From: a virus
IMG/VR virus record: IMGVR_UViG_3300030103_001381
Span: 6,523-55,775 of that record
Strand: one strand, 5' to 3'
DNA length: 49,253 nt
Shown here: positions 1 to 49,253 of the stretch, one piece after another
How the letters are laid out: every line of letters begins with the position of its first letter
Position numbering within the stretch: the first letter of the stretch is position 1
Translations under genes and position numbers: made by a program
Notes under the pieces: generated by a model
The model's database searches: none
What the model was told of the DNA's origin: nothing
Seen by the model: only the letters and a program-made list of their open reading frames with translations

Positions 1-2
1 TA

Positions 3-278
3 CAGCCTAGCAACAACCACCCTAGCCGAAAAGTAACGATAATAAACCTTATAAATTACGACAAATATCAGTATGTGGATAACGAACAACCACCTACAGC
101 CCACCTATCGCAACAAGTGTCAATACACAATATCAATACACAATTACTAAATACTAGGTCTAGCAAGGAAGAATATAAGAAAATAGGAGAATGGGGAGAA
201 TATACCATTATCTTGAAAGACTCTAAAAAATATCTAAAACATAAATGGAAAGATGAGCCTTTGAAAGAATACCAATGA
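3..278 (+). CDS. C-terminal part of a phage replication protein (cut by window start)
   Basis: The frame is open from the first bases of the window, so this is the 3' end of a longer gene. A GTG at 75 exists but nothing supports it as a start. The visible residues include an INYDKYQ motif followed by a Gln/Asn-rich linker and a short charged tail. That pattern is common near the C-terminal end of phage replication initiators and replisome organisers. It occupies the position that the DUF1376 replication gene 31283-32104 holds in front of copy B, and the last ~40 residues of both (YKKIG.., IKD.., KY) look loosely alike. Role as replication protein is inference. Confidence 0.5.
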   Translation, partial: QPSNNHPSRKVTIINLINYDKYQYVDNEQPPTAHLSQQVSIHNINTQLLNTRSSKEEYKKIGEWGEYTIILKDSKKYLKHKWKDEPLKEYQ

Positions 279-409
279 TTGCGATATTAAGGATATTTAA
301 GTATGTTAGAAAAAGATTGATTAATCTCTCTATTGAAAATAAAAGGTTAAAGATGCAACTTGAATTTTACAAAGCTATAGTAGAAAGCGATATAAGTAAG
401 AAGCATTAA
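275..409 (+). CDS. Conserved 44-residue microprotein
   Basis: An ATGA overlap joins this to the preceding gene, and its TAA abuts the next ATG. The product starts MIAILRIFKYVRKRLINLSI and continues as a charged amphipathic helix ending KKH. The same reading frame, length and overlap occur at 32101-32235 with many synonymous and conservative changes, which supports it as a real gene despite its size. It may be a small coiled-coil or membrane-associated peptide. Function unknown. Confidence 0.65.
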   Translation: MIAILRIFKYVRKRLINLSIENKRLKMQLEFYKAIVESDISKKH

Positions 410-688
410 ATGGTCAGAAAAAAGTCAAAATTTAGACATATTTCAATAGGGAAAAATAAATATTATTTTTATACTATCTTATGGATTGATCCATGTGGAG
501 ATTCTGGCCATGCAAACGAAAAAGAATTTTTATCCATGACTCCAGCTTTAATGACAACTAATGCTTATGTTTTTAAAAAAGATAAAAAATACTTATGGAC
601 ATTTGCTAGTTATGATGACGAAACCTTTAGTGATAGAAACTGTTTTCCTATTGGTTGCATAAAAGAGATGAAAAAAGTGGAGATATAA
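410..688 (+). CDS. Conserved hypothetical protein, 92 residues
   Basis: Starts one base after the preceding stop and overlaps the next gene by one base. Recognisable motifs shared with 32216-32518 are KYYFYxIxWxDxxGDSGH near residue 20 and FSDxNxFPIG near the end. The rest is aromatic and lysine-rich. No family was recognised. Its fixed position in front of the ParB-domain gene in both copies suggests a link to the ParB/DNA-modification operon. Confidence 0.75.
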   Translation: MVRKKSKFRHISIGKNKYYFYTILWIDPCGDSGHANEKEFLSMTPALMTTNAYVFKKDKKYLWTFASYDDETFSDRNCFPIGCIKEMKKVEI

Positions 689-1896
689 TGAAAATAGAAA
701 ACGCAGATATAAACACAATAAAACCTTATGAAAACAATCCTAGAAAATTAAAAGACTTGGCTATTGAAAAGGTGGCTATGTCTTTAAAAGAATATGGTTT
801 TAGACAACCAATTGTGGTCGATAAAGATAGAATTATTGTTGTAGGTCATACTAGATACCGAGCCTCTAAAAAATTAGGTTTTAAAGAAGTACCAATAACT
901 ATTGCTGACAATCTTACACCAGAACAGATAAACGCATATAGAATAGCTGATAATAGAACTGCCGAAGAATCTGAATGGGATAGCGAATTACTTAAAATGG
1001 AAATAAAAGATTTAGAGGCTAAAGATTTTAAACTAGACTTATTAGGTTTTAATGAAGATCAGCTAAATGATATGTTATTCGAGGAAAAACAAGGTTTAAC
1101 TGATGAAGATGAAGTACCTGAAGCACCTGAAGAACCTATATCTAAACTAGGAGATATTTGGAAACTTGGTAATCATAGGCTTATGTGTGGGGATAGCACT
1201 TTAATAGATAGCTTTGATAAACTATGTACCGAACAAGCCGATATGATATTTACCGATCCACCTTATGGAATGTCTTATGGTGGAGGAAGAGCAGAGGGTA
1301 GTACTCAAAAAGGTGCGTTAGTAAAAGCACATGGAATGATTAAAAATGATGATTTAAGAGATGATGCTTTAATAACTTTAGTAAAAGATAGTTTAGGTAC
1401 TGCGTTAATGAAATCTAAACAAGGGTGTTCAGCTTATATATGTTTCACTTGGAGAACTTATAGTGAGTTTTATAAAGCTATATCCGATGCTGGTTATAAA
1501 ATTAAAAACTGTGTAGTCTGGGATAAAAAATCTATTGGTTTGGGTCAAAGTCACTATAGACCTCAACATGAATTTATATTTTACTGTGGAGAGCAATGGT
1601 ATGGAGATAAATCTCAATCTGATATATGGCAGATGAGTAGAGGTGCAACTTCTAAATATGTACACCCAACTCAAAAGCCTGTTGAGTTAGTTTGTAAAGC
1701 ATTAGAAAACTCTAGTAAAAACGAAGATATAGTTATAGATTGTTTTGGAGGATCAGGTAGCACTATAATAGCCTGTGAAAAATTAAACAGAAAAGCAAGA
1801 ATTATGGAGTTAGACCCTAAATACTGTGATGTTATTATTAAGCGTTGGGAAAATTTCACAGGAGCAAAAGCGAAGTTAGAAAATGGACAAAATTAA
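688..1896 (+). CDS. ParB-domain/DNA methyltransferase fusion
   Basis: A 402-residue protein. The ATG at 688 overlaps the previous TAA by one base and matches the start of the copy B homologue, so the longer reading from 655 is not used. Residues 1-110 form a ParB/sulfiredoxin-like domain (NNPRK at 16-20, GHTRYRAS at 53-60, DNR at 88-90). Residues 155-400 form a beta-class amino-methyltransferase with the motif IV DPPY at 190-193, HPTQKP at 326-331 and the SAM-binding FGGSGST at 353-359. It should methylate adenine N6 or cytosine N4 in DNA using SAM, probably protecting phage DNA. In copy B the ParB part stands alone and a different modification cassette follows. Confidence 0.9.
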   Translation: MKIENADINTIKPYENNPRKLKDLAIEKVAMSLKEYGFRQPIVVDKDRIIVVGHTRYRASKKLGFKEVPITIADNLTPEQINAYRIADNRTAEESEWDSELLKMEIKDLEAKDFKLDLLGFNEDQLNDMLFEEKQGLTDEDEVPEAPEEPISKLGDIWKLGNHRLMCGDSTLIDSFDKLCTEQADMIFTDPPYGMSYGGGRAEGSTQKGALVKAHGMIKNDDLRDDALITLVKDSLGTALMKSKQGCSAYICFTWRTYSEFYKAISDAGYKIKNCVVWDKKSIGLGQSHYRPQHEFIFYCGEQWYGDKSQSDIWQMSRGATSKYVHPTQKPVELVCKALENSSKNEDIVIDCFGGSGSTIIACEKLNRKARIMELDPKYCDVIIKRWENFTGAKAKLENGQN

Positions 1897-2254
1897 GGCA
1901 AATAAGACAGAAAAAAGACAAGGTGCTGGAAGACCTAAGATAGTGGTAGATATAGAAATACTAAAGAATCTAGCATCTATTGGCTGTCCTGACTATGAAA
2001 TAGCCAGTGTATTAAATATATCTCCTAAAACACTTAAACGAAATTATGCACATATTGTAGAACAGTTTAAAGAAAAGGGTAAAGCTAGTTTAAGAAAAAA
2101 AATGTGGGATAAAGCAGTTAAAAAAGATAATACCCATATGCAGATTTGGTTAAGTAAAAACTATTTAGGTATGAAAGATAGAACTCAAACTGAATCTATC
2201 GTTGAGCCTTTACCATTAATAATAGACGCAAAAGCAGATGAGGTAGATGGCTAA
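1883..2254 (+). CDS. Terminase small subunit-like HTH protein
   Basis: A 123-residue protein overlapping the methyltransferase end by 14 bases. It has a basic N-terminus (GAGRPKI), then a homeodomain-like helix-turn-helix (ILKNLASIGCPDYEIASVLN..SPKTLKR) and a WDKAVKKDNTHMQIWLSKNYLGMKDR segment typical of phage small terminase or HTH adaptors. It lies upstream of the large terminase (4134) with a cluster of microproteins between. The likely role is recognition of phage DNA for packaging. The copy B homologue is 36802-37143. Confidence 0.7.
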   Translation: MDKIKANKTEKRQGAGRPKIVVDIEILKNLASIGCPDYEIASVLNISPKTLKRNYAHIVEQFKEKGKASLRKKMWDKAVKKDNTHMQIWLSKNYLGMKDRTQTESIVEPLPLIIDAKADEVDG

Positions 2255-2402
2255 AAAAAAAGGTAATCTATTTGGTGCAACAGTTGAATATACTAAAACA
2301 AATAAAGGAACTTCTATTGGTAGAAAGCCAATAACAAGTACAATGAATAAAAACAAACGAAGACAACGAGGGAAAGGAAAATATCGTGGACAGGGCAAAT
2401 GA
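2247..2402 (+). CDS. Basic microprotein, 51 residues
   Basis: ATG at 2247 lies inside the end of the small terminase gene. The product begins MAKKKGNLFGATVEY, is rich in Lys/Arg and ends KYRGQGK. Copy B encodes an equivalent protein at 37124-37276 with the same N-terminal MxKKKGN and C-terminal KGQGK, so purifying selection is likely. Its charge suggests nucleic-acid binding. Function unknown. Confidence 0.65.
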   Translation: MAKKKGNLFGATVEYTKTNKGTSIGRKPITSTMNKNKRRQRGKGKYRGQGK

Positions 2403-2556
2403 AATAGGAGAAAATACATTTTTAAAATTAAGACAACAAAGAGATCAAGCTAGATCAGAATGTGATCAAGTAAAAATCCAAAGAGATGTAGCTTTAAGAA
2501 AATTAAATAAAGCATTAGAAATTGTTAAGACTTTAAATAAATTAATCAAATCATAA
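2386..2556 (+). CDS. Small coiled-coil protein with GTG start (56 residues)
   Basis: No ATG exists in this frame. The GTG at 2386 is the only plausible start before a charged heptad-like stretch (NTFLKLRQQRDQ..KIQRDVALRKLNKALEIVK). The stop TAA overlaps the next ATG by one base, as elsewhere in this operon. There is no counterpart in copy B, which has an unrelated Cys-rich protein at the same place (37273-37473). Function unknown. Confidence 0.55.
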   Translation: MDRANEIGENTFLKLRQQRDQARSECDQVKIQRDVALRKLNKALEIVKTLNKLIKS

Positions 2557-2765
2557 TGGATTTAATACTGCTTAATGATGGTTTATATAGCTTAGTTTCT
2601 GTTACTAAAGAAATGATGCAAGGTATAGAAATTATGGAAGAAATAGATTGCTTTGATCTATGTGATATTCTTAGATTACATCTTACTACATATTATGAGC
2701 CACCTTATAATGTTCATGTAATGAATAATGGTAGTGGAGATTTTTATGGGTGTATTTGTAAATGA
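2556..2765 (+). CDS. Highly conserved 69-residue protein
   Basis: The N-terminus MDLILLNDGLYSLVSVTKEM and C-terminus GSGDFYGCIC are almost unchanged in copy B (37473-37682), making this one of the best conserved products of the duplicated block. It carries four Cys, including a CFDLC pair. No family was recognised. It lies between the terminase genes, where packaging accessory or early structural proteins are often found. Confidence 0.75.
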   Translation: MDLILLNDGLYSLVSVTKEMMQGIEIMEEIDCFDLCDILRLHLTTYYEPPYNVHVMNNGSGDFYGCICK

Positions 2766-2784
2766 TTTATGATATTTACTTTGC

Positions 2785-3066
2785 ATGGCTAAATATAAAG
2801 GTAAATCAGTAAAACTTAACAAAGTACAAAGAGGTGATGTCAAAAAATTTAAGGTATTTGTACGAAATAAAAAAACAGGCAGAGTCCAAAAAGTAAATTT
2901 TGGTGCTAAAGGAATGACTATTGGTCGTAATGACCCAGCACGAAGAAAAAGTTTTTTTTCTAGATTCCAACCAATTTATAACAAAGCAAAAAGATCAGGT
3001 AAGCAAATTACTTTACAGCCTGTGCATTGGGCAATGGTTACATGGAGAAAAGGATTTAAAATATGA
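2785..3066 (+). CDS. Basic phage protein, DUF5754-like
   Basis: A 93-residue basic protein with the block KKFKVFVRNKKTGRVQKVNFG at residues 21-41, then MTIGRNDPARRKSF and a Trp-containing C-terminus. The arrangement (K-x-V-F-V-R..KTG-x-V-x-K-V-NFG..PARRKSF) recalls the small phage family DUF5754, but I cannot confirm this without a profile search. The copy B version is 37702-37959. The next gene overlaps through ATGA. Confidence 0.7.
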   Translation: MAKYKGKSVKLNKVQRGDVKKFKVFVRNKKTGRVQKVNFGAKGMTIGRNDPARRKSFFSRFQPIYNKAKRSGKQITLQPVHWAMVTWRKGFKI

Positions 3067-3425
3067 AAGTAAGTGAAAACACATCTGTTGCTATGCCAAT
3101 CAAAAATATGATTGGAATTATTATTGGTGTTGCTATGGGTATATTCGCATATACAGAATTAACTTCAAGAATACAAAGTCTTGAGACATCAAGAGAATTA
3201 TTCCAAGCTGATCTACTTAAAAAATCTGAACAAAAACCTACAGACCAAGAACAATTTATGCTTCTGGAACATATAGCAGAGCAAGTAGAAAATATCCAAG
3301 CAGAGATGGAAACTATGAGAAATAATAATGTCAATATTAAATATGCAATGAAAGATATAGAAAAAATTAAAGAACAATTAGAAATTATAAAAGATAAGGT
3401 AAGAGCAAATGGAAAGAGTTACTAG
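3063..3425 (+). CDS. Membrane-anchored coiled-coil protein
   Basis: A 120-residue protein. Residues about 13-32 form one transmembrane segment (IKNMIGIIIGVAMGIFAYTE). The rest is a long coiled coil rich in Glu/Lys (ETSRELFQADLL.., QVENIQAEMETM.., IEKIKEQLEIIKDKV). Topology suggests a short cytoplasmic N-terminus and a coiled-coil domain beyond the membrane, as in small spanin- or holin-associated proteins, but position argues against assigning lysis. The 3' two thirds are nearly identical in DNA to copy B, unlike the surrounding genes. Confidence 0.75.
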   Translation: MKVSENTSVAMPIKNMIGIIIGVAMGIFAYTELTSRIQSLETSRELFQADLLKKSEQKPTDQEQFMLLEHIAEQVENIQAEMETMRNNNVNIKYAMKDIEKIKEQLEIIKDKVRANGKSY

Positions 3426-3573
3426 AAAAATTGTTACATATTTAAATGACATGGAAAAAAAAGCTAAACAAATGAGTTTTATAAAAAACTTAAAAAAAGA
3501 AGTAGAGATAGGAAAAAATGGAACTCAAAAATATGTTATTAAACAAGGTAAAAACAAAGGTAGAATATTATGA
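3409..3573 (+). CDS. Small basic protein, 54 residues, intact only in copy A
   Basis: ATG at 3409 lies in the end of the coiled-coil gene, and TGA overlaps the next ATG. The product starts MERVTRKIVTYLNDMEKKAK and is Lys-rich. In copy B the first four codons are kept (38302 onward) but the rest is deleted, so the flanking genes there are fused more closely. This deletion suggests the gene is dispensable. Function unknown. Confidence 0.55.
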   Translation: MERVTRKIVTYLNDMEKKAKQMSFIKNLKKEVEIGKNGTQKYVIKQGKNKGRIL

Positions 3574-3785
3574 TTGAAACAGTTGTAGCTTTGTTATTAG
3601 TAATTAATTCTGAAATTAAAGAAGCTCGTATTCAACAAGATTTAAGCAGTTGTCTTAAAGGCAAAAGATTAGCAATGCGTGAAGTTAAAAATGATAATAT
3701 AGCTTATCAATGTATTAGAACAAAAGCAGAGTTAGAACTAAATATAGATGGTTCTAAATCAATAAAAAAATTAATAATAGAATAA
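3570..3785 (+). CDS. Small protein with hydrophobic N-terminus, 71 residues
   Basis: The first ~13 residues (ETVVALLLVIN) are hydrophobic, followed by a polar domain with two Cys (SSCLKG, YQCIRT) and a basic tail. It may be a short signal-anchored or exported protein whose two Cys could pair. Copy B (38318-38533) differs at only a handful of residues and is nearly identical in the first ~70 bases. Function unknown. Confidence 0.7.
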   Translation: MIETVVALLLVINSEIKEARIQQDLSSCLKGKRLAMREVKNDNIAYQCIRTKAELELNIDGSKSIKKLIIE

Positions 3786-3786
3786 T

Positions 3787-3981
3787 ATGATTGATGAAGA
3801 TAGGACATACGAAAACGAAGTTAGGTTTAATAATGATAGATTGGGTGTTAAAAATATTGGAAAAAATAACAAGAGCAATATTCCATTGGACTTGGAGAGT
3901 ACAGATACACCGAAAACACAAAAGGAAGAAGTAAATGGAATATGTACTAACGATAATAATGTGTGCTATTGTAGAGGGTAA
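3787..3981 (+). pseudogene. Shortened remnant of a coiled-coil gene
   Basis: The first codons encode MIDEDRTYENEVR, matching EDKTFENEIK near the start of the intact copy B gene 38530-38754. After about 15 codons the similarity stops and the frame runs out of phase over the conserved gene 3833-3934 and the start of 3935-4165. The open frame to 3981 is therefore probably accidental. I read this as the 5' remnant of a gene that has lost its coiled-coil part, though a short peptide could still be made. Confidence 0.4.
3833..3934 (+). CDS. Conserved 33-residue microprotein
   Basis: Starts MIDWVLKILEKITRAIFHWT and ends in a run of basic residues. Copy B has the same frame and layout at 38770-38874 (MIDW..FHWSWR..RKKN), and in both the TAA abuts the ATG of the next gene. 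It looks like an amphipathic Trp-rich peptide with a basic tail, perhaps membrane-active. Function unknown. It overlaps the degenerate frame 3787-3981, and conservation favours this frame. Confidence 0.6.
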   Translation: MIDWVLKILEKITRAIFHWTWRVQIHRKHKRKK

Positions 3982-4165
3982 AACAACTTGTTTGCAACCT
4001 TATCAATTTGAAAAACAATATAATGATGCTTACGAATGTATGCTTGATGGTTATACAGAGTCATATAATAAGATTATTGAATTAGGTAGAGATAATGTTA
4101 ATGAATACAATATCTACATAAAATTTGGTTGTAATGAAAATAACTCTAACGAAACCCCAACTTAA
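3935..4165 (+). CDS. Small Cys-containing protein with hydrophobic N-terminus
   Basis: A 76-residue protein starting MEYVLTIIMCAIVEGKTTC, a short hydrophobic stretch like a signal or anchor, followed by ECMLDGYTESYNKIIELG and a final Cys (KFGC). Four Cys in all. The copy B homologue is 38875-39114. The 3' end overlaps the start of the large terminase by 32 bases, an arrangement kept in both copies. Function unknown; export or disulfide formation is only suggested by composition. Confidence 0.7.
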   Translation: MEYVLTIIMCAIVEGKTTCLQPYQFEKQYNDAYECMLDGYTESYNKIIELGRDNVNEYNIYIKFGCNENNSNETPT

Positions 4166-5372
4166 AGTAAGTCAATCACAAGCTAGATTCAGAGTTTTAA
4201 TATCAGGTCGTAGATTTGGTAAAACTTATTTAGCTGTTACAGAGATGATGAAATACGCATCTCAACCAAATCGTAAAATTTGGTATGTAGCACCCACATT
4301 TAAGATGGCCAAAGAGATTGTGTGGGGAACTCTTAAAGAAATGCTTAATCAGTTTAATTGGATTGAGGATATTAACGAAACTACAATGACTATAACTATA
4401 AGAAAAACAAATAGTCAAATATCATTAAAAGGTGCAGATAATTATGACTCATTAAGAGGTACAGGATTAGACTTTTTAATATTAGATGAATTTGCAGATA
4501 TAGATAAACGAACTTGGTACGAGGTCTTGAGAGCGTCTATTTCTGATCGTCTTGGGGAAGTTTTATTTTGTGGGACACCGAAAGGATATGGAAATTGGTC
4601 ATACGAACTTTATCTAAAAGGAAAGCAAGATGATGATTGGGAGTCTTTCCAATATACAACTATTCAAGGTGGTATGGTTACATCAGAAGAAATAGAACAA
4701 GCTAAACAAGATATTGATATTAGAACTTTTAGACAGGAGTTTGAGGGTACTTTTGAGAACTATGCTGGTAGTGTTTATTATAACTTCCACCCTGTAGATA
4801 ATGTTGTTAAGCCAAGAGAAATTGATTGGACTAAACCCTTTCATCTGGGGGTCGATTTTAATGTGGATCCCATGTCGTGTTGTGTTGCTCAAATAGAAAA
4901 AGAAAAATTATATTTTATAGATGAGATAGTTATTTATGGAAGTAATACTGATGAATTAGTACAAGAGATTAGAGATAGATATGGAAGTAAAGCACAAATA
5001 ATTGCTTACCCTGATCCAGCATCTAAACAACGTAAGACTTCTGCTGGTGGTAGAACTGATTTATCTATTTTACAAAATGCTGGATTTAAAGTTAAGGTAA
5101 AACACAAACACCCAGCTATACGAGATCGAGTCAATGCTGTGAATAGTAGGCTCAAAGATTCTAATGGCGAAAGACACATTTTTGTTTCACAATCTTGCAA
5201 AACACTGATAAAAGGTTTACAAAGACAAATATACAAGGAGAATACAAATATTCCTGATAAGGAAGATGGATTCGATCATATGAATGATGCTTTAGGATAT
5301 ATGATTGATTACTTAAAACCATTAACTACTCAGGCAAGATTTAACTCTCCAACAAGATGGACAATGAAGTAA
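4134..5372 (+). CDS. terL: Terminase large subunit
   Basis: A 412-residue packaging motor. The ATPase domain has Walker A SGRRFGKT at 24-31, Walker B FLILDEF at 114-120 and motif III CGTPKG at 146-151. The C-terminal RNase H-like nuclease shows acidic residues in LGVDFNVDP (D241), YPDP (about 292-295) and HMNDA (D385). The start is the ATG at 4134 (MKITLTKPQ), equivalent to 39074 in copy B; a TTG three codons earlier in the same frame is less likely. It pumps DNA into the prohead through the portal encoded next and cuts the concatemer. Confidence 0.95.
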   Translation: MKITLTKPQLKVSQSQARFRVLISGRRFGKTYLAVTEMMKYASQPNRKIWYVAPTFKMAKEIVWGTLKEMLNQFNWIEDINETTMTITIRKTNSQISLKGADNYDSLRGTGLDFLILDEFADIDKRTWYEVLRASISDRLGEVLFCGTPKGYGNWSYELYLKGKQDDDWESFQYTTIQGGMVTSEEIEQAKQDIDIRTFRQEFEGTFENYAGSVYYNFHPVDNVVKPREIDWTKPFHLGVDFNVDPMSCCVAQIEKEKLYFIDEIVIYGSNTDELVQEIRDRYGSKAQIIAYPDPASKQRKTSAGGRTDLSILQNAGFKVKVKHKHPAIRDRVNAVNSRLKDSNGERHIFVSQSCKTLIKGLQRQIYKENTNIPDKEDGFDHMNDALGYMIDYLKPLTTQARFNSPTRWTMK

Positions 5373-5375
5373 TTT

Positions 5376-6521
5376 ATGGCATATACACGAGATCAAGCAA
5401 TAGACACCCACAAAGACTATTCCGAAACAATTAATAATTGGGAGTATTACATTAGATCATACAATGGTGGTTTTGATTATATGGTTGGCCAATATCTTAA
5501 CAGATATAATTTAGAATTAGATAACGAGTTTAATCAAAGACTTGCTAATACTCCATGCGATAATCATTGTAAAAATATTATTCAAATTTATTCATCATTC
5601 CTTTTTAGAGTTAGACCAAGTAGAGATTTTGGTTCTTTGCAAGATGAACCTAGTTTAGAATCATTCTTAAAAGATGCTGATCTTGAGGGTAACAATTTAA
5701 ACTCTGTAATTAAACAAGCACAAAACTATGCGTCTATTTATGGTCATTGTTTTTTAATGTTAGATAAACCTAATGTAACTACAAACACTAGAGCAGAAGA
5801 ACTAGATCAAGATATTAGACCATACTTATCAATCGTTACTCCTGAGAATGTTTTAGATTGGAATTTTGAAAGACAATTAAATGGTAAATACGAACTTAAC
5901 TATTTAAAAGTTAGAGAAGAAGTAGATAAGAATGGGGGAACTTACATGAGAATTTGGTATCCAGATAGAATAGATACTATTTACATGGAAGAAAGATCAG
6001 AGCCTAGATTGATAGATACTGTACCAAATATGATTGGCAAAATACCAGCAGTTATTTTATACAATTCTAAATCGCACAAACGAGGAATTGGTCAATCAGA
6101 TTTAACAAGAACTCAAAAGACAGGAATAACATCTGGTGTTGCACTACAAACAGAATTTGAATTATTAAATGCTAGACTATCTGAGAAAGCTGACAACTTA
6201 CAAATAGCAGAAGAACAACTATTTAGATTATATGCTATATTCCAAAACACTACATTTGATGGAGAAATTAATTATCCAGACTCATTCAACATTAGAGATT
6301 ATGCAAGTGATTTAGTGTACTTCCAACAAGCTAAAGCATTAAATATTGGCTCTCCAACATTTGCTAAAGAAGTTGATAAAGAAATTGCTAGAGCAGTTGT
6401 AGATGATGATGCTAAACTAAATGATATATTTGATGAGATAGATCAAGCATCAGAAGTAGGTCAATTTACACAAGACGAACCAGCACAAGAAGATCAAGAA
6501 GTAGAGCAAGAGCAAATATAA
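5376..6521 (+). CDS. Portal protein with an internal in-frame deletion
   Basis: A 381-residue homologue of the 471-residue portal of copy B. The two align from end to end except that copy A jumps from SDLT (residue 244) directly to RTQKTGITSGVALQ, lacking the equivalent of 41052-41318. The missing 89-90 residues run from DIADMQKAIYNEF to IAHTGAV and belong to the conserved core of the portal, where stem and tunnel elements would lie. The ends keep typical features: an N-terminal EYYIRSYNGG region and an acidic Gln/Glu tail. A ring-forming portal is unlikely to tolerate this loss, so copy A may be defective. An assembly or cloning deletion is also possible. Confidence 0.85.
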   Translation: MAYTRDQAIDTHKDYSETINNWEYYIRSYNGGFDYMVGQYLNRYNLELDNEFNQRLANTPCDNHCKNIIQIYSSFLFRVRPSRDFGSLQDEPSLESFLKDADLEGNNLNSVIKQAQNYASIYGHCFLMLDKPNVTTNTRAEELDQDIRPYLSIVTPENVLDWNFERQLNGKYELNYLKVREEVDKNGGTYMRIWYPDRIDTIYMEERSEPRLIDTVPNMIGKIPAVILYNSKSHKRGIGQSDLTRTQKTGITSGVALQTEFELLNARLSEKADNLQIAEEQLFRLYAIFQNTTFDGEINYPDSFNIRDYASDLVYFQQAKALNIGSPTFAKEVDKEIARAVVDDDAKLNDIFDEIDQASEVGQFTQDEPAQEDQEVEQEQI

Positions 6522-6525
6522 ATGA

Positions 6526-7515
6526 ATGGCAGATATAGTAAAAGACGCAACATTTTATAGAATCAAGCAAATAGAACTTGCTGAAGCAGAATATTACAAA
6601 TCATTAATAAAAACCCTAGATAGAATAGAAAGAGAAGTAGTTGCTACTGCATCAAGATTACCTTTAACAGATGGTAAGTTAATTGAACTACAATCAGCTA
6701 TAGCAATAAGACCACAGATAAAAGCTATCTTAGAAAAAGAATATCTTAAATGGTCTGATACAGTTGTTAGAGAGGGTTTTAATAAACAAGCTAAACGAAT
6801 AGAAAAAGCATTTAAAAGAATTGGTAATATTCCTGTAGAGTTTCAAGAACTAACTAAAGGTGATCTAGCATTAGTACAAAATCTAAAGCAACAATATTTT
6901 ACTCAGTTCAAAGATGTATCTAATACATTTACAAGACGACTATCAGAAAAGGTTTATCAGAATACATTAGTAGGTAGTGATTTTGCAGTATTAGAAAAAG
7001 AACTTAGACAAACAATAAATGGTATTTATGCTAGTTCAGATGATCCAGAAATACAACGATTAGTAAATTATATAAATGACAATAAGTTTGATAAATCAAA
7101 ACAAGCAGAGGTTGATAAGTTTATACAAACATTACAATCTAAGTTTGCAAGAGATAGGGCTGGAGAAAATATGAAACGATATGCTGGTCAGATATTAAAC
7201 GACTCATTAAGAGATTTTGATGCCACATTAAATTTTAATAAGTCTAAAGATGCTGGTTTAACTTTTGTTAAATACTATGGAGATGTAATACCTACCACTA
7301 GAGATCATTGCAGAAATATAATTAATGGAGTATATAACAAGAGGAAAAGTGGACTTTTCACAATTGATGAAGTCAATTCACTTTGGACAAGTAGAAGTTG
7401 GAAAGGCAAAAAGTCTGGAAATCCTCTAGTTGTTCGTGGTGGTTATAATTGTCGTCATCAATGGTCTTATGTCAATCCAGATTGGTATGACAGCAAAGGC
7501 GAACTAATAATATAA
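6526..7515 (+). CDS. MuF/SPP1 gp7-like minor head protein
   Basis: A 329-residue protein following the portal. A long helical N-terminal region (IERE.., EFQELTKGDLALVQNL) precedes a C-terminal phage_Mu_F-type domain with PTTRDHCRNIINGVY, LFTIDEV, GNPLVVRGGYNCRHQW and a final NPDWY. The Cys/His residues of DHC and NCRHQW look like a conserved metal-binding or structural pair. Such proteins bind the portal inside the head and may be ejected with DNA. Copy B (41736-42764) has a longer central linker. Confidence 0.85.
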   Translation: MADIVKDATFYRIKQIELAEAEYYKSLIKTLDRIEREVVATASRLPLTDGKLIELQSAIAIRPQIKAILEKEYLKWSDTVVREGFNKQAKRIEKAFKRIGNIPVEFQELTKGDLALVQNLKQQYFTQFKDVSNTFTRRLSEKVYQNTLVGSDFAVLEKELRQTINGIYASSDDPEIQRLVNYINDNKFDKSKQAEVDKFIQTLQSKFARDRAGENMKRYAGQILNDSLRDFDATLNFNKSKDAGLTFVKYYGDVIPTTRDHCRNIINGVYNKRKSGLFTIDEVNSLWTSRSWKGKKSGNPLVVRGGYNCRHQWSYVNPDWYDSKGELII

Positions 7516-7527
7516 TAGGAGAAAACA

Positions 7528-8229
7528 ATGTCCGAAGAACAAAAAAATGTTGCACCAGAAGTGGCAACTGAAACACCAAAAGAAGAAGTAAAAGTTGAAG
7601 AAACAAAACAAAATACTTTTACCCAAGAACAATTAGACAACATAATTAAAACAAGACTTGAAGCAGAAAAAAGTAAGTATGAAAAAAAACTTCAAGAAGA
7701 AGAAAGCCAGAAAGCTGAACTTTTAAAAGAACAACAATTAAAAGAAGCTAAATCTAAAGCAGATATTGAAAAAATCATGCAAGAAAGATTATCTGAAAAA
7801 GACTTAGAGTTACAAAAGGTAAGAGATCAAATCAAAAAAGAAAAAGTTGATAATTCTATTTTATCTATTGCTAACAAAGAAAAATCTATCAACGCACAAC
7901 AAGTTGTAGCTTTATTAAAAAACGAAGTTAAATATAATGATGATGGCAGAATAGAAATAGTTGATAATAATTCTAATGTACGATATAACACTAAAGGAGA
8001 ACTTTTAACAATTGAAGATCGAGTGAAAGAGTTTTTAGATGCTAACCCACATTTCCGTCAAGGGTCATTGTCAGGTTCAGGAAGCCAGAGTAGTGTCGAG
8101 GGTAAAACTGTTAAACCATTTAATCTACAGGACTTAGACTTAACAAAACCAGATGATTATAAAGCCTATGCAGAATATAGGAAAAAAAGAGATTCAGGTG
8201 CTGTTGAGATTAATTTAACTAAAAAATAA
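7528..8229 (+). CDS. Capsid scaffolding protein
   Basis: A 233-residue, Glu/Lys-rich protein with an extended coiled coil (about residues 38-110), preceded by an acidic Pro/Glu N-terminus and followed by a Gly/Ser stretch (SLSGSGSQSS) and a conserved tail (VKPFNLQDLDLTKPDDY..EYRKKRD). Composition and position directly before the major capsid gene are typical of GP20/DUF4355-type scaffolds. It would guide prohead assembly. The copy B homologue is 42774-43472. A good ribosome site (AGGAG) precedes the start. Confidence 0.85.
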   Translation: MSEEQKNVAPEVATETPKEEVKVEETKQNTFTQEQLDNIIKTRLEAEKSKYEKKLQEEESQKAELLKEQQLKEAKSKADIEKIMQERLSEKDLELQKVRDQIKKEKVDNSILSIANKEKSINAQQVVALLKNEVKYNDDGRIEIVDNNSNVRYNTKGELLTIEDRVKEFLDANPHFRQGSLSGSGSQSSVEGKTVKPFNLQDLDLTKPDDYKAYAEYRKKRDSGAVEINLTKK

Positions 8230-8244
8230 TAAAGGACAAATAAA

Positions 8245-9087
8245 ATGGCAAACGAAAGCACAAGTTCTACGCTATCAGAACTATATACAGAGATAGTGGC
8301 AGAAGCACAATTTGTTATTAACGAGAAATCTATAATGAAAAATCTTGTTAAAAATTATGCTATATCAGGTGGTGGAAAATCAGTAGAAGTTCCAATTTAT
8401 GCACAAGTAAGTGCTGGGGCAGTATCAGAAGCATCTGATTTATCAAACACAGCTATCAACCCAAGTTCAGTAACTATTACTGCATCAGAAGTTGGTATTA
8501 TGACAACTCTAACAGACTTAGCAAGAAATTCAGCACCAAGAAATGTAGCTGGAGACATTGGTAAATTGTTTGGAGAAGCAATTGCTAAAAAAATGGATCA
8601 AGATTTACTTGCTCTATTTGATGGTTTCTCAACTGCTGTTGGAACAGACAGTTCAGCTTTAACACCAGCAACAATCTTTAATGCGGCTTCAACTTTAAGA
8701 GCATTAGGATTGCCTGTTGATGAAACTTATTGTGTATTGCACCCAAAAGTAGCTTTTGATCTTAAATCAGGATTAACTAATACTTTTGCTGGTCTATCAA
8801 CTGACCTATCAAACGAAGCATTAAGAAGTGGCTTTATTGGTCAAATTGCTGGTATCAAAATATTTGAAACTGGTAACATGGCAAATACTGGTACTACTGG
8901 AGATTTCAAAGGTGGAATGTTCCATAAAGATGCTTTAGGTCTTGCAATGATGCAAGATATTAAAATTGAAACTCAGCGTGATGCTTCTTTAAGAGCAGAT
9001 GAAATCGTAGCAACAGCAGTTTATGGTGTTGGCGAATTACATGACTCTTATGGTGTAGAAGTACTTGCAGATTCTTCAATACTATAA
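8245..9087 (+). CDS. Major capsid protein (HK97 fold)
   Basis: A 280-residue protein with the order expected of a short HK97-type capsid: N-terminal TLSELYTEIVAEA helix, GGGKSVEVPIY, the E-loop/spine region (NTAINPSSVTITA), ALFDGFSTAVGT and a conserved ETQRDASLRADEIVATAVYG near the C-terminus, where P- and A-domain strands pack. It resembles capsids of abundant marine phages such as those attributed to SAR11, but this is from memory. Copy B (43489-44334) is the same length within one residue. A strong hairpin follows the gene. Confidence 0.9.
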   Translation: MANESTSSTLSELYTEIVAEAQFVINEKSIMKNLVKNYAISGGGKSVEVPIYAQVSAGAVSEASDLSNTAINPSSVTITASEVGIMTTLTDLARNSAPRNVAGDIGKLFGEAIAKKMDQDLLALFDGFSTAVGTDSSALTPATIFNAASTLRALGLPVDETYCVLHPKVAFDLKSGLTNTFAGLSTDLSNEALRSGFIGQIAGIKIFETGNMANTGTTGDFKGGMFHKDALGLAMMQDIKIETQRDASLRADEIVATAVYGVGELHDSYGVEVLADSSIL

Positions 9088-9097
9088 TAATACTTTT

Positions 9098-9124
9098 AAA
9101 GTGGGGGGTTTAACTCCCCACTTT
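9098..9124 (+). terminator. Hairpin after capsid gene A
   Basis: A perfect 9-bp stem (AAAGTGGGG with CCCCACTTT) around a 9-base loop lies between the capsid stop and the next gene. There is no clear T-run after it, so it may act as a partial terminator or as a 3' stabiliser of the abundant capsid mRNA. Copy B has a different hairpin at the same place (44347-44368), so structure rather than sequence is kept. Confidence 0.6.
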
Positions 9125-9143
9125 ATGAAAAAGGAATAATATT

Positions 9144-9332
9144 ATGAAACTAACTAATGGAAAAAAAATCATAGAAAGAAAAGAAGAAGATTATCAAAAA
9201 AATATTAATATATGGAATTTAAGAGGTTGGAAGCCTGTCAATGATAATGTTAAAAAAGTAGAAGAAACTTTTGAAAATGAAACAAAAGTAGTACCTATTA
9301 AATCAAAAAAAAAAAAGACGAAAAAGAAATGA
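9144..9332 (+). CDS. Small basic protein after capsid
   Basis: A 62-residue protein starting MKLTNGKKIIERKEEDYQ, with a RGWKPV motif at about 30-35 and a run of lysines at the C-terminus. Copy B has a homologue at 44386-44601 with the same N-terminus, a RGYAPV motif and a Lys-rich tail. It may be a minor head or DNA-binding protein, judged only by position and charge. Confidence 0.7.
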   Translation: MKLTNGKKIIERKEEDYQKNINIWNLRGWKPVNDNVKKVEETFENETKVVPIKSKKKKTKKK

Positions 9333-9430
9333 ATAACATAAAAAAATATATAAAACTAGCAAAGCGAAATCCTAGAATTAGTTTAAGTGTTGCTGTTATA
9401 GTTATAATTATATTATCTTGGGTGTTTTAA
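9329..9430 (+). CDS. Single-pass membrane microprotein, 33 residues
   Basis: ATGA overlap with the preceding gene. The product has a basic N-terminus (MNNIKKYIKLAKRNPR) and a hydrophobic helix (ISLSVAVIVIIILSWVF). Copy B has a shorter basic/hydrophobic frame in the same place (44573-44635). The short length and lack of clear sequence conservation keep confidence low. Confidence 0.45.
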   Translation: MNNIKKYIKLAKRNPRISLSVAVIVIIILSWVF

Positions 9431-9431
9431 T

Positions 9432-9917
9432 ATGGCTAATTATACAGGGGCTAATGTTATTACCACATCAGATGTTTTAAAATATCAACCAGATGCATTT
9501 GATTTTGGTATTTCTACAACAGCTACAGAAACAACAAACTTTTTAGCACAAACTACTAATGATATTTTAAGAGCATTAAGAGTAGAATGGTGGCCTGTAT
9601 ATAAAACAAATATCTTCACAGATATTACAGTTCTTAATACTGCTGAAATGGATAATACAAGAGTTAATTTAGATCAGTTTGAAAGGGCTGGTGTTTATTT
9701 ATTTCTTGGAAGATTTTATTTACCAGCATTAACTAAATTTAGACCAGAAACAGAAAAGGATAGATTTGAAAGAATGGCAGAATATTATATGAGCCAATAC
9801 AATATCGAATGGAGAATGATATTAGAAGATGGTGTTGAATATGATGTAGATGATTCTGGAACAATTGTAGCAAACGAGAGAGAACCTTTACATGGATTTA
9901 GAAGATTGACTAGATAA
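9432..9917 (+). CDS. Head-tail connector (adaptor) protein
   Basis: A 161-residue protein with a strongly conserved N-terminus shared with 44635-45120 (FTGANVITTSDVLKYQPDAF and on to NDILR), a central FERAGVYLFLxRFYLPALTKFRPE block and a basic end (GFRRLTR). Position after capsid and before the gp10-like and terminator-like genes, with 1- and 4-base overlaps, fits the head-completion/adaptor role. No domain profile was recognised directly. Confidence 0.65.
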   Translation: MANYTGANVITTSDVLKYQPDAFDFGISTTATETTNFLAQTTNDILRALRVEWWPVYKTNIFTDITVLNTAEMDNTRVNLDQFERAGVYLFLGRFYLPALTKFRPETEKDRFERMAEYYMSQYNIEWRMILEDGVEYDVDDSGTIVANEREPLHGFRRLTR

Positions 9918-10399
9918 TGGCTTTAGATTTAAAGATTAAAACTAATGCAAAATTTGTTGAAAAAAGATTTAAAAGAATAGAAAAAAAGTTTAAAAGCACA
10001 ATCCAAAAAGGAATATTACAAGCTGGTTTTCAATTATTAGATATTATAAGAACTAAAACACAAAAAGGTATAGATTTTAGAGATGTACCTTTTGTTCCAT
10101 ATTCATCAGGTTATTTAAAAAAATTACAAAGAGAGGGTAAATCAACAAAAGTAGATTTATTTTATAGTGGTAGAATGTTGGGTGCATTAACTCCATCTAG
10201 TAGAACTATAAAAAAAACAGGCACAAATAAAGTTAGTGTTAATTTTAGTAATTCACAAATGAGACAAAGAGCATTTTTTAATCAAGTATTAGGAAAAAAT
10301 AAGAGGGAATTTTTTGGATTTAATGATAGAACAGCTAATATAATAAGAAAACAATTTAACAGATTTGTAGCAAAAGAATTTAGGAAAGCAAGAATATGA
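9917..10399 (+). CDS. HK97 gp10-like head-tail/virion morphogenesis protein
   Basis: A 160-residue, very basic protein. The motif DFRDVPFVPYSSGYLKK at about 53-70, followed by a FYSGRMLGALT segment and KREFFGFNDRT, is the pattern of phage virion morphogenesis/gp10 proteins (FxPYSxxY...TGxML...R.FFG). It probably sits at the neck between connector and tail terminator. The copy B homologue is 45120-45578. Confidence 0.75.
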   Translation: MALDLKIKTNAKFVEKRFKRIEKKFKSTIQKGILQAGFQLLDIIRTKTQKGIDFRDVPFVPYSSGYLKKLQREGKSTKVDLFYSGRMLGALTPSSRTIKKTGTNKVSVNFSNSQMRQRAFFNQVLGKNKREFFGFNDRTANIIRKQFNRFVAKEFRKARI

Positions 10400-10836
10400 G
10401 TGTAAGGGAAAACATAGCAAGTAATTTATTATCAACCATATCAGGTATAAGTAGCCCAATCACAATAAGAAAAGCTACAAGGCAACCATTTCTGTTAGAC
10501 GAATTATCAGAACAACAATATCCAGCAGTAATAGTTCAAACATCAGAAGAAAATAGAGATGATTCTGAATTAGGTAGTGGTGCTAAAACAAGACATGGAA
10601 CTATAGATTTTGTTATATTAGGTTTTGTTAAGGGTGCAGAGTCTAACATAGATACTAAAAGAAATGAATTAATTACAGCTATTGAAACTTCATTAGAAAC
10701 TGATATTACTCGAAGTGGTAATGCTTTAGATACAGAGGTTATTCAAGTTGAAACTGACGAGGGTTCTTTATTTCCTGTTGGTGGAATAAGAATGACTATT
10801 AGATGTATGTATGAGTATCAAGCTGGAACACCATAG
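10396..10836 (+). CDS. Tail terminator-like protein
   Basis: A 146-residue protein overlapping the previous gene by four bases. It contains RKATRQPFLLDELSEQQYPAVIV, a central beta-rich region (TIDFVILGFVKG), an ALDTEVIQVETDEG block and a final strand (IRMTIRCMYEYQAGTP). Fold pattern and position right before the tail-tube region fit the tail terminator family that caps the tail tube. The copy B homologue is 45575-46012. Confidence 0.65.
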   Translation: MSVRENIASNLLSTISGISSPITIRKATRQPFLLDELSEQQYPAVIVQTSEENRDDSELGSGAKTRHGTIDFVILGFVKGAESNIDTKRNELITAIETSLETDITRSGNALDTEVIQVETDEGSLFPVGGIRMTIRCMYEYQAGTP

Positions 10837-10844
10837 GAGATAAA

Positions 10845-11057
10845 ATGACAACAAAAATTATAAATAAAATAGAAAAAAAAATAGATCAAATAGAAAAATT
10901 ACACGATAAAGAGTCTATGTTATGTGAAGAAGTAAAAGACTTATTAGCAGAATTAAAAGAAAACCAAGAAGAAGATAATCAAGAATGGGAAGAAGATTTA
11001 GATGATGAAGATTTTGAGGAAGATGAAGAAGATATTGACGAAGAGGAAGAAAACTAA
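10845..11057 (+). CDS. Acidic coiled-coil microprotein, 70 residues
   Basis: The N-terminal half is a short coiled coil (INKIEKKIDQIEKLHDK) and the C-terminal half is almost entirely Asp/Glu (EEDLDDEDFEEDEEDIDEEE). A shorter equivalent with the same two-part plan lies at 46021-46185. Such acidic peptides can act as chaperones or DNA mimics, but no function can be assigned. A GGAG ribosome site precedes it. Confidence 0.65.
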   Translation: MTTKIINKIEKKIDQIEKLHDKESMLCEEVKDLLAELKENQEEDNQEWEEDLDDEDFEEDEEDIDEEEEN

Positions 11058-11068
11058 TAAAAGTAATT

Positions 11069-11236
11069 ATGGCTAAAGATATTAAATTATACAAAGATAA
11101 TTCTGAGATAATTATTAATGAATCTAATCTTGAACATTTTTTAAGTTTAGGATATAAGCAAGAAAAAGAAAACAAACAAACTAAACCAAATAAGGATAAG
11201 AAATGGCAACACATCACGGAAAAGAAGGAGTTGTAA
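11069..11236 (+). CDS. Conserved microprotein overlapping the tail-tube start
   Basis: A 55-residue product starting MAKDIKLYKDNSEIIINES and continuing LGYKQEKENK. It runs 34 bases into the tail-tube gene in another frame. Copy B has the same gene and overlap at 46209-46373 (MAKDIKLYKDGHEIIINE, LGYKQEQDK). Conservation of both frames supports translation of each. Function unknown; position suggests a tail accessory. Confidence 0.65.
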   Translation: MAKDIKLYKDNSEIIINESNLEHFLSLGYKQEKENKQTKPNKDKKWQHITEKKEL

Positions 11237-11589
11237 AAGCTGGTGGAACTGCTGTTGGGGAACTAACATCATTCACACTTGAAACAACAGGAGACGTAGT
11301 AGAGGACACAGCTTTATCAGATGCAACTAAATCATTTGTTGCTGGTAGAACTTCATTCTCTGGAACATTAGAAATGCACTTTGACGAAACTGATAGCCCA
11401 CAAACAACTTTAATTGCTGGTGCTTCAATTGCTTTTATTCTGTTACCTGAGGGTGCAACCTCTGGAGATAGAAGTTTCACAGGAACAGGAATTGTTACAG
11501 GAATGTCAGTTAATAACTCAATGGATGCAATTATTTCTAGAACTGTTACTTTTCAAGGTACAGGGGCATTAACTATAGGAACTGTATAA
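11203..11589 (+). CDS. Major tail tube protein
   Basis: A 128-residue, Gly/Thr-rich beta protein starting MATHHGKEGVVKAGGTAVGE, with the central GRTSFSGTLEMHFDETDSPQ and a final VTFQGTGALTIGTV. This is the pattern of small siphovirus tail tube proteins (gpV-like). It is followed by the tail-chaperone frameshift pair and the tape measure, the canonical order. The copy B homologue 46343-46729 is closely similar. Confidence 0.85.
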   Translation: MATHHGKEGVVKAGGTAVGELTSFTLETTGDVVEDTALSDATKSFVAGRTSFSGTLEMHFDETDSPQTTLIAGASIAFILLPEGATSGDRSFTGTGIVTGMSVNNSMDAIISRTVTFQGTGALTIGTV

Positions 11590-11598
11590 TCCTAATTT

Positions 11599-11952
11599 AT
11601 GTCAGTTATCGATAGAGTAAAGTCTCATTTTGAAACTCTTAAAACTATAACTATTGAAGTTAAAGAGTGGAAAGACGAGCATGGTAATTCTAGTATATTT
11701 TTCTCAGAGCCATTAACCCTTGAAGAAAAAAACATTATCTTTAAGAAGTCTAGTAATTTTCAAGACTTAACTGTTCTTGTTGATTTGCTTATAATGAAGT
11801 TATTAGTTAAGAATGATAAAGGCGAAATGATTAAAGCCTTTAGCCCAGAAGATAAATTTGCATTAAAAAAAAAAGCAGATTCGAATGTAATATCAAGTAT
11901 TGCTAATCAAATCCTTTTAGACACAAGTTACGAGGAAGCCGAAAAAAAGTAG
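11599..11952 (+). CDS. Tail assembly chaperone, zero-frame product (G-like)
   Basis: A 117-residue protein starting MSVIDRVKSHFETLKTITIE, with a KEWKDEHG motif and a PEDKFALKKKA segment near the C-terminus. It ends AEKK just after the heptamer A AAA AAG. Between tail tube and tape measure, this is the equivalent of lambda gpG. A -1 shift on the heptamer would add the 59-residue extension encoded at 11949-12128. The copy B counterpart is 46739-47080. Confidence 0.8.
   Translation: MSVIDRVKSHFETLKTITIEVKEWKDEHGNSSIFFSEPLTLEEKNIIFKKSSNFQDLTVLVDLLIMKLLVKNDKGEMIKAFSPEDKFALKKKADSNVISSIANQILLDTSYEEAEKK
11943..11949 (+). promoter_or_regulatory. Programmed -1 frameshift site (A AAA AAG)
   Basis: The heptamer is in phase with the chaperone codons (gaA AAA AAG tag), so both tRNAs can re-pair after slipping back one base. 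The stop TAG follows immediately, which often promotes slippage. The -1 frame is then open for 59 codons to the tape-measure start. Copy B keeps the design with a different heptamer (A AAA AAC, 47071-47077). Confidence 0.8.
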
Positions 11953-12128
11953 ATAGCGACCCTGATATTAGGTCGCTTTTAGTTGTTGCAGATAGACTAC
12001 ATATTCCAATTCAACAAGTTCTTGATATGCCTGTTAGCCATTATAATTTATGGTTAGCTTACTTGAAAAAAGAACAAGATGGGTATAAAACAAAACAAGC
12101 ATTAGCAGAAGCAAGGAATTTTAAATAA
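11949..12128 (+). CDS. Tail assembly chaperone, -1 frame extension (T-like)
   Basis: Read after the -1 shift this adds about 59 residues: VDSDPDIRSLLVVADRLHIP, then QQVLDMPVSHYNLWLAYLKK and an Arg/Ala-rich end. There is no good start codon at its beginning, so it is expressed as a fusion with the upstream frame. The copy B extension (47077-47247) shares SDP, ADR/SDRLxIP, VLxM and YNxWLxYL. Its TAA overlaps the ATG of the tape measure, as in lambda-like phages. Confidence 0.8.
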   Translation, partial: VDSDPDIRSLLVVADRLHIPIQQVLDMPVSHYNLWLAYLKKEQDGYKTKQALAEARNFK

Positions 12129-14071
12129 TGACAAGTCAAAAGTTAAACATAGATATTGTAGCAAAGGATAAGTCGAAACAGGCTTTAAACAATGTTCAAA
12201 AAGGTTTAGCAAAAGTAAAAGGTGCAGTATTCAATCTTAGAAATGCTTTTCTAGGTTTAGGTGCTGGGTTAGTAGCAAGAAGTTTAATTAACACAGGAAA
12301 AGATATTGAAAATTTAAGAGTAAGATTAAAATTTCTACTTAAAGATACAAATGAGGGTGCAAAAGCTTTTGACAATATGTCAGAATTTGCATCTAAAGTT
12401 CCATTTTCATTAGAAGAAATATCAAGAGGGTCAGGTATTTTAGCAACTGTTACAGACAATGCTGACGATCTACAAAAAATGTTAGAGATAACAGGGAATG
12501 TAGCATCTGTAACAGGATTAGATTTTAGAACAACAGCAGAACAAATACAAAGATCATTTAGTGCTGGTATTGGTTCAGCAGATTTATTTAGAGAAAAAGG
12601 TGTAAGAAATATGTTAGGCTTTAAAGCTGGTGCAACAGTTTCTATTGAAGATACAATTCAAGCATTTGAAAAAGTATTTGGTAAAGGTGGAAGATTTGGA
12701 CAAGCAACAGATGAATTAGCAGAAACTTTTACAGGAACTCTATCAATGATAGGAGATAAAATATTTAGCTTTAAGAAAACTATTTTAGAGGCTGGTTTAT
12801 TTGAAAGTCTTAAAAAAGAATTTGGTTCATTAGATAAATTTTTAGAAGAAAACTCAAAACAAATAGATCGTATTGCAGAAGATATTGGTATTGCTTTAGG
12901 CTTTGCAGTAAAAAAAGTTGCTGATTTTGTAATTATTTTAAAAGACAATATGGATAAATTTGCAGTAGTCATAAAAACTTTAATTGCTATTAAAGTTGTT
13001 TCTTTGTTTATTGCTTTAGGAAAAGCAATTAGATTTTCAGCAAAACAAATGTCAAAATTTTCTGTTGCAACTTTAATGAGTGTAAAAGGAATAAAGAGTT
13101 TTGCTTTATTAGTTGCTAAAGGTGGTGCTTTATTTGTAGCATTTAAAGGTATTGATAAATTATTTGAAGAAACAGCAGAAAGTTTTGAAGATTTTTCTAA
13201 TAAAGTAAAAAACAGTTTACCAGACATAAGAGATATACACAAAACAATGATAAGAACAAAAGAATCAGTAGTAGATATTGCTAAAGCAGAAGAAGCTATT
13301 GCAAAAGCAAAAGAAAAACAATTAAAAATACAAAACCTTTTATTAGAAGAAGCAAATAAAAAAAGATTAAAATTCCATGAATTAGAAACAGAGGGAGTTA
13401 AAAAATTTAAAGAAAAAAATGATGTTGCTGGACAAGTATTACAAAAATTAAAAGAACACAATGCAGAATTTTCTCTATCATCTGAAATTGTAAGCACTAT
13501 AACATCTTTTACAAATAAAATGTCAAGATCATTAGCAGAGGCAGTTGTATTAGGTAAATCTTTAAATATGTCATTTCAACAATTAGCACAAGGTTTGTTA
13601 GTAGATATTCTTGCTAAAATGATTGAAAGAATAATGTTACTTACAATAGAAAAATTTATTATAGAAAAAATATTTAAACAAGATAGTAAAAAACTAGATA
13701 TAGAAAAAAACATCACAAAAGAAAAAAAAAAACAAGTTGTACTTCAAGCAATGCTAATGGCTATGGGTGGGGGAAGTTCAGGAAGCGGTGGTTTTTTAGG
13801 TGGTTTAATTGGCAGAGCATCAGGAGGAGCAGTATCAAAAGGTAAGCCAATTATGGTAGGAGAAAACGGCCCAGAAATGTTTATTCCAAATCAAACAGGG
13901 CAAATTACACAAAATGCTAGGGGTTCAGGTGGTGGTGCAACTACAGTTAATTTTAATATTAATACAGTAGATGCCTCTGGTTTTGATGAACTATTACAAA
14001 GATCAAGAGGAACTATTACACAATTAATTAATAGTGCAGTTAATGAGAGAGGTGCTAAAAGTATAATATAA
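12128..14071 (+). CDS. Tape measure protein
   Basis: A 647-residue protein. The N-terminal coiled coil and hydrophobic helix (NAFLGLGAGLVARSLI) lead to a conserved PFSLEEISRGSGILA region and FTGTLSMIGDKIF. The middle has several hydrophobic helices, and the C-terminus ends in a Gly-rich KGKPIMVGENGPEMFIPN block and a conserved DASGFDELLQRSRGTITQLI. At roughly 1.5 angstrom per residue it predicts a tail near 100 nm. It sets tail length and is probably ejected with DNA. Confidence 0.9.
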   Translation: MTSQKLNIDIVAKDKSKQALNNVQKGLAKVKGAVFNLRNAFLGLGAGLVARSLINTGKDIENLRVRLKFLLKDTNEGAKAFDNMSEFASKVPFSLEEISRGSGILATVTDNADDLQKMLEITGNVASVTGLDFRTTAEQIQRSFSAGIGSADLFREKGVRNMLGFKAGATVSIEDTIQAFEKVFGKGGRFGQATDELAETFTGTLSMIGDKIFSFKKTILEAGLFESLKKEFGSLDKFLEENSKQIDRIAEDIGIALGFAVKKVADFVIILKDNMDKFAVVIKTLIAIKVVSLFIALGKAIRFSAKQMSKFSVATLMSVKGIKSFALLVAKGGALFVAFKGIDKLFEETAESFEDFSNKVKNSLPDIRDIHKTMIRTKESVVDIAKAEEAIAKAKEKQLKIQNLLLEEANKKRLKFHELETEGVKKFKEKNDVAGQVLQKLKEHNAEFSLSSEIVSTITSFTNKMSRSLAEAVVLGKSLNMSFQQLAQGLLVDILAKMIERIMLLTIEKFIIEKIFKQDSKKLDIEKNITKEKKKQVVLQAMLMAMGGGSSGSGGFLGGLIGRASGGAVSKGKPIMVGENGPEMFIPNQTGQITQNARGSGGGATTVNFNINTVDASGFDELLQRSRGTITQLINSAVNERGAKSII

Positions 14072-14691
14072 TGTCAGGTGCTTTTCCAATATCTTCTGCT
14101 AAGTTTGAAACTCTAGGAATTAAATCTATACAAAATACTATTATATCAAAAACTGTATCTGGTAAAAAACTTGCTAGACAAATAGATAATCAAAGATTTG
14201 CATTTACAGTTAGAATAGTTACTGCAACTAGATCAGATGTTTATGGAGAGTTAATGGCATTTATAATTAAACAAAGATCAGGAAAAGAAAATTTTACAAT
14301 TATCCCACCAGAAATAGAAGATGCTAAAGGAAACGAAACAGGAACAATTTTAGTTAATGGAGTTCACGCAGTTGGAGATACTACTATTGCAGTAGATGGA
14401 CACCAAAATAATAATCCAAACGCATTTAAGTCAGGAGATTTTGTAAAATTTGCTAGTCACGATAAAGTATATATGATTGTAGCAAATGTTGATCCTAGTG
14501 GTAATGCTTCAACATTAACTATTGAGCCACCTTTACTTACTGCTCTTGCAGATAATTCAGCAGTTACTTATGACAATGTACCTTTCACAGTACATTTAAC
14601 AAATGATATTCAAGAGTTTGGAGTTGTTTCAGTTGCTAAAGATGGTGCATTATTATATCAATTTGAATTTGATGTAGAAGAATCTTTATAG
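14071..14691 (+). CDS. Distal tail/minor tail protein
   Basis: A 206-residue beta-rich protein following the tape measure with a one-base overlap. The first part (SAKFETLGIKSIQNTIISKT..RQIDNQRFAFTVRI) and last part (NDIQEFGVVSVAKDGALLYQFEFDVEESL) flank an insert with a hinge-like GVHAVGDTTIAV..SGDFVKFA segment. Position suggests the distal-tail ring or a gpM-like minor tail protein. The beginning of its copy B homologue is at 49187. Confidence 0.7.
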   Translation: MSGAFPISSAKFETLGIKSIQNTIISKTVSGKKLARQIDNQRFAFTVRIVTATRSDVYGELMAFIIKQRSGKENFTIIPPEIEDAKGNETGTILVNGVHAVGDTTIAVDGHQNNNPNAFKSGDFVKFASHDKVYMIVANVDPSGNASTLTIEPPLLTALADNSAVTYDNVPFTVHLTNDIQEFGVVSVAKDGALLYQFEFDVEESL

Positions 14692-14918
14692 TGAAAAAAT
14701 ATAAAATAACTCATAAAATAAATGCCGATTTTATTGCAGAAATTATTGTAAATGAAGATCAAATAGACACTAATATTAATGATCTTAAAGAATACAAGAA
14801 ACCTAATAGCAAATTTGAATATACTATGTTAAAAGGTACAGAAAGTGTAACTCAAACAACTTACGAAGAACATGACCAGAAGTTTAACAACAGCGATAAA
14901 AAATCAACTAGCGACTAA
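14691..14918 (+). CDS. Small tail-region protein with GTG start
   Basis: A 75-residue protein whose GTG start immediately follows the preceding TAG. It begins MKKYKITHKINADFIAEIIV and ends with a Ser/Asp/Lys-rich tail, overlapping the next gene by 47 bases. No family was recognised. Its location among minor tail genes suggests a tail assembly role. Confidence 0.65.
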   Translation: MKKYKITHKINADFIAEIIVNEDQIDTNINDLKEYKKPNSKFEYTMLKGTESVTQTTYEEHDQKFNNSDKKSTSD

Positions 14919-15438
14919 TGATATTAGACCAATACACCTTGTTACTATTGGTTTTAGCACTCCTGTTAATTTCACAGATTGTTCTTTTCCTTTAACTTCT
15001 TCTGTATCTGGTTCATCAGTTACTTATTCAGCATCAGATCATTTATTAGGTATATCTGATTTTAATGAACAAACAGATGTTAGTAAATCAAGCATAACTC
15101 TTACTTTATCTGGTGCAGATCAAACATTTATATCAACAGTTCTAAATGAAAATGTAATTAATGATGTAGTTACTATTTTTAGAGGATTATTAGCTGATGA
15201 TAATACTATAATTGCAAATCCTTTTTTACTTTATAAAGGAAACATTGAAAATTTTGAAATATCAGAACAAAAAACAACAAGCACATTATCATTATCTATT
15301 GTATCTCATTGGGCAGATTTTAATAAAAAAAATGGTCGTAAAACAAACAATACATCACAGCAAAGATTTTTTAGCACAGATGTAGGAATGGATTTTAGTT
15401 CTGAAACAGTACAAGATATTAAATGGGGTAGAAAATAA
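14872..15438 (+). CDS. Baseplate hub / minor tail protein, DUF2163-like
   Basis: A 188-residue protein starting MTRSLTTAIKNQLATNDIRP. It ends with SHWADFNKKNGRKTNNTSQQ, then RFFSTDVGMDFSSE and DIKWGRK. This plan (KNGR...S.QRFFxxDxGxxF...IxWG) matches the hub proteins of gene-transfer-agent and lambda-like tails (DUF2163/BR0599-type). It lies between the distal tail gene and the J-like tip, as expected. Confidence 0.75.
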   Translation: MTRSLTTAIKNQLATNDIRPIHLVTIGFSTPVNFTDCSFPLTSSVSGSSVTYSASDHLLGISDFNEQTDVSKSSITLTLSGADQTFISTVLNENVINDVVTIFRGLLADDNTIIANPFLLYKGNIENFEISEQKTTSTLSLSIVSHWADFNKKNGRKTNNTSQQRFFSTDVGMDFSSETVQDIKWGRK

Positions 15439-15848
15439 TGAGAGATATTATTTCATTATATAGAAATTATAAAAAATACGATCATTTACAAGATTACGAT
15501 TTAGAATATTATTTAACTCCTAGTATTGAACTTAATCAATATAAAAAACATTATTATAATAATAAATTAGTGGGTTTTACTAATTGGGCATATTTATCAG
15601 ATAACGCATCTAATAATTTTCAAAAAACAGGAATTATAAACAATGATGAATGGAACTCAGGTAATAATATTTGGCATATAGAAACTATTTGTATTTCTAA
15701 TTTAAAAGATATTATGTCATGGACAAAAAATTATTTTGCAAAGAAATTTGGTTCAAGTAAAATGATTAATTGGTTAAGAACAGACAATAGTAAAATATAT
15801 AGAAATACACAAATAATTATAAAGGATTATTGGGCATGGGGTCAATAG
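15438..15848 (+). CDS. HlyC-like toxin-activating lysine acyltransferase homologue
   Basis: A 136-residue protein aligning by eye with HlyC, which moves a fatty acyl group from acyl carrier protein to a lysine of RTX haemolysin. Shared features are LTPSIELNQY (HlyC LPAIRANQY), GFTNWAYLS at 46-54 (CSWANLS), DEWNSGNNIW at 70-79 (EDWTSGDRKW) and a K-x-F-G..MINWLRTD end. The catalytic His is probably H16. The catalytic Asp position appears to be Glu82. It sits between the tail hub and the tail tip, so a tail protein may be its acyl acceptor. Activity is unproven. Confidence 0.75.
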   Translation: MRDIISLYRNYKKYDHLQDYDLEYYLTPSIELNQYKKHYYNNKLVGFTNWAYLSDNASNNFQKTGIINNDEWNSGNNIWHIETICISNLKDIMSWTKNYFAKKFGSSKMINWLRTDNSKIYRNTQIIIKDYWAWGQ

Positions 15849-18700
15849 TAAGATCAGTTGTTAGCATAGGTGCTAGAGTATTATCTGGTGGAAATCCGTG
15901 GGTTTCTTTAGGTGTTACTCTTTTTATGTCATGGGCATTAAGACCAAAAACACCAGAACAACCAGATTTTGGTACTAATACATTTGATGATTTTGAAAAA
16001 GGTATATTACTTAACAAACAATCAAATGACTCTAATATTCCTGTTATTTATGGAGAAAGATTAACAGGGGGAACTAGAGTTTTTATGGAAACTTCTGGAA
16101 ATGACAACACTTATTTATATATGGCTATTGTAATGTCAGAGGGAGAAATAAACGATATAGAAGAAATAAGAGTAGATGATAAAGTTGTAACTTGGGCAAG
16201 TGCTTTATCTGATGGAACTGAAGTTGATGTAAATAGTTCTGATAGCAATTTTTTTAAAAGTTCAACTAGTTTAATTAGGGTACAACCACATTTTGGAACT
16301 GATGGTCAATCAGCATCATCTTTATTATCAACATTATCTAGTTGGGGAAGTAACCATAAACTTAGTGGGCTTTGTTACTTAGCTTTAAGATTTAAATGGA
16401 ACTCTGACGCATTTACAGGAATTCCAAAAGTACAAGCTAAAATACAAGGTAAAAAAGTTAAAACATATAATTCAAGTTTAGTAGAGCAAACTGCATCTTA
16501 TCAGACAAACCCATCTTGGTGTTTATTAGATTATTTAACTAATGCAAGATATGGAAAAGGTATAGCAATAAGTGAAATAGATTTACAATCTTTTTATGAT
16601 GCTTCTGTTGTTTGTGCAACTCAAGTAACACCATATTCTGGTGCAAGTGATATAAATATATTTGATTGTAATTCTGCCATAGATACATCAAAAAATATTA
16701 TTGATAATGTAAGAGAAATGTTAAAAGGTTGTAGAGGGTATCTTCCTTACAATGCTGGTAAATATAATCTAGTAATAGAAACAACAGGAACTGCATCTAT
16801 TACATTAACAGAAGATGATATTATAGATGGTTATTCTTTATCAACACCCACAAAAAATGATAGATATAATAGAGTTATAGTTGGTTTTGTAAATCCAGAT
16901 CGTAATTTCCAAGTTGACGAAGTTCAGTTTCCACCAATAGATGATAGTGCTTTACCAAGTGCAGATCAACACGCAACTATGAAAGCTAGTGATGGTGGAT
17001 TTTTACTTGAGGGAAGATTTAATTTTACCACGATCACAAGTCCATATCAAGCTGAAGAACTTGCTGAAGTAATTTTAAGAAGAAGTAGAGATGCTTTATC
17101 TTTAGGTATTAAGGTTAATTTTAATGCTTATGATTTAGCAATAGGAGATATTGTAAATATCACACATAGTTCTTTAGGCTTTTCTGCAAAACCATTTAGA
17201 GTTTTAGGAATTACTTTTAATGAAGATTTTACAATAGGTTTAACTTTAGTAGAACATCAAGACGCACATTATACATGGGCAACTAAAACACAAGCTACAG
17301 CAACACCTAGTACAAATCTTCCTAATCCATTTAATGTGCAACCACCAGCAAGTGTAACTTTATCAGATCAATTAGTTCAATATAATGACGGAACAGTTAT
17401 TGTGGCCTTAGATGTAAGTATTGGTGCTTCTCCTGATAGCTTTGTAAGTTTTTATCAAGTAGAATATAAATTAAGCACAGATACTAATTTTATTATTTAT
17501 GCACAAGGTTCTGGATTAAATCATAGAGTATTAAATGTTATTGACCAACAAACTTATGATGTAAGGGTAAAAGCAGTATCAAGTTTAGGTGTATCGTCAT
17601 CTTATGTATCTGCACAAAGAACTATTGTAGGTGCTCTTGCACCACCCTCTGATTGTGAAGATTTTTCGTGTAATATTGTAGGAACATCTGCTCATTTGTC
17701 TTGGAAAGCTATAACAGACTTAGATTTAGCATTTTATCAAATTAGATATGCAAAAGAAACTGATGGAACAGCAGATTGGCAAAACTCAGTTAATTTAGTG
17801 ACTAAGGTATCAAGACCAGCAACATCAATATCAGTACCAGCTAGGGCTGGAACTTATCTTATTAAAGCAGTAGATAAACTTGGTAACTTTAGTTCTAATG
17901 CTACATCTATTATTTCTAATGTAACAGATGTTATAAATCATAATGCAGTAGCAACACAATCAGAACACCCTGATTTTAGTGGTACATTTTCAGATACAAT
18001 ATTAACTGATGGTGCAATTGAATTAGATTCATCTGAACTGTTTGATAGTGCATCTGGAAATTTTGATGACGAAACAACTAGAGTATTTGATTCTGGTGTC
18101 TCTAATGCTGACTATAATTCAAGTGGTAATTATCAATTTGCAGATATTATAGATGTTGGTGCAAAACATACTTGTAGAATTACTGCAAGTATAACTCAAA
18201 CATCTGATAACCCAGACGATCTATTTGATAACAAATCTGGATTGTTTGATTCTGCAAAATCTAACTTTGATGGAGATACACCAGCTAACTGTGATGCTCA
18301 TTTAGAAATAGCAACAAGTGATGATAACACAACTTACACATCTTTTAGAAATTTTGTAATCGGTAACTATACTGCTAGATATTTTAAATTTAGAGTTGTT
18401 TTAACTTCTTCTGATAATGCTTCTACACCAAGAGTTTCAGAGGTTACTGTTACAGTTGATATGCCTGATAGAATATTTAGTGGTAATGACATAGTATCTG
18501 GTGCTGGTACTAAAACTGTAACATTTACAAATCCATACAAATCTGTTAATTATGCTGTAGGAATTACAGGAGAAAATATGGCTACAGGAGATTTCTTCAC
18601 AGTATCTAATAAAACAATTAATGGCTTTGATGTTTTATTTCAAAATTCAAGTGGAACTAACATTTCAAGAACATTTGATTTTATTGCAAAGGGTTTCTAA
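15836..18700 (+). CDS. Tail tip attachment protein (J-like)
   Basis: A 955-residue protein. ATG 15836 is preceded by AAAGGA at good spacing and is preferred to the TTG two codons upstream. The N-terminus is hydrophobic (SLGVTLFMSWALRPKTPEQP), followed by a hub region with PVIYGERLTGG and IRVDDKVV, an LDYLTNARYGKG motif typical of gpJ-like proteins, then fibronectin-type modules (about 500-690) and a C-terminal region with repeated FDSASGNFDD / FDSAKSNFDG units before a final beta domain. It forms the tail tip that contacts the host receptor. The C-terminal half is probably host-range determining. Confidence 0.85.
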   Translation: MGSIVRSVVSIGARVLSGGNPWVSLGVTLFMSWALRPKTPEQPDFGTNTFDDFEKGILLNKQSNDSNIPVIYGERLTGGTRVFMETSGNDNTYLYMAIVMSEGEINDIEEIRVDDKVVTWASALSDGTEVDVNSSDSNFFKSSTSLIRVQPHFGTDGQSASSLLSTLSSWGSNHKLSGLCYLALRFKWNSDAFTGIPKVQAKIQGKKVKTYNSSLVEQTASYQTNPSWCLLDYLTNARYGKGIAISEIDLQSFYDASVVCATQVTPYSGASDINIFDCNSAIDTSKNIIDNVREMLKGCRGYLPYNAGKYNLVIETTGTASITLTEDDIIDGYSLSTPTKNDRYNRVIVGFVNPDRNFQVDEVQFPPIDDSALPSADQHATMKASDGGFLLEGRFNFTTITSPYQAEELAEVILRRSRDALSLGIKVNFNAYDLAIGDIVNITHSSLGFSAKPFRVLGITFNEDFTIGLTLVEHQDAHYTWATKTQATATPSTNLPNPFNVQPPASVTLSDQLVQYNDGTVIVALDVSIGASPDSFVSFYQVEYKLSTDTNFIIYAQGSGLNHRVLNVIDQQTYDVRVKAVSSLGVSSSYVSAQRTIVGALAPPSDCEDFSCNIVGTSAHLSWKAITDLDLAFYQIRYAKETDGTADWQNSVNLVTKVSRPATSISVPARAGTYLIKAVDKLGNFSSNATSIISNVTDVINHNAVATQSEHPDFSGTFSDTILTDGAIELDSSELFDSASGNFDDETTRVFDSGVSNADYNSSGNYQFADIIDVGAKHTCRITASITQTSDNPDDLFDNKSGLFDSAKSNFDGDTPANCDAHLEIATSDDNTTYTSFRNFVIGNYTARYFKFRVVLTSSDNASTPRVSEVTVTVDMPDRIFSGNDIVSGAGTKTVTFTNPYKSVNYAVGITGENMATGDFFTVSNKTINGFDVLFQNSSGTNISRTFDFIAKGF

Positions 18701-18717
18701 AAGGAGTATAACAAATT

Positions 18718-19569
18718 ATGGCACAACACGATTATAATATAGCAAACCAATCATTTCCAGCAACTAGAACTGATATTAATAATGTTTTATCTGCTATTAA
18801 TTCTTCTAACTCTGGTACATCAAGACCAAGTGGTGCAGTATCTGGAACTATCTGGCTAGATACTTCTGGGGGTGTAACTGCCTATGCTTTAAAATTTTTT
18901 GATGGTTCAGATGATATTACTTTAGCCAATATAAATACCACTGCAAATACTGTAGATTTTGTTGATAGTTCAGTAGCTTCAGACTTACTTAATGATACCT
19001 CTCCTCAACTAGGTGCAAATTTAGATACTAATTCACATAATATTGCTATAGATGATGCTCATGGAATATTAGATGAAAACAGTAATGAACAATTAATATT
19101 TCAAACTACAGCTTCAGCAGTTAATTATTTAGAAGTAACAAATAGTGCAACAAGCAATAACCCATCTATATCTGCAACAGGAAGTGATACTAATGTTGGA
19201 TTAGAATTTAGCACAAAAGGAACAGGGGCAATTAAATTTAATGACTTAGCTTATGTACCACAACAAGCATTAACTTCATCATCAAATGCTGTTGCATGGG
19301 ATACTCAGGCAAAGCCAAACGCATATCATTTAACAACAGAAAACACTACATTCTCTGCACCTACTAATCCTGTTGAGGGTGCTTTTATTTGTTTAGAGAT
19401 TAATTACAATGGTTCACACACTATAGCTTTTAATACAGTATTTGAATTTGCTGGATCAACTGCACCAACATTTACAAGTGCAGATACAAAAACAGACATT
19501 TTGGTTTTCAGATACAATGGTGCTGTATGGCAAGAAGTAGGTAGAACATTAAATCTAAGTGAAAGTTAA
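18718..19569 (+). CDS. Tail fibre protein
   Basis: A 283-residue, Ser/Thr/Asn-rich protein starting MAQHDYNIANQSFPATRTDI, a motif seen at the N-terminus of many marine phage fibre proteins. A GTIWLDTS and ALKFFDG segment follows, then repeated sugar-binding-like beta sequence (LDTNSHNI, GLEFSTKGTGAI) and a compact C-terminal domain. A strong AAAGGAG site precedes it. It probably attaches to the tail tip and contributes to adsorption. Confidence 0.75.
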   Translation: MAQHDYNIANQSFPATRTDINNVLSAINSSNSGTSRPSGAVSGTIWLDTSGGVTAYALKFFDGSDDITLANINTTANTVDFVDSSVASDLLNDTSPQLGANLDTNSHNIAIDDAHGILDENSNEQLIFQTTASAVNYLEVTNSATSNNPSISATGSDTNVGLEFSTKGTGAIKFNDLAYVPQQALTSSSNAVAWDTQAKPNAYHLTTENTTFSAPTNPVEGAFICLEINYNGSHTIAFNTVFEFAGSTAPTFTSADTKTDILVFRYNGAVWQEVGRTLNLSES

Positions 19570-19572
19570 AAT

Positions 19573-20184
19573 ATGTACGCATTAGTAGAAGATAATAATA
19601 TCACACAATACATTAATAATCCTAAATCTTTAGTGATAGGAGATGTAAGATACCCAGCTAAAATATTTCAATATTGGTCAAAATCAGAATTAAATGCAAT
19701 AGGTATTTATGAAATAGTAAATGATTTAACTAATTACAAAGATAATGAATATTACATTAATACAAACGAACAATATAACTTTGCAGATAATCAAGTTACT
19801 AAATCTTGGGGAACTGCAACTGCTAGAAGATTAAATGATGAAAATGCAGTAGATGAAGATGGTAATAATTTATTAGATGAAGATGGTAATCAAATAATTA
19901 ACTATGGTTTAAAAACTGAAAAGAAAAGAATTGTAAAAGATCAAGCAAGTGGATTACTAGCACCTACAGATTGGTATATAGTAAAATCAACAGAAGTTGC
20001 AGATTATAATGTACCAGATAATATATTATCTTTTAGAGCAGATGTAAGAAGTAAGTCTAATGAAATGGAAACTCAAATAGATGCTTGTACTACTGTTGAT
20101 GAATTAAAGGCATTATACGAATACACAGAACAAGAAGATGGAACTCAAACAAGACCTCTAGCCGAATTTCCAAAGGAGATTTAA
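19573..20184 (+). CDS. Tail fibre-associated protein, possibly fibre assembly
   Basis: A 203-residue protein starting MYALVEDNNITQYINNPKSL, with the motif VGDVRYPAKIFQYWSKSEL and a repeated acidic VDEDGNNLLDEDGNQI linker. The C-terminus has a helical region (FRADVRSKSNEMETQIDACT). The N-terminal pattern is typical of small proteins encoded next to marine phage fibres. An assembly-chaperone role is inference from context. Confidence 0.6.
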   Translation: MYALVEDNNITQYINNPKSLVIGDVRYPAKIFQYWSKSELNAIGIYEIVNDLTNYKDNEYYINTNEQYNFADNQVTKSWGTATARRLNDENAVDEDGNNLLDEDGNQIINYGLKTEKKRIVKDQASGLLAPTDWYIVKSTEVADYNVPDNILSFRADVRSKSNEMETQIDACTTVDELKALYEYTEQEDGTQTRPLAEFPKEI

Positions 20185-21530
20185 TGTTACCAACTATTGC
20201 AACAGGAAATGTAGGATCAGCATTAGCTGGTGGATACGAAGTAGATAATTCATTAAGATTTGATGATGGTAGTTCAGATTATTTAAAATTAACATTACCA
20301 CAACATCATGGTGCAGTTTATAAATGGACATACTCTTTTTGGGTTAAAAGAAGTGCTTTAGGCTCATTACATTGTATGATAGGTACAAGATATAGTGGCA
20401 GTTATACTAGCCAAATTAGATTTAATGCTGACGACACTTTAGAAGTTCATGATTACAGAACCTCTTACGCTTTGAGAAAAATAACGACTAGAAAATTTAG
20501 AGATACTTTGTCTTGGTATCACATAGTTATTTCAAATGATAACTCAGTTAGTTCGCCAGATTTGAAATTTTATATTAATGGAGTTGAGGAAACTGATTTT
20601 TCTACTGATAATGAATATTCACAAAATCAAACTACCTCATTTAATAATATTTATCCAAATTACATTGGTCATAAGGGTACAGGAAATTATTTTGACGGTT
20701 ACCTTTCTGAAGTAGCATTTATTGATGGGACGGCATATGATCAAAATACATTTGGTGAATTTGACGATAGCGGAATATGGAAACCAAAAGATTTTAAAGA
20801 TGATGTTACTTGGGGTGATAACGGATTTTATCAAGAGTATAAACAATCTGGTACAGGCACTGATAGTAGCGGTATGGGTGCTGACACTTCAAGTAATAAT
20901 AATCACTTTGCAGTTTATAACCTTACATCAGTAAGTCAATCTACTGATACTTGCACAAATAATTTTTGTACTTTAAATAATTTAAATTTTGGTAATGGAA
21001 CATTATCTGAAGCAAATTTAAAATGGACAGCTTCAGGATCAAGTGGATATTTAGCTTTTGGAACTATTGGATTTGACATAAGTGTTACAAATAATTTTTA
21101 TTGGGAAACAAAAATAGATAGTATTGGAAGTGGTGTTGTTATAGGAATTGCACCAACAATTTTAAGATGGAATGATACAGGTAGAGCAGGTTCATATGGA
21201 TATTATTCAAATGGAGATAAATATAATGGTACAAGTGCTTCAACTTATGGGGCTTCATTTACGACAGGTGATACCATAGGAGTATTAGTTGGAAATGGCT
21301 CTATTACATTTTATAAAAATGGATCAACTCAAGGAACTGCATATTCTAGTTTAAGTGGTACATGGCTTCCATTTTTAGCAGAAGTTGGTCAAACAAATTC
21401 TATGAATTTTGGGTCACCGCCTTACTCTATTACTTCTGGCAATAGTGACCCTAACGGATATGGAAATTTTGAACATAGTACAAATGGTGGCTATGCACTT
21501 AACACAAAAAACCTAGCGGAGTTTGGATAA
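20184..21530 (+). CDS. LamG plus SPRY-domain fibre protein
   Basis: A 448-residue protein. Residues about 20-190 form a LamG/concanavalin-like jelly roll (FDDGSSDYLKL, YSFWVKRS, WYHIVISND, DLKFYINGVEE, YLSEVAFIDGTAYD). Residues about 290-430 look like a SPRY/B30.2-type fold (YWETKID, VVIGIA, YGYYSNGDKYNG, GDTIGVLVGNGSITFYKNG, WLPFLAEVG). Both domains bind glycans or proteins, so this is a strong candidate for host-surface recognition. One-base overlaps tie it to its neighbours. Confidence 0.8.
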   Translation: MLPTIATGNVGSALAGGYEVDNSLRFDDGSSDYLKLTLPQHHGAVYKWTYSFWVKRSALGSLHCMIGTRYSGSYTSQIRFNADDTLEVHDYRTSYALRKITTRKFRDTLSWYHIVISNDNSVSSPDLKFYINGVEETDFSTDNEYSQNQTTSFNNIYPNYIGHKGTGNYFDGYLSEVAFIDGTAYDQNTFGEFDDSGIWKPKDFKDDVTWGDNGFYQEYKQSGTGTDSSGMGADTSSNNNHFAVYNLTSVSQSTDTCTNNFCTLNNLNFGNGTLSEANLKWTASGSSGYLAFGTIGFDISVTNNFYWETKIDSIGSGVVIGIAPTILRWNDTGRAGSYGYYSNGDKYNGTSASTYGASFTTGDTIGVLVGNGSITFYKNGSTQGTAYSSLSGTWLPFLAEVGQTNSMNFGSPPYSITSGNSDPNGYGNFEHSTNGGYALNTKNLAEFG

Positions 21531-22951
21531 TGGCTATAGATAAACCAACAGATCATTTTGGTGTTGTAACATGGACAGGAGACAGTTCTACAAATCAAGA
21601 AATAAATGGCTTGGACTTTAAACCTGATTATGTTTGGGCAAAAATCAGATCAACTGCCCACCCACACACAAATATAGATAGTGTCAGAGGTGCTAACAAA
21701 TATTTAAAAGCAAATGAAACAGCCGCAGAAGAAACTGATCCTCAATATGGTTACTTAAGCACATTTGATAATGATGGCTTTACTACACAAAAAGGTTCTC
21801 ATGCAAATCCTTATAATATAAATCAAACAGGGCAAACCTATGTAGCTTGGAATTGGCTCGCTGGAGGAACAGCACCTACAAAAACTTATACAGTAAAAGT
21901 AGTTTCAGATTCTGGAAACAAATATAGATTTGATGACTTTGGTACAAGTGCTGTCACATTAGATTTACAAGAGGGTGGTACTTACACTTTCGATCAATCT
22001 GACAGTTCAAACTCAGGACACCCATTTAGATTTTCAACAACATCAAACGGAACTCATGGTGGTGGTAGCGAATACACAACAGGAGTCACAACTACAGGAA
22101 CACCAGGTAGTTCAGGTGCTAAAACTGTAATTACAGTTGGAAGTGGAGTAGCAACTCTTTATTATTATTGCACACAACACTCAGGAATGGGTGGTCAAGC
22201 TAATACAAACTCAACTCATGGCTCATCTTATTTTGATGGCGATATTCAATCAACTGTATCAGCTAATGTAGAAGCTGGTTTTAGTATTGTGACTTTTACA
22301 GGAAATGGGTCAAACTCTCAAACAGTTTCACATGGGTTATCTCAAGCCCCAGAATTTATTATTTTAAAAGCAAGAGGTCAAGGCACTTATGGTTGGCTTA
22401 CTTATGATGCTATTAATGGTGCTGGAAAATATATGAGTTTAAATGGTACTCATGGCTCTGTATCAGATACAGGAATGTGGTCAAACACAGCACCAACTTC
22501 GTCTGTTTTTTCATTATCTAATGGTGGTAATACAGCAATCACTAATCCAAATGGTGTTACAATGGTAGCTTATTGTTTTCATAGTGTCAAAAATTTTTCA
22601 AAAGTGTCATCTTACATTGGTAACGGATCAACCAACGGAACCTACAGTCATCTTGGATTTAAACCAGCTTTTGTGATGCTCAAGCGAAGTAATACTACAG
22701 GTACTTGGCAGATGATGGATAATAAGCGAGATACATTTAATGTCACAGATCAGATACTCACAGCAGATGGTAATGGAGCAGAATTTACAGGTGCAGGTTC
22801 TGGCGGATATGTATATGACTTTCTTTCTAACGGATTTAAAGCCAGAGAAGATAATTCATATACAAATGCCTCAGGTTCAACATATATATATTTGTCTATC
22901 GCAGAGACACCCTTTGTTACATCAAAAAAAATTCCTACAACAGCGAGGTAA
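21530..22951 (+). CDS. Tail fibre protein with inserted cupredoxin domain
   Basis: A 473-residue protein. Two DUF7483-like fibre modules (about 10-112 and 250-465; motifs VTWTGD, FKPDYVWAKIR, DSVRG, NDGFTT and FTGNGS, QAPEFIILKAR) flank a cupredoxin-like domain at about 118-225. The latter has the full set of type 1 copper ligands: His164 (GHPFRFST), Cys214, His217 and Met220 (YYCTQHSGMGG), with C-x2-H-x2-M spacing as in amicyanin. It may bind copper for stability or for contact with a host metal-uptake protein. The copper function is inference. Confidence 0.8.
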   Translation: MAIDKPTDHFGVVTWTGDSSTNQEINGLDFKPDYVWAKIRSTAHPHTNIDSVRGANKYLKANETAAEETDPQYGYLSTFDNDGFTTQKGSHANPYNINQTGQTYVAWNWLAGGTAPTKTYTVKVVSDSGNKYRFDDFGTSAVTLDLQEGGTYTFDQSDSSNSGHPFRFSTTSNGTHGGGSEYTTGVTTTGTPGSSGAKTVITVGSGVATLYYYCTQHSGMGGQANTNSTHGSSYFDGDIQSTVSANVEAGFSIVTFTGNGSNSQTVSHGLSQAPEFIILKARGQGTYGWLTYDAINGAGKYMSLNGTHGSVSDTGMWSNTAPTSSVFSLSNGGNTAITNPNGVTMVAYCFHSVKNFSKVSSYIGNGSTNGTYSHLGFKPAFVMLKRSNTTGTWQMMDNKRDTFNVTDQILTADGNGAEFTGAGSGGYVYDFLSNGFKAREDNSYTNASGSTYIYLSIAETPFVTSKKIPTTAR

Positions 22952-23000
22952 TATGAATGATAAAATTATTAAACTTACTAAAACATTGGAAAGGTAACTT

Positions 23001-23429
23001 ATGGAAGAAATTAAACAACGAATTAAAGAACATGAGGGGTTTAGGGATACTGTGTATTCCGATAGTTTGGGTTTCGCTACTATCGGCTATGGTCATCTTG
23101 TATTACCCACTGATAACTTTGTTGAGGGTGTTACTTATGATAAAACAACTCTTGAAGAAGTTTTTGATAATGATTTTAAAATAGCGCATTATTCAGCTAT
23201 AGAACTTCTTAAAGGAATAGAACATAATGACACAATTAAAGGTGTAATAATTGAAATGTGTTTTCAGTTAGGAAAACCAAGAGTTATGAAATTTAAAAAA
23301 ATGTGGGAAGCATTAAAAAATAATGATCTTGCAAAAGCTAGTGAAGAAATGATAGATAGTAATTGGCACAAACAAACACAAAAAAGATGTGAAAGTTTAG
23401 CTAGTGTAATGAGAAACGCAAACAAATAG
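23001..23429 (+). CDS. Endolysin, GH24 (T4-type) lysozyme
   Basis: A 142-residue muramidase. The catalytic triad of T4 lysozyme is visible: E12 in HEGFRD, D21 in YSDSLG and T27 in FATIGYGH. The C-terminal half has the expected helices (KGVIIEMCFQLG, FKKMWEALKN, WHKQTQKRCESLASVM). No signal peptide is seen, so release needs a holin, for which 23902-24144 and 25151-25528 are candidates. The start has a GGAAAGGT-like site upstream. Confidence 0.92.
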   Translation: MEEIKQRIKEHEGFRDTVYSDSLGFATIGYGHLVLPTDNFVEGVTYDKTTLEEVFDNDFKIAHYSAIELLKGIEHNDTIKGVIIEMCFQLGKPRVMKFKKMWEALKNNDLAKASEEMIDSNWHKQTQKRCESLASVMRNANK

Positions 23430-23438
23430 GAGTACAAC

Positions 23439-23525
23439 ATGCCTTATGGATCAGGTAGTTATGGGTCAAAACGAGGACGACCTATGATGAAAAAGAAAAA
23501 AAAAAAGAAAAAGAAAAAAAAGTAA
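23439..23525 (+). CDS. Poly-lysine microprotein, 28 residues
   Basis: The product starts MPYGSGSYGSKRGRPMM and ends in a run of eleven lysines. A strong AGGAG site at 23429-23433 precedes it and the stop abuts the next ATG. Similar Gly/Tyr plus poly-Lys peptides occur in marine phages. Its charge suggests binding of DNA in the head or nucleic acid after entry, but function is unknown. Confidence 0.6.
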   Translation: MPYGSGSYGSKRGRPMMKKKKKKKKKKK

Positions 23526-23708
23526 ATGGTTAAAGTAGCGTCTATAACAAATATTATTAAAGGACTAAAGCCTAGACAAAAAAAAACTATGCGTAGTCAT
23601 GCTAAACACCATACTCTTAAACATATGAAAAGTATGGCAAGAGCATTAAAAAAAGGTGCTACTTTTACATCTGCACATAACAAAGCAATGAAGAAAGTAG
23701 GTAGATAA
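23526..23708 (+). CDS. Basic small protein, 60 residues
   Basis: A Lys/His-rich helical protein: KPRQKKTMRSHAKHHTLKH in the middle and a conserved-looking FTSAHNKAMKKVGR end. It is the second of three consecutive strongly basic genes between endolysin and holin-like genes, joined by one-base overlaps. Likely nucleic-acid binding or virion-associated. No family recognised. Confidence 0.65.
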   Translation: MVKVASITNIIKGLKPRQKKTMRSHAKHHTLKHMKSMARALKKGATFTSAHNKAMKKVGR

Positions 23709-23902
23709 TGGCAAGAAAAAAACCAATATATGCTAGAGCTAGACCTAAAAGACTAGGTAAACCTAAATCTTTTAACAAGAAAAGCAAAGCATATAAATCA
23801 GCAAAAAGACTAGCAGATAAAAAGTTTGGTAAAAAAGTATCTTTGTACAAAAACATTTTTATTTCTAGAAGAATTAAAAAACTTAAGTCAAAAAAGAAGT
23901 AA
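23708..23902 (+). CDS. Basic small protein, 64 residues
   Basis: About 40% Lys/Arg. It starts MARKKPIYARARPKRLGKPK and contains KSKAYKSAKRLADKKFGKK and a final KKLKSKKK. Third of the basic cluster, overlapping both neighbours by one base. It probably condenses or binds DNA, inferred from composition alone. Confidence 0.65.
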   Translation: MARKKPIYARARPKRLGKPKSFNKKSKAYKSAKRLADKKFGKKVSLYKNIFISRRIKKLKSKKK

Positions 23903-24144
23903 TGAGTAGAAAGCCCAAAACTACTGGTGAGCATCTTGTTGCATTATACGGACATATAACTGGTATTAAAAAAGATATATCAAATTTAAAATCCAACCAT
24001 CTTAAACATATGCATGATGACATAGACAAAATACATCAAAAGCTAGATCAAAAATTTGACACAATTACAAATTGGTTAATGTATGGTTTAGGTGCACTTG
24101 CAATTTTAGTTTTAGGTCAACTACTTTACATTATCTCAAATTAA
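23902..24144 (+). CDS. XhlA/holin-like coiled-coil membrane protein
   Basis: An 80-residue protein. Residues about 18-55 form a coiled coil (ITGIKKDISNLKSNHLK, DDIDKIHQKLDQKFDTI), followed by a single C-terminal transmembrane helix (WLMYGLGALAILVLGQLLYII). This layout is that of haemolysin XhlA-type lysis accessories. Near the endolysin, it is a good candidate to take part in membrane lesion formation. Confidence 0.65.
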   Translation: MSRKPKTTGEHLVALYGHITGIKKDISNLKSNHLKHMHDDIDKIHQKLDQKFDTITNWLMYGLGALAILVLGQLLYIISN

Positions 24145-24147
24145 CTG

Positions 24148-24164
24148 TACAAGTCATACTTGTA
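24148..24164 (+). promoter_or_regulatory. Inverted repeat abutting the phosphoesterase start codon
   Basis: TACAAGT and ACTTGTA form a perfect 7-bp stem around the 3-base loop CAT. The last base is the A of the ATG at 24164. No Shine-Dalgarno sequence is visible upstream, so the hairpin may limit or organise translation, or be an operator. This is a single occurrence, with no conservation to lean on. Confidence 0.4.
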
Positions 24165-24865
24165 TGGCTAATAAAAAAATTTTAGTGATTAGTGATATGC
24201 ATTTGCCATATCAACATAAAGATAGCATAATCTTCTTAAAAGAAATTAAGAAAGAATTTAAGCCTGACACTGTAGTCAATATAGGCGATCTGCTAGATTT
24301 TCATGCTATTAGTATGCATGAACATAACCCAGATTTATATTCTGCTGGACAAGAACTAGACAAAGCAAAAGAATACATTAAAGAAATAGAAAATATTTAT
24401 CCAGAAGTTACAGAAGTAGATAGTAACCATAGTAGTTTAGTTTATAGACGAGCATTAAAGTTTGGAATGTCAAAACAATTTTTAAAACCTTATGGCGATT
24501 TTTTAGGTACAAGAAAATGGAAGTGGGTAGATGATCTAACACTTACAATGTCTAATGGACAAAGATGCTTCTTTACGCATGGTCGTTCAGCTGATGTATT
24601 AAAAGTATCGCAGACAATGGGAATGTCGGCAGTGCAAGGACACTATCATACCAAATTCTTAATTAGCTATTGGGCAAACCCTGATGCACTATTTTTTGCT
24701 ATGAATGTAGGTTGCTTAATCAATCAAAAGTCTATGGCTTTCAACTATGCCAAGAACTTTAAAACTCGATTTATTTTGGGTTGTGGTATTATCATAAATG
24801 GTGTACCAAGACTCTTGCCAATGGTCTTAAACGATAAAGGCGATTGGATTAAAAAACTAGTATGA
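24164..24865 (+). CDS. Calcineurin-like metallophosphoesterase
   Basis: A 233-residue enzyme with the family's metal-binding motifs in order: SDMH (D11, H13), GDLLDFH (D42), SNHSS (N88, H89), THGRS (H139) and QGHYHT (H160, H162). It hydrolyses phosphoesters using two metal ions; the substrate could be a nucleotide or nucleic acid. Phage enzymes of this class often lie among late or accessory genes. The start overlaps an inverted repeat and lacks a clear ribosome site. Confidence 0.88.
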   Translation: MANKKILVISDMHLPYQHKDSIIFLKEIKKEFKPDTVVNIGDLLDFHAISMHEHNPDLYSAGQELDKAKEYIKEIENIYPEVTEVDSNHSSLVYRRALKFGMSKQFLKPYGDFLGTRKWKWVDDLTLTMSNGQRCFFTHGRSADVLKVSQTMGMSAVQGHYHTKFLISYWANPDALFFAMNVGCLINQKSMAFNYAKNFKTRFILGCGIIINGVPRLLPMVLNDKGDWIKKLV

Positions 24866-25149
24866 CAAAGTCTAACAAGCTAAAAAACACCCTATTAAAG
24901 AGCCACAGAGCTACGCAGAGCGATGATTCTGCCTTTTCCGAGCAAGTGGGTGGGGATTGGTATAAAAAGCTTAAAATCCAACCTTTAGACTATGCAATGG
25001 ATAACAATCTTAATGCTTGTCAAACAAAGGTAGTTAAATACATATCAAGATACAATTTAAAACATAAAACTACAAAGGAACAGATTAAAGATTTAGATAA
25101 AGCAAAGCATGTAATAGATATGCTTATAGAAAAAATACAGGAGAAGTAA
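24862..25149 (+). CDS. DUF3310 protein
   Basis: A 95-residue protein. After a variable N-terminus it carries YKKLKIQPLDYAMDNNLN..CQTKVVKYISRYNLKH and KEQIKDLDKAKHVIDMLIE, the helical core of DUF3310, sometimes annotated as phage nucleotide kinase-related. It overlaps the phosphoesterase by four bases (ATGA), suggesting translational coupling. True activity is unknown. Confidence 0.8.
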   Translation: MTKSNKLKNTLLKSHRATQSDDSAFSEQVGGDWYKKLKIQPLDYAMDNNLNACQTKVVKYISRYNLKHKTTKEQIKDLDKAKHVIDMLIEKIQEK

Positions 25150-25150
25150 T

Positions 25151-25528
25151 ATGTGGTTGAATTTATTATCATTAGGTGTAAAGACAGGAGCAAAGATATA
25201 TCAAAATAAACAAAGAACAAAACAATTGATGTCAGATGCTCAAATGCACCATGCAGAGCAAATGGCGAAAGGCGAAATTGAATATAAAGCGAAAGTTATT
25301 GAGAGTAATGATAATGGTTGGAAAGATGAATTTGTCTTGGTTCTCGTATCTTTGCCTATTCTTTTATTGGGTTGGTCTGTTTTTTCTGACGATCCAGAGA
25401 TTCGTAATAAACTAGATTTATTTTTTGAGTATTTTAAAAATTTACCTTATTGGTATCAAGCAATTTTTATTGGTGTCGTTAGTGCGATATATGGACTAAA
25501 GGGTGCTGACATTATGCGTAAGAAGTAG
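25151..25528 (+). CDS. Two-helix membrane protein, holin candidate
   Basis: A 125-residue protein. A basic, amphipathic N-terminal half (KTGAKIYQNKQRTKQLM) is followed by two transmembrane segments: about residues 57-75 (DEFVLVLVSLPILLLGWSVF) and about 100-118 (YQAIFIGVVSAIYGLKGAD). This architecture is common in phage holins or lysis-associated proteins and the gene lies 1.7 kb after the endolysin. No profile was confirmed. Confidence 0.65.
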   Translation: MWLNLLSLGVKTGAKIYQNKQRTKQLMSDAQMHHAEQMAKGEIEYKAKVIESNDNGWKDEFVLVLVSLPILLLGWSVFSDDPEIRNKLDLFFEYFKNLPYWYQAIFIGVVSAIYGLKGADIMRKK

Positions 25529-25540
25529 TAAGATGTCCTA

Positions 25541-25777
25541 ATGGACATTGATGCAGTTATTACAGATTTAGAACTACAAGTAGAATCAAGATATAGTCTT
25601 TATGGTCACTATATTGCGTTGAGATTTATTGACACCTATCCAACTTTTCCAAAAATAAATAGTACTATAAACGAGATTGTAAAGTATGACGATGTGCGAG
25701 TAATTGATTATAATTATACATACGAAGTAATTAGGGAAAATACTGACATCAAAGGACTTGATGTAGTTAAGCACTAG
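25541..25777 (+). CDS. Hypothetical protein at the end of the rightward operon
   Basis: A 78-residue protein starting MDIDAVITDLELQVESRYSL, with a Tyr-rich C-terminal half (IDYNYTYEVIRE). It is the last plus-strand gene before a convergent hairpin. No family was recognised. A weak upstream site and isolated position leave moderate doubt. Confidence 0.6.
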   Translation: MDIDAVITDLELQVESRYSLYGHYIALRFIDTYPTFPKINSTINEIVKYDDVRVIDYNYTYEVIRENTDIKGLDVVKH

Positions 25778-25805
25778 GTATGTGGGGATTGCTCCCCACA
25801 CATAC
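25778..25805. terminator. Bidirectional hairpin between convergent operons
   Basis: TGTGGGGA pairs with TCCCCACA around the loop TTGC, and GTA pairs with TAC beyond a two-base bulge. It lies exactly between the stop of the last rightward gene (25777) and the stop of the last leftward gene (25808). It probably ends transcription from both sides or stabilises both 3' ends. Confidence 0.7.
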
Positions 25806-25807
25806 TA

Positions 25808-26191
25808 TTAGTTTCTAGTTAACTTTTCTGTGGCTAACTCATTAATAGATTGTTGTTTTAAATGATCACAATAACTATGACCATTTTTAGCTTCCACTTT
25901 AGAATAAAGATATAATTTTTTCATATTAGAAAGTTCTAATTTTACTTTCTTATATCTTTCATCATTGGTTGCTTGTATTTTTGCAGAAGCTACAGATAAC
26001 GAACTATTAGTTATTTTTTCATTAACTACAAAATCAAATACTTCTTGTACTTGATCTTTTACATTGTCATAATTTATCTCTGCTTTAACAAATCTTTTAT
26101 CTAAAGCATCAAGATAAGCTATGATTTTATGTGGATTAAACTCTTGTGGTCTAATCTCAATGTATTTAGCTAGTTTATCTTCTTCTGACAT
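25808..26191 (-). CDS. Hypothetical protein, last gene of leftward operon
   Basis: A 127-residue protein starting MSEEDKLAKYIEIRPQEFNP, mostly helical, with a GHSYCDHLKQQSINELATEK end. Its ATG overlaps the stop of the upstream gene by one base. No family was recognised. It lies downstream of a nuclease and a possible DNA-binding protein, so a recombination or replication accessory role is possible. Confidence 0.7.
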   Translation of the reverse strand: MSEEDKLAKYIEIRPQEFNPHKIIAYLDALDKRFVKAEINYDNVKDQVQEVFDFVVNEKITNSSLSVASAKIQATNDERYKKVKLELSNMKKLYLYSKVEAKNGHSYCDHLKQQSINELATEKLTRN

Positions 26192-26547
26192 TAACCTAAC
26201 TCTTGTTCGTATTGCTCTGGGTTAAATTCAGTAGCATCACCCTGACTCCATTCTTGTTCAGATTGTGGCAACTGATCGTCCATTTCATTACGAGGTTGTT
26301 TAGGTTGATTAAAAGATGGGTTTTGTTTCGTTTTGTCGTAGTATGGAAACAGCTTCCAGCCTTTAGTTCTGTTATCAAAAAAACCTTTTAATACTAGATT
26401 TTGGTTATTTAAGATAACTTTTAATATGACACCATCTTTTTTTGTTGATGTCATTTCGGCAGTACCACCATTGCTACCACTATTATTATTGTAGCTTTTC
26501 TTTTGGTAATTGCCATTGTTGTTGTACTGTGGTTTATTATATCCCAT
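26191..26547 (-). CDS. Asn/Gln-rich, possibly single-strand-binding protein
   Basis: A 118-residue protein. The N-terminus is a low-complexity Asn/Tyr/Gly tract, the middle has a small beta-like core (GVILKVILNNQNLVLKGFFD, GWKLFPYYDK), and the C-terminus is acidic (DATEFNPEQYEQELG). A small beta core plus an acidic tail recalls single-strand DNA-binding proteins, but the order and motifs are not diagnostic. AGGAG lies upstream of the start. It neighbours a PD-(D/E)XK nuclease. Confidence 0.6.
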   Translation of the reverse strand: MGYNKPQYNNNGNYQKKSYNNNSGSNGGTAEMTSTKKDGVILKVILNNQNLVLKGFFDNRTKGWKLFPYYDKTKQNPSFNQPKQPRNEMDDQLPQSEQEWSQGDATEFNPEQYEQELG

Positions 26548-26561
26548 CAGATTCTCCTATG

Positions 26562-27308
26562 TTATTTTTCAATACTTTCCATTTGTTCCATTAGATATTT
26601 TGCTCCAATAAAAGCATTGAATAGTTTTTTATTAAGAGGAATTTCTTTAATCTCAATTCCATTATCTTTTTTAGGTAATCTTACTATAAAAGATTTAGAA
26701 ATTTTTGATTTAGTTTCTTCCTCATACGCAAATCTATAAGCATTCAACTGCAAAAAATAGTCAAATGTTATATGATTACTTGTTTTAATATCAATCAAAA
26801 CAAGATTTCCTTTCTTGTCTTTTACAACAAGATCAAGAGTACCAGCATAGTTATATTTCTTGCAATAGATTTTCTTTTCTATTTCTACAACTTTATACTC
26901 TTGTTTATTCCACCAATCTAAAAAAAGATTCCAGCAATTTACTACTGCTTTATCAGATTGTTTAGGAATTTCTTTACCTTTTAGATAGTCCTCAACTAAA
27001 CCATGAACAACACTACCAACTAAAGCACCCTCATCTTTAAAAGTATCAGGTTTCTTTTTAGCAGTAGCAAATATTCTTTCTAGCTTTGCTCTATCTAGTT
27101 CTTCACCTACATCTAACTTTTCATTAATTAATCTTTTAACCTCGTTTAAAGGTGTATTGACTAACCACGAAGTTAGTTGTGGTTTTGGTACTCCTCTGCC
27201 ACATATTCCTGTAACAGACTCTACCTTCTTATCATCAACATAATACATATGCTTATCATCGTTATAGCTTAAGACTATGCCATTTGCTAATGGATATTTC
27301 TTCCACAT
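26562..27308 (-). CDS. PD-(D/E)XK nuclease (RecB/exonuclease-like)
   Basis: A 248-residue nuclease. Motifs: GSVVHGLVE (H102), EIEKKIYC (E142), GTLDLV (D159), LVLIDIKTSN (D173, K175) and the Q-x3-Y motif QLNAY (Q187). These are the RecB-family catalytic residues for metal-dependent DNA cleavage. With the neighbouring small DNA-binding candidate, it may form a phage recombination or end-processing module. A GAGAGG site precedes the start. Confidence 0.85.
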   Translation of the reverse strand: MWKKYPLANGIVLSYNDDKHMYYVDDKKVESVTGICGRGVPKPQLTSWLVNTPLNEVKRLINEKLDVGEELDRAKLERIFATAKKKPDTFKDEGALVGSVVHGLVEDYLKGKEIPKQSDKAVVNCWNLFLDWWNKQEYKVVEIEKKIYCKKYNYAGTLDLVVKDKKGNLVLIDIKTSNHITFDYFLQLNAYRFAYEEETKSKISKSFIVRLPKKDNGIEIKEIPLNKKLFNAFIGAKYLMEQMESIEK

Positions 27309-27310
27309 AT

Positions 27311-27610
27311 TTACCTCTCTGTTAATTTAAATAAATCATTAACATCAACATCATAGTAGTTAGTTAATGTATATAACTTACCGAAATGAAAAATACCTTG
27401 CTCAAATTTATACAAACTATGAACATCATTTAACACTTCTTTATTATCTTGCACAACTGCCTCTGCAGTTATGTTTTTCTCAAGTCTAATTAGCTTAAAC
27501 TTAAGACCAATTGCATTATTTAATAGTCTATTTTTTTGTGAAGATTTAGCTTTCTTCAGTTTAGAAATTAAACCACTTAATAATAAATTGGTTTTTTCTT
27601 TTTTATCCAT
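27311..27610 (-). CDS. XRE-family helix-turn-helix regulator
   Basis: A 99-residue protein. After a helical N-terminus (about 1-30) the residues LKFKLIRLEKNITAEAVVQD and SLYKFEQGIFHFGKLYTLTN fit an XRE helix-turn-helix, ending YYDVDVNDLFKL as in many repressors. It could act as a regulator of the leftward operon it sits in. Its start overlaps the upstream small gene by 34 bases. Confidence 0.65.
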   Translation of the reverse strand: MDKKEKTNLLLSGLISKLKKAKSSQKNRLLNNAIGLKFKLIRLEKNITAEAVVQDNKEVLNDVHSLYKFEQGIFHFGKLYTLTNYYDVDVNDLFKLTER

Positions 27611-27762
27611 ACATTCCTTTCTTGCTTATATTCCATTTTATTTTTTGCTTTAGATGAACAAATGGAATCATATTCATCTAAATAATGTAAAGTGCTACCA
27701 TTAGTATTTTTAATAACTCTATTGATAGCACTTATTCGTTTATCTTTCCAAGAATCTACCAT
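27577..27762 (-). CDS. Small hypothetical protein, 61 residues
   Basis: The start chosen is the ATG at 27762, 14 codons inside the longest frame, because AGGAAG lies at the right distance upstream and the earlier region is used by another small gene. The product begins MVDSWKDKRISAINRVIKNT and ends in a basic tail. Function unknown. Confidence 0.5.
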   Translation of the reverse strand: MVDSWKDKRISAINRVIKNTNGSTLHYLDEYDSICSSKAKNKMEYKQERNVWIKKKKPIYY

Positions 27763-27857
27763 AGTAAACTTCCTAGAACAAAGCCAACTACAAAACACAA
27801 CCACTCTCTTCTGTAATGAAGTTCAAGTGTTCTTAATTCGTACCAATCTATTTTCAT
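27756..27857 (-). CDS. Membrane microprotein, 33 residues
   Basis: Preceded by AAAGGA at good spacing. It starts MKIDWYELRTLELHYRREWL and ends in a short hydrophobic helix (CFVVGFVLGSLLW). It overlaps the start of the next leftward gene by seven bases. The strong ribosome site supports translation, but there is no second copy to test conservation. Confidence 0.5.
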   Translation of the reverse strand: MKIDWYELRTLELHYRREWLCFVVGFVLGSLLW

Positions 27858-27870
27858 ATGTCCTTTCTTG

Positions 27871-27890
27871 CTGGGGTTGTTACACCCCAG
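27871..27890 (-). terminator. Intercistronic hairpin after the DUF932-like gene
   Basis: CTGGGGT pairs with ACCCCAG around a 6-base loop. It lies 11 bases past the stop of the leftward gene 27902-28969 and just before the next ribosome site. Lacking a T-run, it may attenuate transcription or protect the 3' end of the upstream message. Confidence 0.55.
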
Positions 27891-27901
27891 CACATTGTTG
27901 A

Positions 27902-28969
27902 TTATATTGATATTTGTGCAGGGTTATGTGCAAACACAATCAAACCACCTAGTTCTTGAAAGAATCTAGCTCTAGAGTTTGATCTATCTTCGTCATTACC
28001 CATGTTAGTTACTGCGTTAGCAAGCTCATACTTTGATGTTGTAAAAGTATCGCCAACATATTTATTTAATCTAGCAAATATGTCTGCTCTTTCTGACTCT
28101 GTAACACCATGTCGTTTTGCTAACTGCACAATTTGATGTGAGTTAATTTTTTGTTTTCTTGAGTTTAACAACCCTTGAAAACTTTCTGTCCACACATCTT
28201 CGCTATTAACAAGATCAATTTGTTTCTGCATCTTGTCAATAATTGTTATGTACTGATCGTCTTTTGTAGTATCAATTACAATTTTACCAACATGTCTTGA
28301 ATAAAATCTATTCAAGTATCTTGGAGCAACCATACCATTTGTACAAACTAATCTGTAAATAAATGGTTGAATGATTAAGCTACCACTACCAATTTCACTA
28401 TTGGTAATTGTAATACCACTTTGAACGACATCACCTTTATAAACCTCGCCTTCAAGCTTTTGATTTACAGCAGTAATATTAAGTGTATCTCTATCGTAAT
28501 AAGAATACTTAATATCTAAACCTAAATCCATAAGTTTGTTAAGTGAGTGATTTGCTACAACATCGTTATCAATTCTTTTATAACGATTTGAACAAAGTGC
28601 TCTTGCTTCGTTAATTGGAGCAGTGTCATATGTTCTCAACATTAACTCTTTCTCTTTACTATTGTTAATCCAAAAGTTAAGATTATGAGCCACAAGTTCT
28701 TGAGAAACAGGTAAACACTTTCTTAAATACTGCGTACCGATTTCTAACTTGCCACATAGCTGATTTAACGAATGATCAGTTAAAACATAGCTTCCTGTTG
28801 TTAAATGATCAACACTAATACTTGGATAAACAAATGGTAAAACAGCATCGCCATTTTCAGTATTAGTTTCTACTTTTATGCTTTTCATATCAACAAGATA
28901 ATCTCTCTTGTTTTTTGTATCTTCATTGATATTGTTAAGCATTTCTTTTACATCATGACCTTTTTTCAT
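27902..28969 (-). CDS. DUF932-like phage protein
   Basis: A 355-residue protein. The segment ALCSNRYKRIDNDVVANHSL (about 132-151), then VVQSGITITNSEIGSGSLII and FIYRLVCTNGMV, matches the conserved centre of DUF932/TIGR03299 phage-plasmid proteins, whose biochemical role is unsettled. The C-terminal third is helical. The leader contains a hammerhead ribozyme (28999-29064) and an AGGAGG site, suggesting high and specially processed expression. A hairpin follows the stop. Confidence 0.75.
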   Translation of the reverse strand: MKKGHDVKEMLNNINEDTKNKRDYLVDMKSIKVETNTENGDAVLPFVYPSISVDHLTTGSYVLTDHSLNQLCGKLEIGTQYLRKCLPVSQELVAHNLNFWINNSKEKELMLRTYDTAPINEARALCSNRYKRIDNDVVANHSLNKLMDLGLDIKYSYYDRDTLNITAVNQKLEGEVYKGDVVQSGITITNSEIGSGSLIIQPFIYRLVCTNGMVAPRYLNRFYSRHVGKIVIDTTKDDQYITIIDKMQKQIDLVNSEDVWTESFQGLLNSRKQKINSHQIVQLAKRHGVTESERADIFARLNKYVGDTFTTSKYELANAVTNMGNDEDRSNSRARFFQELGGLIVFAHNPAQISI

Positions 28970-28998
28970 GATTTCCTCCTAGTTATAACTAATGGGAC

Positions 28999-29064
28999 TG
29001 CCATCATCAGTAATTGTCAGTCACGACAATTAGACTAGCGAAATATGATTCGCTAGTTTCGGCA
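28999..29064 (-). ncRNA. Type II hammerhead ribozyme 1, in the leader of the DUF932-like gene
   Basis: Read on the minus strand: stem II 5' half TGCC; GAA (G12-A14); stem III ACTAGCGAA/TTCGCTAGT, 9 bp with a TCATAT loop, beginning with A15.1-U16.1; C17 (cleavage site, GUC); stem I TAATTGTC/GACAATTA, 8 bp with a GTGACT loop; the core CTGATGA (C3-A9); one extra T; stem II 3' half GGCA. Stems I and III are closed and stem II is open, which is the type II topology known from bacteria and phages. Cleavage would fall between 29033 and 29032. A residue inserted between A9 and G10.1 is also known in a viroid hammerhead. Confidence 0.88.
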
Positions 29065-29067
29065 TTG

Positions 29068-29418
29068 TTACCATGCTTGATAATTTGAACGAATAGCAAC
29101 ATATTTTTTGCCATTTTTTTTATTTTCTAATTCCATAGTTTGTGAAATAGAACCACCACCATGAAAAAACTCGCACCAATATTCTGCAGATTCTTGTAGT
29201 TTTTTTTCTACAATTACAGTAAAAGACTTCCATTCAATATAATCTTTAAATATTGGACACTTTTGTTTTGACTTTTCTGCACTTGGTTTTAATTTGCCAT
29301 AGTTCCAATTAAACATTCTTGAATTATGACAGTTTGGATTTACAAAATATTTCTCAAATTCTTCTTGAGTTAATTTAAAAACATTTTGTCTTGTAGGCTC
29401 TAGTATTGATATTTGCAT
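29068..29418 (-). CDS. Hypothetical protein, first gene of the leftward operon
   Basis: A 116-residue protein starting MQISILEPTRQNVFKLTQEE, with several Trp and Cys (CHNSRMFNWNYGKL, AEYWCEFFHGGGS) and a basic C-terminal strand (KKYVAIRSNYQAW). No family was recognised. Its leader carries a second hammerhead ribozyme and a good AGGAG site. It lies immediately upstream of the first hammerhead, so the two-gene message would be cut between the genes. Confidence 0.7.
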   Translation of the reverse strand: MQISILEPTRQNVFKLTQEEFEKYFVNPNCHNSRMFNWNYGKLKPSAEKSKQKCPIFKDYIEWKSFTVIVEKKLQESAEYWCEFFHGGGSISQTMELENKKNGKKYVAIRSNYQAW

Positions 29419-29446
29419 TTGTTACTCCTAGTTAATTATATGCGAC

Positions 29447-29503
29447 TGGCATCATCAGTAGTTATCCATCACGATAACTAGACAAATTGTATTTGTTTCG
29501 CCA
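29447..29503 (-). ncRNA. Type II hammerhead ribozyme 2, in the leader of gene 29068-29418
   Basis: Minus strand: stem II 5' half TGGC; GAA; stem III ACAAAT/ATTTGT, 6 bp with an ACA loop; C17 (GUC); stem I TAGTTATC/GATAACTA, 8 bp with a GTGATG loop; CTGATGA; extra T; stem II 3' half GCCA. Compared with ribozyme 1, stem I has two compensatory pair changes, stem II one, and stem III a different length and sequence, while all core bases are unchanged. Cleavage would fall between 29481 and 29480. Loop I begins GTGA in both, perhaps a tertiary contact. Confidence 0.88.
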
Positions 29504-29552
29504 TTACTTGACTACATCGTAGGAATTACCCAGCACTTTGTGAGGACTTCAG

Positions 29553-29774
29553 TTGATTAAAGAACTTTTCTTGCTATTGCCAGAATGGGGTTGGAAGCCA
29601 TTTTTATCGAACAAGAACTCTAGGACAAAACTTAGAATTATCGCCAACTGCTCTGAAACCGAATTTTATGCTTTTATAGACGAGTTCCGATTTATACATA
29701 GTCTATACAAGAACTATGCCAAATTTAACACAAAAAGCAAAAAGTTATTTAAACACAAAAAAGCCTGTATTTAG
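29553..29774 (+). CDS. Doubtful small protein with TTG start
   Basis: A 73-residue frame starting at a TTG. The product begins MIKELFLLLPEWGWKPFLSN and ends basic (KKLFKHKKACI). It lies in the divergent region between the leftward and rightward early operons. No clear ribosome site and no second copy were found. It may be real, since the region would otherwise be empty. Confidence 0.35.
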   Translation: MIKELFLLLPEWGWKPFLSNKNSRTKLRIIANCSETEFYAFIDEFRFIHSLYKNYAKFNTKSKKLFKHKKACI

Positions 29775-29970
29775 CTAAAAACACATAATAAGCTAAATTA
29801 TTACACTTAAAACGATTACAACTTATTTTATAGTAGCATCAAATCAAATAATCGGATAAAAATATGACTGAAGAAATATCGAATCAAAATCTTTTTCTTC
29901 CCTTTCTAGTTAATGGTGGTGGGTTTCCGATTTCCCACCACTTAACAATCAAACAAACACAGGAGCAATT
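29775..29970. promoter_or_regulatory. Divergent early control region with hairpin
   Basis: About 200 AT-rich non-coding bases separate the leftward and rightward early genes, so promoters for both probably lie here or just left. Toward the right, TTACAC at about 29802 is followed after 17 bases by TATTTT, a weak -35/-10 candidate. At 29916-29941 GTGGTGGG pairs with CCCACCAC around a 10-base loop, upstream of the XRE gene start and its AGGAG site. Exact promoters cannot be fixed by eye. Confidence 0.4.
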
Positions 29971-30294
29971 ATGCTAAACGAAAATGTTAAGCAGTTTAAT
30001 ATATCTGTCGGACAAAAAATCAAAACAAGAAGATTAGAACTAAATAAAACACAAACTTGGTTAGCAAAAAAAATTGGAGTTACTTTTCAGCAAGTACAAA
30101 AGTATGAGAAAGGCTCTAATGGTACAAATCCATTTAACTTAAAACAAATTGCAAATACATTAAAAGTATCAATTTTGTATTTTTATTTAGATGGTGTTTC
30201 AACATCTTGCGTTATGGATATTTCAAGAACGGAAGAGCCATTAATATTAACTAAAGAAATGGAAATTGAAAATGATCAAAGTTCAAGTAGATAA
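29971..30294 (+). CDS. XRE-family transcriptional regulator
   Basis: A 107-residue protein with a classic XRE helix-turn-helix: KIKTRRLELNKTQTWLAKKI, GVTFQQVQKYEKG and NPFNLKQIANTLKVSI (residues about 15-70). The C-terminal tail lacks a sensor or protease domain. Its position as first gene right of the divergent region suggests a Cro/CI-like role controlling the early operons. A CAGGAGCAA ribosome site precedes it. Confidence 0.85.
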   Translation: MLNENVKQFNISVGQKIKTRRLELNKTQTWLAKKIGVTFQQVQKYEKGSNGTNPFNLKQIANTLKVSILYFYLDGVSTSCVMDISRTEEPLILTKEMEIENDQSSSR

Positions 30295-30538
30295 AATATG
30301 GTTAGGTAAAGTAAGTGTAAGAGATTACATTTATAAAAAAGCATTAAGAAAAAAAGAATCATTAGGTATTGTGCATGGTAAAGAATATATGTGGATTCCT
30401 TATGATAAATTAAAATCTGCAAAAAGCTATACAGATCAAAGTTTTACTAGCAAATTTAATGGTAAAAAATATAGACTTGTAGATTTTGACTGGAAACCTT
30501 ATAAAGATAATAATTCAAATCAGGAGAAACTTTTATGA
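30272..30538 (+). CDS. Small early protein, 88 residues
   Basis: The start is the ATG at 30272 (MIKVQVDKIWLGKVSVRDYI); a TTG two codons earlier is possible. It is basic, with a KEYMWIPYDKLKSAKSYT segment and a KPYKDNNSN tail. It overlaps both neighbours by a few bases. No family was recognised. Role in early phage metabolism inferred only from position. Confidence 0.65.
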   Translation: MIKVQVDKIWLGKVSVRDYIYKKALRKKESLGIVHGKEYMWIPYDKLKSAKSYTDQSFTSKFNGKKYRLVDFDWKPYKDNNSNQEKLL

Positions 30539-30819
30539 GTAATGACTTTTTAGATATACCTAAAGACGATGAAACTCAACAACCTACTCCAGAAGAACAT
30601 TATTTTTCTAGGTCAAAAAATCAATGGCTTATGGTTTCTGATATGTCAGACATGCATGTTAGAAGAGCATTTAAAAGATTGTTAAGAATGATACGACTTA
30701 ATCAATTAGTAGAGGTTGATGATGTTGCAAAAAATACAATTTATCAAGTTAAGATTACAGAAGAACTTAACAAAATAAAATTGCATTGTGATGCTATTAA
30801 AGGGGTTATTGATGAATAA
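30535..30819 (+). CDS. Small early helical protein, 94 residues
   Basis: Starts MSNDFLDIPKDDETQQPTPE, an acidic disordered N-terminus, followed by a helical region (DMHVRRAFKRLLRMIRLNQL) and a second helix pair (IYQVKITEELNKIKLHCDAI). ATGA overlap with the upstream gene. No family was recognised. Confidence 0.65.
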   Translation: MSNDFLDIPKDDETQQPTPEEHYFSRSKNQWLMVSDMSDMHVRRAFKRLLRMIRLNQLVEVDDVAKNTIYQVKITEELNKIKLHCDAIKGVIDE

Positions 30820-30949
30820 AAAAGAATGGCAAGAACATTGTAAATGGCTTGATAGTTTTAGAGGTAGGATTGTTACTGATAATCCTGTTTACGAAAATTA
30901 TGGCAAAAAAGAAAAAAAATATGAAAAAAAGAAACCAAAGAAAAGTTAG
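30812..30949 (+). CDS. Small basic protein, 45 residues
   Basis: Starts MNKKEWQEHCKWLDSFRGRI and ends in a Lys-rich tail (KKKPKKS). The start overlaps the previous gene by eight bases. It is typical of short early-operon proteins, but there is no homologue in the window to test conservation. Confidence 0.5.
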   Translation: MNKKEWQEHCKWLDSFRGRIVTDNPVYENYGKKEKKYEKKKPKKS

Positions 30950-31004
30950 TGGATACTATTTTGATGGTAAGAAATTAATTATTCTTTATGAAAAAAAAAG
31001 ATAA
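30921..31004 (+). CDS. Possible 27-residue basic peptide
   Basis: The frame MKKRNQRKVSGYYFDGKKLI..KKR bridges 30812-30949 and the HNH nuclease gene, overlapping both. It would fill the gap and place every junction of this operon in overlap. The motif GYYFDGKKLIILYEKKR looks like a folded beta pair with a basic end. Evidence is thin. Confidence 0.3.
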   Translation: MKKRNQRKVSGYYFDGKKLIILYEKKR

Positions 31005-31302
31005 GATAAGATTTGACAAGCTAAAACAAATTGGATGTGTAGCTTGTGCAAAGTATGGCAAGGAAAGTGAGCCTGTAATACATCATATAAGAAGTCATAC
31101 AGGACTATCATTAAGACCGAGCCATGATGATACGATACCATTGTGTCCACTTCATCACAATATGGGTAGGAACTCTATTCATTTAAACAAATCAGGCTTT
31201 GAGCATTTGTATGGTACTGAAAAGCAATTACTCAAAGAAACAAACATAAAACTAGAACAATTAGAAAGGACGGATATATTTTATGGAAAGGGAAATAAAT
31301 AA
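30988..31302 (+). CDS. Ref-type (DUF968-like) HNH nuclease
   Basis: A 104-residue protein. Cys17 and Cys20 (GCVACAKYG), IHHIRS (H32, H33), a conserved Arg region and IPLCPLHHNMG (C53, H56, H57) form the treble-clef HNH site of the recombination-enhancement (Ref)/NinX-like nucleases, followed by an IHLNKSGFEHLYGTE end typical of that family. It may cut DNA at recombination intermediates, as Ref does with RecA. It precedes the replication gene. Confidence 0.82.
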   Translation: MKKKDKIRFDKLKQIGCVACAKYGKESEPVIHHIRSHTGLSLRPSHDDTIPLCPLHHNMGRNSIHLNKSGFEHLYGTEKQLLKETNIKLEQLERTDIFYGKGNK

Positions 31303-32104
31303 ATTTCATGCATTACAACTATTTACAGATACATTTAGCGCTGAAACAGTACACTTAACAAACGAGGCAGTAGGCATTTATATTAGACTATTATGCTTTG
31401 CATGGACTAAAAACACTAGACCTTTCAATACAGAATCAGCATATAGAATATGTCAATGCAGATCAGACGAATGCGAAAGAGAAGTAATGAAAATTTTAAC
31501 AGAATTTTTTATTAGATTTAAAGATCCAAGTGATGCAATGATGCACACTGTTGAATTATGGATTCATAAAAGGTTAGTTGCAGAACATCAATATCTTACT
31601 GATAAATACAAGAAAAGGTCATTGGCTGGTAAAAAAGGAGCAAGTATTAGACATTCTGCTAATGGCAAAAGTTTAACTCCTAATCCTAATCCTAATCCTA
31701 AACCTAATAATATAAATACTTATGACCCTCAATTTGAACAACTATGGGATTCTTTAGGTAGAAAAAGAGGATCAAAATTTAAAGCACACGAAACTTGGCT
31801 TAAATTGTGGTCGCAAGGTATTTTAAAAGAATCAGATAATCCTTTGTTAATACAAGCATATCAAAACCAAGTTGATGAAATTGAAGATGTCAAATTTGTG
31901 CCACATTTTAGCACATGGCTATCTCAAAGAAGATGGGAAAATGATGAGTCTGTATCAAAAGTGGCTACAATACTACAAAAAATGGAAAAGTTAGGATATG
32001 AAACCATTGGTACTGAATCTAATTTTACACTCTTTATAAAAGATGGAATTAAGTATAAAATAGATAGGTATGATAAAGACCATATTATACATAGGGTGGA
32101 ATGA
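31283..32104 (+). CDS. DUF1376 replication-initiation-type protein
   Basis: A 273-residue protein. The N-terminus (KFHALQLFTDTFSAETVHLT, NEAVGIYIRLLCFAW) is a DUF1376 winged-helix region found in phage replication initiators. A Pro-Asn repeat linker (TPNPNPNPKP) joins it to a helical C-terminal domain (WLSQRRWENDESVSKVA). It should load or recruit host replication machinery at the phage origin. The TCCTAA repeats at 31678-31707 lie in the linker. Confidence 0.78.
   Translation: MEREINKFHALQLFTDTFSAETVHLTNEAVGIYIRLLCFAWTKNTRPFNTESAYRICQCRSDECEREVMKILTEFFIRFKDPSDAMMHTVELWIHKRLVAEHQYLTDKYKKRSLAGKKGASIRHSANGKSLTPNPNPNPKPNNINTYDPQFEQLWDSLGRKRGSKFKAHETWLKLWSQGILKESDNPLLIQAYQNQVDEIEDVKFVPHFSTWLSQRRWENDESVSKVATILQKMEKLGYETIGTESNFTLFIKDGIKYKIDRYDKDHIIHRVE
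31678..31707 (+). repeat. TCCTAA tandem repeat inside the replication gene
   Basis: Four perfect TCCTAA units and one ACCTAA unit run in tandem. Read in frame they encode the Pro-Asn linker of the DUF1376 protein. Repeats within a replication gene sometimes mark an origin, but here they may simply be a linker prone to length change. Confidence 0.7.
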
Positions 32105-32235
32105 AATCAATTTTAAGGATATTTAAGTATGCTCGTAGAAGAATAATTGCTTTAGCTTTAGAAAATCGTAAGCTAAAAGTACAATTAGAAATTTATCAAG
32201 CAATAATAGAATCAGATGTCGAGAAAAAACACTAA
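32101..32235 (+). CDS. Conserved 44-residue microprotein (copy B)
   Basis: Homologue of 275-409 with identical length, the same ATGA overlap with the replication gene and conserved ILRIFKY, ENRKLKVQLEIYQAIIES and final KKH. It marks the left edge of the duplicated block in this copy. Function unknown. Confidence 0.65.
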   Translation: MKSILRIFKYARRRIIALALENRKLKVQLEIYQAIIESDVEKKH

Positions 32236-32518
32236 ATCAAAAAAAAAGTCTATGTATCGTAGCATACTTGTTAATAATAGAAAATACTATTTTTATCAAA
32301 TAAGATGGGTTGACATATTAGGCGACTCTGGGCATAAGAGTTTTGTAGAATTATCTAATATGAAACCTGCATACAAATCTACCTTTGCATTTTTATTTAA
32401 AAAGTCAAAAAAATTTCTATATACATTTAGTACTTATGATGAAGTTGATGAGGAATTTTCAGATTGTAATGTGTTTCCTATTGGCACAATCATAGAAACA
32501 AAAAGGATAGAGATATGA
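32216..32518 (+). CDS. Conserved hypothetical protein (copy B), 100 residues
   Basis: Homologue of 410-688, longer by a basic N-terminal extension (MSRKNTKSKKKS) that overlaps the preceding microprotein by 20 bases. Conserved KYYFYQIRWVD..GDSGHKSF and FSDCNVFPIGT motifs. No family was recognised. It again precedes the ParB-domain gene. Confidence 0.75.
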   Translation: MSRKNTKSKKKSMYRSILVNNRKYYFYQIRWVDILGDSGHKSFVELSNMKPAYKSTFAFLFKKSKKFLYTFSTYDEVDEEFSDCNVFPIGTIIETKRIEI

Positions 32519-33141
32519 AAGTAGAAGAAGTTGATATAGATTTAATTAAACCATATAAAAACAACCCTAGAGAGATACCAATGGAGTCTGTACAAAAAGT
32601 TATGAACTCTATTAGGGAATTTGGTAACAATCAACCTATTGTAGTAGATAACGACAATGTAATAGTTGTAGGACATACTCGTTGGAAAGCATTAAAGCAA
32701 CTTGGTAAAGCAAAAGTTTTTGTAGTAAAAAAAGAATTTCCTAAAGGTCAAGCTATGGCTTATCGTATTATGGATAATCGTAGTGGCGAGGAATCTAAAT
32801 GGTCTAATAAACTATTAGCATCAGAGTTAAATATATTAAAAGATGATAACTTTGATTTGCAGTTAACAGGATTTAATTTAACAGAGTTAGAAAACCTAGC
32901 AAATGATAAAGAACTTGGCTTTGTACAAAATACAAAAGATTTAAAAGAAAACTTTAATGTTGATTTTCCTGATGGCATGGAAGTTACACATGTCAAGATG
33001 GTACAATTATTTTTAAATACTGAAACTGAAAAGGATTTTAAACTATGGTGTCAAGAACTACAAACACAATTAGGTACTGACAATTTAACTGACACAGTAT
33101 ATACAGTAATTAAAAATGCACACAATAACAGCAAAAGCTAA
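32515..33141 (+). CDS. Stand-alone ParB-domain protein
   Basis: A 208-residue protein. The N-terminal ParB/Srx-like domain (KNNPREIP, QPIVVDNDNVIVVGHTRWKA, RIMDNRSGEESKW) corresponds to that of the copy A ParB-methyltransferase. Here the methyltransferase is absent. Instead there is a different C-terminal segment (MEVTHVKMVQLFLNTETEKD, GTDNLTDTVYTVIK) also seen after ParB domains in other phages. It overlaps the TET/JBP-like gene by 26 bases and may direct the modification enzymes to DNA. That role is inference. Confidence 0.82.
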   Translation: MKVEEVDIDLIKPYKNNPREIPMESVQKVMNSIREFGNNQPIVVDNDNVIVVGHTRWKALKQLGKAKVFVVKKEFPKGQAMAYRIMDNRSGEESKWSNKLLASELNILKDDNFDLQLTGFNLTELENLANDKELGFVQNTKDLKENFNVDFPDGMEVTHVKMVQLFLNTETEKDFKLWCQELQTQLGTDNLTDTVYTVIKNAHNNSKS

Positions 33142-34072
33142 ATATACAGATCAAGAAATAAAAAAACTTGAGGGCTATTTCATACAAGATCATCACTACG
33201 ATCAAATTATAGACTATGATTGCGATGGCTACAAAGAAGATGGTAGTCCTTTGTTTTTTTTTAGAAAAAATGTAATCCCAGCAAGTATATGTGAACAAGC
33301 TTACAAAAACTTAAGAACTGCTACTGCAAAAGGTGGCAACAGAGGTAGTGCTGGTGGAGTACCACCTGATAGAAAAAACACTAACACTATGAACTTAAAG
33401 TACAACGACAAAGGCGAACTTGTGCCAGAAAAAACAACAGGAAAGACTAGAGGATTTAAAATAAAAAAAGATGGTACAATATCTAGGTTTCATAGCGCAT
33501 TCCAACAAGTTGATAGTGGTATCGCTGGATTCTTTGATAGACAAGTAAGGTTTCCATATTGCAGACAAACTATGTTTAATGAACAAAAGTTTGAGAAATT
33601 TAAAAAAGGTTATCCTTATATTAAATATATTAACGATATATTTAAAGATGTATGTCCTGAAAGATACAAAGCACAAGAGGATATGGTTAAAAAAACAAGT
33701 GAAGATTTTTATATAAAAGGTACAGTTTTTACTACTATTACAATCAACAAGAATTTTAGAACTGCTATACATACAGATAAAGGCGACTTGAAAGAGGGAT
33801 TTGGTAACCTTGGAGTATTACAAGCTGGTAATTACGAGGGTGGCTATACAATTATGCCTAAATATAAAATAGGTTTTGATGTTAGAAGTGGCGATGTTTG
33901 TTTTTTTGATGTACACGAGTTTCATGGCAATACAGAAATCAAAGCTAAAGGTAAATACGAAAGAATAAGTGTAGTTTGCTATTACAGAAAGAATATGATC
34001 AATTGTAAATCTGCACAAGAAGAACAAGAAATAGCAAAAAGATTAATAGATCGTAAAGGCTTAAATAAATAA
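33116..34072 (+). CDS. TET/JBP-like 2-oxoglutarate/Fe(II) dioxygenase
   Basis: A 318-residue enzyme. Diagnostic features of the TET/JBP class: FPYCRQTMFN (146-155), the metal-binding HTD (H219, D221) followed by GDLKEGFGNLGVLQAG, then GGYTIMPKYKIGFDVRSGD, distal His in VHEFHGN (H270 preferred) and the 2-oxoglutarate-binding Arg in YERISVVCYYR (R283). Family members oxidise the 5-methyl group of thymine or 5-methylcytosine in DNA. Here it heads a cassette with kinase- and transfer-type enzymes, which suggests the first step of a hypermodification pathway. No pyrimidine hydroxymethylase gene is present in the window. Confidence 0.88.
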   Translation: MHTITAKAKYTDQEIKKLEGYFIQDHHYDQIIDYDCDGYKEDGSPLFFFRKNVIPASICEQAYKNLRTATAKGGNRGSAGGVPPDRKNTNTMNLKYNDKGELVPEKTTGKTRGFKIKKDGTISRFHSAFQQVDSGIAGFFDRQVRFPYCRQTMFNEQKFEKFKKGYPYIKYINDIFKDVCPERYKAQEDMVKKTSEDFYIKGTVFTTITINKNFRTAIHTDKGDLKEGFGNLGVLQAGNYEGGYTIMPKYKIGFDVRSGDVCFFDVHEFHGNTEIKAKGKYERISVVCYYRKNMINCKSAQEEQEIAKRLIDRKGLNK

Positions 34073-34713
34073 TGTGTGCAGTCGTAGGTGCATTTTCTAA
34101 AACAAAAGTAGATTTAGAGTTGTTTCAAAAAGTTATGATACAATCTATGATAAGAGGCAAACACGCATCAGGTATTGCTTGGAATAACAATGGTAAGTTA
34201 TCATACAGAATAATAGACGAATCTGCTAATTTTTTAGCATTTAAAAACATAGATACAAATATGATAATTGGTCATGCTAGGTACTCAACATCAGACTTAA
34301 ACTACAATCAACCTATAAAAACAGATAAAATAGCTATCGTACATAATGGGGTTATATCACAAGAACACCCTGACACATGGAAAGATACATATGGGTACGA
34401 TTTTAATACTAAAAATGATAGTGAAATAGTATTAAGAAGTTATGAAAACAATAAACACCCATTACAACTAAATGGTTCAATGGCTACAATAATACTTGAC
34501 ATAACAAACAAACCTAAAATTTTGTTTTTTAGAAATGAACAAAGACCATTATATTATTCAACAGACAAAGATACTTACATAGCAAGTACAAAAAACATTT
34601 TAAAAAGGTCAGGATTTAAGCACATTTTAAAAACTAATAGTTGTGTAGAGTATAAAATAGATGGTAAATTTACTACAAATTTAATAAGGCAAAGTAAAAC
34701 AGATCTTCAATGA
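34072..34713 (+). CDS. Stand-alone class II glutamine amidotransferase
   Basis: A 213-residue N-terminal-nucleophile glutaminase. Cys2 (MCAVVGAF) is the catalytic residue after Met removal. RGKHASGIA (28-36), GHARYSTSD (67-75), HNG (91-93), the KNDSEI loop (114-119) and ASTK (171-174) complete the glutamine site. No synthetase or isomerase domain follows, so the ammonia or glutamine-derived group must be used by a partner, probably the neighbouring modification enzymes. The start overlaps the dioxygenase stop by one base. Confidence 0.85.
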   Translation: MCAVVGAFSKTKVDLELFQKVMIQSMIRGKHASGIAWNNNGKLSYRIIDESANFLAFKNIDTNMIIGHARYSTSDLNYNQPIKTDKIAIVHNGVISQEHPDTWKDTYGYDFNTKNDSEIVLRSYENNKHPLQLNGSMATIILDITNKPKILFFRNEQRPLYYSTDKDTYIASTKNILKRSGFKHILKTNSCVEYKIDGKFTTNLIRQSKTDLQ

Positions 34714-35345
34714 TTAAATTTTTAAAAGAAACAGACATACAAAAAGCAATATTTAATTCGTCTAATGGTGCTAATACAAAGTTTTTACAACAAAGTCATA
34801 GTTTGTGGTACAGATTTAATAATTATCAATCTAATGCACCATTTGGACTTTACAATAATGATCAACTTGTAAGTGTTATTTTTGCAACCACAAGTGATAA
34901 AACAAAATATATTAACCTTTACGAGATAGTAACTTTACAAGGTCAAGAGGGTAAAGGATATGCTACTGATCTTTGGTCGCAGTTTGTTGAATTTTGGTAT
35001 GATGCAGGTATGCATAGAATAAAGCTATCTTGTACACCTAGTTCAGTTAGTTGGCATATGAGAAATGGTCTTATATTTTGGGCAGTTGATAAACAAGGAA
35101 GTTTAAGATCAGATCAACCATTAAAAAGGAGCATTAATGAACAAGTAGATTTTCGAGAAAAATCGCTAAAAAACCCTAGTCTTGCTTTACCTGAAAAAAA
35201 GGTAAGAATGAAATTGAGAGAAGAAGATATAGAAACACTACAACTATCTCAAAAGAAAATACTAGAAACATATCAAGCTATAAAAAAAGTAGGCGACTAT
35301 TGGTTTAGACCACATTTATATGGATTATCGAAAAAGACAAAATAG
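34710..35345 (+). CDS. GNAT-fold acyltransferase-like protein
   Basis: A 211-residue protein. GQEGKGYATDLWSQF at 78-92 is the acyl-CoA pyrophosphate-binding motif A of GNAT enzymes, with flanking strands (PFGLYNNDQLVSVIFATTSD and MHRIKLSCTP). The C-terminal third is charged and helical. GNAT-fold proteins such as Mom modify phage DNA bases, and in this cassette it may acylate or transfer onto a base. The acceptor is unknown. ATGA overlap with the glutaminase gene. Confidence 0.72.
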   Translation: MIKFLKETDIQKAIFNSSNGANTKFLQQSHSLWYRFNNYQSNAPFGLYNNDQLVSVIFATTSDKTKYINLYEIVTLQGQEGKGYATDLWSQFVEFWYDAGMHRIKLSCTPSSVSWHMRNGLIFWAVDKQGSLRSDQPLKRSINEQVDFREKSLKNPSLALPEKKVRMKLREEDIETLQLSQKKILETYQAIKKVGDYWFRPHLYGLSKKTK

Positions 35346-36261
35346 AACTAAAGCATTTTTAAGATGGTATGCTTGGTCTTTGCAGTATAAAGATTGTGAT
35401 CCACCTATATGGCTACTAAACTATTTATTTAATAGATATGAGCATAACCTAGAACAAAAGCTATGGATTTCTTGGATATATGGAACAACTTATCATTTAC
35501 CTACTGCTTGGATTATATGGAATGAATTTCCAGATTTTGATTTAGTAGGTTTAGAAAGATTAAAACAATGGAACAACGATAATTATAAAAGGTTAAGGTA
35601 TCAAACAGATACAAAGTATAACAAAGGTTATTTACCACAACAATTTGAAAGTTATAAAGAATGGATAGGTAATAGACCACAAATAGATAAGTTTGCAGAA
35701 TTAAAAACATTTGATAATGTATGGAATAGTGTTATTAAAAATTTATATAAATTTGGCAGATATTCTACTTGGTTTTATTTACAAACATTACACGAATGCG
35801 TAGGTCTTGATTTGCAACCCAGTACATTAAAATTAGAAGATTACAGTGGTAGTAAATCTCACAGAAATGGCTTATGCTATGCTCTTGGACTTGATGATTG
35901 GATAGATAAAAAGCTAAATAAAAAACAAATAGAACATTTGGAAACAAAAGCACAACAAATACAAAACACAATAAAAACAAAATATAAACTAAATAGCAAC
36001 CCATATACAATGGAAACTGCATTATGTTCCTTTAAAAAAATATTTAGAAAAAAACAAGGTAGGTATTTAGGCTATTACCTTGATAGACAGGCACAAGAAA
36101 TATCACAAGTACAAGAAGATGGTTGGTATGGTATTGAATGGGGTGTATTTTGGCAAGCAAGAACAGAAAGTTTGCACCCTACACTTTACTCAAACATACA
36201 AATCAAACCACAACTATACAGTCAGTTTTTAGATACAGGGAGTTTTAATAGACAATTATGA
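35320..36261 (+). CDS. 5-hmdU DNA kinase-type helical protein
   Basis: A 313-residue, helix- and aromatic-rich protein. Its core FGRYSTWFYLQTLHE (145-159), followed by LEDYSGSKSHRNGL (172-185) and WYGIEWGVFWQARTESLHP (269-287), resembles the HMUDK helical family, earlier called alpha-glutamyl/putrescinyl-thymine pyrophosphorylase. That domain works with a P-loop kinase to phosphorylate 5-hydroxymethyluracil in phage DNA. The P-loop partner is encoded by the next gene with a four-base overlap. Assignment rests on motif memory and context. Confidence 0.65.
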   Translation: MDYRKRQNRTKAFLRWYAWSLQYKDCDPPIWLLNYLFNRYEHNLEQKLWISWIYGTTYHLPTAWIIWNEFPDFDLVGLERLKQWNNDNYKRLRYQTDTKYNKGYLPQQFESYKEWIGNRPQIDKFAELKTFDNVWNSVIKNLYKFGRYSTWFYLQTLHECVGLDLQPSTLKLEDYSGSKSHRNGLCYALGLDDWIDKKLNKKQIEHLETKAQQIQNTIKTKYKLNSNPYTMETALCSFKKIFRKKQGRYLGYYLDRQAQEISQVQEDGWYGIEWGVFWQARTESLHPTLYSNIQIKPQLYSQFLDTGSFNRQL

Positions 36262-36791
36262 AATGCGTAGCTATTGGTGGAGTTCCAGCCACAGGGAAAA
36301 CTACACTTGTAAAAAAGATATACGATAAAATGCCTAAAATAAATTTTGAGTATGGTTTAGTAAAAGGACACTACGACAAAGAAAACAACATAGCATTGCT
36401 AGGGCTATACAACCAAAACAATACATTTCTTGGAACAGACAGACTATCTATGGGTGTAAATAAACAATTTTTACAATATATCTCAATGGTACAAAGAAAC
36501 ATTATATTTGAAGGCGATAGATTATTTAGCTTAAATAACTTAATAAAACTTAATGAATTATATGATTTGAGAATAATAATGCTAGTTAATTCGCCAGAAA
36601 CACTTGTAAAAAGACATAAAGATAGGAACGACACACAAACAGATAAGTTTCTTAAGGGTAGAGAAACAAAGATCAAAAACATTAAAGAACACTTTGGAGG
36701 CATTATAGGTAGGATAGAAACCTATACACTTACAAACTTGCAAGAAAGTGAAACATTAAGTAATAATATATACGATTGGTTAAAATCATAA
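36258..36791 (+). CDS. P-loop nucleotide-kinase-like protein
   Basis: A 177-residue kinase with Walker A GGVPATGKTT at 7-16, a central NIIFEGDRLF strand (walker-B/base region), and a lid-like VKRHKDRNDTQTDKFLKGRE segment. It is a small P-loop kinase like those joined to the 5-hmdU kinase helical domain. Directly after the helical-domain gene, it should supply the ATP-binding half of a two-subunit DNA-base kinase. Last gene of the modification cassette; the small terminase follows after ten bases. Confidence 0.78.
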   Translation: MKCVAIGGVPATGKTTLVKKIYDKMPKINFEYGLVKGHYDKENNIALLGLYNQNNTFLGTDRLSMGVNKQFLQYISMVQRNIIFEGDRLFSLNNLIKLNELYDLRIIMLVNSPETLVKRHKDRNDTQTDKFLKGRETKIKNIKEHFGGIIGRIETYTLTNLQESETLSNNIYDWLKS

Positions 36792-36801
36792 AAAGGACAT
36801 A

Positions 36802-37143
36802 ATGGCTAGACCTATAAAGAAAGTTGACACACAAGCTATACAAAAATTAGCACAAATGCATTGTACTTACGAGGAAATTGCAGAGTTTTGCGATGTATCA
36901 ACAAAGACTTTACAACGGAGTTATGTCCACCTTATAAAAAAGGGTCGTGAGATGGGCAGAATTAGTTTGCGTAGAGCACAATTCGAGAAAGCATTAGGTG
37001 GTAATGTAGCTATGCAAATTTGGCTTGGTAAGCAACATCTTGATCAAAGAGATAGAATTGAACAAACAAACTTTAATGAGCCATTACCATTAATTATAGA
37101 TGCAGAATCAAAAGAAATAAAAGATGTCAAAAAAAAAAGGTAA
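36802..37143 (+). CDS. Terminase small subunit-like HTH protein (copy B)
   Basis: A 113-residue homologue of 1883-2254: MARPIKK, helix-turn-helix (CTYEEIAEFCDVSTKTLQRS) and the QIWLGKQHLDQRDR segment, ending LPLIIDAESKE. AAAGGAC precedes the start. It shares the putative packaging role. Confidence 0.7.
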   Translation: MARPIKKVDTQAIQKLAQMHCTYEEIAEFCDVSTKTLQRSYVHLIKKGREMGRISLRRAQFEKALGGNVAMQIWLGKQHLDQRDRIEQTNFNEPLPLIIDAESKEIKDVKKKR

Positions 37144-37276
37144 TGTGTATGGTGCAGTTGTACTGTACGAAAAAAAATACAAAAGAACATCAATAGGTGG
37201 TGGTAGAGTTAAAACATCTACAATGAATAAATCAAAAAAAAGGTCATATAAAAAATACAAGGGACAGGGAAAATGA
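37124..37276 (+). CDS. Basic microprotein (copy B), 50 residues
   Basis: Homologue of 2247-2402. It starts MSKKKGNVYGAVVLYEKKYK inside the small terminase gene and ends KKYKGQGK with an ATGA overlap to the next gene. Lys-rich, probably nucleic-acid binding. Confidence 0.65.
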   Translation: MSKKKGNVYGAVVLYEKKYKRTSIGGGRVKTSTMNKSKKRSYKKYKGQGK

Positions 37277-37473
37277 GATCAAACTTTTATCCTAATGGGG
37301 AATTTATACCCTATCAAATGCCACAAGATTTTAGACCAGCACAAAGAGGTCAAGGTAGTTGTGGCTCATGTGGACTTTTTTCAAGACCTCATAGTTTCTG
37401 TGGTGCATACAGAACGAGAGGTGTAAAAGATACATATACTTGTAATAATTGGCGACCTAGAAGATTAAAATAA
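37273..37473 (+). CDS. Cys-rich small protein, copy B only
   Basis: A 66-residue protein starting MRSNFYPNGEFIPYQMPQDF, with five Cys arranged CGSCG, SFCG, YTC, compatible with a small zinc- or metal-binding knuckle, and a basic end (WRPRRLK). The same position in copy A holds an unrelated coiled-coil protein. Function unknown. Confidence 0.7.
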   Translation: MRSNFYPNGEFIPYQMPQDFRPAQRGQGSCGSCGLFSRPHSFCGAYRTRGVKDTYTCNNWRPRRLK

Positions 37474-37682
37474 TGGAATTAATTTTACTTAACGATGGTT
37501 TATATAGCTTAGTTTCTGTTACAAAAGAAATGATGCAAGGCATAGAAATAATGGAAAAGGTTAATTGTTTTGATTTATGCGATATTCTTAGATTGTATCT
37601 TACTACATATTATGAGCCACCCTACAATGTTCATGTAATGAATGATGGTAGTGGAGATTTTTATGGGTGCATATGTAGATAA
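37473..37682 (+). CDS. Highly conserved 69-residue protein (copy B)
   Basis: Near-duplicate of 2556-2765 at protein level (NDGLYSLVSVTKEMMQGIEI..GSGDFYGCIC). The strong conservation through an otherwise diverged region points to an important role between the terminase genes. Confidence 0.75.
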   Translation: MELILLNDGLYSLVSVTKEMMQGIEIMEKVNCFDLCDILRLYLTTYYEPPYNVHVMNDGSGDFYGCICR

Positions 37683-37701
37683 TTTATGATAATTGTTTTG
37701 C

Positions 37702-37959
37702 ATGGCAAAGTATAGAGGCAGAACAGTTAGGCTAGGCAAGATAATGCGTGGCGATGTAAAGAAATTTAAGGTGTTCGTAAGAAACAAACGAACAGGAAAA
37801 ATCAAAAAGGTTAATTTTGGTAGTAAGACAATGTCTATTAAAAAACATATACCAGCAAGAAAAAGATCGTTTATGGCTCGTATGGGTGGAGTACTTAAGA
37901 AAGTTCGTGGACAGAAATCTTTAAGTCCTGCATATTGGTCGTTAAGGAGTTGGCGATGA
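37702..37959 (+). CDS. Basic phage protein, DUF5754-like (copy B)
   Basis: Homologue of 2785-3066, 85 residues. The start is the ATG at 37702 (MAKYRGRTVRLG), matching copy A, not the TTG three codons earlier. It carries the same KKFKVFVRNKRTGKIKKVNFG block, then PARKRSF, and ends SLRSWR. Confidence 0.7.
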   Translation: MAKYRGRTVRLGKIMRGDVKKFKVFVRNKRTGKIKKVNFGSKTMSIKKHIPARKRSFMARMGGVLKKVRGQKSLSPAYWSLRSWR

Positions 37960-38318
37960 AGCTAAATGAAAACACTAATATTTCTCTTCCTTTAAGGAAT
38001 TTAATTGCTTTATGCGTTGCTGTTGGTTTAGGGATAATTGGCTACACAGAATTGACAGCTAGGCTAACTAGCTTAGAGACTTCAAGAGAATTATTCCAAG
38101 CTGATCTACTTAAAAAATCTGAACAAAAACCAACTGACCAAGAACAGTTTATGTTGCTAGAACATGTAGCAGAGCAAGTAGAAAATATCCAAGCAGAGAT
38201 GGAAACTATGAGAAACAATAATGTCAATATTAAATATGCAATGAAAGATATAGAAAAAATTAAAGAACAATTAGAAATTATAAAAGATAAGGTAAGAGCA
38301 AATGGAAAGAGTTATTAA
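37956..38318 (+). CDS. Membrane-anchored coiled-coil protein (copy B)
   Basis: A 120-residue homologue of 3063-3425. The start is the ATG at 37956, which overlaps the preceding TGA, not the earlier in-frame start. The transmembrane part (NLIALCVAVGLGIIGYTEL) differs from copy A, but from about 38082 on the DNA is nearly identical. The border between diverged and identical sequence suggests a recombination joint. Confidence 0.75.
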   Translation: MKLNENTNISLPLRNLIALCVAVGLGIIGYTELTARLTSLETSRELFQADLLKKSEQKPTDQEQFMLLEHVAEQVENIQAEMETMRNNNVNIKYAMKDIEKIKEQLEIIKDKVRANGKSY

Positions 38319-38325
38319 TGGTTGA
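38302..38325 (+). pseudogene. Deleted remnant of the 54-residue gene of copy A
   Basis: ATG GAA AGA GTT matches the first four codons of 3409-3573, but the frame then runs into a stop after seven codons, because about 150 bases present in copy A are missing. The downstream gene now starts at 38318 within this remnant. Confidence 0.6.
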
Positions 38326-38533
38326 AACAGTTGTAGCTTTGTTATTAGTAATTAATTCTGAAATTAAAGAAGCTCGTATTCAACAAGACTTAAGTTCTTG
38401 CCTTAAAGGTAAGCGTCTGGCAATGCGTGAAGTTAAAAATGACAACATTGTTTATCAATGTATTAAAACAAAAGCAGAGTTAGAATTAAATATAGATGGT
38501 AGTAAATCAATTAAAAAACTTATATTAGAATGA
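38318..38533 (+). CDS. Small protein with hydrophobic N-terminus (copy B)
   Basis: A 71-residue homologue of 3570-3785 with only a few changed residues (for example Val2, Val45, Lys50). Same hydrophobic N-terminus and two Cys. The first ~70 bases are almost identical to copy A, while the rest shows mostly synonymous changes. Confidence 0.7.
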   Translation: MVETVVALLLVINSEIKEARIQQDLSSCLKGKRLAMREVKNDNIVYQCIKTKAELELNIDGSKSIKKLILE

Positions 38534-38754
38534 ATAAATTAGATGTTATAAAAGTATTGGCAGAAGATAAAACATTTGAAAACGAAATTAAAAACAAAGG
38601 TAGTAACGATTTAGAATTAAGAATTAAAGTATTAGAAAAAGAAATTGATACATTAAAAGCGATAATTAATCTAAAAGAAATAGAATTAAGTGCAAAAGAT
38701 GATAAAATTAAAACCTTAAAAAAGGAAGCAAAGGATATGTTGTTATATCCATAA
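38530..38754 (+). CDS. Coiled-coil protein, 74 residues, intact in copy B
   Basis: Starts MNKLDVIKVLAEDKTFENEI and continues with a regular Leu/Ile heptad pattern (LELRIKVLEKEIDTLKAIIN, IELSAKDDKIKTLKKEAK), a strong coiled coil. In copy A only the first part survives (3787 onward). ATGA overlap with the preceding gene. Function unknown. Confidence 0.65.
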   Translation: MNKLDVIKVLAEDKTFENEIKNKGSNDLELRIKVLEKEIDTLKAIINLKEIELSAKDDKIKTLKKEAKDMLLYP

Positions 38755-38769
38755 TTATGAGTATTAAAA

Positions 38770-38874
38770 ATGATAGATTGGTTTGTAGAAAAAATAGGCA
38801 ATTTTGCCAGAAAAATATTTCATTGGTCATGGAGAATTCAAACTCGCCGAAGAATTTACAGAAAGAAAAATTAA
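38770..38874 (+). CDS. Conserved 34-residue microprotein (copy B)
   Basis: Homologue of 3833-3934: MIDWFVEKIGNFARKIFHWS then a basic tail. The TAA abuts the next ATG in both copies. Trp-rich amphipathic plus basic composition is kept despite divergence. Confidence 0.6.
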   Translation: MIDWFVEKIGNFARKIFHWSWRIQTRRRIYRKKN

Positions 38875-39114
38875 ATGGAGTTTATGTTAACTATGATTTT
38901 GTGCGCATTTGTTGATGGCAAAACTACTTGTATGCCACCACATACATTTGAAACAAAGTACAAAGATGCTTATAGTTGTATGCTTGATGGTTATACAAAG
39001 TCTTATGATAAAATTCTTGAACTCGGTAAGGAAGATGTTAATAGATTTAATATCTATATAAAATTTGGTTGCAATGAAAATCAATTTAACAAAACCCCAG
39101 TATCAAGTAAGTAG
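38875..39114 (+). CDS. Small Cys-containing protein with hydrophobic N-terminus (copy B)
   Basis: A 79-residue homologue of 3935-4165 (MEFMLTMILCAFVDGKTTCM, SCMLDGYTKSYDKILELG, IKFGCNEN). All four Cys are conserved. The end overlaps the large terminase start by 41 bases. Confidence 0.7.
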   Translation: MEFMLTMILCAFVDGKTTCMPPHTFETKYKDAYSCMLDGYTKSYDKILELGKEDVNRFNIYIKFGCNENQFNKTPVSSK

Positions 39115-40315
39115 TTCTGATAAAAGATTTCGAGTTTTAGTATCAGGTAGAAGATTTGGAAAGACTTATCTTTGTATTACTGAAATGATGAAATACGCAA
39201 CAAAAGTAAAAAAAAATATATGGTATGTTGCACCTACATTTAAAATGGCTAGAGAGATTGTATGGCTAAAGCTAAAACAAATGCTATCTGATTTTAATTG
39301 GATTGAAACTATTAATGAAACAAACCTATCAATTAAGATAAGAAACTCTGGTAGCATTATATCGTTAAAAGGTTGTGAGAACTACGACTCTTTGCGTGGA
39401 GTAGGAATTGATTTTCTTATACTTGACGAGTTTGCAGACATTGATGAAAAGGCATGGACAGAGGTATTAAGAGCATCTGTTGCAGACACACAGGGCGATG
39501 TTTTAATGTGTGGGTCGCCTAAAGGCTTTGGTAATTGGTCATACAGAATGTATGAAAAAGGCAAACGAGAATCACAGTGGGATAGTTTTCAGTTTACTAC
39601 TTTACAGGGTGGCATGGTACCAGCAGAAGAAATAGAACAAGCAAAGCAAGATGTTGATATTAGAACATTTAGACAGGAGTTTGAGGGTACATTTGAGAAC
39701 TATGCTGGTGCTGTCTATTACAACTTTCATGCTGTTGATAATGTATTAGAAAAAAAGATTGATTGGCAAAAACCTTTACACATCGGACTTGATTTTAATG
39801 TCGATCCAATGAGTGCCTGTGTTGCACAAATTGATAGAGATAAAATACACTTTGTTGACGAGATAGTAATTTACTCAAGTAATACTGACGAAATGGTACA
39901 AGAAATTAGAGATAGGTACGGAACTAAAACTAGAATATTTGTTTATCCTGATCCAGCTTGTCGTCAAAGAAAAACATCTGCTGGTGGAAGAACTGATTTA
40001 ACAATTTTACAGAATGCTGGGTTTAGTGTTAAGTGCAAACTAAAACATAGTCCAATTCGAGATAGAGTTAATGCAGTCAATTCAAGATTAAAGTCAGCTG
40101 ATGGTAAGAGGTATATTTTTATCTCGCCATCTTGCAAAATTATGATAAAAGGGTTACAAAGACAGATATACAAGGAAAACACAAATATTCCTGACAAGGA
40201 AGAAGGCTACGATCATATGAATGATGCTATTGGTTATTTAACTGAAATTGTAAAACCTTTAACAACAACACCTCGTAGTTTTAGCCCTCAAAGATGGAAC
40301 ATAAAACAAAGATAG
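39074..40315 (+). CDS. terL: Terminase large subunit (copy B)
   Basis: A 413-residue homologue of 4134-5372 with all motor motifs: SGRRFGKT, FLILDEF, CGSPKGFGNW, and nuclease motifs LDFNVDP, YPDP and HMNDA. Start at ATG 39074 (MKINLTKPQ). It differs clearly in sequence from copy A over its whole length, so A and B are diverged motors rather than a fresh duplication. Confidence 0.95.
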   Translation: MKINLTKPQYQVSSSDKRFRVLVSGRRFGKTYLCITEMMKYATKVKKNIWYVAPTFKMAREIVWLKLKQMLSDFNWIETINETNLSIKIRNSGSIISLKGCENYDSLRGVGIDFLILDEFADIDEKAWTEVLRASVADTQGDVLMCGSPKGFGNWSYRMYEKGKRESQWDSFQFTTLQGGMVPAEEIEQAKQDVDIRTFRQEFEGTFENYAGAVYYNFHAVDNVLEKKIDWQKPLHIGLDFNVDPMSACVAQIDRDKIHFVDEIVIYSSNTDEMVQEIRDRYGTKTRIFVYPDPACRQRKTSAGGRTDLTILQNAGFSVKCKLKHSPIRDRVNAVNSRLKSADGKRYIFISPSCKIMIKGLQRQIYKENTNIPDKEEGYDHMNDAIGYLTEIVKPLTTTPRSFSPQRWNIKQR

Positions 40316-40316
40316 T

Positions 40317-41732
40317 ATGGCATATTCTAGAGAACAAGCATTAGACCTACACAAAGACTTCGAAGAAAATATAAAAAATTGGGAATATTATATTCGTTCT
40401 TACAATGGTGGATATGACTACATGATAGGTCAATATCTTAACAGATACAATTTAGAACTTGATAACGAGTTTAATCAAAGACTAGCAAACACTCCTTGTG
40501 ATAACCATTGCAAAAACATTATACAAATTTATTCATCATTTTTATTTAGAGTAAAAGCAAGTAGAGACTTTGGTGGTATGCAAGACGAGGCTAGTTTAGA
40601 ATCGTTCTTAAAAGATGCAGATTTAGAGGGTAATAGTTTTACATCTGTAATTAAACAAGCACAGAATTATGCGTCTATTTATGGACACTGCATGATGATA
40701 TTAGATAAACCAAATATACAAACAACAACAAAAGCAGAAGAACTAAATCAAGAAATAAGACCATATCTTTCAATCGTAACTCCAGAGAATATTTTTGATT
40801 GGAACTTTGAAAGACAACCTAATGGTAAGTACATATTAAACTACTTAAAAATCAGAGAAGAAGTAGATAAAAGTGGTGGCTCGTATATGCGACTATGGTA
40901 TCCTGATAAAGTTGATACTATTTATGTTGAAGAACACGGAACAGAGCCAACATTAATAGATACTGCCGAGAATCAGATTGGCAAAATACCAGCAGTTATT
41001 TTATACAATTCTAAATCACACAAGAGGGGAATTGGTCAGTCTGACTTAACAGATATTGCAGATATGCAAAAAGCAATTTACAACGAATTTTCAGAAATAG
41101 AACAACTAATAAGACTAACTAACCATCCATCATTGGTTAAAACAAATAATGTTAATGCAAGTGCTGGTGCTGGTGCAATTATAGAAATGCCTGATGAAAT
41201 GGAACCAAATCTTAAACCATACTTATTACAACCATCAGGGCAAAACCTTGTAGCAATTATGGACTCTATTACAAAAAAAGTAGAATCAATTAATAGAATT
41301 GCACACACAGGAGCAGTAAGAACTACAAAATCACAAGTTCAATCTGGTATTGCTTTACAAACAGAGTTTGAATTATTAAATGCAAGATTATCAGAAAAAG
41401 CAGATAACTTACAATTAGCAGAAGAGCAAATTTTTAAATGCTATGCAGAATATCAAAACACAACATTTGATGGCGAAATAAATTATCCAGACTCATTTAA
41501 CATTAGAGATTACGCAACTGATTTAGTTTTCTATCAACAAGCAAAAGCAGTTAATGTACCATCAAATACTTTAAACAAAGAAATTGATAAAGAAATAGCA
41601 AGAGCAGTTGTAGATGATGATGAAAAACTATCTGAAATATTTGATGAAATAGACTCTAATGCAGAGGTAGGTCAGTTTACACAAGACGAGCCTGTACAAC
41701 AAGATCAAGAAGTAGAAGAAGAAGAAGTTTAA
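40317..41732 (+). CDS. Portal protein, full length (copy B)
   Basis: A 471-residue portal. Compared with copy A it retains residues 246-334, including DIADMQKAIYNEFSEIEQLI, HPSLVKTNN and the helix LVAIMDSITKKVESINRIAH. The C-terminus is acidic (QDQEVEEEEV). It starts one base after the terminase stop and forms the DNA entry ring for the copy B capsid. Confidence 0.9.
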   Translation: MAYSREQALDLHKDFEENIKNWEYYIRSYNGGYDYMIGQYLNRYNLELDNEFNQRLANTPCDNHCKNIIQIYSSFLFRVKASRDFGGMQDEASLESFLKDADLEGNSFTSVIKQAQNYASIYGHCMMILDKPNIQTTTKAEELNQEIRPYLSIVTPENIFDWNFERQPNGKYILNYLKIREEVDKSGGSYMRLWYPDKVDTIYVEEHGTEPTLIDTAENQIGKIPAVILYNSKSHKRGIGQSDLTDIADMQKAIYNEFSEIEQLIRLTNHPSLVKTNNVNASAGAGAIIEMPDEMEPNLKPYLLQPSGQNLVAIMDSITKKVESINRIAHTGAVRTTKSQVQSGIALQTEFELLNARLSEKADNLQLAEEQIFKCYAEYQNTTFDGEINYPDSFNIRDYATDLVFYQQAKAVNVPSNTLNKEIDKEIARAVVDDDEKLSEIFDEIDSNAEVGQFTQDEPVQQDQEVEEEEV

Positions 41733-41735
41733 TGA

Positions 41736-42764
41736 ATGTCAGATATTGTACAAGACTTTACAGAATACAGAATTAGGCAAATAGAAATTGCTGAAGCAAA
41801 ATACTACGAATCATTAATACAAACTTTAGATAAAATAGAACGAGAAATTACAAGTCTTGCTGGTAGAACTTTACCAACAGATGATTTAGATAGACTGTAT
41901 GATCTTAAAATTGCAGTATCTATGCAACCAAAGATTAGAACGATTCTAGAAAAGGAATATTTAGCATGGTCAGATACAGTTGTAAGAGAGGGTTTTACAA
42001 AACAAGCAAAAAGAATAGAAAAGGCATTTAAGAGAATAGGTAATATTCCTGTTGAGTTTCAACAATTAACAAATGCAGATTTGACACTTATTACAAATTT
42101 AAAAAGACAATCATTTACACAATTTAAAGATGTATCAAATACAATGACAAGAAGAATTACTGAAAAAATATATCAAGCTACATTGACAAGTGTAGAATTT
42201 ACAGAATTAGAAAGAGAATTAAGACAAACGATAAATGGTATTTATGCTAGTTCTGATGACAAGAAAATTAACGCATTGGTAAAAGATATTAAAAAAGACG
42301 AAGTCAAAATTAAAAGATTAGATAAAAGAACTGCACAAGGTAAAGTTGTAAGAGCAAGGCTTGATAAAAACATACAGACTTTACAATCAAAATTTGCAAG
42401 AGATAGAGCTGGGGAAAACATGAAACGATATGCTGGTCAAATATTAAACGATTCATTACGAGAGTTTGATGCACAACTAAACCTTGCAAAGTCTAAAGAT
42501 GCTGGTTTAACATATGTTAAATATCAAGGGTCAAATATACCGACTACTAGAGATTTTTGTAGGCTTGTAAGATCAGGATCATATGATAAAAGAAATGGTG
42601 GACTATTCACAATTGATGAAGTCAACAAGCTATGGAAAAGCAGAGGTTGGTCAGGTAAAAAATCTGGTAATCCTTTAATTGTTCGTGGTGGTTATAACTG
42701 TCGTCATCAATGGTCATTTGTTAATCCAGATTGGTATGATACAGATGGCAAACTTAAAATATAA
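41736..42764 (+). CDS. MuF/SPP1 gp7-like minor head protein (copy B)
   Basis: A 342-residue homologue of 6526-7515. Conserved EGFTKQAKRIEKAFKRIGNI, SKFARDRAGENMKRYAGQIL and the C-terminal GNPLIVRGGYNCRHQWSFVN. A longer Lys/Asp-rich linker (DIKKDEVKIKRLDKRTAQGK) stands where copy A has a shorter one. Confidence 0.85.
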   Translation: MSDIVQDFTEYRIRQIEIAEAKYYESLIQTLDKIEREITSLAGRTLPTDDLDRLYDLKIAVSMQPKIRTILEKEYLAWSDTVVREGFTKQAKRIEKAFKRIGNIPVEFQQLTNADLTLITNLKRQSFTQFKDVSNTMTRRITEKIYQATLTSVEFTELERELRQTINGIYASSDDKKINALVKDIKKDEVKIKRLDKRTAQGKVVRARLDKNIQTLQSKFARDRAGENMKRYAGQILNDSLREFDAQLNLAKSKDAGLTYVKYQGSNIPTTRDFCRLVRSGSYDKRNGGLFTIDEVNKLWKSRGWSGKKSGNPLIVRGGYNCRHQWSFVNPDWYDTDGKLKI

Positions 42765-42773
42765 GGAGATACA

Positions 42774-43472
42774 ATGTCAGAAGAACAAAACGCAGTAGAA
42801 AATACTGAAACAGAAAAAACAGAAACACCTGTTGTAGAAAAAGCAGAAGAAAAAACATACAATCAAGCACAAATAGATAACATGATTAAAGCAAGACTTG
42901 AGCAAGAAAAAGCAAAGAATCAAAGAATGCTTGACGAACAAAAGAAGAAAGATGAAGAACTTCTTAAAGAAAAGCAAATACAAGAAGCAAAGACAAAAGC
43001 TGATATAGAAAACTTGATGAAACAAAGAATACAAGAAAAAGATCAAGAAATTCTTAATTACAAAAATATGATTAAAAAAGAAAAAATCGATAATTCTGTA
43101 ATGTCAGTGGCTTCAAGAATGAACGCAGTTAACCCACAACAGATCGTAGAATTGATGAAAAGCAATATTAAACTTTCTGATGATAATCGTATTGAGATAC
43201 TTGATAAACATAATAATATTAGGTATAACGACAAAGGGGAACTACTTACGATTGAGGAATCAGTCAAAGAGTTTTTAGATGCTAACCCACATTTCTCGCA
43301 AGGGTCTAAGGCTGGTGTAGGGAGCCAGAGTAGTATCGAGGGTAAAACTGTAAAACCTTTTAACATTCAGGACTTGGATATGAGTAAACCAGAAGATCGT
43401 TTAAAATACTCAGAGTATCGTAAAAAACGAGATATGGCTCCTGTTCAAATTAATAATAACTTAAACAAATAA
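42774..43472 (+). CDS. Capsid scaffolding protein (copy B)
   Basis: A 232-residue homologue of 7528-8229 with the same plan: acidic N-terminus, coiled coil (about 35-110), Gly/Ser stretch and VKPFNIQDLDMSKPEDR tail. AAGGAG precedes the start. Confidence 0.85.
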   Translation: MSEEQNAVENTETEKTETPVVEKAEEKTYNQAQIDNMIKARLEQEKAKNQRMLDEQKKKDEELLKEKQIQEAKTKADIENLMKQRIQEKDQEILNYKNMIKKEKIDNSVMSVASRMNAVNPQQIVELMKSNIKLSDDNRIEILDKHNNIRYNDKGELLTIEESVKEFLDANPHFSQGSKAGVGSQSSIEGKTVKPFNIQDLDMSKPEDRLKYSEYRKKRDMAPVQINNNLNK

Positions 43473-43488
43473 ATTATAGGACATAAAA

Positions 43489-44334
43489 ATGGCAAACGAA
43501 ACAACATCGTCAACACTCTCGGAACTTTATACTGAGATTGTTGCAGAAGCATTGTTTACAGCTAGTGAGAGATCAATAATGAGACCTCTTGTTAAGAACT
43601 ATGCTATCGCTGGTGGTGGAAAGTCAGTTGAAGTTCCAATTTACTCTGCAGTTTCAGCAGCAGCAGTAAACGAAGCAACTGATTTATCTAACACAGCAAT
43701 TAACCCAACATCAGTTACAATAACTGCATCTGAAAATGGTATTATGACAACTCTTACAGATTTAGGTAGAAACGCATCACCTAGAAATGTATCAGCTGAC
43801 ATAGGTAGATTATTCGGAGAGGCTATTGCTAAAAAAATTGATACTGACCTTACTGCATTGTTTGATGGATTCTCAACAGCAGTTGGAACAGATTCTGCGG
43901 CACTAACTGTTGCAAAAATGTTTGAGGCAGTAGCAAATTTAAGAAATAGCGCAGTTCCAATGGCTGATGTATCTGCAGTTTTACATCCAATGATAGCTTA
44001 CGATCTTAAAGCAAATTTAACTAATACTTTTGCAAATTCAAATGCAAATGATTTAGCAAATGAAGCATTAAGAAATGGCTTTGTTGGTAGAATTGCTGGT
44101 GTTCCAATTTTTGAAACATCAAACATAGCAAATACAGGTACTGCTGGTGACTACAAAAATGGTGTATTCCATAGAGACGCACTAGGTTTAGCAATGATGC
44201 AAGACCTAAAAATCGAAACTCAAAGAGATGCTTCTCTTAGAGCAGACGAAATTGTAGCAACTGCAGTTTACGGAGTTGGCGAATTACAAGACAGTTACGG
44301 TATTGAACTGATAGCTGATTCATCAATCCAATAA
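43489..44334 (+). CDS. Major capsid protein (copy B)
   Basis: A 281-residue homologue of 8245-9087. The E-loop/spine region, ALFDGFSTAVGTDSAALT and ETQRDASLRADEIVATAVYG are conserved; surface-like stretches (ASERSIMRPLV, NSNANDLAN) differ. A different hairpin follows (44347-44368). Confidence 0.9.
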   Translation: MANETTSSTLSELYTEIVAEALFTASERSIMRPLVKNYAIAGGGKSVEVPIYSAVSAAAVNEATDLSNTAINPTSVTITASENGIMTTLTDLGRNASPRNVSADIGRLFGEAIAKKIDTDLTALFDGFSTAVGTDSAALTVAKMFEAVANLRNSAVPMADVSAVLHPMIAYDLKANLTNTFANSNANDLANEALRNGFVGRIAGVPIFETSNIANTGTAGDYKNGVFHRDALGLAMMQDLKIETQRDASLRADEIVATAVYGVGELQDSYGIELIADSSIQ

Positions 44335-44346
44335 TGGATACTAGTT

Positions 44347-44368
44347 TATGGGGTAGCAATACCCCATA
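44347..44368 (+). terminator. GNRA-capped hairpin after capsid gene B
   Basis: TATGGGGTA pairs perfectly with TACCCCATA around the tetraloop GCAA, a stable GNRA loop. It sits 12 bases after the capsid stop and before the AAGGAGG site of the next gene. There is no T-run, so 3'-end protection or partial termination are both possible. Confidence 0.65.
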
Positions 44369-44385
44369 GGCATTAAGGAGGAATT

Positions 44386-44601
44386 ATGGATATAAAGTTA
44401 ACAAATGGTAAAAAAGTTATAACAAGATCAAAAGAGCAATACGATGCTAATCCATTACATTTTAAAATGAGAGGATATGCTCCTGTTGATACAGTTAAAA
44501 AAGAAATTAAAAAAGTTACAGCAAGAGATTTAAGTGATAAAATAGTTGAACTAAAAACAAAGAAGAAAAAAAATGTTAAAACAGCTAAAAAAAAAAATTA
44601 A
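44386..44601 (+). CDS. Small basic protein after capsid (copy B)
   Basis: A 71-residue homologue of 9144-9332: MDIKLTNGKKVITRSKEQYD, MRGYAPV and a Lys-rich tail. AAGGAGG lies at ideal distance. Position suggests a capsid-associated or DNA-binding role. Confidence 0.7.
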   Translation: MDIKLTNGKKVITRSKEQYDANPLHFKMRGYAPVDTVKKEIKKVTARDLSDKIVELKTKKKKNVKTAKKKN

Positions 44602-44635
44602 AAAAATATTTAATTGGATTGTAGGTATTAGGTAA
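44573..44635 (+). CDS. Possible 20-residue basic/hydrophobic microprotein
   Basis: Short frame MLKQLKKKIKKIFNWIVGIR overlapping the previous gene by 29 bases, its stop sharing a base with the connector start. It takes the place of the 33-residue membrane peptide of copy A (9329-9430) and is also amphipathic, but sequences are not clearly related. Confidence 0.3.
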   Translation: MLKQLKKKIKKIFNWIVGIR

Positions 44636-45120
44636 TGGCTAATTTTACTGGAGCAAATGTTATTACGACATCAGATGTTTTAAAATATCAACCAGACGCA
44701 TTTGACTTTGGTATTTCTACAACTGCTACAGAAACAACAAACTTTTTAGCACAAACTACTAATGATATTTTAAGAGAACTGCGTATTCGTTGGTGGCCAA
44801 TTTATAAGCAAAATATTTATACAGATATTACAGTTTTAAACACAGCAGAAATGGTTAATACAAAAATAAATTTAGATCAATTTGAACGAGCAGGCGTTTA
44901 TTTGTTTTTACATAGATTTTATTTACCAGCACTAACAAAATTTAGACCAGAGGCAGATAAAGATAGATTTGAAAGAATGATAGAATTTTATAGAAGTGAA
45001 TTTAATAATGAGTTTCAATCTATTTTAGAAGATGGTGTAGAGTATGATAGTGATTCTAATACTACTATTTCTGTTAATGAAAGAGAGTCTTTGCATGGAA
45101 GTGGCAGACTTACAAGATAA
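44635..45120 (+). CDS. Head-tail connector protein (copy B)
   Basis: A 161-residue homologue of 9432-9917. The first ~47 residues are nearly unchanged (FTGANVITTSDVLKYQ, FLAQTTNDILR), whereas the C-terminal third diverges. It should form the ring between portal and tail-completion proteins. Confidence 0.65.
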   Translation: MANFTGANVITTSDVLKYQPDAFDFGISTTATETTNFLAQTTNDILRELRIRWWPIYKQNIYTDITVLNTAEMVNTKINLDQFERAGVYLFLHRFYLPALTKFRPEADKDRFERMIEFYRSEFNNEFQSILEDGVEYDSDSNTTISVNERESLHGSGRLTR

Positions 45121-45578
45121 TGCTTTCTGCAAAAGTAACATCTAATTTACCACAAGTAAGAAAAAGATTTAATAAATTTTTTAAACAATTTCCAGATATT
45201 GTTACAAAAGGTTTAGAACAAGCTGGTGTACAATTAAAAGAAATTATTATTGATAGAACAGACAAAGGTTTAGATTTTAATAAAAGAAGATTTGTTCCTT
45301 ACAGCCCATCTTATGCAGAAGAAAAAGGTAAAACAGTAGTTAATTTGCAAGACACAAATAGAATGTTGCAGTCTATTGATAGTAAATTAAAAAGTAAAAA
45401 CAAAGTTCAAGTATTTTTTAGAAGCCAAACACAAGCAAAAAAAGCATTGTTTCATCAAAAAGGATTAGGTAAACTACCTGAAAGAAAGTTTTTTGCATAT
45501 AACTTTAAAACTGAAAAATTGATAAGAAGAACATTTGAAGATTTTATGAAAAAAGAAATTAAAAGGTTAAAAATATGA
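45120..45578 (+). CDS. HK97 gp10-like virion morphogenesis protein (copy B)
   Basis: A 152-residue homologue of 9917-10399 with the motif FNKRRFVPYSPSYAEEKGK, a DTNRMLQSI segment and a RKFFAYNFKTEK end. Overall sequence is quite diverged, but motif order and very basic character are kept. Confidence 0.75.
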   Translation: MLSAKVTSNLPQVRKRFNKFFKQFPDIVTKGLEQAGVQLKEIIIDRTDKGLDFNKRRFVPYSPSYAEEKGKTVVNLQDTNRMLQSIDSKLKSKNKVQVFFRSQTQAKKALFHQKGLGKLPERKFFAYNFKTEKLIRRTFEDFMKKEIKRLKI

Positions 45579-46012
45579 GTAAAAGAGAGGACATTGCTAG
45601 CAACATTGCTACTACAATTTCAAACATAACAAGTCCTGCAGTTAGAAAAACTACAAGACAACCATTTCCATTAGAAGAACTAGCAGAATCTCAATACCCA
45701 GCAGTGTTAATACAAACACAAGAAGAAACTAAAGAAGATTCAGAATTAGGTAGTGGTGCAAAAACAAGAATAAATAATTTAGAATTTTTAATTACAGGAT
45801 ATGTAAAAGGTAGTGAAAGCAACATAGATACTGCAAGAAATAATTTAGCTAGCTCCATTGAAACTGCTCTTGAAACTGATATAACAAGAAACAACAAAGC
45901 ATTAGATACAGAAGTAATAAGTTTAGAAACTGATGCTGGTACACTCTTTCCATATGGTGCTATCAGTATGGTAGTTAGAGTGATTTATGAACATGATAGT
46001 GCAACACCATAG
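45575..46012 (+). CDS. Tail terminator-like protein (copy B)
   Basis: A 145-residue homologue of 10396-10836: RKTTRQPFPLEELAESQYPA, EDSELGSGAKTRINN, KALDTEVISLETDAG, VRVIYEHDSATP. Four-base overlap with the previous gene. Confidence 0.65.
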   Translation: MSKREDIASNIATTISNITSPAVRKTTRQPFPLEELAESQYPAVLIQTQEETKEDSELGSGAKTRINNLEFLITGYVKGSESNIDTARNNLASSIETALETDITRNNKALDTEVISLETDAGTLFPYGAISMVVRVIYEHDSATP

Positions 46013-46020
46013 GAGTTAAA

Positions 46021-46185
46021 ATGGCTGATAAAAATTTAGATAAAATTGATAAAAAATTAGACAAAATAGAAGAACTAATACAAGACATTCGTGAACATAT
46101 TGAAAATCATAGAGATTATGACGATGATAATGTTGTAGAAGAAGATGAAGATCAGTGGGAAGATGACGAAGATATTGACGAATAA
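46021..46185 (+). CDS. Acidic coiled-coil microprotein (copy B), 54 residues
   Basis: Counterpart of 10845-11057: N-terminal coiled coil (MADKNLDKIDKKLDKIEELI) and an acidic C-terminal half (VVEEDEDQWEDDEDIDE). GGAG precedes the start in both copies. Shorter than copy A, but with the same design. Confidence 0.65.
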   Translation: MADKNLDKIDKKLDKIEELIQDIREHIENHRDYDDDNVVEEDEDQWEDDEDIDE

Positions 46186-46208
46186 GAGTAATAGTAGTAA
46201 AAGGATAT

Positions 46209-46373
46209 ATGGCAAAAGATATTAAATTATATAAAGATGGTCATGAAATAATTATCAATGAAACACAGCTTGATAATTTTTTAGAACTTGGCTATAAGCA
46301 AGAACAAGACAAACAAGTAAAAACAAATAAGGATACTAAAAAATGGCAACACATCACGGAAAAGAAGGCGTAG
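46209..46373 (+). CDS. Conserved microprotein overlapping the tail-tube start (copy B)
   Basis: A 54-residue homologue of 11069-11236 (MAKDIKLYKDGHEIIINETQ, LGYKQEQDK). The overlap with the tail-tube gene (31 bases) is retained in both copies, AAGGATAT precedes the start. Confidence 0.65.
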   Translation: MAKDIKLYKDGHEIIINETQLDNFLELGYKQEQDKQVKTNKDTKKWQHITEKKA

Positions 46374-46729
46374 TTAAAGCTGGTGGAACTGCGATAGGCG
46401 AGTTGACAGGATTCACGCTTGAAACTACTGCAGATGTTGTAGAAGATACAGAATTATCAGATGCAACAAAATCATTTGTAGCTGGAAGAACTTCATTTAG
46501 TGGCTCATTAGATATGAGTTATGATGAAAGTGATTCCCCACAACAAACTTTAACAGTTGGTAGTAGTATTGCTTTTATCTTATTACCAGAGGGTGCAACT
46601 TCTGGCGATGAAAGTTTTACAGGCTCAGGAATTGTTACAGGAATGTCAGTTACCAATGGTATGGACGCAATTATTACTAGATCAGTTACATTTCAAGGCA
46701 CAGGAGCATTAACTAGAGGTACTGTCTAA
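46343..46729 (+). CDS. Major tail tube protein (copy B)
   Basis: A 128-residue homologue of 11203-11589, same length, with changes mostly in one surface-like segment (DMSYDESDSPQQTLTVG). The final VTFQGTGALTRGTV is kept. Confidence 0.85.
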   Translation: MATHHGKEGVVKAGGTAIGELTGFTLETTADVVEDTELSDATKSFVAGRTSFSGSLDMSYDESDSPQQTLTVGSSIAFILLPEGATSGDESFTGSGIVTGMSVTNGMDAIITRSVTFQGTGALTRGTV

Positions 46730-46738
46730 TAAGACTTT

Positions 46739-47080
46739 ATGAAGTTAATAGATTCTGCAAAATCTCATTTTGAGTCTTTAGGTGTTCAACACATAGAGAT
46801 TGAGGAATGGAAAGATGAAGCTGGTAATCCAAGTGTAATATATTGGAATCCTATAACCTTATCTGAAAAAAATAAACTATTTAAAAAATCAGATAACTTA
46901 AATGATGTAAGTATTCTTGCTGACATATTAGTTATGAAAGCTATCGACAAAGATGGCAATAAACTATTTACATTGGAAGATAAACTAGCATTAATGCATA
47001 AAGTTGATCCTGATGTTTTATCAAAAGTAGCTACTGCTATGGTACAAGCTATTAATCCCGAGCAAGTAAAAAAAAACTAA
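46739..47080 (+). CDS. Tail assembly chaperone, zero-frame product (copy B)
   Basis: A 113-residue G-like chaperone (MKLIDSAKSHFESLGVQHIE, EEWKDEAGNPS, TLEDKLALMHK), ending VKKN at the heptamer A AAA AAC. Homologue of 11599-11952. A -1 shift gives the longer product. Confidence 0.8.
   Translation: MKLIDSAKSHFESLGVQHIEIEEWKDEAGNPSVIYWNPITLSEKNKLFKKSDNLNDVSILADILVMKAIDKDGNKLFTLEDKLALMHKVDPDVLSKVATAMVQAINPEQVKKN
47071..47077 (+). promoter_or_regulatory. Programmed -1 frameshift site (A AAA AAC)
   Basis: In phase with the chaperone codons (aaA AAA AAC taa) and followed at once by the stop. The -1 frame continues for 56 codons to the tape-measure start. AAC and AAG heptamers differ in slippage efficiency in different hosts, so copies A and B may set different G:GT ratios. 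Confidence 0.8.
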
Positions 47081-47247
47081 AATCTGATCCTGAATTAAAG
47101 AATTGTTTTATTGTATCCGATAGGTTAAAAATACCATTAAGAGAAGTTTTACAAATGGAAGAATGGGAATATAATCATTGGTTAGGCTACCTCTTATTAG
47201 AACAAGAAGAGCATGAAATGGCTATGAACAAAACAAGACATAGGTAA
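47077..47247 (+). CDS. Tail assembly chaperone, -1 frame extension (copy B)
   Basis: Adds about 56 residues after the shift: LKSDPELKNCFIVSDRLKIP, REVLQMEEWEYNHWLGYLLL and a charged end. It aligns with 11949-12128 at SDP, DRLxIP, VLxM and YNxWLxYL. The stop overlaps the tape-measure ATG. Confidence 0.8.
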   Translation, partial: LKSDPELKNCFIVSDRLKIPLREVLQMEEWEYNHWLGYLLLEQEEHEMAMNKTRHR

Positions 47248-49187
47248 TGGCACAAAATTTAGTATTAAATATTTTAGCAAGAGATAAAACTAAACAAGCA
47301 TTTAATGGTATTCGTGCTGGTCTATCAAATTTAAGAAGTTCAGTTTTTTCAGTTCAATCTGCATTAGTTGGTATAGGTGCTGGTCTTGTTGTAAGATCAT
47401 TTATAAAAGTTGGTGCAGAAGTAGAAAGTCTTGGAATTAGATTTAATTTTTTATTTGGTAATGTTAAAGAGGGTACAAAAGCATTTGATAATTTAGTTGA
47501 CTTTGCATCAAAAGTTCCTTTTTCTCTTGAAGAAATTTCATCAGCATCTGGAAACTTAGCAGTCGTATCAAAAGACGCAGATGATTTATCAAGAATATTA
47601 AAAATTACAGGTAATGTCGCAGCAGTAACAGGATTAGATTTTCAAACTACTGCAACACAAATACAAAGATCATTTGCTGGTGGTATTGCCTCTGCAGATA
47701 TTTTTAGAGAAAGAGGAGTTAGAGCATTATTAGGATTTAAGGCTGGTGCAACAGTATCAGTAGAACAAACAATCCAAGCATTTGAAGATGCTTTTGGAGA
47801 GAATGGTAGATTTTCTAAAGCAACAGAAGTTTTATCTACAACATTTACTGGTACTCTTTCAATGTTAGGTGATAAATTATTTAAATTTAAAAGAGATACA
47901 AACGAAGCTGGGTTTTTTGATTTTGTCAAACAAGCATTAGTAGATGTAAACAAATTAATAGAAGATAACGAACAAGTATTAAAAAAATTAGCATTACAAA
48001 CTTCTGATTTCATGGTTAATGTTACAAAAAATGTTTTAATTGGTGGAGCAATTTTAATGGATACATTAAAACCTGTGTTTCAAATGGTTGGTGTAGCTAT
48101 AAATGGCATTATACAAACTGTAAAAGCATTACCATCAGGAATTAGAGAACTTGGTATTATAGGTTTTTTAATGTTAGGTGGTAGAGGTAAATTGCTTGTT
48201 GTTACGATAATGGCAACAGTAGATATTATTCGAGGTGCACTTGGTTCAGTTTTAGAAACATATGCTGAAATAATGGATAAAGTAAATACAGGATTGCGTA
48301 AATTAAAATTAATTAGTAAAGAAACTTTTGAAGATAATTTGCTTACATTTGATCAGATGTTTGACACTGCTCAAAAATTAAAAACACCGTTAAAAGAAAT
48401 TAATGAACAATCAAGTGCAACAAAAGAAAATTTTGGAAAAGCAGAAAAATCAATAAGAAAATTTTTAGAACAGCTAGAAAAAAATGCAATCATATCAAGA
48501 AAACAATTTAATGAAATGATGAATGCACTTGATAGTGCGGATAAATCAGCAAAAGAATTTGGTTTAAGTCTTGCAAAAATTAAAGATAATATTTTACAGC
48601 AATTTAAAAAAGACTTTGAATCAATAAACAGCACACTATCAAAAATGGCTACAAGTGGTATTAAAGCATTTTCAAGAGGATTAGCAGAAGCATTAGTTCT
48701 TGGTAAAGACTTAAATATGACATTTAGAGATTTAGCACAAAAATTATTAGTAGATATTGTAGCTTTTACAATACAGATAGTTATTCAAGAAACAATTAGA
48801 AATGCACTTACAAAACAAGAAGTTTCAAATCAAAACAAGATAACAAGTGAAAAGAAAAAACAATTAAAAATGCAAATGGCAATGATGGCGATGTCAGGAA
48901 ATCCTATGGCTTTATTTGGATTTGCAGGATTTGATAAAGGTGGTGCAGTATCAAAAGGTAAACCTATAGTAGTAGGCGAACGAGGTGCAGAGTTGTTTAT
49001 TCCTAATAGCTCAGGACAGATTACACAATCGGCTAGAGGTACAGGTGGTGGTGCTACTACAGTTAATTTTAATATCAACACAGTAGATGCTTCTGGCTTT
49101 GATGAATTATTACAAAGATCAAGAGGAACTATTACACAATTAATTAATAATGCAGTAAATGAAAATGGGAGTAAAAATTTAATATAA
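47247..49187 (+). CDS. Tape measure protein (copy B)
   Basis: A 646-residue homologue of 12128-14071, almost the same length, so both copies predict equal tail length. The N-terminal PFSLEEISSASGNLA and FTGTLSMLGDKLF and the C-terminal KGKPIVVGERGAELFIPN and DASGFDELLQRSRGTITQLI are conserved; the middle (hydrophobic helices) is largely different. Confidence 0.9.
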   Translation: MAQNLVLNILARDKTKQAFNGIRAGLSNLRSSVFSVQSALVGIGAGLVVRSFIKVGAEVESLGIRFNFLFGNVKEGTKAFDNLVDFASKVPFSLEEISSASGNLAVVSKDADDLSRILKITGNVAAVTGLDFQTTATQIQRSFAGGIASADIFRERGVRALLGFKAGATVSVEQTIQAFEDAFGENGRFSKATEVLSTTFTGTLSMLGDKLFKFKRDTNEAGFFDFVKQALVDVNKLIEDNEQVLKKLALQTSDFMVNVTKNVLIGGAILMDTLKPVFQMVGVAINGIIQTVKALPSGIRELGIIGFLMLGGRGKLLVVTIMATVDIIRGALGSVLETYAEIMDKVNTGLRKLKLISKETFEDNLLTFDQMFDTAQKLKTPLKEINEQSSATKENFGKAEKSIRKFLEQLEKNAIISRKQFNEMMNALDSADKSAKEFGLSLAKIKDNILQQFKKDFESINSTLSKMATSGIKAFSRGLAEALVLGKDLNMTFRDLAQKLLVDIVAFTIQIVIQETIRNALTKQEVSNQNKITSEKKKQLKMQMAMMAMSGNPMALFGFAGFDKGGAVSKGKPIVVGERGAELFIPNSSGQITQSARGTGGGATTVNFNINTVDASGFDELLQRSRGTITQLINNAVNENGSKNLI

Positions 49188-49253
49188 TGTCAGGTGCTTT
49201 TCCAATATCTTCTGCTAAATTTGAAACTTTAGGAATTAAATCAATACAAAATA
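49187..49253 (+). CDS. Start of the distal tail/minor tail protein (cut by window end)
   Basis: The first 22 codons (MSGAFPISSAKFETLGIKSI) match the start of 14071-14691 with only three base differences in the visible 67 bases. The gene is truncated by the window end, not by mutation. Confidence 0.8.
   Translation, partial: MSGAFPISSAKFETLGIKSIQN

Follow-up and report, generated by a model that had tools for sequence, protein, structure and literature searches.

I propose that two type II hammerhead ribozymes, here called HH1 and HH2, probably process transcripts of the early operon that runs leftward in a Pelagibacter-type phage, and that each overlaps a hairpin that would lock the outcome after the cut. 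The proposal is built on comparison of sequences, and it begins with a stretch of 49,253 nucleotides from a viral record, referred to as the window, whose coordinates are used throughout.

A first-pass annotation of the window had read a complete type II hammerhead on the minus strand, with a 9-bp stem III starting from A-U, C17 in GUC, an 8-bp stem I, CUGAUGA, and a closing 4-bp stem II. All of these elements can be located, in that order:

28999..29064, minus strand: HH1, type II hammerhead (sequence, RF02276 match, covariation)
29064-29061/29002-28999, minus strand: stem II of HH1, 4 bp, UGCC with GGCA (sequence)
29060-29058, minus strand: GAA of HH1 (sequence)
29057-29049/29042-29034, minus strand: stem III of HH1, 9 bp, first pair A-U (sequence)
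29033, minus strand: C17 of HH1, within GUC (sequence)
between 29033 and 29032, minus strand: predicted cut of HH1 (position after C17)
29032-29025/29018-29011, minus strand: stem I of HH1, 8 bp (sequence)
29010-29004, minus strand: core CUGAUGA of HH1 (sequence)
29003, minus strand: extra U of HH1, U9a (sequence)
28996..29022, minus strand: pseudoknot of HH1, loop I GACU 29022-29019 with tail AGUC 28999-28996 (covariation)

The phage-type topology claimed for the element, with stem II open, is upheld by sequence, by covariation, and by the covariance-model run that had been suggested as a check: RF02276 (Hammerhead_II) matches HH1 within a 171-base stretch at 41.4 bits, above the curated Rfam cutoff of 37 (E=1.3e-7). 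A default fast-filter Rfam scan of the whole window did not pick HH1 up. Since the short stretch gives the match and the whole window does not, the fast filters evidently lose AU-rich cases such as this one. The fold z-score of the HH1 stretch is -4.4 relative to shuffles. As judged by the RF02276 match, the compensatory changes described below and the fold z-score, HH1 is not a chance pattern.

Beyond what the first-pass annotation saw, there are the pseudoknot between loop I and the tail, a second hammerhead, a hairpin that competes with the ribozyme and a structured leader RNA. The second hammerhead, HH2, was found by searching the record with HH1, and lies 440 nt upstream of it:

29447..29503, minus strand: HH2, type II hammerhead (similarity to HH1, layout, model R2)
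29503-29500/29450-29447, minus strand: stem II of HH2, UGGC with GCCA (sequence)
29496-29491/29487-29482, minus strand: stem III of HH2 (sequence)
29481, minus strand: C17 of HH2, predicted cut between 29481 and 29480 (sequence)
29480-29473/29466-29459, minus strand: stem I of HH2 (sequence)
29458-29452, minus strand: core of HH2, followed by U9a at 29451 (sequence)

HH2 has no match in Rfam, falling below detection by RF02276, and its class rests on its layout together with a score of 65.9 bits for model R2, which was made from relatives. Its stem II is perfect yet differs from that of HH1 (UGGC/GCCA vs UGCC/GGCA). Both elements have the core CUGANGA...GAA, the pair A15.1-U16.1 and a base 17 that is not G; in both, loops close stems I and III and stem II is open; and in HH1 loop I pairs with the tail (GACU/AGUC).

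The two hammerheads flank a small gene at the head of the leftward operon:

29971..30294, plus strand: helix-turn-helix regulator, divergent, first gene of the rightward operon (phrog_8, E=2.7e-11)
29068..29418, minus strand: 116-aa gene between HH1 and HH2, without Pfam or PHROG match
28980-28975, minus strand: Shine-Dalgarno sequence AGGAGG of the DUF932 gene (sequence)
27902..28969, minus strand: DUF932 gene, 355 aa (PF06067, E=1.5e-6)
26562..27308, minus strand: PD-(D/E)XK exonuclease, further down the leftward operon

HH1 does sit, as had been annotated, in the leader of the DUF932 gene with the ribosome site 3' of the predicted cut; the ATG at 28969 comes 63 nt after the cut. HH2 is placed likewise in the leader of the 116-aa gene, whose start codon lies 62 nt after the predicted HH2 cut. 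Because no minus-strand open reading frame of at least 60 codons is listed between HH2 and the regulator at 29971, HH2 appears to precede the first gene of the leftward operon. A consensus scan found no good sigma-70 promoter. Just before the gene that follows DUF932, a strong GC-rich hairpin, GCUGGGGU...ACCCCAGC (27820-27899, minus strand), occupies the spot where some relatives have a third hammerhead.

Two other features of the record deserve mention. A block of structural genes occurs twice in the window (2553-14121 and 37470-49237), about 35 kb apart and 72-89% identical. Two related phages, each about 35 kb long, are both represented in part in the 55.8-kb record, whether as tandem prophages or through chimeric assembly. 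On the plus strand a TET/JBP-like oxygenase and an amino acid:DNA transferase stand close together (33116-34072 and 35320-36261), a sign of hypermodified phage DNA.

Then there is the evidence from relatives. A structure-based search for hammerheads was made in 72 viral contigs encoding a relative of the DUF932 protein; among known phages the sole real relative by DNA similarity is HTVC112P, a cultured Pelagibacter phage. Type II hammerheads were found before the DUF932 gene, before its upstream gene and before its downstream gene. In an alignment of 30 of these sequences, 95.9% of cells are paired and 134 are double-changed, as against 40 +/- 5 after shuffling and at most 22 when the alignment is slid. 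Compensatory changes occur in 14 of the 21 pairs, in stems I, II and III, and the core and C17 are conserved. The pseudoknot of loop I with the tail (helix 4) has 83% of its cells paired and one compensatory pair (G-C in 18, A-U in 10). The U between A9 and G10.1, which the first-pass annotation considered unusual, is nothing of the kind: 45 of the 56 elements of the phage group have U9a, and so do many unrelated phages, ruling it out as a rare oddity.

The distance from cut to start codon is 60-70 nt in nearly all type II elements. Most relatives have a hammerhead in the DUF932 leader, though its class differs, and some have none there (L020-L026, L045, L046, L052), from which it follows that the hammerhead is not essential at that place. 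When models of both classes were run over 15 longer records, mostly fragments, strong matches were confined to the leftward operon. In unrelated phages, a gene begins downstream of 73 of 101 hammerheads, with a median distance of 58 nt from the cut, compared with 9 of 98 on the antisense strand. Some unrelated phage contigs carry arrays of type II elements (eight at L143:9364-12145, eight at L224:3620-6690, seven at L195:9592-6230), in which nearly every hammerhead is separated by a few bases from the gene in front of it and by about 30 nt from the gene that follows.

The first gene in many relatives, including HTVC112P, is preceded instead by an element that resembles a type III hammerhead in its anatomy: core, C17, open stem III, and hairpins I and II. 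A reading of these as 'half hammerheads' is ruled out, the missing GAA and stem III strand being located downstream. Stem III has 5-9 bp and stem II 2 bp, U9a is mostly present, and a pseudoknot joins loop I to loop II (UUUAGC/GCUAAA). Open stem III, hairpins, core and C17 are shared with RF00008 and related type III models; the 2-bp stem II with U9a and the loop I-loop II pseudoknot are not. The two elements searched against the Rfam hammerhead models (L075 and L054) gave no match up to E=10. Covariation is moderate, with 93.5% of cells paired and 25 double-changed against 9.4 shuffled, mostly in stem I. The cut would fall 65-83 nt before the start codon; in HTVC112P (MN698246) it is predicted after the C17 near position 3996, minus strand. 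At the loci examined, a type III element always heads the row and the internal position is taken by type II, and only type II would leave the upstream cistron with a 3' hairpin.

Directly 5' of the first hammerhead, between the divergent operons, lies another conserved RNA:

29514..29693, minus strand: conserved structured leader RNA, about 180 nt (match of model R1 at 29693-29489; covariation)

It consists of helices P1, P2, P3, P4 (with the conserved loop UAAUUCUAAGUUUUG) and P6. Across 30 aligned leaders, 22 pairs in five helices are paired in 92.9% of cells; double-changed cells number 99, as opposed to 31 +/- 4 shuffled and 7-35 when slid, and all six pairs of P3 show a compensatory change. 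None of 4227 Rfam models matches it. Its own covariance model matches about 44 loci, several of them outside the training set. Where present, the leader occurs once per record and always adjoins the first hammerhead. Most of the viral contigs picked up by a pattern scan were already among these, so the leader appears restricted to the leftward operon; no second, put-like copy was found on the rightward side. A motif scan of bacterial genomes gave two matches only (L340 and L341), taken as chance, and inspection of L340 disclosed no sign of a leader. Pairing of a leader loop with the motif AACUAG before the Shine-Dalgarno sequence is also rejected, as the motif is not enriched. In eight relatives (L017, L031, L033, L035, L036, L057, L059, L070) a different conserved block replaces the leader, about 300 nt upstream of a type III hammerhead.

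The leader might act as a small RNA once released, in antitermination, or as a sensor. Under the first of these, the promoter-proximal cut would serve mainly to release the leader as a small phage RNA acting in trans. The strong covariation, the single copy per record and the place directly before the first hammerhead are what one would expect, as is the constancy of the leader while the class of hammerhead behind it changes between II and III. A role in cis, for example in antitermination, predicts the same pattern, however; no target was found, and internal hammerheads have no such leader. I regard release as a rather unlikely main purpose.

The probable role in processing the operon brings us to the feature that distinguishes these ribozymes, a hairpin overlapping the 3' end of each:

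28990..29006, minus strand: competing hairpin of HH1, UGAUGG 29006-29001 with CCAUUA 28995-28990, loop CAGUC
29440..29452, minus strand: competing hairpin of HH2, 4 bp, AUGC 29452-29449 with GCAU 29443-29440

One strand of the hairpin is made of N7, G8, A9, U9a, 10.1 and 10.2, and its partner is the six bases past a 5-base loop, so it and the catalytic core with stem II are mutually exclusive. At least 4 bp of it can form in 52 of the 56 elements of the group; with tails permuted among elements, the count averages 17.5 and never exceeds 28. Position 10.2 has two partners, 11.2 and a downstream base, and the triplet 11.2/10.2/downstream partner reads A/U/A in 31 elements, C/G/C in 14 and G/C/G in 9, or 54 of 56; the other two read C/G/A, with pairing across a 6-base loop. 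An A stands opposite U9a in 44 of the 45 elements that have U9a and in 1 of the 11 that do not. The alignment counts support the hairpin, with one pair fully compensatory plus one coupling between insertion and partner, and few independent events lie behind the covariation. No such tracking of 10.2 by the downstream base is seen in phage hammerheads from outside the group. The hairpin is missing from 4 of the 56 and from most other phage type II hammerheads; similar ones appear in 13 of 106 general elements outside the group (e.g., L154, L205, L221, L145, L249), where 3.3 are expected, so that it may have arisen more than once.

I read the competing hairpin as a lock that would form after the cut. 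From sequence, structure and location I infer the cleavage itself, the order of folding and any effect on the stability, translation or fate of the mRNA, as follows. Each ribozyme would fold during transcription, its fold held by the pseudoknot of loop I with the tail, and would then cut after C17. The downstream cistron would gain a 5'-OH end about 62 nt ahead of its start codon, with stem I immediately serving as a cap, while the upstream RNA would carry the stem III hairpin at its 3' end, finished by a 2',3'-cyclic phosphate. Following cleavage, the 3' strand of stem II would swap partners, pairing with sequence before the ribosome site to make the competing hairpin, worth -2.3 to -4.9 kcal/mol in the 3' products computed as examples. 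The swap would free the 5' fragment and prevent religation. The net effect would be to turn a polycistronic transcript and its leader of about 180 nt into separate mRNAs with standard ends. The promoter-proximal gene also has a hammerhead, with no cistron to separate it from; that the first gene is included, that successive genes are served and that the distance from cut to start is nearly fixed together suggest a role in making mRNA 5' ends.

The main rival places the hairpin before the cut, as an off-state that makes the ribozyme a switch responding to transcription speed, a protein or a ligand, perhaps by way of the structured leader RNA that precedes most first-gene copies. Since the hairpin takes up G8, A9 and a strand of stem II, it must block catalysis, and in uncut HH1 the hairpin and stem II without the pseudoknot come out nearly equal in stability (-24.1 vs -24.0 kcal/mol). 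Against this, transcription reaches the 3' strand of the hairpin only after the ribozyme is complete, and the energies leave out the pseudoknot. Pairing between leader and ribozyme was sought and none was found, and internal hammerheads retain the hairpin with no leader RNA adjacent. A switch is improbable, more so than release of the leader.

Type II hammerheads in phages, their pseudoknot and their clusters flanking phage genes were reported in 2011 (Perreault et al., PMC3088659), as was cleavage in vitro and in vivo in E. coli by tandem phage hammerheads of comparable layout (PMC3088659). The present elements share with RF02276 type II the open stem II, the CUGANGA/GAA core, A15.1-U16.1, C17, the loop I-tail pseudoknot, and their occurrence in phage genomes as clusters flanking genes; they differ in the commonness of U9a, the competing hairpin, the 3-4 bp stem II and the AU-rich stems. 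The tandem hammerheads of Agrobacterium, Azorhizobium and Clostridium prophage regions likewise number several per operon, each beside a gene, with cleavage shown (PMC3088659). They differ in the genes concerned, and the available portion of that paper mentions neither leader RNA nor competing hairpin.

A pair of ribozymes flanking one gene could be taken to excise the RNA of the 116-aa gene (about 450 nt), with ligation by host enzymes yielding a circular or otherwise stabilised RNA. The ends would be 5'-OH and cyclic phosphate, and such ends are the substrates of RtcB-type ligases. Many relatives have a single hammerhead, however, and when Perreault et al. examined tandem phage hammerheads for products that were spliced or circular, there were none (PMC3088659), making excision very improbable. 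Least credible of all is a decayed relic spread by recombination: stem II is degenerate in some relatives (L051) and the whole element is missing from others, but the compensatory changes in all stems, the invariant core and the constant distance to the start codon speak strongly against it.

Processing by hammerhead would have a parallel in the early mRNA of phage T7, where RNase III cuts a polycistronic message into cistrons with hairpin-protected ends. The two would work alike with no relation by family; here the RNA is predicted to cut itself, giving 5'-OH and cyclic phosphate ends. No paper on pelagiphage hammerheads was found in the literature searched, whose coverage excluded most subscription journals. 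To my knowledge three things are new: the competing hairpin kept by three-way covariation, the type III variant at the promoter-proximal position, and the leader RNA of about 180 nt. A bolder version of the proposal, to which I would give a little less than even credence, is that the leftward operon opens with this undescribed RNA joined to a hammerhead that severs it, and that in type II elements a strand-exchange hairpin, whose downstream half mimics stem II's 5' strand, drives off the cut fragment and resets the leader.

Both HTVC112P and its host, Pelagibacter HTCC7211, are in culture, which opens the predicted processing to a test in infected cells through the mapping of 5'-OH ends, and the competing hairpin is a feature that can be mutated directly. 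The function of hammerheads in phages has been listed as an open question (PMC6155905), and the conserved hairpin and the leader, itself a candidate for a new RNA family, give clues to it. On the bolder version of the proposal, a single evolved RNA device, placed before one gene after another, would combine self-cleavage with release of the product and maturation of the leader.
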